This document shows positions 1 to 37,448 of a stretch of 37,448 nt of DNA, in pieces. The translations under genes were made by a program, and so were the position numbers. Location of the stretch: positions 1 through 37,448 of the IMG/VR virus record IMGVR_UViG_3300028835_001459. One strand, given 5' to 3'. This DNA comes from a virus. Position 1 is the first letter of the stretch. Each line of letters opens with the position of its first letter. Below the pieces are notes generated by a model. It searched no databases. It was not told the DNA's origin and worked only from the letters and a program-made list of their open reading frames with translations.

Positions 1-177
1 GGTCCGCCATATTATCGTTACGTTGGATATGATGAGACATTTAAAACAATACAATGGATTTCTGAAGAAGAGCTTTTTTATAACAATTTAATTAAGCAGA
101 TAAAATTTTACAAGACAAAAATTTTACAGCTTATTAAGACGTTAGACATAAACAATATATGGGCGCATATAAAATAA
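1..177 (+). CDS. Partial cassette ORF, C-terminal part only
   Basis: One frame is open from the first base to a TAA at 175-177 and reads through the attC site at 78-147. The upstream part has protein-like composition (for example VGYDETFKTIQWISEEEL), so the gene probably belongs to the cassette that ends in that attC. Another frame ends earlier, at 89-91, and cannot be excluded. The start lies outside the window. I do not recognise a family. Confidence 0.35.
   Translation, partial: GPPYYRYVGYDETFKTIQWISEEELFYNNLIKQIKFYKTKILQLIKTLDINNIWAHIK
78..147 (+). other. attC recombination site 1
   Basis: Left box TTATAAC at 78-84 and right box GTTAGAC at 141-147, a perfect GTTRRRY. Between them the arm at 93-109 pairs with 117-133, except for an extra unpaired A in the left arm, as in integron attC sites. 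It is the first of the left-hand array. Confidence 0.85.
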
Positions 178-404
178 CCGAAATAGAAGAAGATTTCAAT
201 AAAACCATTAAAGAAGCAGGAAATAATTATATTTTCGAGCACATGAAAATTATTGCTAAGAAGATACTGAAGGATTTTCCCGACAATCAAGAAAGAGACA
301 TCGCTATTTCTAAATTATTAGAGTCAGCATTGTTTGTTAAATTTTGTCTCATAAAAGAGGCGCTAAAAATGTCTAACAATTTAATAAAGCAGACCAAAAA
401 ATAA
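159..404 (+). CDS. Acb2/Tad1 hairpin-domain protein, candidate cyclic-nucleotide sponge
   Basis: 81 aa. Residues about 29-66 match the helical hairpin of the Acb2/Tad1 family (DUF7681): a helix, then FPDNQERDIAISKLLESAL, then a second helix. The family signature is roughly CPDSRExxxAxxKLxEAxMWA. Known members bind cyclic oligonucleotides or glycocyclic-ADPR signals and so block CBASS or Thoeris immunity. The ATG is 12 nt after the attC right box at 141-147, and the stop lies inside the next attC (371-438), which is typical of a cassette gene. There is no clear Shine-Dalgarno. The usual Cys-Pro and Met-Trp positions are replaced (Phe-Pro, Leu-Phe), so ligand binding is uncertain. The family call is from memory of the motif. 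Confidence 0.6.
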   Translation: MGAYKITEIEEDFNKTIKEAGNNYIFEHMKIIAKKILKDFPDNQERDIAISKLLESALFVKFCLIKEALKMSNNLIKQTKK

Positions 405-438
405 AAGCGCTTTTTGGCTGCTTATTATGTCGTTATAA
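371..438 (+). other. attC recombination site 2
   Basis: Left box GTCTAAC (371-377), right box GTTATAA (432-438). Left arm AAGCAGACCAAAAA pairs with right arm TTTTTGGCTGCTT, leaving one extra A in the left arm. This is the same layout as classic attC sites. It belongs to the sequence family with an AAGCxGaCCAAAA arm, shared with 11876, 13862 and 15022. Confidence 0.9.
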
Positions 439-459
439 AGAATTTTATTCGGAGAAATT

Positions 460-645
460 ATGTCCTGTAAATGTGAGCCGTGTAGCGAGTGTGAGGGTGA
501 TGGATATGTATGGTGGACTTTCGACCGAAAGAAGTATCTAAAGAAACATCGTTGTGACGATCTTGATGTAATGGACTCTTGTGATGATTGCGGAGGGGCA
601 GGCTTAGATGAAATGTGTGACGAATGCACGGAAGATAATTTATAA
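460..645 (+). CDS. DnaJ-type zinc-binding small protein
   Basis: 61 aa and acidic. It has CxxC pairs: CEPC then CSECEGDG near the N-terminus, and CDDCGGAG then CDEC near the C-terminus. CxxCxGxG motifs are those of the DnaJ central zinc domain, which binds two zinc ions. A GGAG lies 5-9 nt before the ATG. It is the single gene of the cassette between the attC sites at 371-438 and 640-709; its TAA overlaps the left box of the latter. Role unknown; a protein-binding zinc finger is the most that can be said. Confidence 0.65.
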   Translation: MSCKCEPCSECEGDGYVWWTFDRKKYLKKHRCDDLDVMDSCDDCGGAGLDEMCDECTEDNL

Positions 646-709
646 TTAGGCATTTGAGCTAGATCAAAAACGATGAAGCTGTTTTTGACTACTCAACTTT
701 GTGTTATAA
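640..709 (+). other. attC recombination site 3
   Basis: Left box TTATAAT (640-646, one mismatch to the consensus AAC), right box GTTATAA (703-709). Arm 654-670 pairs with 682-696 and has two extra bases, C and A, in the left arm only. The last bases of the upstream gene (TAA) form part of the left box. Confidence 0.85.
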
Positions 710-718
710 ATAATTTAA

Positions 719-802
719 GGTAAGGACGCCAATGGTGGCAAACAGTCTTGAAAACTGCGGCGTGTAAAAGCGTAGAGGGTTCGATTCCTTCCCTTACCGC
801 CA
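719..802 (+). tRNA. tRNA-Ser(UGA)
   Basis: 84 nt including an encoded CCA. The acceptor stem GGTAAGG/CCTTACC is perfect. The D stem is GCC/GGC. The anticodon loop CTTGAAA carries TGA on a CAGT/ACTG stem. The long variable arm is the serine type, the T arm is GAGGG-TTCGATT-CCTTC, and the discriminator is G. It starts 10 nt after an attC right box, so it appears to be cassette cargo. It would decode UCA, UCG and UCU-type serine codons. Confidence 0.88.
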
Positions 803-804
803 AA

Positions 805-859
805 GGAAGGCTACCCTAATGGTAAGGGAGCAGGTTGCTAACCTGTTGTGTTATACACA
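805..859 (+). pseudogene. 5' two-thirds of a tRNA-Ser(GCU), 3' part missing or altered
   Basis: Two nt after the CCA of the previous tRNA comes a tRNA-like 5' half: GGAAGGC, a D arm CCC-TAATGGTAA-GGG, an anticodon arm GCAGG-TTGCTAA-CCTGT with GCT, and a variable arm TGTG-TTATA-CACA. After that the expected T arm and the acceptor 3' strand (GCCTTCC) are not found. Instead there is CTGAA-GAAA-TTCAG and unrelated sequence. It may be truncated, or interrupted by an insertion whose far end I could not find. Confidence 0.5.
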
Positions 860-1010
860 CTGAAGAAATTCAGGGGATACCCTCGCACTGAGAGAAGCTG
901 GCGAGTGAGAAATCGAGCTGGATAATAGGAGATGAGACCCCAGTAACCAAAACCGTAAAATAAATAAATGCTGCTCTGTGTATAATAACTCAACATAAAC
1001 AAATGGAAAT
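860..1010 (+). other. Non-coding, possibly structured RNA segment after the tRNA fragment
   Basis: No credible gene. Short helices are visible, for example CTGAA-GAAA-TTCAG at 860-873 and CTCGC pairing with GCGAG near 883-906. I do not recognise an RNA family. It forms the second half of the tRNA cassette, before the decayed attC at 1011. Confidence 0.3.
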
Positions 1011-1188
1011 TGATAACAAATCAATCCACTCGACCGATAGGCCCGAGAATCTGCCTTCGTCAAGTGATTTCATTAATAATAGAATACAAGAATGGGAAGA
1101 AGAAAAGCTAACTAACCAGTTTGGAATGGCCCATTTTGCGGATAGAGCAATAACGGTATTGAAAGATAATCCTGAGTATAAGAAATAA
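1003..1188 (+). CDS. Small hypothetical protein, start uncertain
   Basis: 61 aa from the ATG at 1003, but that start is inside the flank of the decayed attC and has no Shine-Dalgarno, so residues 1-23 are encoded by attC sequence. The protein-like part is residues 24-61 (INNRIQEWEEEK onward), which could begin at ATT 1072 or ATG 1126. It ends 11 nt before the next gene. No family recognised. It may be a gene whose 5' end was replaced by the attC insertion. Confidence 0.4.
   Translation: MEIDNKSIHSTDRPENLPSSSDFINNRIQEWEEEKLTNQFGMAHFADRAITVLKDNPEYKK
1011..1078 (+). other. attC recombination site 4, decayed
   Basis: TGATAAC (1011-1017) is the left box. Arm CACTCGACCGATAGGC pairs with GCCTTCGTCAAGTG, with two extra bases in the left arm and one mismatch. 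The right box is ATTAATA (1072-1078), which has lost the G of GTT, so recombination is probably impaired. It marks the right end of the left-hand array and resembles the intact site at 13073-13144. Confidence 0.65.
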
Positions 1189-1199
1189 AAGGTAAACCT

Positions 1200-1406
1200 A
1201 TGGAACATGTAGACAGGGAAGTTCAGAAAGCACTGGTGCGATTAAATGATGCCCTTTGCGTATGGGAACGGGCGACAGGACGGGAGAGTGTTTTGATCCT
1301 TCGAGAAGTAGGAGGCTTTATCTGCCGCTCTGTAAACGGTAAGCCTATAATATTAAATGATATTACAGATTCGCAGCTTATCGTAGACATTATAAAATAT
1401 GCTTAA
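1200..1406 (+). CDS. Hypothetical protein, 68 aa
   Basis: AAAGGT precedes the ATG. The sequence is mixed alpha/beta with an N-terminal amphipathic helix (DREVQKALVRLNDALCVWER) and a short beta-rich stretch (ILREVGGFICRSVNGKPI). No membrane segment or cofactor motif. Lies between the left array and the DUF1353 gene in the same direction. No family recognised. Confidence 0.6.
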   Translation: MEHVDREVQKALVRLNDALCVWERATGRESVLILREVGGFICRSVNGKPIILNDITDSQLIVDIIKYA

Positions 1407-1460
1407 TAAGCTTACCGATAGACATATAACAAACAAATAGACCGGAGGATTAATAAAAAG

Positions 1461-1859
1461 ATGATTGCATATAGAAAGCGAAGAAAATATAAATATGATT
1501 TAGCTGATGATTTTACAATATATGTTGACATTTATACGCCTAAGGGCATTGATCTGGGAGTATTGAAATTAGATACTTCCGGAAACCTCACCATACTTGA
1601 GGGGTATGCTTGGGATGGTCCCAGTGGTCCAGCTATAGACACAGAAAGTTTTATGAAAGGCTCCCTTGTTCATGACGCCTTATATCAGCTTATACGTAGA
1701 GGGTATCTAGGACAATGTCATAGAAAGAAAGCGGATAAAATTTTAAGACATGTTTGTCTTCTCTCAGGTATGTCGAGGTTCCGTGCTTGGTATGTATATA
1801 AAAGCGTCCGTATAGGGGCTGCAAGTAGCGCCAAACCTGATATATTATATGCTCCATAA
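1461..1859 (+). CDS. DUF1353 family phage protein
   Basis: 132 aa. The core GYAWDGPSGPAIDT (residues about 48-61) followed by SLVHDALYQLIRRG (about 68-81) is the hallmark of DUF1353, small proteins common in tailed phages. Asp and His of LVHDALY are conserved in the family and might bind metal, though its biochemical role is not established. GGAGG lies 9-13 nt before the ATG. The C-terminal half is basic and helical. Complete. Confidence 0.85.
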   Translation: MIAYRKRRKYKYDLADDFTIYVDIYTPKGIDLGVLKLDTSGNLTILEGYAWDGPSGPAIDTESFMKGSLVHDALYQLIRRGYLGQCHRKKADKILRHVCLLSGMSRFRAWYVYKSVRIGAASSAKPDILYAP

Positions 1860-1902
1860 TAAAAGATTCTGAAACATAGCGAGTGATCTTAAAGGAGGAA
1901 TT

Positions 1903-2115
1903 ATCTTTAGTTTAAATTTAGATAAGATATATGCCTCTAGGATTTCAAAAGAAGGCCGGGCTGAAAAAATTCAAGAGATAAGAGATATGGCGAGAGAGTT
2001 AGCGTCATTAATTAAGTCAAATTGTCCGGATAGTAAAGAAAGAAATATTTCCTTTGTAAAGCTCGAAGCCGCTACCATGTGGGCATATATTGCCATAGCA
2101 AAACATGCCGAATAA
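1903..2115 (+). CDS. Second Acb2/Tad1 hairpin-domain protein, non-AUG start
   Basis: 70 aa. EIRDMARELASLIKSNCPDS, then KERNISFVKLEAATMWAYIA, closely follows the Acb2/Tad1 hairpin signature (two helices with CPDSxE and KLEAAxMWA between). Members sequester cyclic-nucleotide immune signals of CBASS or Thoeris. A strong AAAGGAGG sits at 1891-1898, but the frame has no ATG, GTG or TTG near it. The best-placed codon is ATC at 1903; otherwise the first ATG is at 1987, which would remove most of helix 1. Either a rare ATC start or a start-codon mutation. The next gene overlaps its end by 11 nt, suggesting coupling. Confidence 0.7.
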   Translation: MFSLNLDKIYASRISKEGRAEKIQEIRDMARELASLIKSNCPDSKERNISFVKLEAATMWAYIAIAKHAE

Positions 2116-2527
2116 TTATACCACGAGATATTACAACCCATACCCCCGAAGACGAAGCAATCAAAATATGAAACCTCTGCCAATTAAAGGAAAAGAAAAT
2201 AATACGGAGTTAAGATATAAAAATCTAATACTCCAACCTATGCTGTTAGCAGGGGAGATTATTGATTATAGATTTGAGCCTTTTAATGTAAGGCTTGGAG
2301 ATAATTGTTATTATCGAATTGACTATTTTGTTGTATTCCAAGACCGTTTTGAGGTGCATGAAGTTAAAGGCGGGAAATTTATAAAAAAAACCGGCAAGAT
2401 TGCTCCTTATTGTACAGATGATGCCTTGGTTAAAATTAAGACCGCTGCGACTTTATATCCTTGGTGGAAATGGATAATTAAGTATGAATATAGTAGAAAT
2501 TGGTACACTTTAGAAATCAATCAATAA
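2105..2527 (+). CDS. DUF1064 family, PD-(D/E)XK-like phage nuclease
   Basis: 140 aa. N-terminal KGKENNTELRYKNLILQPML, then RIDYFVVFQDRFEVHEVKGG, with Asp and the Glu-Val-Lys trio of a restriction-like nuclease fold. DUF1064 proteins occur in phage replication and recombination modules and are thought to be nucleases, possibly junction-resolving. It overlaps the upstream sponge-like gene. The C-terminal WWKWIIKYEYSRNWYTLEI is strand-rich, as in the family. Complete. Confidence 0.75.
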   Translation: MPNNYTTRYYNPYPRRRSNQNMKPLPIKGKENNTELRYKNLILQPMLLAGEIIDYRFEPFNVRLGDNCYYRIDYFVVFQDRFEVHEVKGGKFIKKTGKIAPYCTDDALVKIKTAATLYPWWKWIIKYEYSRNWYTLEINQ

Positions 2528-2567
2528 TTTTTTATTGAATGTCTAGTTTACATAATCTAGCGAATAT

Positions 2568-2624
2568 TTTTTTAAAGTAGTTCATAAGGTAAACTAGTTC
2601 AACTATGGGTTTTTCCTATATATT
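2568..2624 (+). repeat. 57-bp direct repeat, copy A
   Basis: Begins TTTTTTAAAGTAG and ends GGTTTTTCCTATATATT. About three quarters of its positions match copy B at 2829-2885 in the same orientation. It lies in the AT-rich flank of the DnaA-box cluster, so it may be origin iterons or an unwinding element; this role is inferred. Confidence 0.75.
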
Positions 2625-2645
2625 ATATCCTTAAAAAGGGGAATA

Positions 2646-2783
2646 ATTAAGACAAATATTACCAGAATAGGTACGTTTTTAGAAAAAAGTCGATATTTTG
2701 CCATAAACATAACGGCACTTATGGAGTGTATAGAATCAAAAAAAGAGAGAAATAAGGAAGATGTAAACAATACCGTTATTTAG
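2646..2783 (+). CDS. Possible 45-aa protein with ATT start, between the direct repeats
   Basis: An open frame from ATT at 2646 to TAG at 2781-2783, preceded by AAGGGG. The product (ITALMECIESKKERNKEDVN in its middle) is lysine and glutamate rich. No canonical start, so it may be no gene at all. No family recognised. Confidence 0.2.
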   Translation: MKTNITRIGTFLEKSRYFAINITALMECIESKKERNKEDVNNTVI

Positions 2784-2828
2784 AGCAAATAGGGGAAAAT
2801 GCATGTCTTTTCTTGAGAAATCCTGAAA

Positions 2829-2885
2829 TTTTTTAAAGTAGCTTATAAGACAAACTCGGCAAACTATTGGTTTTTCCTACACATT
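2829..2885 (+). repeat. 57-bp direct repeat, copy B
   Basis: Partner of copy A at 2568-2624, 261 bp downstream and in the same orientation. The best conserved parts are the TTTTTTAAAGTAG start and the GGTTTTTCCTA end. Located 110 bp before the first DnaA box. Confidence 0.75.
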
Positions 2886-2995
2886 TTTTTAGCAGGTTAC
2901 AAAAAAAGAGGTTAGAGCGCATCTAATAGCATGACCTTTAATTCGTTTTTAAATCATAATGTTAAAGGAAAGTCTTAATTGTGAAAAGCCAGCCC

Positions 2996-3108
2996 TGTGG
3001 ATAACTCCCTAATTTGGCCTAAATTTTCCCTAAATTCCACCTTTAAAAGCAAAAACAAAAAAGTTATCCACAGACTTATCCACAGACTTATCCACAGCCT
3101 GTGGATGG
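2996..3108. other. DnaA-box cluster, origin-like
   Basis: Perfect 9-mer DnaA boxes: TGTGGATAA (2996-3004, reverse) and TTATCCACA at 3064-3072, 3076-3084 and 3088-3096, the last three at an exact 12-bp period. A near-match, TGTGGATGG, is at 3100-3108. An AT-rich tract with direct repeats lies to the left and a DnaA domain IV gene to the right. This is the layout of a DnaA-dependent replication origin, but no replication data are available. Confidence 0.8.
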
Positions 3109-3118
3109 GTCTACTTAA

Positions 3119-3349
3119 CTAGTGTATATCTTGTGGGTTAAGATATCTCATGATTGTGGAGTGGTCTCTTTTCCCAAAGATTATTCCTAGCTCGCAGAGG
3201 GATAATTCTGTAAACACCCGGCATCTTTGAATTGCGTGTTTACGAGCTTCTAGAACGGTTTTTGAGCGTCCTTTGCCTGTAATTTTTTTAACAGGAACGT
3301 CAAATTCTTTTGATACTTGTTCGATAATAATTTTGGCTTGGGAAAACAT
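3119..3349 (-). CDS. Stand-alone DnaA domain IV (DnaA-box binding) protein
   Basis: 76 aa, minus strand. It matches the C-terminal helix-turn-helix domain of DnaA: VPVKKITGKGRSKTVLEARK, then ELGIIFGKRDHSTIMR, which corresponds to the DnaA signature around GxRDHxTV/I. The AAA+ ATPase domains are absent, so it could bind DnaA boxes but not open an origin alone. GGAGGTGG lies just upstream of the start (complement of 3354-3362). It sits between the DnaA-box cluster (2996-3108) and one more box (3426-3434). It may act as an origin adaptor, a competitor of host DnaA, or an autoregulator. Confidence 0.88.
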   Translation of the reverse strand: MFSQAKIIIEQVSKEFDVPVKKITGKGRSKTVLEARKHAIQRCRVFTELSLCELGIIFGKRDHSTIMRYLNPQDIH

Positions 3350-3425
3350 TTAACCACCTCCTTTTCTAATAAATTTAAAATCCTACATTAACAGGTTATC
3401 ATGGTTAAAGCAACAAAAAATCGAG

Positions 3426-3434
3426 TTATCCACA
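3426..3434 (+). promoter_or_regulatory. Isolated DnaA box upstream of the DnaA domain IV gene
   Basis: Perfect TTATCCACA, 77 bp upstream of the minus-strand start at 3349. In this position it could serve autoregulation as well as origin function. Confidence 0.7.
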
Positions 3435-3503
3435 GGGCCTACTACTACTTCTAGATCTCTCTATTAACATAGTTATTGGATAACAAAAGGCAATAGGTTC
3501 GAC

Positions 3504-3529
3504 AGAGAAAAACATTTATGTTTTTCTCT
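3504..3529. repeat. Perfect inverted repeat, nested hairpin
   Basis: AGAGAAAAACAT (3504-3515) and ATGTTTTTCTCT (3518-3529) pair over 12 bp with a 2-nt spacer. An outer pair AAAGGCA (3486-3492) / TGCCTTT (3550-3556) encloses it. No T-run follows at once, so it is either a weak terminator between the divergent dnaA-like and rha sides or a protein-binding site. Confidence 0.6.
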
Positions 3530-3624
3530 AACAATATTTTTCGATAAAAATGCCTTTAATAACGGGGACTGGATTTTATATGGTAGGGCAAATTGGATTT
3601 TATAAGGTGGCTAAGATAAAACGC

Positions 3625-3652
3625 TTGACATACAGATTATCCTAGCTATAAT
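3625..3652 (+). promoter_or_regulatory. Consensus sigma70-type promoter
   Basis: TTGACA (3625-3630), 16-bp spacer, TATAAT (3647-3652). Both hexamers are perfect. It points towards rha and the terminase genes. Two copies of TGGATTTTATA followed by AGG/TGG lie 25-60 bp upstream and could be operator half-sites. Confidence 0.8.
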
Positions 3653-3673
3653 CTAAACAGAAATTAAATGTTC

Positions 3674-3715
3674 TTGAATTAAGGGTCGTTTCAACCGACC
3701 CTTAATTCAATTTTT
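3674..3715 (+). terminator. Strong intrinsic terminator in the rha leader
   Basis: TTGAATTAAGGGTCG (3674-3688) pairs perfectly with 3696-3710 across a 7-nt loop, followed by TTTTT. It is only about 20-25 nt downstream of the expected start of the promoter at 3625-3652 and 22 nt before rha. Most transcripts would stop after about 55 nt unless antitermination occurs. Confidence 0.8.
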
Positions 3716-3736
3716 AATCATTAGAATGAGGGCAGG

Positions 3737-4459
3737 ATGAAAAATGAATTAGTATATTTCAATAGAAATGAAATTTTTTGCGATAGTCGAATGGTTGCAG
3801 AAAAAATTAAGAAGCAACATAAAAATGTTTTAGCTGCTATTAATAATTTAAGGCAAAATTTAGAAAGCTTAGAGGCCGAAAATCTAGTCACTAAAGAATG
3901 CTACCGATCGCTTTTGTTTTTTGAGAAAAGATATGTTTACCGCGGGCAAGAATTCAGATATATAGAAATGAATAGGTCGGCATTTACTATTTTAATATTA
4001 GGATTTACCGGTAAGAAAGCCCTGATATGGAAATTACAATTTGAAAAAGCTTTTTATCAGATGGAGGAAGTTCTTCTTCGCCAGTCTAATCTCGAATGGC
4101 GAAGAGAACGTGAACAAAAGAAACAAATACGATTAGATTTAGTAGATGAAATCAAAACATTTATTGAGTATGCAACCGCAAACGGAAATCAAAACGCCAA
4201 GCATTATTTTACTACAATAGCACAAATGCAATATAAAGCCCTTGGATTGATATCTGAAAACGAGAAGATCGACAAACAGTTCAGAAATAGCTTAGATGCT
4301 ATGGATTTACATAATCTGCTATCCTCTGAGATGATTGCTAGAAAGGCCTTATTGGAAGGTATTGATCAAAAACTTCACTATAAAGACATCTTCCAGCTTG
4401 CAAAACAAAGAGTCCTTCAATTTGCAGATATAATCCTCATGAAAGGATTAAAAAGCTAA
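3737..4459 (+). CDS. rha: Rha family phage regulatory protein
   Basis: 240 aa. Residues about 15-112 match the pRha domain: SRMVAEKIKKQHKNVLAAIN, then the conserved YIEMNRSAFTILILGFTGKK and a following helix ending in FEKAFYQMEE. Rha proteins are phage regulators linked to growth in particular host backgrounds. The charged C-terminal half (REREQKKQIRLDLVDEIKTF onward) is a helical extension not typed here. GAGGGCAGG precedes the ATG. It follows the attenuator-like promoter/terminator pair and heads the packaging operon. Confidence 0.85.
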   Translation: MKNELVYFNRNEIFCDSRMVAEKIKKQHKNVLAAINNLRQNLESLEAENLVTKECYRSLLFFEKRYVYRGQEFRYIEMNRSAFTILILGFTGKKALIWKLQFEKAFYQMEEVLLRQSNLEWRREREQKKQIRLDLVDEIKTFIEYATANGNQNAKHYFTTIAQMQYKALGLISENEKIDKQFRNSLDAMDLHNLLSSEMIARKALLEGIDQKLHYKDIFQLAKQRVLQFADIILMKGLKS

Positions 4460-4470
4460 ACAGGGACATT

Positions 4471-4941
4471 ATGAACAAAAAACCAACTAAATTAAAAATA
4501 TTACAGGGCAATCCGGGGAAAAGACCTCTTCCTATAGAACCGCATCCTAAAGAAATCATGCCTAGAATGCCCAAGGAAATCGACAGGGAGGCTAAGAAGG
4601 CATGGAAGGCCTTAGCGCCTACCTTGGTTAAGTTAGGCCTCCTGTGCGAAACGGATGGCCTCTCCTTTGGTTTCTTGTGTCAATTACGCAGCCGGTTAAA
4701 AGAATGCATAGAGAAAACCAATAGCCTGTCGAGCTTAATTGATGAAAAATCATATATCGATAAAATAGGCGAAGAGCATATTACCTGTAGAATAAATGCG
4801 TATGTATTGGCCGAGGAAAGGTTTTTTAAATTGTTTAGGGCTTATGCCGCCGATTTTGGCCTTACACCAAAAGGCCGTACAGGATTAGGTATTGACCTTA
4901 CCGGCACAAAGGCAGGCTCTTTGGAGGGGTTGCTTGATTAA
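4471..4941 (+). CDS. terS: Terminase small subunit, P27 family
   Basis: 156 aa. The N-terminus LKILQGNPGKRPLPIEPHPK is the P27-family signature. A helical DNA-binding core and a conserved middle (AWKALAPTLVKLGLLCETDG) follow. It recognises the packaging site and hands DNA to the large subunit. Its stop codon overlaps the terL start by one base, so the two are translationally coupled. Confidence 0.9.
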   Translation: MNKKPTKLKILQGNPGKRPLPIEPHPKEIMPRMPKEIDREAKKAWKALAPTLVKLGLLCETDGLSFGFLCQLRSRLKECIEKTNSLSSLIDEKSYIDKIGEEHITCRINAYVLAEERFFKLFRAYAADFGLTPKGRTGLGIDLTGTKAGSLEGLLD

Positions 4942-6500
4942 TGCCATTTGTAATAGAAAAGGCCGAAAGAGTAAAAAAATTCATAGAATGCCTTAAACAC
5001 ACTAAAGGACAATGGGCAGGTAAGCCGTTCAAATTAATAGAATGGGAATGGGAGGAAGTGATAAAGCCCCTCTTTGGGACTCTCAAAGAGGATGGTTTTA
5101 GACAATATAGATTCTGCTATATAGAGATACCTAAAAAAAATGGGAAGTCCGAGCTAGGCGCTGGTGTGACTTTATATATGCTGACTGCGGATGGTGAAGC
5201 AAGCCCTGAAGTCTACGGGGCCGCTGCGGATAGAAATCAGGCAGGTTTAATCTATAATATTGCGTCTATTATGGTGATGAACGATGAGGTGTTGTCAAAG
5301 AATCTGGAGATAACCAGGTCTTTGAAACGCATGATGTATTATCGGAATAATGGATTTTATCAAGTTTTATCTAGCGATGTAAAAACCAAACACGGGCTAA
5401 ATCCCTCGGCGGTAATTTTTGATGAGCTTCATTCACAGCCGAACGACCAGTTGTGGCGAGTGTTAACGAGTGGTACGGCTTATGCCCGCCAACAACAAGT
5501 TGTTTTTGTAATGACAACCGCAGGGATCTTTGATAAAAATAGTATATGGTGGAAAATCAGAGAAAAGGCTAGGCAGGTTAAAGCTGGTATTATTAAAGAC
5601 CCTGAATTTCTTGCGGTTTTATATGTTGCGGATCCGGAAGAGGATGATCCGGAAGATGAAGAATTATGGAAAAGAGTCAATCCCTCCTTAGGGCATATAT
5701 TTACTTTAGATAAAGTTCGGGCAGATTATGATCAGGCGAAGAATAATCCGGTAGACTGGGCTGATTTCTGTAGGTATAGACTTAACATCCCGGCAAAACA
5801 TATCAAGAGGTGGATGCCGATGAGAAAATGGGATGCCTGTGAAGGAACAAAAGAAGATTTTATACCTGAAAATCTATTAGGGCGTACATGCGCAGGTGGG
5901 GTGGACCTTTCATCCACTCAAGATTTAACAGGGTTTTTATTGGTCTTCCCGCCTCTTGAAGAGGAAGGTTCATGGATAATATTAACTCATGCATATTGCC
6001 CTGAAGATACGATCACAGAAAGGTCAAGGCAAGATAATGTTAAATATGATATTTGGGCAAAACAAGGATTAATAACTCCCACGCCCGGTGATTATATTGA
6101 CTACGCTTATGTGAAAAGGGATATTGTAAAGGCTGCTGATTTATATGACTTACAAGAAGTGGGCTATGACCCATGGAACGCCTCACAACTTGCAGGCGAA
6201 TTATTTAATGAAGAAGGTATTAAGATGATAGAAATGAGACAAGGTACAAAAACATTATCCGAGCCGGCTAAGGATATACTAACAAAAACATTAGCAGGAA
6301 AAATATCACATAACGGACACGCTATTTTGCGATGGTGCGCCGATAATGTGGTGATGGTACCTGACGCCAATGAAAACATTCGTCCTGCTAAAGATAAGGC
6401 GGTAGAACGTATTGATCTTTTTGTCGCATTAATAATGGCATGGGGAAGGGCTATATATCTCAATCAATATTACGGAGGGGGGGTAACTGTTCTTGAGTAA
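4941..6500 (+). CDS. terL: Terminase large subunit, Terminase_1 (HK97/P27-associated) type
   Basis: 519 aa, complete. ATPase: Walker A variant IPKKNGKSE at about residues 63-71, Walker B AVIFDE at 157-162, coupling motif TTAG at 192-195. The nuclease domain starts with the first acidic motif GGVDLSSTQD at about 319-328, with later acidic residues around VGYDPWNA. It cuts concatemers and drives DNA into the prohead. Unusually, it is followed by a 9.4-kb accessory block rather than by portal. Confidence 0.95.
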   Translation: MPFVIEKAERVKKFIECLKHTKGQWAGKPFKLIEWEWEEVIKPLFGTLKEDGFRQYRFCYIEIPKKNGKSELGAGVTLYMLTADGEASPEVYGAAADRNQAGLIYNIASIMVMNDEVLSKNLEITRSLKRMMYYRNNGFYQVLSSDVKTKHGLNPSAVIFDELHSQPNDQLWRVLTSGTAYARQQQVVFVMTTAGIFDKNSIWWKIREKARQVKAGIIKDPEFLAVLYVADPEEDDPEDEELWKRVNPSLGHIFTLDKVRADYDQAKNNPVDWADFCRYRLNIPAKHIKRWMPMRKWDACEGTKEDFIPENLLGRTCAGGVDLSSTQDLTGFLLVFPPLEEEGSWIILTHAYCPEDTITERSRQDNVKYDIWAKQGLITPTPGDYIDYAYVKRDIVKAADLYDLQEVGYDPWNASQLAGELFNEEGIKMIEMRQGTKTLSEPAKDILTKTLAGKISHNGHAILRWCADNVVMVPDANENIRPAKDKAVERIDLFVALIMAWGRAIYLNQYYGGGVTVLE

Positions 6501-7551
6501 TAGATTCTTTAACATAGACAATCGGACGATTAATGAAAACTCTAGACCTTATATTATTGCAGAGATAGGGCATAATCATGGGGGTAGTGTAGAAAAGTGT
6601 AAAGATTTAATCTCTTTAGCTAAAGAATGTAATTGTGATGCAGTTAAATTACAGAAAAGGGATAATAAATCCCTTTATACCGAAGCGCTATATAACTCTC
6701 CATATGAGAATATTCATTCATTTGGACGAACATATGGTGAGCACAGAGAAGCGCTGGAATTTAATTTCAATGAATATAGAGAGATAATTAGGCATGCAGA
6801 TTTTTTAGGAATATTCATATTTGCCACTGCGTTTGACATAAAATCCGTAGATGTTTTATGTTACTTAAACATAAAAGCTATTAAAATTGCGTCCGGCGAT
6901 ATTAGAAATACTCCATTGATAAGTTATGCAGCTAAACAACGGATTCCGTTAATAATCAGTACAGGTGGCGCAGATTATGGCGACATAGCGGACGCTGTTG
7001 AGTATGTGGAAAGACATCATAAAAATTATGCGCTACTGCATTGCGTAGCCACATATCCGAATTATCCTCAAGAATTAAATCTAAAGGTTATTGAAAAATT
7101 AAAGATTTTTAATCCTGGAACAATCATCGGCTTTTCATCCCATTATGATGGTGTTTTGGCTGGTATCTGCGCCTTTAATCATGGAGCGCAAATAATTGAA
7201 TATCATTTTACCGATAGTCATGTAAATAAAGGCAGTGACCATGCGTTAAGTTTACAGCCTCAAGGGATGAAAAAATTAACCGGTCATTTAAAGCATGCAT
7301 ATATGATGCGCGGCGGAGGTTTTAAAGAAAGATTAGATAGGGAAGATAAAGCGCTTTATAAGATGGAAAAATCAATTTATCTCAAAAAAGCCAAGCCAGC
7401 GGGATATAAAATAAAAGAAGAGGATTTGGTTTTTAAAAGCCCAGGAGGCGGCCTCCCACCGGCAAGGGCACAGGAAGTAATAGGACAAACATTAGGGGCG
7501 TCACTAACTGTTAATACGCCTTTGCTATGGGACTATTTAATAAAACCTTAA
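6493..7551 (+). CDS. neuB: NeuB-type nonulosonate (sialic/legionaminic/pseudaminic acid) synthase
   Basis: 352 aa. It starts with TTG at 6493 behind GGAGGGGGG and overlaps the terL stop. The N-terminal TIM-barrel domain has PYIIAEIGHNHGGS (about 19-32), DAVKLQKRD (about 50-58) and the conserved IKIASGD. The C-terminal SAF (antifreeze-like) domain covers about 285-350 (SIYLKKAKPAGYKIKEEDL). The family condenses phosphoenolpyruvate with a hexosamine derivative to a nine-carbon sugar acid. Which of the sugars is made cannot be told. Works with the SDR at 8206 and the cytidylyltransferase at 9557. Confidence 0.9.
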   Translation: MSNRFFNIDNRTINENSRPYIIAEIGHNHGGSVEKCKDLISLAKECNCDAVKLQKRDNKSLYTEALYNSPYENIHSFGRTYGEHREALEFNFNEYREIIRHADFLGIFIFATAFDIKSVDVLCYLNIKAIKIASGDIRNTPLISYAAKQRIPLIISTGGADYGDIADAVEYVERHHKNYALLHCVATYPNYPQELNLKVIEKLKIFNPGTIIGFSSHYDGVLAGICAFNHGAQIIEYHFTDSHVNKGSDHALSLQPQGMKKLTGHLKHAYMMRGGGFKERLDREDKALYKMEKSIYLKKAKPAGYKIKEEDLVFKSPGGGLPPARAQEVIGQTLGASLTVNTPLLWDYLIKP

Positions 7552-7593
7552 CTTAACTATTTGTAATAATTTATTGCTAAGGAGGCAAATATT

Positions 7594-7785
7594 ATGGAGA
7601 TAAGAAGAATAGAGCTACTAAAAGCTTCAGCACTCGGGATGAATAGAACTTTCACTAACTTAGGAGAAGCGTTCGATGCTCTTTGTGGAATCGTTAAAGA
7701 CCTAGGAGTTGAATTGAATAAAATTCAAGACGAACTTAATGGTCAAGCCACATGTGACATGGAGCAAAATGAAAGGAATCCCTAA
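7594..7785 (+). CDS. Hypothetical protein, 63 aa
   Basis: AAGGAGG precedes the ATG. One long amphipathic helix is likely (FDALCGIVKDLGVELNKIQD). It ends in the left box of a truncated attC (7780-7819), so it may once have been cassette cargo. No family recognised. Confidence 0.55.
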   Translation: MEIRRIELLKASALGMNRTFTNLGEAFDALCGIVKDLGVELNKIQDELNGQATCDMEQNERNP

Positions 7786-7819
7786 CAAAACAATCAACTA
7801 GACAAAATTATTGTTATAA
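7780..7819 (+). other. Truncated attC-like site
   Basis: CCCTAAC (7780-7786) and GTTATAA (7813-7819) resemble the two outer boxes, and CAACTAGAC between them resembles the left arm of other sites here. The right arm is missing, leaving 40 nt. A deletion remnant of an attC is the best reading. Confidence 0.45.
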
Positions 7820-7827
7820 ATAAAAGG

Positions 7828-8049
7828 ATGGGGATGAAGTATCGAATTGTAGAAAAAGATTTAGGAGATGAGATAAGATTTTACATTCAATGGAGATTCC
7901 TGTGGATATTTTGGTTAGAGATTGTTGATTCCATTGATACTAATGTTAACTATAGTTCCTACGATAAATGTAAAGAATGGATAGAAAAAGACATAGAAAC
8001 ACGGTTAAAGCATAAAAATAAAGCTAAAACTAAAATACATAATTTATAA
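7828..8049 (+). CDS. Hypothetical cassette protein, 73 aa
   Basis: AAAAGGAT overlaps the start region; ATG at 7828, or at 7834. The sequence is aromatic-rich (FYIQWRFLWIFWLEIVDSID) with a basic lysine tail. The TAA lies in the left box of the attC at 8044-8115, and a truncated attC precedes the gene. Together they frame a single-gene cassette. The Trp-rich stretch might touch a membrane. No family recognised. Confidence 0.6.
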   Translation: MGMKYRIVEKDLGDEIRFYIQWRFLWIFWLEIVDSIDTNVNYSSYDKCKEWIEKDIETRLKHKNKAKTKIHNL

Positions 8050-8115
8050 CAAGTCATTTCACGCAGTAAGTAGGTTTGAGAAGCAGCCTACTTACTGGTG
8101 AATTTGTCGTTATAC
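8044..8115 (+). other. attC recombination site in the sugar module
   Basis: Left box TTATAAC (8044-8050), right box GTTATAC (8109-8115). Left arm TTCACGCAGTAAGTAGG pairs with right arm CCTACTTACTGGTGAA, with one extra G in the left arm. A very clean site. Confidence 0.88.
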
Positions 8116-8121
8116 ATAATT

Positions 8122-8205
8122 ATGAAATGTGATTGGGATATTTGCGAATACGAAGACTGGTTAGACTGCAAAGAATGTATCCATTTTAAAACGAAAGGAG
8201 GTTGT
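8122..8205 (+). other. In-frame Cys-rich N-terminal extension of the SDR (possible)
   Basis: ATG 8122 is 6 nt after an attC right box and in frame with the SDR. It encodes MKCDWDICEYEDWLDCKECI followed by HFKTKGGC. Five Cys in 28 residues could bind metal. It may be the remains of a cassette ORF fused to the SDR, or it may be untranslated. The strong Shine-Dalgarno favours the start at 8206. Confidence 0.3.
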
Positions 8206-8898
8206 ATGAATTTGAAAGGTAAGGTGGCGTTAATAACGGGCACTATAGGAAATATTGGGCCTATTTGGGTTGAAGCATTAAAAGAGAAGGGCTGTAAAGT
8301 TGTTGAATTAAATAACGACATTGATGTTAGCTCACGGTATAAAGTTAATTGTTTTTTTGAAGAGATGTTTTACAATAAAAGCTTAGGGCTAGACATCGTT
8401 GTTAATAATGCCGCGATAGATAATCCTCCTGTTGATCAGGGAGGATTTTTTGACAAAGCATTAGAGATAATAAATGTTAATCTCTTTGGCGCTGTTAATA
8501 TATCCAGAAAGGCAGTGCCGCTAATGAAGAAAACAGGCGGTGGGGTGATAATTAACATCGGTTCGATTTTAGGTAACGTGGCTGCGGATTGGCGAAACTA
8601 CGATGCGTATTTTGAAAAACCCGTTGCTTATAATGTTAGTAAAGCAGGTTTGATCCAGTTAACAAGGTCGCTTGCAGTTCAGTACGCACGAGACAATATC
8701 AGGTCTGTTTGCATATCGTTTGCGGCTGTGGATACGGGAAAATTCACAGACCCGTTTAGCAGTAAATTTAAAAGCTGTCTTCCCTTGGGTAAGTTTATCT
8801 CAAGAGAATCATTAAAAAAGACATTGTTATATGCCTGTGAATGTGATGAGCTAACAGGAACACAGATACTAGTAGACTCCGGTTACACGAGTTGGTAA
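8206..8898 (+). CDS. Short-chain dehydrogenase/reductase of the nonulosonate module
   Basis: 230 aa from ATG 8206, chosen because GAAAGGAGG lies 5-13 nt upstream. Rossmann motif TGTIGNIG at about 10-17 (TGxxxGxG), NNAA at about 66-69, active Ser in INIGSILG, and YNVSK (YxxxK) at about 145-149, so NAD(P)-dependent catalysis is expected. SDRs of the PtmA type occur next to NeuB and NeuA homologues in legionaminic-acid and flagellin-glycan loci, which fits the context. The frame is open upstream to ATG 8122, giving a possible Cys-rich 28-residue extension. Follows an attC directly. Confidence 0.85.
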   Translation: MNLKGKVALITGTIGNIGPIWVEALKEKGCKVVELNNDIDVSSRYKVNCFFEEMFYNKSLGLDIVVNNAAIDNPPVDQGGFFDKALEIINVNLFGAVNISRKAVPLMKKTGGGVIINIGSILGNVAADWRNYDAYFEKPVAYNVSKAGLIQLTRSLAVQYARDNIRSVCISFAAVDTGKFTDPFSSKFKSCLPLGKFISRESLKKTLLYACECDELTGTQILVDSGYTSW

Positions 8899-8921
8899 AT
8901 TATTGTTAGGGAGGGTAAACA

Positions 8922-9257
8922 ATGGGCAGATTAACACCCTATTCCGAGTACATTCGTATTAGAGAAGAAGGCGAACTAAAGGGTGCAGTGTCAAAGTTGA
9001 CGAATCAATTAAAGGCAGTAAACGCTAGACACGCAAGAGCTTGCGAAAGAGTAAAAACTCTTAGATTCAGGTTAATCCCGCAGAGGTATAGCAGACTATC
9101 GGAAATGTTAGAAAGGAAGGCTGCGCTAAGAAGAAGCATAAAGAGATTACAAGGGGCCAAAGCAAGGCTAGTGGTTCAGATAGGGAGCACTGAGCGTAAG
9201 TGTTTAAGCGTTGTAGGATTAGAGAGGCGTCTTCTAAAACAAATAGCTAAGCGTTAA
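8922..9257 (+). CDS. Basic coiled-coil protein, 111 aa
   Basis: GGGAGGG precedes the ATG. The protein is nearly all helix and very rich in Arg and Lys, with heptad-like spacing (for example EGELKGAVSKLTNQLKAVNA). No enzyme motif. It could be a nucleic-acid-binding or scaffold protein. It sits inside the sugar module. No family recognised. Confidence 0.6.
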   Translation: MGRLTPYSEYIRIREEGELKGAVSKLTNQLKAVNARHARACERVKTLRFRLIPQRYSRLSEMLERKAALRRSIKRLQGAKARLVVQIGSTERKCLSVVGLERRLLKQIAKR

Positions 9258-9284
9258 TTATAAAAAACTTAAAAGGAGGAAATC

Positions 9285-9557
9285 ATGAAACCTAATTTTA
9301 TCAAAAAGAGAAATGCAAAAAAAAAATTAACTAAGTCGGCTAATCAGCCAAAAGTGGCAACTGAACAAACGCCTGTAGAACAAGATATTTTAAAATCTCT
9401 TGAAGAGATTAAAAAAGGAAGCCCTGCTATTGTATTCTGTGAGATGCCAGGGAAAGGGCTAACAATGCATATTCAAAAACTAGGGATTTATCCTGCTTTA
9501 GGTATATTGGAAACTCATTTAAGGATATTGTACGGTACGGTAAAAGAAGGTAAATAA
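9285..9557 (+). CDS. Hypothetical protein, 90 aa
   Basis: AAAGGAGG precedes the ATG. The N-terminus is lysine-rich and probably disordered (residues 1-30). The rest has a short beta/alpha pattern (SPAIVFCEMPGKGLTMHIQK). Its stop overlaps the start of the cytidylyltransferase by one base, so the two are coupled. No family recognised. Confidence 0.6.
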   Translation: MKPNFIKKRNAKKKLTKSANQPKVATEQTPVEQDILKSLEEIKKGSPAIVFCEMPGKGLTMHIQKLGIYPALGILETHLRILYGTVKEGK

Positions 9558-10285
9558 TGCTATATGCCTTTATTCCCGCACGAGCGGGGTCAAAAAGGAT
9601 TGCGAATAAAAATTTTAAAAGATTAAGCTCTAAGAGTTTAATTATTTACACCATAGAGGCAGCCGTTAAGGCTAAAATATTTGACCAGATATATATATCT
9701 AGTGACGATAAGGTTTGTGCAAATATTGCTAAGAAGTATAACATTAAGTTTGTTAAACGGCCTCAGTGTCTTGCCGGTGATACTTCACCCGATGTCGGGT
9801 GGATAGAGCATTTATTATCAGGGATTAATCAATGTGATAAAAACAGTTATTTTATGATATTGCGCCCTACAAATCCATTTAGAACTTCAAGAACGATTAT
9901 AAGGGCATTAGATAAATTTAATCTTGCGAATATAGCTTCAAAGACTATGTATACAGGGTTAAAATCTATTCAAAAAATTACCGAGCGCCCGGAAAAAATG
10001 TGGAGAGTTACGCCTTCTGGTGATTTGTCATCTTATCAGCCGAATCAATTTTTAGGCATAATTCCCCAATACGAGGCACAAAGCTATGTGTTTCAAGAGT
10101 TATATATTCAGAATGGTTGTATAGATTTATGCAGTATCGAGAATCTGGACTGCAGCGCTAGTTATTTGGGACCAAAAATTAAGGTTTTTTTTACAAAAGG
10201 GTATGAAGGCTTCGACATTAACGAGCCACATGATTGGGATTATGCCGAATATCTCTTAAAAAAAGGAATATTAAATGGATATTAA
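9557..10285 (+). CDS. neuA: NeuA-type CMP-nonulosonate cytidylyltransferase
   Basis: 242 aa. N-terminal IPARAGSKRIANKN (residues 6-19) is the signature of N-acylneuraminate cytidylyltransferases. DQIYISSDD and LRPTNPFR follow as in the family, and the C-terminus has GFDINEPHDWDYAEYLL. It would activate the NeuB product with CTP to give a CMP-sugar. No glycosyltransferase is seen in the window, so transfer would rely on the host or on genes outside. Overlaps the FkbM gene by 11 nt. Confidence 0.9.
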   Translation: MLYAFIPARAGSKRIANKNFKRLSSKSLIIYTIEAAVKAKIFDQIYISSDDKVCANIAKKYNIKFVKRPQCLAGDTSPDVGWIEHLLSGINQCDKNSYFMILRPTNPFRTSRTIIRALDKFNLANIASKTMYTGLKSIQKITERPEKMWRVTPSGDLSSYQPNQFLGIIPQYEAQSYVFQELYIQNGCIDLCSIENLDCSASYLGPKIKVFFTKGYEGFDINEPHDWDYAEYLLKKGILNGY

Positions 10286-11003
10286 AGGACTTAATTTACC
10301 ATTTAAATTAAGTATAACTACTGAAACGGAACAATGGCGGGCTGAGACTTTTTGGGACAAAGAGCCGGAAACGCTAAAATGGATAAACCAATTTAACAAC
10401 ACAGGACTTTTTGTTGATATAGGGGCTAATATAGGTTTGTATTCTCTTTATGCAGCGGCAAAACACCCTGACTTAACGATAATTTCAATAGAGCCTCAAC
10501 TGGAAAACTATATTTCCTTATGTCTAAATGTTTACAGGAACAATTATTATAATATTATCCCTCATTATTTAGCGGTTGGCGACACTGATGAACTATCAAT
10601 CTTTACGCAACAATATAATGTTGCAGGGGCTACCGGCGGGTTTTTTTGCTCTCCGAACGATAAGGATAATATACGGGATTTTAAAAAGCATTGGTATAGT
10701 AGATTAATTCTACAAAGAAGATTAGACAGTCTATTCTCCCTCCTTTTTGGGGGGAGGCACACTTATTTAAAAATAGATACGGATGCAAACGAAAAAAAGA
10801 TTATAAACGGGGCAAATAACTTTATAAAAAAAACAACTGAAATATTAATCGAAGTAAATAATGAAAACAGACAATATATTATTACACAGATAAAAGAAAA
10901 GGGATTCACGGAACACGATTTAAATTGGATATCTCCTCATTCAAGACAACGAAGAAACAGAGAAAACAGTAAAGTTGAGAACATAATATTTAAAAAGATT
11001 TAA
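10275..11003 (+). CDS. FkbM family SAM-dependent methyltransferase
   Basis: 242 aa. The SAM-binding loop FVDIGANIGLYSLYAA lies at about 46-61, then IISIEPQLENYISL (acidic motif after strand 2) and later YLKIDTDANEKKII, the FkbM arrangement. FkbM enzymes O-methylate sugars and other small molecules. Being coupled to the cytidylyltransferase suggests methylation of the nonulosonate or its glycan. Complete; the last gene of the sugar operon. Confidence 0.85.
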   Translation: MDIKGLNLPFKLSITTETEQWRAETFWDKEPETLKWINQFNNTGLFVDIGANIGLYSLYAAAKHPDLTIISIEPQLENYISLCLNVYRNNYYNIIPHYLAVGDTDELSIFTQQYNVAGATGGFFCSPNDKDNIRDFKKHWYSRLILQRRLDSLFSLLFGGRHTYLKIDTDANEKKIINGANNFIKKTTEILIEVNNENRQYIITQIKEKGFTEHDLNWISPHSRQRRNRENSKVENIIFKKI

Positions 11004-11045
11004 CCAGATGATTTCATTGACTGAAATAGTGATTTTCCTTTCTTT

Positions 11046-11246
11046 ATGAATACATCTTTAATAAAAGGATTACCTAATAAAGAATTATTGCGCCCCGATG
11101 AAGTTGCAGAATATTTTGGAGTAACTAAGGCTGTTATATATAAATGGATAAGAATGAAAGAATTAAAAGGGATCCGTTTAGGGAAAAAAACATTAAGAAT
11201 AAAATATAAAGAAGTCATCAAATTTAAAAAAAAATGTGATAATTGA
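11046..11246 (+). CDS. Excisionase-like helix-turn-helix protein
   Basis: 66 aa. LLRPDEVAEYFGVTKAVIYK and a following basic wing (GIRLGKKTLRIKYKEVIKFK) match the HTH_17/MerR-like domain of excisionases and recombination directionality factors. It stands immediately left of the large attC array and a 28-bp palindrome. It might bend DNA for recombination or act as a repressor. No Shine-Dalgarno is obvious before the ATG. Confidence 0.8.
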   Translation: MNTSLIKGLPNKELLRPDEVAEYFGVTKAVIYKWIRMKELKGIRLGKKTLRIKYKEVIKFKKKCDN

Positions 11247-11283
11247 CTTTGTTGTAAAATTAGACGGAAAACCACCTATTATC

Positions 11284-11311
11284 TATTATAAATAATTAAT
11301 TATTTATAATA
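11284..11311. repeat. Perfect 28-bp AT-only palindrome
   Basis: The 28 bases are their own reverse complement, centred between 11297 and 11298, and contain no G or C. Located 37 bp after the HTH gene and 4 bp before a lone attC-type right box (GTTATAA, 11316-11322). It may be a binding site for the HTH protein or a cruciform. Confidence 0.75.
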
Positions 11312-11343
11312 CCTAGTTATAAATAATTTTAAGGAGCAATTCA

Positions 11344-11569
11344 ATGATACTTGATACAGATACAGAACAATTCAAAGAGGACAGTGAAAATATCGGAAAA
11401 AACATGGAGAAAGGACATGCTTATCATTGTGCGTGTAGGCTTGTATGGGGAGATGGTGAGTGAATGTGAGCTTAAAAGGAGGTCACCGCCAAGCATATCA
11501 CAGCAAGTATTAGGTGCAACATGTCCAGCAGGATCAAGGTATGGGCTTATAAAGAGAGGCAATTTATAA
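11344..11569 (+). pseudogene. Frameshifted copy of the gene at 15402
   Basis: ATG 11344 behind AAGGAG gives 39 codons to TGA 11461-11463. The beginning (MILDTDTEQ) and the middle (GHAYHCACRLVWGDGE) match the protein at 15402 (MILNTEAEG, GHIHACACRIVYGDGE). The match resumes in another frame as ECELKRR (against ECRLKER), ending at 11567-11569. A 2-bp loss in a TGTG stretch near 11460 explains the shift. The stop overlaps the left box of the next attC. Confidence 0.65.
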
Positions 11570-11664
11570 CCAAACGCTCCACTTGACCAGTTGGCCTGAA
11601 CCGATCCTAGTACAGAGCTAGACTTAGAGGGCAGGCCAACTGGCAAGTGAGCTTTACGTTAAAA
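11564..11664 (+). other. attC recombination site, 101 nt
   Basis: Boxes TTATAAC (11564-11570) and GTTAAAA (11658-11664). Left arm GCTCCACTTGACCAGTTGG continues CCTG and pairs with the arm at 11631-11652, with two extra bases (C, A) in the left arm. The longest site of the array, with a 39-nt loop. Confidence 0.88.
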
Positions 11665-11898
11665 CCCTCGGGCGCTCAATTTTTATGTCATAGCACAGAA
11701 AGATATGCGATTGGTCTCAAAAATAATTTTGGTAAATATCCTATTGTTTTAAATAAAAATAATCTTAGTGCTCTCCGTAATATGACGGCTTTATATAATT
11801 GGGACATATATGAAAAGTTAATAAATTTAATTGAAAGGCATGGAACAATATTAATATTGAAAGAGAATAAAGAAAATCTAACAAATAAATCAAGCTGA
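11647..11898 (+). CDS. Hypothetical cassette protein, start uncertain
   Basis: Up to 83 aa if started at GTG 11647, which lies within the right arm of the attC. No ATG is available in frame. The protein-like region is RYAIGLKNNFGKYPIVLNKN, then a helix ending in INLIERHGTILILKENKENL. The last residues are encoded by the attC at 11876. No family recognised. Confidence 0.5.
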   Translation: MSFTLKPSGAQFLCHSTERYAIGLKNNFGKYPIVLNKNNLSALRNMTALYNWDIYEKLINLIERHGTILILKENKENLTNKSS

Positions 11899-11943
11899 CC
11901 AAAAGGATGAGGCATCTTTTGGCAGCTTATTGTGCCGTTATAA
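11876..11943 (+). other. attC recombination site
   Basis: Boxes ATCTAAC (11876-11882) and GTTATAA (11937-11943). AAGCTGACCAAAAG pairs with CTTTTGGCAGCTT, with one extra A in the left arm. Confidence 0.9.
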
Positions 11944-11946
11944 ATA

Positions 11947-12150
11947 ATGAAAGGTATATCAATAGAAGCTATAAATATAATTCAAAAATTAATATCTAAA
12001 GGTTTTGATTATACATCTAGTCGTGATGGACATACTTATTGTTTCTATTGTGATGGACACTGCACTTATAAACCTATGCATGAAAGAGATTGCATTTATA
12101 TTATTGCAAAGGAATTTATAACCCAATATTCGACTAGACCGACATCCTAA
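11947..12150 (+). CDS. Hypothetical cassette protein with Cys/His cluster
   Basis: 67 aa, ATG 3 nt after the attC right box and no Shine-Dalgarno. DGHTYCFYCDGHCTYKPMHE then RDC gives four Cys and three His in about 25 residues, a likely zinc site. The last nine residues and the stop come from the downstream attC (12116-12202). No family recognised. Confidence 0.6.
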   Translation: MKGISIEAINIIQKLISKGFDYTSSRDGHTYCFYCDGHCTYKPMHERDCIYIIAKEFITQYSTRPTS

Positions 12151-12202
12151 GGGATCAATCCCTGTGGAGCGACTCAGTCAGCTAGTCAAATCTTTGTTAT
12201 AT
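12116..12202 (+). other. attC recombination site
   Basis: Boxes TTATAAC (12116-12122) and GTTATAT (12196-12202). TTCGACTAGACCGAC pairs with GTCAGCTAGTCAAA, with an extra A in the left arm and two mismatched pairs. The loop holds its own small hairpin, GGGAT-CA-ATCCC. Confidence 0.88.
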
Positions 12203-12204
12203 TG

Positions 12205-12447
12205 ATGAAAATATTTAAACGAACTTTTATATTCCCAATATTAATACATAAAACTGAGTCAATGCCCGAAAAAAAACCAAATATTAGCATTCGATGGGAT
12301 AAATCTGGAACGGCTGGAACTATGAAAACTACATCGTATACATTAGAAATAATCGTAAAGAAGAAAAAAACGCAATGGACTTTTTGTTGGAGGCCGGACG
12401 TCACTAAATATTATTGGGGAAAAAAATATAACAAAACAATAGACTAG
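12205..12447 (+). CDS. Hypothetical cassette protein, 80 aa
   Basis: ATG 12205 is 2 nt after the attC right box; TTG 12202 is an alternative. The protein is basic and beta-rich (TTSYTLEIIVKKKKTQWTFC), with a WDKSGTAGT turn. It ends at the TAG inside the next attC. No family recognised. Confidence 0.55.
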   Translation: MKIFKRTFIFPILIHKTESMPEKKPNISIRWDKSGTAGTMKTTSYTLEIIVKKKKTQWTFCWRPDVTKYYWGKKYNKTID

Positions 12448-12492
12448 ATAAAAAATAAAAAGCATTTTTTACTAGTCATTTTGTCGTTATAT
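12426..12492 (+). other. attC recombination site
   Basis: Boxes ATATAAC (12426-12432) and GTTATAT (12486-12492). GACTAGATAAAAAAT pairs with ATTTTTTACTAGTC perfectly except for one extra A in the left arm. Confidence 0.9.
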
Positions 12493-12514
12493 TGAAAAAA
12501 TAGAAAGATATAAT

Positions 12515-12727
12515 ATGAAAGCATGGATTTCTCCTACAGCAAAAAAAATATTATTAAATCCTTATTCTCGCGAACAGCTAGAAAAATTTATAGGATCGAG
12601 AAAGAAAGAAGGAAAAATAATTCTTAATAAGACAGAATATAAAATAACACGGAGCACGGAGCGGCTAAAAGAGCAATATAACAAATCATTGAACTTGACC
12701 GAGGGAAAAGCACCCTCGGCAAGTTAA
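12515..12727 (+). CDS. Hypothetical cassette protein, 70 aa
   Basis: Lysine-rich, with a helix around SREQLEKFIGSRKKEGKI and a short strand pair after it. AGAAAG precedes the ATG weakly. The last 14 residues (from NKSLNLTEG) are encoded by attC sequence. No family recognised. Confidence 0.55.
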   Translation: MKAWISPTAKKILLNPYSREQLEKFIGSRKKEGKIILNKTEYKITRSTERLKEQYNKSLNLTEGKAPSAS

Positions 12728-12740
12728 TTCAGCGTTATAA
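12676..12740 (+). other. attC recombination site
   Basis: Boxes ATATAAC (12676-12682) and GTTATAA (12734-12740). AACTTGACCGAGGG pairs with CCCTCGGCAAGTT, with one extra A in the left arm and a loop of 7 nt. One of the cleanest sites. Confidence 0.92.
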
Positions 12741-12748
12741 ATAATATT

Positions 12749-12886
12749 ATGTTTAAAGTAATTAAAAAAAATACTGACGGGGAAATATTAGAAATAATTT
12801 TAAATTCTGAAAAAGAATTGTTAAAACATTTAGACGGCATGTTTACTTGGACAGATCATAAATTAATTGCCGTAATTCATTTATAA
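12749..12886 (+). CDS. Hypothetical cassette protein, 45 aa
   Basis: ATG 8 nt after the attC right box; TAA falls in the left box of the next attC. The product starts MFKVIKKNTDGEILEIILNS and ends HKLIAVIHL, an alternating strand-helix-strand pattern. It fills its cassette exactly, which supports a real gene despite the length. No family recognised. Confidence 0.55.
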   Translation: MFKVIKKNTDGEILEIILNSEKELLKHLDGMFTWTDHKLIAVIHL

Positions 12887-12966
12887 CCAATCCTTGGACT
12901 AGACCGACATCACTGGGGATTAAGATATCGGAGCGACTCAGTCGGCTAGTCAATTCTATGTTAGAT
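12881..12966 (+). other. attC recombination site
   Basis: Boxes TTATAAC (12881-12887) and GTTAGAT (12960-12966, perfect GTTRRRY). TTGGACTAGACCGAC pairs with GTCGGCTAGTCAA, with extra G and A in the left arm. Confidence 0.92.
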
Positions 12967-13078
12967 TGAATTAATTAGAGGACGCATTACGTCTGCCCAT
13001 GGGCAGTATGTTAATGTATTGCTTGATAAAGAAGAAAAACCAAGGCGTTATCATCATGGGACGCTAAGATACCTATAA
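12965..13078 (+). CDS. Possible 37-aa cassette protein, non-AUG start
   Basis: A frame from ATT 12965 to TAA 13076-13078 gives RGRITSAHGQYVNVLLDKEE and a His/Arg-rich end. It fills this very short cassette, and its stop is in the next attC left box, as in neighbours. An ATG at 13003 in another frame is less protein-like. Weak. Confidence 0.3.
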   Translation: MELIRGRITSAHGQYVNVLLDKEEKPRRYHHGTLRYL

Positions 13079-13144
13079 CCAAGCAATCCACTTGATCGCT
13101 AGGCTTGAGAAACAGCCTATCGTTAAGTGATTTTCACGTTAGGT
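13073..13144 (+). other. attC recombination site
   Basis: Boxes CTATAAC (13073-13079) and GTTAGGT (13138-13144, perfect). CACTTGATCGCTAGGC pairs with GCCTATCGTTAAGTG, with one extra base and two mismatches in the left arm. Confidence 0.85.
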
Positions 13145-13291
13145 GCCTTGACGGGGGTACTGAAAGTAGTTGTAAATACTATATTCTTTTTCCGGTAAAA
13201 AAATATAGCAGACAACTAAACTCAGACACCAGATTCAATAATGACGATTATTGTGATCTGTGAGGAGGCTTTTTGTGCCCCACGTGAAGAC
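13145..13291 (+). other. Non-coding cassette, possibly an RNA gene or promoter cassette
   Basis: No open frame longer than about 18 codons. A promoter-like pair, TTGACG (13148-13153) and TGTAAA after 17 bp, is present. Two hairpins follow: TATATTCTTTTT pairing with the A-rich TATA end, and CAATAAT-GACG-ATTATTG. Cassettes without ORFs are known in integrons. I do not recognise the RNA. Confidence 0.4.
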
Positions 13292-13358
13292 ACCTAACAA
13301 GTCAGTGTAGCCGACAAAGGCTACACAACAGCCTTTGCGGCTAACTTCTGCGTTATGT
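13292..13358 (+). other. attC recombination site
   Basis: Boxes ACCTAAC (13292-13298, perfect RYYYAAC) and GTTATGT (13352-13358). AGCCGACAAAGGC pairs with GCCTTTGCGGCT, with one extra A in the left arm. Confidence 0.92.
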
Positions 13359-13594
13359 GGGAAATTAAATCTATTAGAGATGATAGTTACAGCACAGAAT
13401 GTATTATCCGTCCTATATATGCAATTGAAATAAAAACCAAGAAAAGGCGATATCGCATAGGATGGATGGCAAACTGTGGAACATTAACAGGTAATCCTTG
13501 GTATGGTAAAATAGGTCATTTAAAATATGACCATTTAAACGGTTATTTTAAAATACGGATATTGTGGCTTGCTTTCGCATGGTTAGCCACATAA
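13355..13594 (+). CDS. Hypothetical cassette protein, 79 aa
   Basis: The ATG lies inside the attC right box (GTTATGT), so the recombination site supplies the start codon. The protein is basic and beta-rich (YAIEIKTKKRRYRIGWMANC), then WYGKIGHLKYDHL and a hydrophobic end (ILWLAFAWLAT). TAA is in the left box of the next attC. No family recognised. Confidence 0.6.
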   Translation: MWEIKSIRDDSYSTECIIRPIYAIEIKTKKRRYRIGWMANCGTLTGNPWYGKIGHLKYDHLNGYFKIRILWLAFAWLAT

Positions 13595-13673
13595 CAAACC
13601 ATTCGACTAGACCGAATCCAAGGATATTGGTTAATTCAACGGGATGTGTCGGCTAGTCAATTTATCGTTAGAC
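13589..13673 (+). other. attC recombination site
   Basis: Boxes ACATAAC (13589-13595) and GTTAGAC (13667-13673, perfect). TTCGACTAGACCGA pairs with TCGGCTAGTCAA, with extra C and A in the left arm. Confidence 0.92.
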
Positions 13674-13682
13674 ACACTGGAC

Positions 13683-13874
13683 ATGAAAACATTTTATAAT
13701 ATTGTTATTGGGATAGGATTTATTTCCGACATATGGTTATTTAATTTATTTTGGCTTATGGTAGATATGCCGCTTAAATTCAAAATTATTTCTACGCTTG
13801 CATGGCTTCTTAGTCATTTGGGATGTTATGCTTGGCGGGATAAAAAACACGATGGTTTAATGTCTAACAATTAA
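13683..13874 (+). CDS. Small membrane protein, cassette-borne
   Basis: 63 aa. Two predicted membrane segments: residues about 5-26 (FYNIVIGIGFISDIWLFNLF) and about 33-51 (IISTLAWLLSHLGCYAW). The C-terminus is charged (RDKKHDG). ATG is 9 nt after the attC right box. An upstream in-frame start at 13644 lies within the attC and is unlikely. No family recognised; two-segment membrane proteins are common cassette products. Confidence 0.65.
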   Translation: MKTFYNIVIGIGFISDIWLFNLFWLMVDMPLKFKIISTLAWLLSHLGCYAWRDKKHDGLMSNN

Positions 13875-13926
13875 ATGAAGCTGACCAAAATAAAAAGCAT
13901 TTTGGCAGCTTATTAATCGGCTAGGG
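13862..13926 (+). other. attC recombination site with damaged right box
   Basis: Left box GTCTAAC (13862-13868). AAGCTGACCAAAA pairs with TTTTGGCAGCTT, with one extra A. The right box is GCTAGGG (13920-13926), a T to C change at the second position of GTT, which should hinder cutting and might freeze the next cassette in place. Confidence 0.8.
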
Positions 13927-13936
13927 AGAAAAAAAT

Positions 13937-14167
13937 ATGCTTGAGCTCGGAACAGTTTTAATGTATGGGGTGGATTCTGACGAGGGGTTTACAAAAGAGG
14001 AAATAGAAGAAATCGTAACTGTTAGACTAGCATCGAAAGAAGTTCAATTGTATAAATTAACAGGGGGCGAAGTCTTCCAAAGAGAAGATGTCTTAATGAA
14101 GCAAGCAACGCACGCTTTGCATGTCGAAAAACTCTCTAACAAATCAACGGACGCAGTAAAAACCTAA
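13937..14167 (+). CDS. Hypothetical cassette protein, 76 aa
   Basis: GGGAG precedes the ATG. Acidic, with a helix GFTKEEIEEIVTVRLASKEV and a strand-helix after it (VQLYKLTGGEVFQREDVLMK). The last dozen residues are encoded by the attC at 14134. No family recognised. Confidence 0.6.
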   Translation: MLELGTVLMYGVDSDEGFTKEEIEEIVTVRLASKEVQLYKLTGGEVFQREDVLMKQATHALHVEKLSNKSTDAVKT

Positions 14168-14211
14168 CGATAAAGCTGCTTAGGCTTTTACTGGTCGTTT
14201 CTGCGTTATAT
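14134..14211 (+). other. attC recombination site
   Basis: Boxes CTCTAAC (14134-14140) and GTTATAT (14205-14211). AACGGACGCAGTAAAAACC then TAA pairs with TTAGGCTTTTACTGGTCGTT, with extra bases in the left arm and a few mismatches. Confidence 0.85.
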
Positions 14212-14230
14212 TAAGTTAGGATTGTTTGAT

Positions 14231-14740
14231 ATGGAGTATTTAAAATTACTTGAGCATAGTTATAAAGTTTGTTGTGACGATGAGGAAGAAATAACCCGTT
14301 TAGAATTTCTTGCTTTACATGTTTTTAATTTTACCACCTATGATGGTTGTATAGATGAATTATTTGCAAAGAAGGCTTTAGAAGTTTGCTCTGCAATAAA
14401 CAATAGAGAAACATTTAAATATCATAACGATAACGAAAATTATGTATGGTATTTACTTCTGTGTAATATGCCATTTTTTATAGATAAATTGGAATGGGGG
14501 ACATCTATAAGGGGTGCGTGGTGGGATCATAAAGAATTTAAAATTTCATCTTGTGGTTTTTGGGAAAAAGATGAGCAAATAGATGAGTTAAGGTTTAATA
14601 CCACGCAATGGTATTCATTTATTAAAGCAATGGAAGGTTTTATTGCAATTGATAAAGAATATAACCCACCAATGCACTTGCCAGCAACCCTGCCGATAAA
14701 GCTGGCAGTGTCGCTGGCAAGTGATTTCTACGTTATATAG
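14231..14740 (+). CDS. Hypothetical cassette protein, 169 aa
   Basis: The largest cassette product. Start ATG 14231 with TTAGG about 10 nt upstream; TTG 14222 is possible. It is acidic and aromatic (YLKLLEHSYKVCCDDEEEI, WYLLLCNMPFFIDKLEWGT, RGAWWDHKEFKISSCGFW). It reads through the whole downstream attC (14659-14738), so about its last 27 residues are attC-encoded and the TAG is built from the right box. No family recognised. Confidence 0.65.
   Translation: MEYLKLLEHSYKVCCDDEEEITRLEFLALHVFNFTTYDGCIDELFAKKALEVCSAINNRETFKYHNDNENYVWYLLLCNMPFFIDKLEWGTSIRGAWWDHKEFKISSCGFWEKDEQIDELRFNTTQWYSFIKAMEGFIAIDKEYNPPMHLPATLPIKLAVSLASDFYVI
14659..14738 (+). other. attC recombination site
   Basis: Boxes ATATAAC (14659-14665) and GTTATAT (14732-14738). 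CACTTGCCAGCAACCCTGCC pairs with GGCAGTGTCGCTGGCAAGTG with two mismatches and no clear extra base, unlike its neighbours. Confidence 0.8.
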
Positions 14741-14764
14741 AAAATAAAAAAAGGAGTATTAAAA

Positions 14765-15019
14765 ATGAATACCTTAAACAAGATTAAAGCAAAGCCTCCA
14801 GTTCCGGAAGAGGAAAATATTCTTGGTTTAACCGATCAAGAACAAAAAGTCCTTGATAAATTAATGGAGAGTTATCAAATTTTTTTAGACATTCCTACTG
14901 AACATCCGGAAGAAAAACGTGAATTTGGCTATGCCGTTCATTTAATTCAAGGTTTACTTACAACAAGAATAGCAAGAAGATGTTATCCTAGCGGATGGCC
15001 GACATATCTTGTGAAATAA
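14765..15019 (+). CDS. Hypothetical cassette protein, 84 aa
   Basis: AAAAAAAGGAG precedes the ATG. A helix LTDQEQKVLDKLMESYQIFL, then a Pro-His turn (PTEHPEEKREFGYAVHLIQG) and an Arg-rich end (TTRIARRCYPSGWP). The pattern resembles small hypothetical proteins seen in phages, but I cannot name a family. Ends just before an attC. Confidence 0.6.
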   Translation: MNTLNKIKAKPPVPEEENILGLTDQEQKVLDKLMESYQIFLDIPTEHPEEKREFGYAVHLIQGLLTTRIARRCYPSGWPTYLVK

Positions 15020-15021
15020 AA

Positions 15022-15083
15022 GAATATTAAATCAAGCTGACCAAAAGGAGATGGCATTTTGGCAACTTATTAATCGGTTATAT
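15022..15083 (+). other. attC recombination site, last of the array
   Basis: AAGCTGACCAAAA pairs with TTTTGGCAACTT, with one extra A and one mismatch. Right box GTTATAT (15077-15083). The left box is degraded (ATATTAA around 15024-15030). Confidence 0.8.
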
Positions 15084-15099
15084 AGAGGAAAACCAAAGG

Positions 15100-15405
15100 A
15101 TGACTTTACGCCAAAAACAATCAGTTTTTGCTCACAAATTACCACTTCTCATATTATATGCATATGAATTAGGATATGAGATTACCTTTGAAGACTTTAC
15201 CTCAAAAACGGGGCATAAGAGGGGATCATTCCATAAGAAAAAATTAGCAGCGGATCTCAACCTTTTCCGCAGCGGACACTATTTGCGAAGTACTAAAGCG
15301 CACAAACCTTTAGGCCTCTTTTGGGAGTCGATCGGTGGCACATGGGGCGGACGATGGAAGGACGGGAATCATTATAGTTGGGGAGAGAGGTCCGGTACCG
15401 GATGA
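15100..15405 (+). CDS. M15-family peptidase, probable endolysin or peptidoglycan carboxypeptidase
   Basis: 101 aa. GSFHKKKLAADLNLF (His and Asp zinc ligands of the SxHxxGxAxD type) and WESIGGTWGGRWKDGNHYSW (second His) are the M15 D-Ala-D-Ala/L,D-carboxypeptidase motifs. The N-terminal TLRQKQSVFAHKLPLLILYA helix is typical of short phage members. It would cut the peptidoglycan stem or cross-link, probably in lysis. No signal peptide. It follows the last attC at 17 nt but no attC follows it, so it may be a core phage gene. Overlaps the next gene by ATGA. Confidence 0.85.
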   Translation: MTLRQKQSVFAHKLPLLILYAYELGYEITFEDFTSKTGHKRGSFHKKKLAADLNLFRSGHYLRSTKAHKPLGLFWESIGGTWGGRWKDGNHYSWGERSGTG

Positions 15406-15791
15406 TTTTAAACACAGAGGCAGAGGGCGAAAGAGCAACAGGAAATATGCATACGCATCTGGGGCAAGGGCATATTCATGCTTGCGCATGTAGGATCGTG
15501 TATGGTGATGGTGAATGTGAATGTCGCCTTAAAGAAAGACAACAGGCGGATATGCCATGTCCGCCCCGAGGAACATTACAAGCAACTCAAAAAGAATATA
15601 AAATATTAGAAAATACCCTTACGGATATCTTAAATAATTTAGAGGCAATAGCACATCCAAAAGTAGAATACAGAGAAGAGACTTCTCAAATGGCTAATGA
15701 AGCCATACAAGAAATGCAGAAAAGAGCTTTTGTGATATTAGAAATAATAAAGACTAATGTTTTAGCCAACAAAAACCGCATTAAAATATAA
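15402..15791 (+). CDS. Hypothetical protein with Cys/His-rich N-terminus, intact paralogue of 11344
   Basis: 129 aa from ATG 15402, which overlaps the peptidase stop (ATGA). The N-terminal part MHTHLGQGHIHACACRIVYG then DGECEC has five His and four Cys, a likely metal site. The C-terminal half is helical (TLTDILNNLEAIAHPKVEYR onward). A frameshifted relative is the first cassette of the array. No family recognised. Confidence 0.65.
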   Translation: MILNTEAEGERATGNMHTHLGQGHIHACACRIVYGDGECECRLKERQQADMPCPPRGTLQATQKEYKILENTLTDILNNLEAIAHPKVEYREETSQMANEAIQEMQKRAFVILEIIKTNVLANKNRIKI

Positions 15792-15818
15792 ATTAAATCA
15801 ATTAAGCCAACCTCGTTT

Positions 15819-15847
15819 TTGTCTTCCTATATTTTCCGATATATAAT
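15819..15847 (+). promoter_or_regulatory. Probable promoter for the structural operon
   Basis: TTGTCT (15819-15824), 17-bp spacer, TATAAT (15842-15847). It points to the portal gene across a leader of roughly 75 nt. Confidence 0.6.
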
Positions 15848-15855
15848 AATACATA

Positions 15856-15884
15856 ATGATATATGAATACAAATTCATAATCAT
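15856..15884 (+). repeat. Leader inverted repeat upstream of portal
   Basis: ATGATATATGAAT (15856-15868) pairs with ATTCATAATCAT (15873-15884) with one bulged base. It lies just after the expected transcription start, a place for an operator or an mRNA-stabilising hairpin. The portal ATG has no Shine-Dalgarno. Confidence 0.5.
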
Positions 15885-15926
15885 AACAATAAGTTTATCA
15901 CCTAAAATAATGATTTTAATCAAACT

Positions 15927-17300
15927 ATGGGCATCGGGCTAAAGGGAGAATTCCCTTTTTTTTATAACAACAGAGAGATTCAACCGGAGGACAGAGAGAT
16001 TCAACCGGAGGACAAAGAGATTCAACCGGAGGCTGAAGCTCGCAATAAAGGATTTGGTCCTAGCCAACCTTTATCTGCTACGGATCATTGGTTGTTGGGA
16101 ACTATTACCGATGCCTTGTCAGGTGAAAAAGTATCCGATGAGCAATCACTCCAAGTGTCAACCGTGTTTGCTTGCATTAAGGTCTTAAGCGAGACTATTT
16201 CCACGCTGCCGCTAAAATGGTATAAAAAAGTAAGCGATGATAAAAGAGAAGAATATAGTGATTATTTTTTAGCTAAATTATTTCGAAAACCAAACAAATT
16301 ACAAAAAAAAATTGGTTTTATCGAAAATATTGTCGCTATGCTTTCCCTTAGAGGAAATTATTACGGCGGTAAGAATTATACCCAAGCCGGCAAGCTCGCT
16401 GAAATAATTTCTCTTAAAACGAAGCAAATGACACCGGAGGTTAAGGATAATGAGATTATTTATAAATATATAAATGATAAGGGTGTATCAAAAGATTATA
16501 GCGCTGATAAAATTTGGCATGTTAAAAGCTTATCACTGGACGGGGTGGTTGGCTTAAGCCCGATTGAATACGCTAGAAAATCAATAAGATTGTCACAACA
16601 TGCTGAAAATCATGGTATTAATTATTATAAGAATGGCGCAAGAACCTCGGGATACGTAAAAGTCCCGGGCAAGCTCAAAGAAGGCATGAAGGAGAAAATG
16701 ATCAAGGAATTGACCTATGGTATGACCGGGGATAATAAATTCAAGGTTATGGTCTTTGATCTGGGCGCTGAGTGGAAAGAAACCGGAATTTCGCAAGAAG
16801 ACAGCCAATACCTTGAGACCCGAAGATTCTCCGTTGAGGAGATTTGTCGTTTTTATAGGATGCCTGCCGTTATGATCGGACATCCTGACAAGACGATGAC
16901 TCATTCATCCTCAGAGCAATTCATGCTGTCATTTGTTAAATTCACCCTTGCGCCTTGGCTAAAACGGATTGAAGAGGCAATTAATGTCGATCTATCTCCG
17001 GAAGAAGATTATGATAAAATATATGCTGAATTCTCAATTAACGGCTTATTAAGAGGCGATACGGAAAGCAGAAATAAATCATATGCACTCGGCAGACAAT
17101 GGGGTTGGTTGTCTGTTAATGATATTAGAAAAAAAGAGAATGACAATCCTATAGAAAATGGAGATAGATATCTTGAACCTGTTAATATGATTGAGGCTGG
17201 GGAAGACCCTCCGGATGTAGATGATAATAAAAACACAAGTCCTAAAGCGGACAATGAGGATGACGATGACCCAAAGCCAAAAAAGAAAAAGAAGAAGTAG
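15927..17300 (+). CDS. Portal protein, HK97 type
   Basis: 457 aa. QSLQVSTVFACIKVLSETIS with LPLKWYK after it, DKIWHVKSLSLDGVVGLSPI, and EEICRFYRMPAVMIGH are family hallmarks. It forms the dodecameric DNA entry ring. The N-terminal extension contains three exact-to-near copies of REIQPED (residues about 16-36). The C-terminus is acidic then polylysine (DDDDPKPKKKKKK), overlapping the protease gene in another frame. Confidence 0.93.
   Translation: MGIGLKGEFPFFYNNREIQPEDREIQPEDKEIQPEAEARNKGFGPSQPLSATDHWLLGTITDALSGEKVSDEQSLQVSTVFACIKVLSETISTLPLKWYKKVSDDKREEYSDYFLAKLFRKPNKLQKKIGFIENIVAMLSLRGNYYGGKNYTQAGKLAEIISLKTKQMTPEVKDNEIIYKYINDKGVSKDYSADKIWHVKSLSLDGVVGLSPIEYARKSIRLSQHAENHGINYYKNGARTSGYVKVPGKLKEGMKEKMIKELTYGMTGDNKFKVMVFDLGAEWKETGISQEDSQYLETRRFSVEEICRFYRMPAVMIGHPDKTMTHSSSEQFMLSFVKFTLAPWLKRIEEAINVDLSPEEDYDKIYAEFSINGLLRGDTESRNKSYALGRQWGWLSVNDIRKKENDNPIENGDRYLEPVNMIEAGEDPPDVDDNKNTSPKADNEDDDDPKPKKKKKK
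15972..16034 (+). repeat. 21-bp tandem repeat, three copies, in the portal gene
   Basis: Unit AGAGAGATTCAACCGGAGGA followed by C, at 15972-15992, 15993-16013 and 16014-16034 (the third with small changes). In-frame, so copy-number changes add or remove seven residues. Copies one and two are identical. Confidence 0.9.
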
Positions 17301-17904
17301 TGACGAAAGTAATTTTGAGGGTAATACTGAAAGAAGATTCTTTAATTTTAAAGAATTTAGGACTGAGAAAGATGAGAAGGGCATTAAAAATATAGTCGGC
17401 CATGCCGCTGTTTTTAATATTATAACAGATATAGGCGGTTGGTTTAGAGAGCAAGTTTCACCCGGAGCTTTTACAAAAACGATTAAAGAGGATGATATAA
17501 GAGCGCTCTTTAATCACGAACCAAACTATATCCTTGGCCGAAACAAGTCTAAAACCTTAGAACTTCAAGAGGATGAAGTCGGACTGGCAATAAAAATCTT
17601 CCCAGCCGACACCTCATATACACGGGATTTGGTTATTTCAATAGAACGTGGGGATATTTCGCAAATGTCCTTTTCTTTTAATGCTATTGTTACGGAATGG
17701 ATAGTTGAAAAAGATAAAACTGATTTACGTATTTTAAAGGAAGTTAAGTTATTGGACGTATCTCCGGTTACTTTCGCAGCTTATGAGGATGCGGACGTAG
17801 CTTTAAGATCGCATACTCAATGGAGGGAATCAATCTCTCGTCCTCCGGAATTTATAAGAAATACACTTCTAGGAAAGGAGATTGACTTACTGGAAATTGG
17901 TTAA
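17254..17904 (+). CDS. HK97-family prohead maturation protease
   Basis: About 216 aa from ATG 17254; ATG codons at 17221, 17260 and 17266 are alternatives, all overlapping the portal end. GHAAVFN, FNHEPNYILGR (catalytic His) and GDISQMSFSF (catalytic Ser) identify the U35 herpes-like protease fold. It trims the capsid scaffold domain during maturation. The basic N-terminus (QSQKRKRRSSDE) is lost or variable in relatives. Confidence 0.9.
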   Translation: MRMTMTQSQKRKRRSSDESNFEGNTERRFFNFKEFRTEKDEKGIKNIVGHAAVFNIITDIGGWFREQVSPGAFTKTIKEDDIRALFNHEPNYILGRNKSKTLELQEDEVGLAIKIFPADTSYTRDLVISIERGDISQMSFSFNAIVTEWIVEKDKTDLRILKEVKLLDVSPVTFAAYEDADVALRSHTQWRESISRPPEFIRNTLLGKEIDLLEIG

Positions 17905-17959
17905 TAAGAATTTTCATAAAGGATTATCAAATGTTAATCTTAATTAAAGGAGGGAATTG

Positions 17960-19228
17960 ATGGATAAAATTCAAAAGTTACAAAAGATGCGTAAAGATTC
18001 TATAGGCTCAATGAGAGCTTTGGTTTCCAAGGCAGATGAGGAGAAAAGAAATTTAACGGATGAGGAAGGAAAAACATATGAAGAGCTAAAGGCCAGCGTA
18101 TCTCACTTAGATAATGAAATTACGCGTGAAAAGGAATTACATGCGCTGGAAACATCTTTGGAGGTCGTGAATAGTGAATTTACAGTTAGTCAAACTCCAC
18201 CCCCGCCCGACAATAACCAAAGGGCTTTACCGGATAATGGTTTTAAGAATTTAGGGGAATTTTTCTTTACTATCGCAACAAACCGCAGTGATCCCCGGTT
18301 AATGAAAATTGACGAGAAAAGGGCATCTCAACAGGTTGGTACAGGGCAGCTAGGCGGGTTTGTGCTGCCTGAACAATTTGATAGAAACGTAAAACAAGTT
18401 CAGCCCCAGGAAGCTCTAATCCGTCCAAGAGCCACAGTTATAGCTGCCGGTGATCCTCCGGATGCAAAACTAACTATTCCAACCCTTGATCAGGGCGCCA
18501 ATAGGAATATGTACGGAGGTGTCGTTGTTTATCACAAAGGTGAACAGGCGAATTTAACCGAAACTAATATATTTTTTAAGCAGGTTACGTTCGAGCCTAA
18601 CAAGATGACAGGATACTTAGTGGTCACGAATGAATTGCTAAGAAATTGGGACGCCTGTACTTCATTTGTTGAAAAACAAATGAGGTTAGCCAAGATAGGG
18701 TCCGAAGATTATGATTTTTTAAGAGGTGATGGCGCTGCAAAGGCGGCCGGAGTATTTAACGCCTCTTGTGCAATTGCATACAACCGGGCCACGGCTGCAC
18801 AAATTGCATATGCAGATATAGTTGGGATGTATGCTAGAGCTAAGTTTGGAGGGGGTCTGGTTTGGCTTGCAAGTCAAACTACCATTCCACAGCTTGTGAA
18901 TATTAGAGATACGGCAAACAACAATATGTGGCACGTGTCAGCGACTCAAGGCGTTCCCCCTACTCTAATGGGGTTTGACGTGCTTTGGGCTGAACGGTGT
19001 CCGGGGTTAGGGACAAAAGGAGATCTGTTACTAGCGGACCTGTCTTATTATCTTATTAAAGACGGATCGGGACCGTTTGTCGATCTGTCAAAGGAAGTCT
19101 TCTTCACGTCCGATCAAACCTGTTTTAGAATTATATGGAATGTGGATGGCCACCCATGGTTGGAAGAGCCAATCCCACTAGAGGGTTCCACATCTAATAC
19201 AATAAGCCCGATAGTAATATTAGAATAA
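17960..19228 (+). CDS. Major capsid protein, HK97 fold
   Basis: 422 aa from ATG 17960 behind AAAGGAGGG. Residues about 1-75 are a coiled-coil scaffold (delta) domain, cut off by the protease (EEKRNLTDEEGKTYEELKAS). The HK97 core follows: GGFVLPEQFDRNVKQ, then MTGYLVVTNELLRNW, DYDFLRGDGAAKAAG, and the C-terminal domain with PPTLMGFDVLWAERCP. Complete. Confidence 0.93.
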   Translation: MDKIQKLQKMRKDSIGSMRALVSKADEEKRNLTDEEGKTYEELKASVSHLDNEITREKELHALETSLEVVNSEFTVSQTPPPPDNNQRALPDNGFKNLGEFFFTIATNRSDPRLMKIDEKRASQQVGTGQLGGFVLPEQFDRNVKQVQPQEALIRPRATVIAAGDPPDAKLTIPTLDQGANRNMYGGVVVYHKGEQANLTETNIFFKQVTFEPNKMTGYLVVTNELLRNWDACTSFVEKQMRLAKIGSEDYDFLRGDGAAKAAGVFNASCAIAYNRATAAQIAYADIVGMYARAKFGGGLVWLASQTTIPQLVNIRDTANNNMWHVSATQGVPPTLMGFDVLWAERCPGLGTKGDLLLADLSYYLIKDGSGPFVDLSKEVFFTSDQTCFRIIWNVDGHPWLEEPIPLEGSTSNTISPIVILE

Positions 19229-19264
19229 TTAAGCATAAGTTCATGAATTAAGCATAAGTTCATG
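19227..19264 (+). repeat. Tandem duplication, 2 x 19 bp
   Basis: AATTAAGCATAAGTTCATG occurs at 19227-19245 and 19246-19264, directly after the capsid stop. Probably a recent slippage duplication. Confidence 0.9.
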
Positions 19265-19303
19265 AATTAATTAACGCTTAAAAAAATAAAGGAGGGTTCG
19301 ATT

Positions 19304-20137
19304 ATGAGAGGGAAAGGGGCTGTATTGGAGGATATTAGGGTAGATGCTGCGATACAAACTAATGCAACGTCTAGTTCTTTATACTCAGGGAGTTATAGCA
19401 TAAAAGGAGTTCATAGAGTATCTGTTCATTGCGTTGTTGGTGCAATTCCGGCAACCGGCGGGCAAATTGATTTTAGTATTGTGGGAGGGAACGCTACTGA
19501 GGGGGTTTCTTCCTATGTAGCAATAACTAATGCCACACTAGCGATTGGTACTTCCAGTACAGCCGGTGTGATAAGTAAATGCCTAAAAGGTAGAATCTCT
19601 GTTTTGGGCTCTGCAATGACCACGGCTGTCAGAACAATTAAGGTGGATGGTATTACTTTTCATGGCGCCAGTAATGCCACTTATGCTACGTCCTTGACTG
19701 CTACGGCTTTTGGATTCATCGGGGCCGGGGCTGCCTCTGCTGTGGCAAAAAGTTTAACCACTGCAATTCAGGCTCATGCCACGAATATTAATGCTACATT
19801 TAGTAATACGGGCGCTACTGTAGCGTATGTAGATGTTGAATACAAGCCGGAAGTCCTAAAAAGCAGTGGTTTAAATATTACCGTAACAGCCCAGACGACG
19901 GTAGGTAACGATACCGGGTCATTTATGGCGAACGCGCAGTTAAGTCAAGGCATAATTTCTTTTGACGCCGCCGATCTAATCAGCACAAATACGTCATACA
20001 CAAATTTTGGTGTATTGTGCCATTGCACACTCTCAAGCGCAATCCCTGTGTCAGTTAATATTTTTAGAGATGTAGCGTATCTCGGATCTTTTCAGGGATT
20101 TCATAAAAAAGACATAAGTACCTCTGGGGCAATCTAA
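19304..20137 (+). CDS. Probable virion protein next to capsid (decoration or head fibre), 277 aa
   Basis: AAAGGAGG precedes the ATG. Very rich in Ala, Thr, Ser and Gly with alternating strands (SVHCVVGAIPATGGQIDFSI), like phage surface and fibre proteins. No signal peptide. Its place right after the major capsid gene suggests a decoration role. No specific family recognised. Confidence 0.6.
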   Translation: MRGKGAVLEDIRVDAAIQTNATSSSLYSGSYSIKGVHRVSVHCVVGAIPATGGQIDFSIVGGNATEGVSSYVAITNATLAIGTSSTAGVISKCLKGRISVLGSAMTTAVRTIKVDGITFHGASNATYATSLTATAFGFIGAGAASAVAKSLTTAIQAHATNINATFSNTGATVAYVDVEYKPEVLKSSGLNITVTAQTTVGNDTGSFMANAQLSQGIISFDAADLISTNTSYTNFGVLCHCTLSSAIPVSVNIFRDVAYLGSFQGFHKKDISTSGAI

Positions 20138-20142
20138 ATAAG

Positions 20143-20206
20143 TTGGGGGGGGATATGGTCCCTGCTGTGGGTTTCCATAACCCCCGGCGGGGGCCACCCC
20201 CCACAA
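20143..20206 (+). repeat. GC-rich multi-hairpin between structural genes
   Basis: TTGGGGGGGG (20143-20152) and CCCCCCACAA (20197-20206) can pair as an outer stem. TATGG/CCATA and CCCCC-GGC-GGGGG form inner hairpins. In an AT-rich genome this is striking. No T-run follows, so it is not a standard terminator. It may protect or cleave the late mRNA, or pause transcription. Confidence 0.55.
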
Positions 20207-20224
20207 TTACTATAAGGAGAAATT

Positions 20225-20395
20225 ATGGAAACTCATACTACCTTTAAATTCAGCTTAGATGAACGCGTAAAGACACTCTTTGAAGAATTAGGAGTAATAA
20301 GTATGCTGGGTTTTGATGAGAGCGGGAATGTATATTATGTTAAAACTAAAGACAAGGAAGGCTGGTATAAAGAAAAACATTTAAGCCTTATATAA
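20225..20395 (+). CDS. Hypothetical protein, 56 aa
   Basis: ATG 20225 behind AAGGAG. The product METHTTFKFSLDERVKTLFE continues to a beta hairpin (GFDESGNVYYVKTKDKEGWY). No family recognised. It lies within the structural operon. Confidence 0.65.
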   Translation: METHTTFKFSLDERVKTLFEELGVISMLGFDESGNVYYVKTKDKEGWYKEKHLSLI

Positions 20396-20454
20396 CATTA
20401 ACAAAGATTTATTAATTAAACATAATAATTAATTTAAGAAAGGGAAAAAGGGTT

Positions 20455-21183
20455 ATGGAAAGAAAGCACGATAAAGTTGTGATTGTCGGCTGTTCGGACA
20501 GTAAGAGCGAAACGCCGTGGGATGACAAAGACTGTGAATTCTGGGGAGTTAATAATCTATTTTTAACTCTACCGGACAAACCTTGGAGCCGGTGGTTTGA
20601 GATCCACCCCTTTGAGTGTAAAAACAATCTTTATTCCAGAAGGTGGAAATATGATTTTAGGGGCCAGAAAGTAAATGATTACATAGCAGGCCTAGGGAAA
20701 TTAAAATGTCCTGTTTATATGCAGCAAAAATGGGACATTGTCCCAACATCAACAGAATATCCCATCAAAGATATAACCGAAGACTTCGGAAGATATTTCA
20801 CCAATACCATTAGCTATGAAATTGCCCTAGCTATTTATATGCAATTCAAGGAGATTGGTATTTATGGTGTGGATATGGCTGTAGACTCCGAATATCATCA
20901 CCAAAGACCCTCGTGTGAATTTTTTCTCGGCATAGCACTAGGAAAAGGAATTAACATAAATATTCCTGACGAAGCCGATCTCGTTAAGACCAGATTTTTA
21001 TATGGTTATGAAGAAAAACAAGAAGATGCATGGATGAAAAAAGTAAAGAATCAAGCAATGTCTATGCAACAAAGAATGGTAAAATCACAACAAGTTGTAA
21101 TGAACGAACAAAGGAAAGTGGATCAGTACACGGGGGCGATTTCGGCGTGCAATGAGCAAATTAAAATATGGAAGAGTTTATGA
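20455..21183 (+). CDS. Rossmann-like protein in the head module, 242 aa
   Basis: GAAAGGG precedes the ATG. The N-terminus has a strand-Gly-Cys-Ser motif (KVVIVGCSDSKSETPWDDKD) resembling the start of a Rossmann-like domain, followed by WFEIHPFE and EIGIYGVDMA. The C-terminal third is a long helix. Proteins of this general type occur in head modules of some phages and may relate to the MptE/DUF115 group, but I am not certain. Overlaps the next gene by ATGA. Confidence 0.5.
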   Translation: MERKHDKVVIVGCSDSKSETPWDDKDCEFWGVNNLFLTLPDKPWSRWFEIHPFECKNNLYSRRWKYDFRGQKVNDYIAGLGKLKCPVYMQQKWDIVPTSTEYPIKDITEDFGRYFTNTISYEIALAIYMQFKEIGIYGVDMAVDSEYHHQRPSCEFFLGIALGKGININIPDEADLVKTRFLYGYEEKQEDAWMKKVKNQAMSMQQRMVKSQQVVMNEQRKVDQYTGAISACNEQIKIWKSL

Positions 21184-21413
21184 TTAAAGTACAAATCGTT
21201 ACACCTTGTATAAATCAAGATGACAAAAAAAGGCTTAGAACGGGCCAGATTGTTAATCTCTCCGAGATGGAGGCCTCCAGACATCTTGCCGAAGGAAATG
21301 CGAAGATTCCCTTGCGTAAAGTTAATAGACCTATTGAGACTCAGATGACAACTCCGCTCGAAAATCGAGGTATTGTAAATGCCCAGACAAAAAGGGATAA
21401 AAATAGAGAGTGA
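21180..21413 (+). CDS. Hypothetical protein, 77 aa
   Basis: Starts at ATG 21180, overlapping the upstream stop (ATGA). IVNLSEMEASRHLAEGNAKI resembles the small phage proteins found before head-tail connectors, with a Leu-Ser-x-x-Glu-Ala-x-x-Leu-x-x-Gly pattern. The tail is basic and polar. No function assigned. Confidence 0.6.
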   Translation: MIKVQIVTPCINQDDKKRLRTGQIVNLSEMEASRHLAEGNAKIPLRKVNRPIETQMTTPLENRGIVNAQTKRDKNRE

Positions 21414-21618
21414 CACTTTTTTGCACTTATCAACAAATGATCAAATTGCGGCAATATTCAATAATCTGCTTTGTGTTGATGAACGCATTGACCATCTTGA
21501 AAAAAAGATCAACAAAAAATTGAGGATTAGCGCTTTTCTTACCTTTATTGGCGCTTTTATGGGCGGATTTTGCGCCTATTTTTCAGGCGGTAAGCTTATC
21601 CCTCGGTTTATAAAATAA
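21379..21618 (+). CDS. Small membrane protein, possible holin-like
   Basis: 79 aa. A helix (DQIAAIFNNLLCVDERIDHL) is followed by a basic stretch and one membrane segment (residues about 50-68, ISAFLTFIGAFMGGFCAYF). Overlaps the upstream gene by 35 nt. A one-segment protein with an N-terminal coiled coil can be a holin or a tail-associated membrane protein. No family recognised. Confidence 0.5.
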   Translation: MPRQKGIKIESDTFLHLSTNDQIAAIFNNLLCVDERIDHLEKKINKKLRISAFLTFIGAFMGGFCAYFSGGKLIPRFIK

Positions 21619-21626
21619 GGAACGTC

Positions 21627-22226
21627 ATGTTTCAAGGAAGATCATTATCGGTTACATCGAGAGGAACTACTGAGGCTATCTCGGTTGATGAGGTCAAGTC
21701 CCATCTTAAAATCCAAACCACGGCTGAAGATGCATTACTGAATATATATATTAAAGCAGTCAGCCGTCAGGCAGAAAATTATTTAAAAAGATCAATAATA
21801 CCAACGAATTATAGACTATCTTTAGATTCGTTCCCTTCTGAGATAGTCCTTCCACGGTCCCCTCCGCTCTCCACTGTATCCACGGATATCACCGTCTCTT
21901 TTATACCCACATCCGGAGGGGTATCATGTGTTGTTGATTCATCAAATTATGAAATAGATCGTAATATCGTCCCTTGTAGAATATATTTAGGATATTCTAC
22001 AAGCTGGCCGTCAAATGTGAGAACATATAAAAATGTTGTAACTGTAGACTATGTATCAGGGTGGCAAACCTCCGTAACGCCTGAAGAAATCAAGTTATGG
22101 TTAATGGAGAAAGTCGGTATTTACCATAAATATCGTATCCCTATTAACGAAGGCGACAGACTGCAAAATTTACGCAGAGATTTTATTGATGGTTTGGTGG
22201 ATGATTATATAATCTACGATCTATAA
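21627..22226 (+). CDS. Head-tail connector, gp6-like adaptor
   Basis: 199 aa. ISVDEVKSHLKIQTTAEDAL and NIYIKAVSRQAENYLKRSI are the signature of the HK97 gp6-like / DNA-packaging adaptor family, followed by the beta domain (RLSLDSFPSEIVLPRSPPLS). It binds under the portal. Confidence 0.88.
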   Translation: MFQGRSLSVTSRGTTEAISVDEVKSHLKIQTTAEDALLNIYIKAVSRQAENYLKRSIIPTNYRLSLDSFPSEIVLPRSPPLSTVSTDITVSFIPTSGGVSCVVDSSNYEIDRNIVPCRIYLGYSTSWPSNVRTYKNVVTVDYVSGWQTSVTPEEIKLWLMEKVGIYHKYRIPINEGDRLQNLRRDFIDGLVDDYIIYDL

Positions 22227-22253
22227 GCGTTCCATAAAAACAAGGATAAAAAA

Positions 22254-22577
22254 ATGAATGCCGGTGAGCTCGATAATTTAATCAATGTTCTTTCCCCGAA
22301 AAGTACAGCGAGAAGCACAGACGGCGGGAAAATATTTACCTATACCACAACAATTGAAAATCTTTGGGCAAAGGTTGAACCGGTTGAAGGTAAAGAAATA
22401 TTCCTACAGAACCAGAGATATTACGATGTGGATATGAAGTTCACAGCACGCTATACCTCTGTGATCAATACAAAACAAGTGATTGCATGCGATGGTAATA
22501 TATTTGAAATCCAGGGGCTTATAGATGTCGATTACGCGCACACCGATTTGTTAATTTTAGGTAGAAATTTGGAATAA
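22254..22577 (+). CDS. Head closure (head-tail joining) protein, SPP1 gp16-like
   Basis: 107 aa. Starts with the typical AGELDNLINVLSPKSTARST, then WAKVEPVEGKE and the C-terminal FEIQGLIDVDYAHTDLLILG. It seals the connector after packaging. Confidence 0.88.
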   Translation: MNAGELDNLINVLSPKSTARSTDGGKIFTYTTTIENLWAKVEPVEGKEIFLQNQRYYDVDMKFTARYTSVINTKQVIACDGNIFEIQGLIDVDYAHTDLLILGRNLE

Positions 22578-22586
22578 TAAATTATT

Positions 22587-23108
22587 ATGATTCAAAGCTT
22601 TCCGGGCTATAGAATTACTATTAAAGTTGAAGGGTTAAAGGCTTTAAGCGACCGGCTAAAAAAAATTAGCGCTATCGCTCAAACAGATGGGGCGATTGCT
22701 ATGACAAAAAAGGGGGCGCTGGTTTTTGCGAAAGCTGCGAGAAAAACCGTACCGGTCAAAAGGGGTATCTTGCTAAAAAGTATTGCGATTCGGAGATTTC
22801 GTAAAGTTCCTAAAACTAGGTTTGTTTATCTAGTCGGCAATACGGTAGGTAAACGAGCCAAGTATGACGGCTGGTATGGACGGCTGGTGGAGTTCGGCAC
22901 AGCTCCGCACGAAATCAAAGTAAAACGAAAGAAGATTTTAAGAACAAAAGAAGGTATTTTCCTTGGAGTTAAAGTGCAACATCCCGGAGCCAGGGCAAAG
23001 CCATGGTTGAAATTGGCCTTTGATAAAACTTGGCGTCAAGCATTAAGAGAAATGCAAAAAAAGTATAAAAACTTTGTTGAGTTAAAGGAACGGCCTAGTG
23101 TCCATTGA
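22587..23108 (+). CDS. HK97 gp10-like tail/neck protein
   Basis: 173 aa. IKVEGLKALSDRLKKIS, KTVPVKRGILLKSI and YGRLVEFGTAPH are family marks (the last is GxxxEFGT). Acts in neck or tail completion. Its last 11 nt overlap the next gene. Confidence 0.87.
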   Translation: MIQSFPGYRITIKVEGLKALSDRLKKISAIAQTDGAIAMTKKGALVFAKAARKTVPVKRGILLKSIAIRRFRKVPKTRFVYLVGNTVGKRAKYDGWYGRLVEFGTAPHEIKVKRKKILRTKEGIFLGVKVQHPGARAKPWLKLAFDKTWRQALREMQKKYKNFVELKERPSVH

Positions 23109-23472
23109 AGAAAAACTATTTAAGGTCTTGACAACTAGCACGGTTATTAATACAAAGGTCAGCACTGCGAATATTAATCCGGATCATCGCAACCAGGATG
23201 ACAGCCTGCCCGCAATTGATTACCAGCGAACCGGCGGACATAGGGTAGTTCACTTGGGAGGATATGCGGGTTTAGAGAACGGCCATTATAATGTCAATAT
23301 CTATACCTCGGATATTGACAGCCGAAGGGTAATAGGCGAGGCTGTAATAGAGGCAATGAGTAGCTCTGTTGAATTCTCTGCACAGACGTTTAGTTCACCG
23401 ATTGATGACTTTGATGATGAATTAAACCAATTCATAAGAACCTTAGAGTTCTCGATCTGGAATCGGGAGTAA
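23098..23472 (+). CDS. Tail completion protein, DUF3168-like
   Basis: 124 aa, GTG start overlapping the upstream gene. SIEEKLFKVLTTSTVINTKV, then LPAIDYQRTGG and VNIYTSDIDSRRVIGEAVIE, fit DUF3168 / tail terminator proteins that cap the tail tube. Confidence 0.8.
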   Translation: MSIEEKLFKVLTTSTVINTKVSTANINPDHRNQDDSLPAIDYQRTGGHRVVHLGGYAGLENGHYNVNIYTSDIDSRRVIGEAVIEAMSSSVEFSAQTFSSPIDDFDDELNQFIRTLEFSIWNRE

Positions 23473-23481
23473 GGAGGAAAT

Positions 23482-23898
23482 ATGGCTATTGAAGCTCAGG
23501 GAACTAGATTTTTTTGGTCTACGAGCACCGCTGTCTCGTCAGCCCAAGAGATAGGAGAGGTAAAGGATTTTTCAGGGCCGGGCGGCGGGGCTGCTGTAAT
23601 TGATGTAACTCATTTACAGTCAACCGCTAAAGAAAAATTGATAGGTCTCCGGGACGAGGGGCAATTAACCATGTCGGTCAATTTTAACGCCACGGATGTC
23701 GGGCAAATAGCATTAAAAAGCGATAGGGCTACACGCACCAAAAGAAAAGCTCTGATAAAGTTTAATGATGCGGCAACTAATTGTGCCGTATTCGATGCCT
23801 ATTGTCTCTTGTACCAGGTAACGGGAGCTGTTGACGATAGTATAGCCGCCAGTATTACTTTAGAGATTGATGGCGCTGTGACACACACAACGGCCTAG
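23482..23898 (+). CDS. Tail tube protein, copy 1
   Basis: 138 aa behind AAGGAGG. EIGEVKDFSGPGGGAAVIDV and GLRDEGQLTMSVNFNA are typical of siphophage major tail proteins. A longer relative with the same core follows at 24166. Ends in ITLEIDGAVTHTTA, the usual tube-protein C-terminus. Confidence 0.85.
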   Translation: MAIEAQGTRFFWSTSTAVSSAQEIGEVKDFSGPGGGAAVIDVTHLQSTAKEKLIGLRDEGQLTMSVNFNATDVGQIALKSDRATRTKRKALIKFNDAATNCAVFDAYCLLYQVTGAVDDSIAASITLEIDGAVTHTTA

Positions 23899-23910
23899 AT
23901 ATAAAAAAGG

Positions 23911-24126
23911 ATGGTACGTCTGTTTATTGTCAAAAGCGGGAGTGGATATTTTATAAAATTTATAAGGGATCAGCCTTATTGTGTTAGCGATCCTCTTTTA
24001 GCAACTAGACTTGACCTAGGGAAAGCAAATAAAACTATACGGAAGCTAAATAATCTCGGCTTTGGCACAGAGTTGGTTAAGCTTAAGTTTAGTCAAAGGT
24101 CTTTGGCGATAATTAATATTAAATAA
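23911..24126 (+). CDS. Hypothetical protein between the two tail tube genes
   Basis: 71 aa, basic. VRLFIVKSGSGYFIKFIRDQ forms a strand pair, then a helix-strand. No family recognised. The start has only AAAAAGG upstream. Confidence 0.5.
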   Translation: MVRLFIVKSGSGYFIKFIRDQPYCVSDPLLATRLDLGKANKTIRKLNNLGFGTELVKLKFSQRSLAIINIK

Positions 24127-24165
24127 ATAATGAGTTTTTAAATAATTAACAAAGGAGGTGATGTT

Positions 24166-24828
24166 ATGGCCATGGAAGCGCAAGGGCTTAGAATAAGAAG
24201 GGCCTCTACCGTTACGGTTAATAGTTCGGCTGCAACTGCAATGGATATTCAAACAACCGTGATTGACTGTCCGGGGACAATTGATTTTGCCGCCTTGGGA
24301 TTTACAACCAATCATTGTATTAGATTCTCCTCAGTCGATACCGGTTTTTATCCCATAAAATCAGTGGTGACTACAGCTATTAATGTTTATGGTCCGATAT
24401 TAACAACAAACGCAACCGCTGATATCGTTATTACCGGACATTTAATGGAAGAGATTGGAGAGGTTAATGATTTTTCCGGTCCCGGTGGCGGGGCTGCGGT
24501 AATTGATATAACTCATTTACAATCAACGGCTAAGCAAAAATTGATAGGCCTGCGGGACGAAGGGCAATTGACCATGTCGGTAAACTATAACGCCACGGAC
24601 GCCGGGCAAGTCGGATTAAAAAATGATAGGGCGGCTCGCAGAAAAGGGTTGTTTGATATATTGTTTACCGATGCCCTTATTACCTCAACCTCATATCCTT
24701 CAAGATCATGGTTTGAGGCATATTGCCTGCTACATCAGATCACAGGGGCGGTTGACGATAAAATAAGCGCCAGTCTTACGCTTGAAATAACCGGGCCGGT
24801 TGTCGATTCGACAAGAATAAACGAATAG
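24166..24828 (+). CDS. Tail tube protein, copy 2, with inserted N-terminal region
   Basis: 220 aa behind AAAGGAGG. Residues about 102-150 repeat the core of copy 1 (EIGEVNDFSGPGGGAAVIDI, GLRDEGQLTMSVNYNA). The extra about 75 residues after the first 10 form a strand-rich insertion. This could be the main tube protein, with copy 1 a minor form, or the reverse. Confidence 0.85.
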   Translation: MAMEAQGLRIRRASTVTVNSSAATAMDIQTTVIDCPGTIDFAALGFTTNHCIRFSSVDTGFYPIKSVVTTAINVYGPILTTNATADIVITGHLMEEIGEVNDFSGPGGGAAVIDITHLQSTAKQKLIGLRDEGQLTMSVNYNATDAGQVGLKNDRAARRKGLFDILFTDALITSTSYPSRSWFEAYCLLHQITGAVDDKISASLTLEITGPVVDSTRINE

Positions 24829-24859
24829 TAGTGATTATCAACCTAAAGAAAGGAATTTT

Positions 24860-25246
24860 ATGGAAACTCAAATATTAACTAAAGAGATCCTCGATGTCGA
24901 TGATATTACTTTAGAAAAAGTAGTAATAAGCGAATGGGGGAAGTATTGCTTTGTCAAGGTAATGACAGCTAATGAACGGGCTAAATTTATTGCACGGGTA
25001 GGGGCCGCAACCGGCGACGTCCCTGTTGATTTAATGGAGGAAGTCGTAGTCTTGACTTGTACTAACGCTAAAGGCGAGCTTATATTTACCAATAAAGATA
25101 AAGCAAAGTTAAGCACTAAGTCCGGAATGGCATTGGAAAAGATTTTTAAAGCAGCATCCAAGCTAAACGGATTGAACAAGGAAGGAGTAGAACAAATCAA
25201 GGGGGAATCTCCACCAACTTCGAGCTTAGGTTCACCTTCCGGTTAG
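24860..25246 (+). CDS. Tail assembly chaperone, gpG-like
   Basis: 128 aa. Small helical protein placed between tail tube and tape measure, where gpG homologues lie. VISEWGKYCFVKVMTANERA is typical of tail-chaperone N-termini. It overlaps a second frame that lacks its own start, so a -1 frameshift product is expected. Confidence 0.75.
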   Translation: METQILTKEILDVDDITLEKVVISEWGKYCFVKVMTANERAKFIARVGAATGDVPVDLMEEVVVLTCTNAKGELIFTNKDKAKLSTKSGMALEKIFKAASKLNGLNKEGVEQIKGESPPTSSLGSPSG

Positions 25247-25428
25247 CTCGTGAGTTGGGAAAAACGGTTAAACAGCTAAGATCGGAAATGGATAGCCGTG
25301 AACTCGCTGGCTGGATAGCATTTTTTATGCTTGAAGATGAAAAACCGGAAGAGACGAAGCAAGATTTACAAGCTAAATTCAAGGCCATAGTGTCACAACA
25401 AAAAATAAAAAATGTACAGCATGGGTAA
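25201..25428 (+). CDS. Frameshift extension of the tail chaperone (gpGT-like)
   Basis: In the -1 frame from around 25201 the sequence is open to TAA 25426-25428 and encodes NFELRFTFRLARELGKTVKQ and onward (ELAGWIAFFMLEDEKPEET), which looks like the T domain of gpGT. No start codon is well placed. GGGGGAA at 25201-25207 (zero frame AAG GGG GAA) is a plausible slip site. The fusion would bind the tape measure during tail assembly. Confidence 0.65.
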   Translation, partial: GGISTNFELRFTFRLARELGKTVKQLRSEMDSRELAGWIAFFMLEDEKPEETKQDLQAKFKAIVSQQKIKNVQHG

Positions 25429-25436
25429 GAGGAAAT

Positions 25437-27767
25437 ATGCCACTTAAAGTAGGGTCCTTATATGTCAGTGTTGCATCAGATATAGCTAAGATATCCGGAG
25501 ACTTCGACCATCTGATTGATAAGGTTGGTTCTTTTGGTAAAGTAGTTAAAAAAAGTTTACAAATTGTAGGCCTTGGCATGGGGATACGTGAAATTTACCA
25601 CATGGGTCAGCAAACAGTTAAAACTATGTATAAAATCAAGCGCCTTGCGGAGGGCGTAGGGATGGCTACGGAGGACTTCGCAGGTTTTGCCTATATCGCA
25701 GATAAGCTTGATTTAAAGCTGAAGCATTTAGAGATAGGCTTCCGGAAATTATCGACTCAGATGAGTTTGGCACAAACAAAGGGCGGGGAAGCTGCAAAAA
25801 TATTCAAAGACTTAACTATTGATTTTCAAAACATGGATGGAACAATGAGGCCTCTCAAGGAAGTCTTCTTTGATATCTCGGATAGATTTAAAGGAATTGA
25901 AGACGGTGCGCTTAAAGCCTATTATGCGACTAAGCTTTTTGCTACAAGCGCAGGCGCTACTGGTGGTGGGCTGGAATTGGTAACTATGCTTAGCAGAGGA
26001 AGAGGTGTGCTTGAGGACTGGATCACTCTAGCTGAGAAGTTAGGCCTTACCTTTAAAGATGAGGTTGGTGAAAAAATTGAGAAGCTTAAAATGAGTTTCA
26101 AGGACTTGAAATCTATCGGCGTAGGAACTATGCGACAAGTAATTTCCGGAATGTCCGAAGACTTGATACAAATGGCAGAGGCATTGAAAATGCTATTTAA
26201 GCAGTCTGAAAAGGCGCGTATATTGGGTGAAGCGATAGGCTCCATAACTAAGGCAATAGCCCTGTCTTTTTTGGGGCTAACTGCTATTGCCAAGCTTGAA
26301 TTTGTTGTCCTTGAGGCCGGAATAATAAGGATTACAAAACTATATAACAGCCTTGTTGAAGAGATAAAGGAAAGTAAACTAGGCGCTTTTTTACAAAAAA
26401 AGTTTGCCTTTGAAATACCTACTATTAGCATTGATCCGGATTTTAAGGCTGAGGATGAAGTTATGGCGGTATTGGATAATATAAATGAGGCGCTTAAGAA
26501 ATTAAGCGAACCGGTTAAGATTGTGATAGATATTAAGGATAAAAAACCTTTAGACGTTATATCTACACAAATGGATAACTTTAGAAATAAGCTTAAGGAT
26601 TATATTGCCACTCTTAAGAGCGAGGCCTATATTCTCACCCTCACTAATGAACAGCAAGATGTATACAATCATCTTAAACGTGCAGGTTTCGAGCTGGACG
26701 AAAAGACCGGCGCTATTAAACAAAAGAATTTCCAGCATCAAGCTGATATAATCCTAAAGCTTGGTGAAGAGAACAGGGCGTTGACCAATGTAAAGGATTC
26801 TTTGCAAGCGCTTATCCCTGAGCAAGATAGGCTGGATCAATTATTAAAAGACTCTATCTCCGTATTTGAAAAAGGCAAGATTAATGCCCTTGAATATGCA
26901 AAGAGCATACAGGACCTTGCCTCACAATATAATATCATAGCTCAACAGCGGGAAATAAGCGGATTAAGTCTTGATATTGCCGGGATGGAAAAAGATATTG
27001 CACAAAACATGTACAGTCAAGTTACTATAGCTAAAAAAAGGCTTGAGCTGTTAAAAAAAGAATATAGTCTTAGAGATAGATATCTCGGTACCATGAAACA
27101 AGGTACCGAGGAACAAATAAGCCTTTACATGGAAGAAGTGGAAGTTATGGAGAAATTAAAGAAGCAGATGATTGATCAAGAAAACATTGTAAAGCAAAAT
27201 ACCTCGGCTATATACGGAATGCAAACAGCCTTAAGAACATATGTAGACGAACTGGCTAATATTGGACAGCAAACAGGGGACCTTATAGTCAATGTATTTA
27301 GAAAACTTGAAGATCAAATAATTGATTTCATTAAAACCGGAAAGGCAAGCTTCAAAGATATGGTTGATTATATTATTACCGAGCTAATGAGGATTACTCT
27401 AAGGCGAGCACTTATAAGGCCTATGGCGGATGTTCTTTTAGAAGGTATATCTTCCCCTGGCACCACTACCGCTCCGCCTCCATCCCCTACGATGGCAGCT
27501 CATAAAGGCGGCCTTGTGGGGCGGCGGCGCATGATACCCCAAGCTTATTATGATCATGCCCCTAGGCTTCATAAGGGCCTAAAAGCTAACGAAAGGCGGG
27601 TTATTATGGAAGTTGGCGAAGAGGTTACATCAAAAGAAAAAGTAGGCAAGGGAAGTGTTTCAATAGTAGTGCCTGTTACCATTGCGGAGCGTAATCCACG
27701 ACTAAGTTCCGACTTGCGCTCGGAAATAGAAGAGGCAACCGAACGGGTAGTTAGGAGGTATATGTAA
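25437..27767 (+). CDS. Tail tape measure protein
   Basis: 776 aa. The N-terminal hydrophobic and helical region (GSFGKVVKKSLQIVGLGMGI) and long coiled coils are typical. The C-terminal part (SFKDMVDYIITELMRITLRR) matches the lambda-type tape-measure end. At about 1.5 angstrom per residue the tail would be near 115 nm, a family rule and not measured here. Confidence 0.9.
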   Translation: MPLKVGSLYVSVASDIAKISGDFDHLIDKVGSFGKVVKKSLQIVGLGMGIREIYHMGQQTVKTMYKIKRLAEGVGMATEDFAGFAYIADKLDLKLKHLEIGFRKLSTQMSLAQTKGGEAAKIFKDLTIDFQNMDGTMRPLKEVFFDISDRFKGIEDGALKAYYATKLFATSAGATGGGLELVTMLSRGRGVLEDWITLAEKLGLTFKDEVGEKIEKLKMSFKDLKSIGVGTMRQVISGMSEDLIQMAEALKMLFKQSEKARILGEAIGSITKAIALSFLGLTAIAKLEFVVLEAGIIRITKLYNSLVEEIKESKLGAFLQKKFAFEIPTISIDPDFKAEDEVMAVLDNINEALKKLSEPVKIVIDIKDKKPLDVISTQMDNFRNKLKDYIATLKSEAYILTLTNEQQDVYNHLKRAGFELDEKTGAIKQKNFQHQADIILKLGEENRALTNVKDSLQALIPEQDRLDQLLKDSISVFEKGKINALEYAKSIQDLASQYNIIAQQREISGLSLDIAGMEKDIAQNMYSQVTIAKKRLELLKKEYSLRDRYLGTMKQGTEEQISLYMEEVEVMEKLKKQMIDQENIVKQNTSAIYGMQTALRTYVDELANIGQQTGDLIVNVFRKLEDQIIDFIKTGKASFKDMVDYIITELMRITLRRALIRPMADVLLEGISSPGTTTAPPPSPTMAAHKGGLVGRRRMIPQAYYDHAPRLHKGLKANERRVIMEVGEEVTSKEKVGKGSVSIVVPVTIAERNPRLSSDLRSEIEEATERVVRRYM

Positions 27768-28138
27768 TGATGGTATTATCCACAACTACATTTGCGCTTG
27801 ATCCCGGAAGTATGAAAATGCTGAAGGGGGATAAAATTAACGCTCATGTGCAAACATATTCGTCCGTTCAATATTTTTCATGGGGGACGGCAATTGTAGG
27901 TAAAACCATACCTCTTAAGTGGAACGCAATGCCCTCCACTATGTTTGATGCCTTAGATGCAGTTTATCAGTCAGACGTACAGGTTGTCTGGCAGCCTAAA
28001 CTTCATGGATCTACCGTTAACTATAATGTCGAAGTATTAAACTTAACCGGGGAATACTGGATATCGCAGGAATCCTCGGCAAATTATAATAGAATTAACT
28101 GTCAATTAGACTTACTCATAATGAGCGAGGTAACATGA
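27767..28138 (+). CDS. Minor tail protein, distal-tail type
   Basis: 123 aa; its start overlaps the tape-measure stop. Beta-rich throughout (YFSWGTAIVGKTIPLKWNAM, then VQVVWQPKLHGSTVNYNVEV). Its place between tape measure and hub suggests a distal-tail or gpM-like role. No exact family named. Confidence 0.65.
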   Translation: MMVLSTTTFALDPGSMKMLKGDKINAHVQTYSSVQYFSWGTAIVGKTIPLKWNAMPSTMFDALDAVYQSDVQVVWQPKLHGSTVNYNVEVLNLTGEYWISQESSANYNRINCQLDLLIMSEVT

Positions 28139-28139
28139 T

Positions 28140-31100
28140 ATGTCTCTTAGTCTTGATGCTACCTTAAATACAGCTCAAGAAAGTGCAAGCCGCCGCCCTA
28201 TAGTTGAGATCAAATCACTTCCCCAAGGCACTGACATTCCTTTAGCAGGTCAACTCCTCACAGACAATACAATTGATGAAAAGCATCCCTCCGCAATAGC
28301 ACATTCTGATGGCAGGTTATGTCTTGGTTTTAGATATGGCGCTGAGGCCGGAGCCTATTTGATCAAATACTATTTTACCGATACCGCCCGAAATGAATGG
28401 TCGTATGTTGATATAAATATAGGCACTGATGATTTTTCCGGTTTGTCTCTATGTGAGTTGACCAACGGTAATATCGGGATGGTGTATTTAATTAACGACA
28501 CGGGCAATACTTTATATAGATTAAAATACCGTATTATTACTAAACAAGGGGTCGCTGTCTCTGATGGAGAGATTGCAAATTGGGCCAATACTCTCACTAC
28601 CGGCGATCCATGGGTACTAACTATTACTACGAATAGTTATATAGTTGTTTATACTAAATTTGTAGCTGGTGACAGCCATTATCATTTCTATAAACGTACC
28701 AGCGCCGATTTCACTTCATGGGCCGGTGAGGCTGAAATGGCGGTTGGAGGTTTGGATGATACAAAGGAAAAGCGCAATCCCTCATTAATCTTACTTGCTT
28801 CCGGAGACATCTGGTTATGGTTTGATTATGTAGAGGCCACCGCAGGCGGAGACTTGACTAATATATATTACTCTATCTCAGCCGACAACGGAGGAACGTG
28901 GGGGGTTGGGAATGTAGTTACCAGCTACACCCTAAAATCCGAAATAGCTAATCATGCGGTTTCCGTACAAAAGGTAGCGGATGAACAATATCTGCTATTT
29001 ACCCGTAAAATATCAGCCCTCCAGATGGATGATAGTGAAACGAATTGGTTGTCAGGTGATACTCCCGGAAATATGTGTTTTGATTCGGTTAATAGGAAAT
29101 TATATGTTACTAATGTTTATAGTGGCGGAGGATATAAAAAATTTCAATGCATAGTTAAAATTGATATAGATACATGGACCGTAGATGACTGTTGGGATGT
29201 CAGCACTGCCCCGGCTTTTAGTTCTGACGCGTTTAGCGCAACCCAACATGTCTGGTGGCATAGAGATAAAGGAGAGAGGTATTTAATTCCAATAGCAAAT
29301 AGAAACATTGCCCCATGTAGATGTATTGGTTTATTAAATGCAGATGCAGATACGATAACGCATTATTATTTTGATACAAATACAGGATGGGGAGTAACGA
29401 AAAATGTGACATGGACTTCACCATCAAATAATACAGAAATAACCCATACACAAATAGATTTAACTAACAATAAATTATGGGTTTGTATGATTGATAATCA
29501 TTATACTGCGCGGAGAATATTTATCGGATATTTGGATTTAACCGAAGGAGCCGAACCTTATACTTTTACAGAGGTTATAAATGAGTTAAATACCATAACC
29601 GAACATGAGGCTACAGGCGTAGGAAAATCTGCGGATGGATATTTTGAAGTTAGGCCTGAAGATGATTTGATTATTTTGTCCGGTGGATTCCAAAATACTA
29701 TATTTGATGGATTTATGCGTATATGGACATTGTCAACTACTGCGCTCTGGAAATATTATAATCATGGCCTCTTTTCCTCTTTTCCTTACTACGGAATTAA
29801 TAGATTCGTCTATTATGGTGGGAAAATATACGGCGCTATGAATTATACATCCTCTTATTCACAAGAAGATTATCGAGGCATAGTTGAAATTGATCTTTCT
29901 AACGATACCTTTATTTATCATCGTCCCTCTTATGCATCTATTAATGATTATGATTTTTATGATTTTTGTTTAGGTGAGCCTAATAAGATAATTTGTGCTC
30001 ATTTTGGTTATGGAATAGCTATATATAATATCGGCAATGATTCGTGGATTCTACATTCAAATACTAATATTCCCGGATTGACATCTTCAGGCGAAAATGA
30101 TTTCTGGCATTGTCTTTATGATGATGTTAATGATTTAATTTTTGGTGGACATGGAGATAGTACCGGTTCGGCATGGCAGGGAGTTGTTATGTTTTCTATC
30201 CACGGATCTATGCGACAAACTGCTTATACTGTTGGAACTAAGTCAGGGGCCTCTTGGAACTGGTCAAGCATTGCAGCCTTAGTGCAAGGATATAGGGATT
30301 ATGAAGCTGTGGGCTGGGTAGACCCTGGAGATTCGGGATCAATGTATGTCTTCTGGACCAGCGAGAATGTGGATGGGACTGAGCATTCTATCAAATGGGG
30401 CAAAGATGGCAGTACCTTAGACTTAACTCCTTACTTAACCAGAGAGGATGAAATATCCTTTGAGCGGTCAATAGACGGGACTCCGTCTAGGCTGGAATTT
30501 ACTTTAGCAGCCGGGCATCTATTTGATCCCTACAACAAGAACTCCCTGTTTTCTCCGTATGTTAAAAAAGGCCGCAAGATCACATTGCGGTTTGGTGAAA
30601 TCATCTCAAGCTCCGAATACTGGCAGAAAATGGGTACCGTAGTAGTAGCGGAGGCAAGGCTTAGATATGAGCGCGGTGAATATACCAATATTAGCGTAAT
30701 CGCTGAAGATGAACGGATCATTTGGGAAAAGAACCATATTTATGCTACGGAATATTACGAGGCCTTTCCCGAAACCATTATATCGGATGTTTTGCAAACA
30801 TGGGCAGCTATTGACAGCGGTGATATATCTATAAGTAATTTTGATAATAGGGTACAAATTGAACATCAATGGATAGAGACTGAACTTTTTGAAGTGATTA
30901 ATCAAATCTGTGACCGGTTTGGTTACTACATTAGATTTGATGTTGATCATGTAGCAGAATGTAAAAGAATTCATTACGATAATAGCGTAGATCACACTTA
31001 CACGGCTGCGAATAAAATAATAAGCCATGAACCGGATGACCGGCACTCTAATTTTATCAACAAGGTAACGGTTATGGGCCAAGAGCGCTCATGGACTGAT

Positions 31101-31889
31101 GTAACCTTTGGTGAGGAAAGGGTGGGCGAGCTTCACGGCACTACCGGATGGTGGGGAGCGAAAAAAGATTACCGGGTTTACTATTCACCTGACGCTAGTA
31201 GGCGTTGTAAAAATCCTCGATTGAATGTACTTGAAACAGCTAACTCTATTGCATTTAAGATGGCAGGTTCCATATCGGAAAGTATCTCTGCCCAAGACAC
31301 GGTAACATTTAAGCATTGCACTGTAACAGTTAAAGCCCCGAACCTAATCCCTGCCCTTGTCGGCGGGCTAGTTGCTTTAGCGGCAACCTATGATATTGGG
31401 AATGTAGAGACAGGGAGAATGACGATTTCTTTTGGTAGAATACTGACAAATCTATCCTTAAGCTTTGTTTTGTCTATTCTTTGCTCTATTGGTAATTTTC
31501 AATATGAAATATACGCCCTCCCTATGGGCAAGATAAGACGTTCGATTCAAGCTAGTGCAGACGACACCGAAGCTCAGGCAGAAACAGGCTGTGTAATTGA
31601 GAAAAAACTGGAAGACCCATTATGCTATTCACAGAGTGATTGTGCTGTAGTGGCAAATCATGAACTAATGGTAGTAAAATACCAAAGGCGGCGTATCAGA
31701 ATAACCAAGATTGCACATTTACAAGACGAAGATGGCGATACAATACAAATCGTTCATCCCCATACCGGGCTGAGTTTAAAAATCTTTATCGTTAATTTAA
31801 TCCGGAGATATAAAAAAGCCTCCGGGGCAAATACAAACGATGGATATTTTTATGACCATATTATAGGGTGGGTAGTTAGTGAACTTTGA
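28140..31889 (+). CDS. Tail hub protein with sialidase-like propeller N-terminus
   Basis: 1249 aa. Residues about 1-310 look like a sialidase-type beta-propeller: RNPSLILLASGDIWLWFDYV followed by an Asp-box YYSISADNGGTWG, with weaker copies (FTDTARNEW, RTSADFTSW). About 310-740 seems a second repeat-rich propeller. From about 765 (YLTREDEISFERSIDGTPSR) to about 1100 comes a tail-hub-like part. The catalytic Arg motif of sialidases is not evident, so binding may be likelier than cleavage. A hydrophobic stretch occurs near residues 1075-1125. Its end overlaps the next gene. Confidence 0.7.
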   Translation: MSLSLDATLNTAQESASRRPIVEIKSLPQGTDIPLAGQLLTDNTIDEKHPSAIAHSDGRLCLGFRYGAEAGAYLIKYYFTDTARNEWSYVDINIGTDDFSGLSLCELTNGNIGMVYLINDTGNTLYRLKYRIITKQGVAVSDGEIANWANTLTTGDPWVLTITTNSYIVVYTKFVAGDSHYHFYKRTSADFTSWAGEAEMAVGGLDDTKEKRNPSLILLASGDIWLWFDYVEATAGGDLTNIYYSISADNGGTWGVGNVVTSYTLKSEIANHAVSVQKVADEQYLLFTRKISALQMDDSETNWLSGDTPGNMCFDSVNRKLYVTNVYSGGGYKKFQCIVKIDIDTWTVDDCWDVSTAPAFSSDAFSATQHVWWHRDKGERYLIPIANRNIAPCRCIGLLNADADTITHYYFDTNTGWGVTKNVTWTSPSNNTEITHTQIDLTNNKLWVCMIDNHYTARRIFIGYLDLTEGAEPYTFTEVINELNTITEHEATGVGKSADGYFEVRPEDDLIILSGGFQNTIFDGFMRIWTLSTTALWKYYNHGLFSSFPYYGINRFVYYGGKIYGAMNYTSSYSQEDYRGIVEIDLSNDTFIYHRPSYASINDYDFYDFCLGEPNKIICAHFGYGIAIYNIGNDSWILHSNTNIPGLTSSGENDFWHCLYDDVNDLIFGGHGDSTGSAWQGVVMFSIHGSMRQTAYTVGTKSGASWNWSSIAALVQGYRDYEAVGWVDPGDSGSMYVFWTSENVDGTEHSIKWGKDGSTLDLTPYLTREDEISFERSIDGTPSRLEFTLAAGHLFDPYNKNSLFSPYVKKGRKITLRFGEIISSSEYWQKMGTVVVAEARLRYERGEYTNISVIAEDERIIWEKNHIYATEYYEAFPETIISDVLQTWAAIDSGDISISNFDNRVQIEHQWIETELFEVINQICDRFGYYIRFDVDHVAECKRIHYDNSVDHTYTAANKIISHEPDDRHSNFINKVTVMGQERSWTDVTFGEERVGELHGTTGWWGAKKDYRVYYSPDASRRCKNPRLNVLETANSIAFKMAGSISESISAQDTVTFKHCTVTVKAPNLIPALVGGLVALAATYDIGNVETGRMTISFGRILTNLSLSFVLSILCSIGNFQYEIYALPMGKIRRSIQASADDTEAQAETGCVIEKKLEDPLCYSQSDCAVVANHELMVVKYQRRRIRITKIAHLQDEDGDTIQIVHPHTGLSLKIFIVNLIRRYKKASGANTNDGYFYDHIIGWVVSEL

Positions 31890-32127
31890 GCTTGAGATTC
31901 CGATTGAAACATTGGAGGTTAGCCGTATATGCGAAATTATAGTAGAGTTTGTTACTAGAGATGGTACCGATCTTACTGACACAATTGAAAAGGTTCGTCA
32001 AGTAGTAAAATTGCTTCAGTCAGGTGAAGCAATAATTGTACGTGATGAAGAAGGTAGGAATGTTAATATTATCCTAAAGAATGAATATCAAATAAGGAAG
32101 GCGAGGTATGAGGCTTTATGGCGCTAA
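31879..32127 (+). CDS. Small tail-module protein, 82 aa
   Basis: GTG start overlapping the hub stop, so probably coupled. Mostly acidic with a helix (DLTDTIEKVRQVVKLLQSGE) and a strand end (AIIVRDEEGRNVNIILKNEY). Overlaps the next gene by 20 nt. No family recognised. Confidence 0.6.
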   Translation: MNFELEIPIETLEVSRICEIIVEFVTRDGTDLTDTIEKVRQVVKLLQSGEAIIVRDEEGRNVNIILKNEYQIRKARYEALWR

Positions 32128-33196
32128 ACAATTAAGAAACTATGTTGATGACCGGCATACTAGACACACAGAGAGTAGAGACGGTATTTGTTGGTCTGTA
32201 AACAGCACTGACCGTTATGCCTTTGTAAAAATACAAGGCTCCGATCGGCAGATTTTAGCCTATTATCCTGAGAATTGGTCACAGACTCCGGAATGGCTTA
32301 AAAGAGGCAATGCTGTAAGGATATCCCATTGTTCGGGGAACCAGGGCAGAATAGAGTTAATCGGACATGGAATATTAGTGCCTACGGCAGTGCCGGGCAG
32401 TACGCATGTTTCCACATTAAGTCCAGGGGTAAGCACAGGAGTAGCAATTACTCTGGGTTGTAATTTGCTGGGGAAGCCAAACAATCCCGGAATGTCCCTT
32501 ATGGTCCGCACCGGTTCATTTAGGGTTGCCAATTCAACCTTTGTATTGGATGCGATCGCAATGAATTCATCCTCTCTGTACCGCATGGGTGATGGCGGTA
32601 AAATGAACGATATTGCCGCTGTTAAAACAATAGATGCGGCAAGCACAAGTGCTTTTAGAATAGATGTTTTACAAGTAGGTACGGATTTGGCTGTTGACGT
32701 TCTTAAAGGAACTACATTCTCAGGTACAGCCACCGCATCGACAAGGGAAGCAATAGCCGGTGGGCATGTTGAGCTAGGTTTTGTTTTAGTCTATCCCAAT
32801 ATGACGGCAATAACCCAGGGAGACATTAATCATAATTTTTCAATACCTGAGTCTAATCAAATATTTACATCATTTAGCAAAACCAGTATTGATACATTAG
32901 ATACTTCGATTGATATTTCATTCAAAGTGATAGATCAATATAATAATATAGTTAGTAAGCCTGGCGCAGGTTATTTTTGTACTGCAAAAATTATTAGTGG
33001 GTCAGGTTCTTTGGTAAGTGGATCCACTGACTCAACCGCTGTGGAATTTTATACTAACAGTGTAGAATCATTAACTTATCGAAAATCAACCAGTGATTTG
33101 GATACAATAGGAACGATTTTTCAATTTACGGCTCATTTGAATTATGATCTTGAGAGTGTAAATCATGTTATGATAAGCACCTCAACATCAACTTAA
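32108..33196 (+). CDS. Tail/baseplate protein with C-terminal Ig-like part
   Basis: 362 aa. The N-terminus (RYAFVKIQGSDRQILAYYPE, then GNAVRISHCSGNQGRIELIG) resembles OB-fold domains of baseplate proteins. The middle is fibre-like. The last about 100 residues (SIDISFKVIDQYNNIVSKPG) look like a bacterial Ig-like domain. Probable host contact or fibre anchor. Confidence 0.65.
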   Translation: MRLYGAKQLRNYVDDRHTRHTESRDGICWSVNSTDRYAFVKIQGSDRQILAYYPENWSQTPEWLKRGNAVRISHCSGNQGRIELIGHGILVPTAVPGSTHVSTLSPGVSTGVAITLGCNLLGKPNNPGMSLMVRTGSFRVANSTFVLDAIAMNSSSLYRMGDGGKMNDIAAVKTIDAASTSAFRIDVLQVGTDLAVDVLKGTTFSGTATASTREAIAGGHVELGFVLVYPNMTAITQGDINHNFSIPESNQIFTSFSKTSIDTLDTSIDISFKVIDQYNNIVSKPGAGYFCTAKIISGSGSLVSGSTDSTAVEFYTNSVESLTYRKSTSDLDTIGTIFQFTAHLNYDLESVNHVMISTSTST

Positions 33197-33276
33197 AAGG
33201 AATGCGCCTAAATTGAAATTACTTTACCGGTAATTTGGGGTAATACTAGGCAATATTGTTACGGTTATAAGAAAAT

Positions 33277-33507
33277 ATGCCATTAAATGACTTACATAAT
33301 CCTGTCTTGACTGATCATACTTTATCGGAAAAAGCAATATTAAATTCTATCCTTGTTGAATTAAATCTGTTAAGGGTAACAATTCAAAAAGAGATATCCG
33401 GTCGTGCATTAAAAGAAGAAGAGAATAAAGATAAAATAAAGCATTGTCAGGAGTTAACCGACAACTTATTAGAAAAGTTCAACATCTTGGGAGGTGGTAA
33501 TAAATGA
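33277..33507 (+). CDS. Small coiled-coil tail-module protein, 76 aa
   Basis: Helical and heptad-like (ILNSILVELNLLRVTIQKEI). Overlaps the next gene's start by 4 nt. No Shine-Dalgarno. Could be a fibre chaperone or anchor; no family recognised. Confidence 0.55.
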   Translation: MPLNDLHNPVLTDHTLSEKAILNSILVELNLLRVTIQKEISGRALKEEENKDKIKHCQELTDNLLEKFNILGGGNK

Positions 33508-34565
33508 TACTAGCGAGTAGTTATACAACAGCGACATTATTTAAACCGGCTGACATGAACCCTCCTTTAGAATCCTTCGACAAAATTATTAGGAATACAA
33601 AGGTACCGCTGATTTCTTGTGATGGTACCATAACATTTAACAGCACTTCAGGTGAGTTAACATGGACGGATCCGCTTAAAATCCTTGGTATGGATTCAAG
33701 TGGTAAAATGTTCACAAATGTTATTGCCTCCGCTACGTTAACTCTCACAACGGGAAGTATCGTATATGCAGACCTCAGCACGGTTAATAATGCTACGATT
33801 TCAGCTACCTTTGTAGCCTTTTCAACCGCCTCGACAACCTTACTACCTTCCAGCAGGATTGTTTTGGGTATGGTTAATACCACGGCAAAACAATTTTATT
33901 GCCACCTCTTGTTTCCCTCGTTCCAACAAATGCTTAGTACGGCGGCGGTGCATGCACAACAGCATGATATTGATTCAACCGATGATCATGCCGGCACGGC
34001 AACCGATGGGAATATTTTAATTGCAAGCTCTGCGGGCTTGCCTATTGATGGAGGTATTGCCTTAACGGCAGTGACAACTGCACTCTCAACATTAGCGGTA
34101 CAAGTAGCGGCGATATCCACCCACGCCCAACAACACAACATAGACTCATCTGCGGATCATGGCAGTACGGCAACCGAAGGAAATATTTTAATCGCAAGCT
34201 CTGCGGGCTTGCCGGTTGATGCAGGAAAAAAACCGGCAGATTATTTAGGAGGTAGGGAATCATCAGTAGGCGCCTCCGCTTCAACATTCACGGTAGATTT
34301 TTCTACCGCAGAGACTAGATTTGTACATTTGACCACTAATTCATCTTGTATTATTACCGGTGGAGTTAATGGGCAGGTTTATAGGCTAAGGGTAGCACAA
34401 GACGCTACCGGAGGATGGACTTTAGCCATAGGCGCTACAGCAGGTACAATTAGCTGGAGAGGGGGCGTGGCTCCCACAATGACCACAGTGGCCAATAAGT
34501 CGGATTGGCTGACCTTTGTACGGTCAAATAGCACATGGTTTGCCGATGCAAGCCAGAATTTTTAG
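33504..34565 (+). CDS. Tail fibre protein with internal repeats
   Basis: 353 aa behind GGAGGTGG. Two copies of a 31-residue block beginning HAQQHDIDSTDDHAGTATDG and ending ASSAGLP (about residues 152-182 and 212-242) are typical collar repeats of fibres. The C-terminal beta domain ends with WLTFVRSNSTWFADASQNF. Adjoins two further fibre-like genes. Confidence 0.8.
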   Translation: MILASSYTTATLFKPADMNPPLESFDKIIRNTKVPLISCDGTITFNSTSGELTWTDPLKILGMDSSGKMFTNVIASATLTLTTGSIVYADLSTVNNATISATFVAFSTASTTLLPSSRIVLGMVNTTAKQFYCHLLFPSFQQMLSTAAVHAQQHDIDSTDDHAGTATDGNILIASSAGLPIDGGIALTAVTTALSTLAVQVAAISTHAQQHNIDSSADHGSTATEGNILIASSAGLPVDAGKKPADYLGGRESSVGASASTFTVDFSTAETRFVHLTTNSSCIITGGVNGQVYRLRVAQDATGGWTLAIGATAGTISWRGGVAPTMTTVANKSDWLTFVRSNSTWFADASQNF

Positions 34566-34576
34566 GAGATTTTAAC

Positions 34577-35572
34577 GTGAGTAGAATTTTCATTGATGGA
34601 TTTGAACATGGAAGCTTAGGTTTATGGGAAATAGATTCCGATACTGGCGTGGCTGCTATTATTAGCACGGGAGTAATTGATGGGAACTATTCCGTTAGAT
34701 TAACAGAAGTTGTTAGAATGTCCCGGCCGCTCGGCACCACTTATAATGAAATTTTTATTGCCGGTAAATTTAGATTCGTATCCCATTTTAGTTCATGCCA
34801 TATATTTGATCTTGACAAAGGTACAACTAGAATATTAGGTATCGGCGTTTCTACTGCCAAGGTAATACATTTATATCGTGGCGGGACTGCTATTGCCTCT
34901 GCAACAACAGGAGAGGTATCTTCAAATGTCGATTATTTAATTGAATTCCAAGCAAAAATAGATAGCTCCGCAGGGGTAGGGAAAGTTCTTTTAGATGGTG
35001 CAACTATAATAAATTGGACTAGCAATACCAAACCGGGAGCCGATGAAGATTTTAATATTTTGCGGATTGGAGATACTGACTTTGCTTATGAGCAAAATAT
35101 GGTTATTGATAATATTATTGTCGATACTACGGCCTTTCCCGGAAACACAAAAATCATGGGCTTACTTCCTAATGCAATAGGGGCCTCCACAGAGTGGGCT
35201 CCATCAGCCGCTGGTGAGAATTTTGAATGTGTTGACGAAGTACCGCCGACCACTGACAATAGTGTTCATGCAAATACTGCAAGCGCCCTAGACCTTTACA
35301 ATGTCTCGGCGTTGAATAGTTTGGCCGGTGCGATAAAATGCGTGCAAATTTCCGCACTGGCCGAGATACTGAGCGAAACCACAGTGCCAAAAGTGCAGAT
35401 AGCGTTTGGCCATAATAGCTCAGTCGTTTTTAGCGCAAGTTTAACTCCGGGCACAGCGGGATCCCCAGCGCATGTTTCTCAATTATGGGAGGAAAATCCA
35501 ATAACAACCGCCGCTTTTACTCCATCTGAAATTAGCAGTTTGCAGATAGGGGTTAAGGCTGCTACAGGATAA
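34577..35572 (+). CDS. Receptor-binding or fibre-tip protein, copy 1
   Basis: 331 aa from GTG 34577, behind AGGAGA. Starts SRIFIDGFEHGSLGLWEIDS, then a jellyroll/LamG-like pattern with NVDYLIEFQAKIDSSAGVGK. The next gene is a same-length paralogue. Jellyroll proteins at this place often bind host glycans. Confidence 0.75.
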   Translation: MSRIFIDGFEHGSLGLWEIDSDTGVAAIISTGVIDGNYSVRLTEVVRMSRPLGTTYNEIFIAGKFRFVSHFSSCHIFDLDKGTTRILGIGVSTAKVIHLYRGGTAIASATTGEVSSNVDYLIEFQAKIDSSAGVGKVLLDGATIINWTSNTKPGADEDFNILRIGDTDFAYEQNMVIDNIIVDTTAFPGNTKIMGLLPNAIGASTEWAPSAAGENFECVDEVPPTTDNSVHANTASALDLYNVSALNSLAGAIKCVQISALAEILSETTVPKVQIAFGHNSSVVFSASLTPGTAGSPAHVSQLWEENPITTAAFTPSEISSLQIGVKAATG

Positions 35573-35575
35573 TAT

Positions 35576-36571
35576 ATGGGTAGAATTTTTATAGACGGTT
35601 TTGAGCATGGACATTATGGGCTATGGGAGGCAGGTGGGGCAGGGACAGTAGCAATTACAACAGCTAATGCAATTGATGGCGATTACTCGGTATCTATTAC
35701 CGGACGAGCAAGGATATCAAAATCCCTCGGTACTACCTATAATGAAATTTATCTTGCCGGAAAGTTTAATTTCCAAGGCGCTGCTTCTATTGCAGTAAGA
35801 CATATATTCGATCTGGACAAAAATACGTCAAGGATTTCAAGCGTCCGCTTATCATCAAATGAGGTAATACATCTATATCGCCAACATGTCAGTATTTCAT
35901 CAGCAACCGCAGCGCTATCAACAAACGTGAATTATCGTATTGAATTTCATAGTAAAATTAGCAGCGCTAATGGAATAGGCAAAGTCCTCGTGAATGGAGA
36001 GACGGTAATAGATTTTACAAGTAACACTAAGGCCGGCGTCGACGATGTAGATTTTAATATCCTACGTATAGGCGCTACATATTATATTAATCCAATCCGG
36101 CTTGTTGATGATATCGTTATAGATACGACAGTTTTTCCGGGCAAGACAAAAATAATGGCGCTGGTCCCTGACAGCTCAGGAGGCTCTACCGGATGGACAC
36201 CCTCTACCGGCGAGAATTATGCATGCATTAACGAGATACCCCCAACCACGGTTGAAGGTGTGAGCATAAACACTACCGGCGCAGTAGACCTCTATAATAT
36301 ATCAGCCCTAGATAGTATAGCTGGGGAAATTAAATGTATACAAATATCAGCATTAGCTGAGACCGAAGGTGCGCCAGATGCACAAAACCTTGAGATAGGC
36401 ATTGCTCATAATAACACAGCAATGTTTAGCGCTGGCCTAATCCCAGGCACGGCGGGGGACCCGAAATATGTTACTAAATTATGGGAAAATAATCCCATAA
36501 CGGCATCTGCTTTTACTCCTTCTGAAATCAGTAGTTTGCAAATAGGGATAAAAGCCACCTTAACAGCTTAG
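35576..36571 (+). CDS. Receptor-binding or fibre-tip protein, copy 2
   Basis: 331 aa, ATG 35576, three bases after the stop of copy 1. GRIFIDGFEHGHYGLWEAGG and NVNYRIEFHSKISSANGIGK mirror copy 1, and both end ITASAFTPSEISSLQIGIK-like. It is a tandem duplicate that has diverged, probably to widen receptor choice. Confidence 0.75.
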   Translation: MGRIFIDGFEHGHYGLWEAGGAGTVAITTANAIDGDYSVSITGRARISKSLGTTYNEIYLAGKFNFQGAASIAVRHIFDLDKNTSRISSVRLSSNEVIHLYRQHVSISSATAALSTNVNYRIEFHSKISSANGIGKVLVNGETVIDFTSNTKAGVDDVDFNILRIGATYYINPIRLVDDIVIDTTVFPGKTKIMALVPDSSGGSTGWTPSTGENYACINEIPPTTVEGVSINTTGAVDLYNISALDSIAGEIKCIQISALAETEGAPDAQNLEIGIAHNNTAMFSAGLIPGTAGDPKYVTKLWENNPITASAFTPSEISSLQIGIKATLTA

Positions 36572-36584
36572 AAAGGAGATATAA

Positions 36585-36722
36585 ATGGCTGATTTATTAA
36601 AGGTTTGGGCAGAGGCTGCCCAGATTGAATATATTGAGATGCAATTAGTAATACATGGAATGATCATGCAAGTGGAATATACGGAAGAGGCTGGCGGAGG
36701 ATTGTTCTTTGCTCATGGTTAA
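36585..36722 (+). CDS. Small acidic protein, 45 aa
   Basis: GAAAGGAG precedes the ATG at 36585. MADLLKVWAEAAQIEYIEMQ continues to a GGGLFFAHG end. Strong Shine-Dalgarno and operon position make it a real gene. No family recognised. Confidence 0.6.
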   Translation: MADLLKVWAEAAQIEYIEMQLVIHGMIMQVEYTEEAGGGLFFAHG

Positions 36723-36745
36723 TCTTAGATTGGACGTTTTTAAAT

Positions 36746-37075
36746 ATGTGGAAACCTAAAAAACCCTGTTTAAGGGTTGGGTGCAGCGCTCTTGTTAAAA
36801 AAGGATATTGCGAAGAGCATCAAAGAGATAATAATAGATACAATGATTCTTTCAGGCCATCTGCCCGTGAACGGGGATACGATTCTAAGTGGGATATCTT
36901 TAGACGGTATTATCTAAGGAAATTTCCGATGTGTAAGATTTGTACTCGTCCTTCTATTCTTCCGCATCACATTATCTCATTAAAAGACGGTGGCGTGAAG
37001 TATAATGAAAAGAATCTTATGCCGCTGTGTGCTAGGTGCCATAACCGGCTGCATGATAGCTTTAAAACTAGGTAA
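36746..37075 (+). CDS. HNH endonuclease
   Basis: 109 aa. CKIC, then LPHHIISLKDGG, then NLMPLCARCHNRLHD give the HNH fold with CxxC zinc ribbons. The N-terminal part has further Cys/His (CLRVGCSALVKKGYCEEHQ). Such enzymes work with terminase at cos or pac cleavage; here it lies at the far end of the structural operon rather than beside terS. Confidence 0.9.
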   Translation: MWKPKKPCLRVGCSALVKKGYCEEHQRDNNRYNDSFRPSARERGYDSKWDIFRRYYLRKFPMCKICTRPSILPHHIISLKDGGVKYNEKNLMPLCARCHNRLHDSFKTR

Positions 37076-37091
37076 TCCATTGCCTAGTTTT
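37064..37091 (+). terminator. Intrinsic terminator at the end of the late operon
   Basis: AAAACTAGGTAA (37064-37075) pairs with TTGCCTAGTTTT (37080-37091) across a TCCA loop with one G-T pair. The stop codon of the HNH gene is part of the stem. A T-run closes the right arm. ATTGCCTAGTT recurs at 37132-37142. Confidence 0.65.
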
Positions 37092-37164
37092 ACCCCATAT
37101 TCCCGGTTTAGTAATCATGAAAACAGGAAAGATTGCCTAGTTATGACAAACAGGGATAGCTCTT

Positions 37165-37448
37165 TTACCTGTGTTGCCTATCTTTAGATAATTTTATATA
37201 ACTACATCTATCGTCCGTTTTTTCGGCATTGATGCCGATCTTGATTAGATTAGGCCTCACTTCTTTGATCCTTTTCCATAGCCATTTCGGGTCCTTTGGC
37301 CATGTCTTGAGTCGTGTATTAACAGCCATGTTTTCAGCGTACTGACATAAATCAGCGTACAATTCACTAGCTGTTAGGTTAATGTTCGTTTTGTCTGTCA
37401 TATACTCAATAATAACCGAGGCAATAGGGGAGGCATCAAGGGCCTCTG
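37165..37448 (-). CDS. C-terminal end of a phage primase/helicase-like protein, partial
   Basis: Minus strand, open to the right edge. It reads EALDASPIASVIIEYMTDKT, then TASELYADLCQYAENMAVNT, and KWLWKRIKEVRPNLIKIGIN. This order (short linker, tri-helix, LxxRIxxxxPxLxxxGI, strand) is that of the C-terminal winged region of DUF3987-like or D5-type phage replication proteins. An internal ATG at 37401 is not the real start, since the frame is open and conserved-looking upstream of it. It shows that the replication genes run leftward from beyond the window. Confidence 0.6.
   Translation of the reverse strand, partial: EALDASPIASVIIEYMTDKTNINLTASELYADLCQYAENMAVNTRLKTWPKDPKWLWKRIKEVRPNLIKIGINAEKTDDRCSYIKLSKDRQHR

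Follow-up and report, generated by a model that had tools for sequence, protein, structure and literature searches.

Integrons are known to store the resistance genes and antiphage genes of bacteria. Clusters of attC sites lacking integron integrases (CALINs) are also known from phages, namely, Tetrasphaera phage TJE1, Pseudoalteromonas phage H101/PH101, and Polaribacter phage P12002L (Qi et al. 2023, PMC9892861). The attC sites of TJE1, of which three were reported, recombine with IntI1 (PMC9892861). So far, phage-borne cassette clusters have been reported as short. On bacterial chromosomes, sedentary integrons have been described as stores of antiphage defense genes (Darracq et al. 2025, as cited in PMC13064858).

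Here, we analyzed the linear 37,448-bp IMG/VR virus record IMGVR_UViG_3300028835_001459, a tailed-phage contig, and refer to this whole stretch as the window. It carries at least 17 genuine attC sites, only two of which had been seen in the first-pass annotation. As in the phage CALINs described previously (PMC9892861), attC sites bound short cassettes of one direction in a phage genome that has no integrase. In contrast to the three sites of TJE1 (PMC9892861), the sites of the present phage stand in three places: three at 1-709, a single site at 8044-8115, and a group of thirteen at 11564-15083, all on the plus strand. The second and third groups lie between the genes for the terminase large subunit (4941-6500, plus strand; phrog_9, E 2e-157), upstream of the 8- to 15-kb cassette region, and the portal protein (15927-17300, plus strand; phrog_12, E 4e-103), downstream of it. 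This is the packaging module, and phage genes flank the region on both sides. The CALIN is far longer than that of TJE1 and is placed partly inside the packaging module. The array also differs from the earlier phage CALINs (PMC9892861) in its cargo, which, as read from the sequence, includes a counter-defense candidate, phage-family genes, and a tRNA-like gene. A search with PF00589 found no integron integrase or other recombinase of the phage-integrase family in the record, which may be a fragment; the cluster is therefore classed as a CALIN and not as a complete integron, which comprises intI and attI.

The likeness to the sedentary chromosomal integrons, as these are presented in PMC13064858, is that arms-race genes are kept as integron cassettes; there, they are bacterial defense genes on bacterial chromosomes, whereas here a candidate counter-defense gene lies in a phage. 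A literature search of incomplete coverage returned no earlier report of a phage in which an anti-defense candidate forms an integron cassette. Because its 17 or more attC sites, one group of which lies within the packaging module, bound phage-type and possibly counter-defense cargo, such a phage would permit a direct test of whether phages reshuffle anti-defense genes by means of the integron integrase of the host.

attC sites and cassette junctions

The three attC-like sites of the left end were first noticed as homologous repeats. A structural scanner, which required R'' and R' boxes and a stem whose 5' arm has exactly two bases more than the 3' arm, returned about 15 convincing sites in the window, all on the plus strand. 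At stems of at least 17 bp, it found 10 plus-strand sites in the window; 449 kb of Markov null sequence yielded 3, none of which reached an 18-bp stem. Furthermore, an attC covariance model built from 14 sites showed compensatory changes in 13 of its 20 pairs, with conserved two-bulge hairpins, and scored 17 window sites at 40 to 76 bits, three of them outside the training set. Applied to other phages, the same model detected sites in TJE1 (43 bits, E 4e-7) as well as the VCR-type sites that Vibrio phage p16 carries in its integron; no attC was returned from 50 kb of T4 or from the surroundings of 80 unrelated Acb2 genes, which together make up 243 kb. Chance is excluded as the source of the attC sites in the window. 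Their RYYYAAC and GTTRRRY boxes bound an imperfect hairpin in which the central spacer is unpaired and one arm has extra bases, and some R' boxes (GTTATAA, GTTATAT) depart from strict GTTRRRY.

At the left end, attC-A occupies 78-147 (R'' TTATAAC; R' GTTAGAC at 141-147; 19-bp stem with two extra 5'-arm bases; 63.2 bits, E 9e-13), attC-B occupies 371-438 (R'' GTCTAAC at 371-377; R' GTTATAA; 18-bp stem with two extra 5'-arm bases; 70.3 bits, E 1.6e-14), and attC-C occupies 640-709 (54 bits). The site at 8044-8115 scores 64 bits. The array between 11564 and 15083 opens with a site at 11564-11664 (50.6 bits, outside the training set), the R' of which is damaged in the window. It continues with sites at 11876-11943 (72.9 bits), 12116-12202 (40.8 bits, outside the training set), 12426-12492 (76 bits), 12676-12740 (72.2 bits), 12881-12966 (60.7 bits), 13073-13144 (59.9 bits), 13292-13358 (67.8 bits), 13589-13673 (62.3 bits), 13862-13926 (45.4 bits, outside the training set), 14134-14211 (62.3 bits), and 14659-14738 (52 bits), and its last site is at 15018-15083 (51.7 bits). 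The degenerate R' at 13862-13926 (GCTAGGG) or the degenerate R'' at 15018-15083 would, in either case, block or bias recombination.

The arrangement of the boxes provides a separate view of these sites, as the R' that starts a cassette must pair with the R'' of the cassette's own attC when the cassette is circularized. Of 14 junctions, 10 obey this rule at each of the four variable positions, and nine of these match at 7/7; none of 100,000 permutations attained this number, and the site at 12116-12202 agrees at 7/7 on both sides. Within one array site, R'' and R' match in only 3 of 17 cases. The exceptions to the rule include the junctions from 12966 to 13073 (5/7), from 13926 to 14134 (5/7, with the degenerate R'), and from 14738 to 15018 (3/7). 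An eleventh junction is regained in an otherwise identical second contig, in which the R' of the 11564 site is intact (GTTAGAT) and complements the next R'', ATCTAAC. The window thus holds attC-bounded cassettes in a phage genome, arranged as integron recombination leaves them.

The cassette under study spans 291 bp at 142-432 on the plus strand, from the TT of the attC-A R' to the G of the attC-B R', according to the cut between G and TT. Its starting GTTAGAC is the exact reverse complement of its own R'', GTCTAAC (7/7). The proposal that a gene is packaged here as a cassette between two attC sites is therefore strongly supported; the limits first given for it, 148-438, are six bases off. To its left lies a truncated cassette (1-141, plus strand) that is cut by the window edge, and a frame at 1-175, open at that edge, crosses attC-A and reaches past the start codon of the single ORF of the 291-bp cassette.

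The 81-residue ORF and the Acb2/Tad1 family

This sole ORF (159-404, plus strand) encodes 81 aa; among Markov-shuffled versions of the cassette, 0.09% contain an ORF of at least this length. Its residues 71-81 (MSNNLIKQTKK) are encoded by attC-B, and no SD-like motif precedes it. tblastn searches of phages, viral contigs, and genome contigs returned no useful homologues, which leaves selection on the ORF unsupported by the viral and genome collections. Neither in these collections nor among public phages was a second phage with the cassette found, and a sequence search of the PDB with the 81-aa protein gave no match.

The first-pass annotation had proposed the ORF as a candidate member of the cyclic-nucleotide sponge family of Acb2 and Tad1. 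Members of this family (PF24729; among them, the Acb2 proteins T4 Vs.4 and PaMx33 p26) are small phage proteins of two long antiparallel helices, with an N-terminal I-E..F and a P-D turn followed by E-[RK]..A..[KT]L..A, and the predicted 81-aa protein resembles them in these respects. It differs in that it falls under the Pfam cut-off and has Phe at the positions of the family Arg and Trp and no His. The ORF had no Pfam match at E ≤ 1; the PF24729 cut-off is 27 bits, and the T4 Vs.4 control reached 70 bits. In the whole record, the only PF24729 match was to another gene, at 1903-2115 on the plus strand (match at 1945-2103, 38.1 to 38.7 bits), which is the Acb2/Tad1 hairpin gene of this genome and lies outside any cassette. 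This gene escapes ordinary ORF calling. It has a GGAGG-like motif and no ATG, GTG, or TTG start at its 5' end, and its start is possibly ATT or a damaged start codon.

In BLASTP, the 81-aa ORF and the 1903-2115 protein formed an ungapped alignment of 37 residues with 30% identity (single-comparison E 5e-5), and this match spans the turn motif PDxxER..A..KL. Against home-made family profiles, the ORF scored 10.6 to 15.1 bits (single-comparison E 1e-6 to 2.5e-5). With profiles of 11 to 12 phage family members, its scores of 11.0 to 15.1 bits were attained by none of 5,000 shuffles, and with larger profiles (10.6 to 13.3 bits) by 0 to 4 of 10,000. The reversed sequence gave about 1 bit with the larger profiles, and the maximum among 899 unrelated ORFs, 6.7 bits, stayed below the ORF. 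T4 Vs.4, a known Acb2, scored 12.8 to 15.0 bits with T4 left out of the profile, just above the 81-aa ORF; with a profile of 92 sequences, the values were 12.9 to 13.3 bits for the ORF, 6.2 for the next unrelated ORF, and 15.0 for T4 Vs.4. With hhalign, the ORF obtained P values of 0.001 to 0.002, T4 Vs.4 one of 4e-6, and other proteins of the window values of 0.04 to 0.5.

A fold other than a helical hairpin had been named in advance as contrary evidence, and the single-sequence AlphaFold2 model predicts a two-helix hairpin with antiparallel helices at 6-39 and 43-80 and a turn at F40-P41-D42, which is a common fold. A separate model of the 1903-2115 paralogue, made in the same way, has its turn at C37-P38-D39, at the same aligned P-D motif. 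VIA aligned the ORF model with CmTad1 at Z 5.9 over 49 residues and with unrelated helical chains at 6.0 to 6.7. With Foldseek, CbTad1 was matched at E 9.8, and Tad1 chains did not rank above unrelated helical proteins; the fold matches in BFVD included many proteins named Acb2/Tad1 hairpin, all at E > 1. This kind of search is insensitive for the Acb2/Tad1 hairpin, because even the model of the genuine paralogue, for which T4 Vs.4 is the top-ranked match, reaches an E of only 1.3 with it. Among the conserved family positions, Ile, Phe, Ala, Pro, and Leu are kept in the ORF, the invariant Arg before the helix-1 core and the Trp are each replaced by Phe, and the His is absent; Phe likewise stands in place of the Trp in 9ptq, an Acb2 homologue of solved structure. 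Since the ORF stays below the Pfam cut-off, lacks family residues, and is not separated by the fold searches, we do not file it under PF24729.

Two readings of these data have to be weighed. The product of the genuine cassette could be an unrelated small helical protein that has converged on a common two-helix hairpin, which we consider less likely than not. It would agree with the lack of a Pfam match, the absence of conserved residues on the ligand side, a CmTad1 Z score below those of unrelated helical chains, and the nature of cassette cargo, which typically consists of small unassignable proteins, as in the majority of the other cassettes here. Against convergence, the profile score of the ORF exceeds those of all unrelated ORFs and approaches that of T4 Vs.4, reversal of the sequence lowers it to about 1 bit, and the turn motif lies within the ungapped alignment. 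On balance, the placement in the sponge family remains suggestive: profile scores, hhalign, and the P-D turn speak for it, and the Pfam score and the missing Arg, His, and Trp speak against it. We consider a distant relationship of the 81-aa protein to Acb2/Tad1 rather probable. That it binds an immune signal, as would follow by analogy with the family, is a more tentative proposal, which we consider somewhat unlikely; a sponge of this kind would be a hexamer with affinity for cyclic nucleotides or gcADPR.

Possible mobility and integrity of the cassette array

We judge the evidence to be about evenly balanced for the reading of the locus as a whole, namely, an integron cassette in a phage CALIN that encodes a probable distant Acb2/Tad1 relative, most likely with a role in counter-defense. 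Under such a scheme, the folded bottom strands of the attC sites would be recombined by an integron integrase that comes either from the host or from a part of the phage genome that has not been sequenced, and cassettes would in this way be excised, inserted, or reordered. The 81-aa hairpin would most likely be a small counter-defense protein, and perhaps, with less certainty, a sponge that sequesters a cyclic-nucleotide alarm signal as Acb2 and Tad1 do. The clear Acb2/Tad1 gene already present at 1903-2115 counts against this explanation. By inference, integron recombination could carry anti-defense genes from one phage to another. The broader proposal, that phages store small counter-defense genes, including an Acb2/Tad1-like sponge, as attC-bounded cassettes and swap them through the integrases of integron-bearing hosts, mirroring the defense cassettes of chromosomal integrons, is at present unlikely.

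The array might also be a frozen relic, in which cassettes of a bacterial chromosomal integron were captured once by a phage and are now immobile, their attC sites in decay and most of their cargo silent. The window without an integrase, the degenerate boxes at 1011-1079, 13862-13926, and 15018-15083, and the missing SD-like motif would fit such an origin. The same holds for the database searches, in which the 1.2-kb left end and the 11.6- to 15.1-kb array had no nucleotide match among public phages, and the latter had none among plasmids. However, most R'' and R' boxes are still exact across the junctions and the stems are intact, as expected for recently functional sites, and part of the cargo is phage-type. 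We regard a relic as somewhat unlikely.

The second contig, IMGVR_UViG_3300024432_000061 (G001), is 100% identical to the window over 25,787 bp and has the same right end, and the identity begins at the 11662 junction, covers the array, and continues into the portal, capsid, and tail genes. At the start of G001, in the 11564 attC, stand 46 bp that the window lacks at 11661/11662 (region 11556-11662) and by which the R' of that site is regained. An assembly artefact that fused a bacterial cassette array to a phage contig is highly improbable, since, even if cassette arrays are difficult to assemble and G001 breaks at the 11564 attC with its 46-bp difference, the identity of the two contigs extends from the array into structural phage genes, and the cassettes stand in three separate places, between which phage genes lie.

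Other cassettes and genes of the record

Beyond the focal cassette, the cargo is varied. The next cassette (433-703, plus strand), delimited by the box rule and the ORF list, holds a 61-aa Cys-rich ORF at 460-645. It is followed by a plus-strand cassette at 704-1079 that ends in an additional, degenerate attC at 1011-1079 (26.2 bits, E 0.0013) and contains a tRNA-Ser(UGA)-like gene at 719-802, found by ARAGORN at a low threshold and scored by the Rfam tRNA-Sec model at 34.9 bits, below the gathering score. The CCA of this gene is encoded, and from 805 onwards there is a second tRNA-like 5' half, which has an anticodon like that of Ser GCU and lacks a clear T-arm. Near the end of the array, the plus-strand cassette at 14206-14732 carries an ORF of phrog_18399 (E 9e-46), with 44% identity to Vibrio phages, and that at 14733-15077, also on the plus strand, carries one matching phrog_13916 and phrog_21487 (E 1e-12). 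Most other cassettes encode small proteins that could not be assigned.

The relatives of the terminase share 55 to 60% identity with it, and the flank of the longer one is unlike the present genome. Matches of a 23-nt attC pattern in GTDB genomes were mostly to gammaproteobacterial MAGs, with one Omnitrophota, one Leptospirales, and one lactobacillus, a signal too weak for naming a host. A PADLOC scan found nothing.

Between the terminase and portal genes, the stretch at 6493-11003 encodes NeuB, a short-chain dehydrogenase, a CMP-sugar-type cytidylyltransferase, and an FkbM methyltransferase, a set that possibly represents an acidic-sugar pathway in the phage. The DnaA-box-like sequence TTATCCACAG is repeated at 2992-3112 and 3405-3438, around a minus-strand gene (3119-3349) for a lone DnaA C-terminal domain, and the repeats and this gene could form a phage origin or a DnaA decoy. 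Tail-type genes are duplicated in tandem at 23482-24828 and 34535-36571, with 85% identity over 184 bp at 23546/24449 and repeats at 35472/36468. Finally, the motif GH.H.CACR.V.GDGECEC is common to the 11351-11569 part of the cassette region and to the ORF at 15378-15791 just before the portal gene; the latter is out of frame with an upstream M15-peptidase-like ORF, and the pair may be a duplicated or frameshifted gene.
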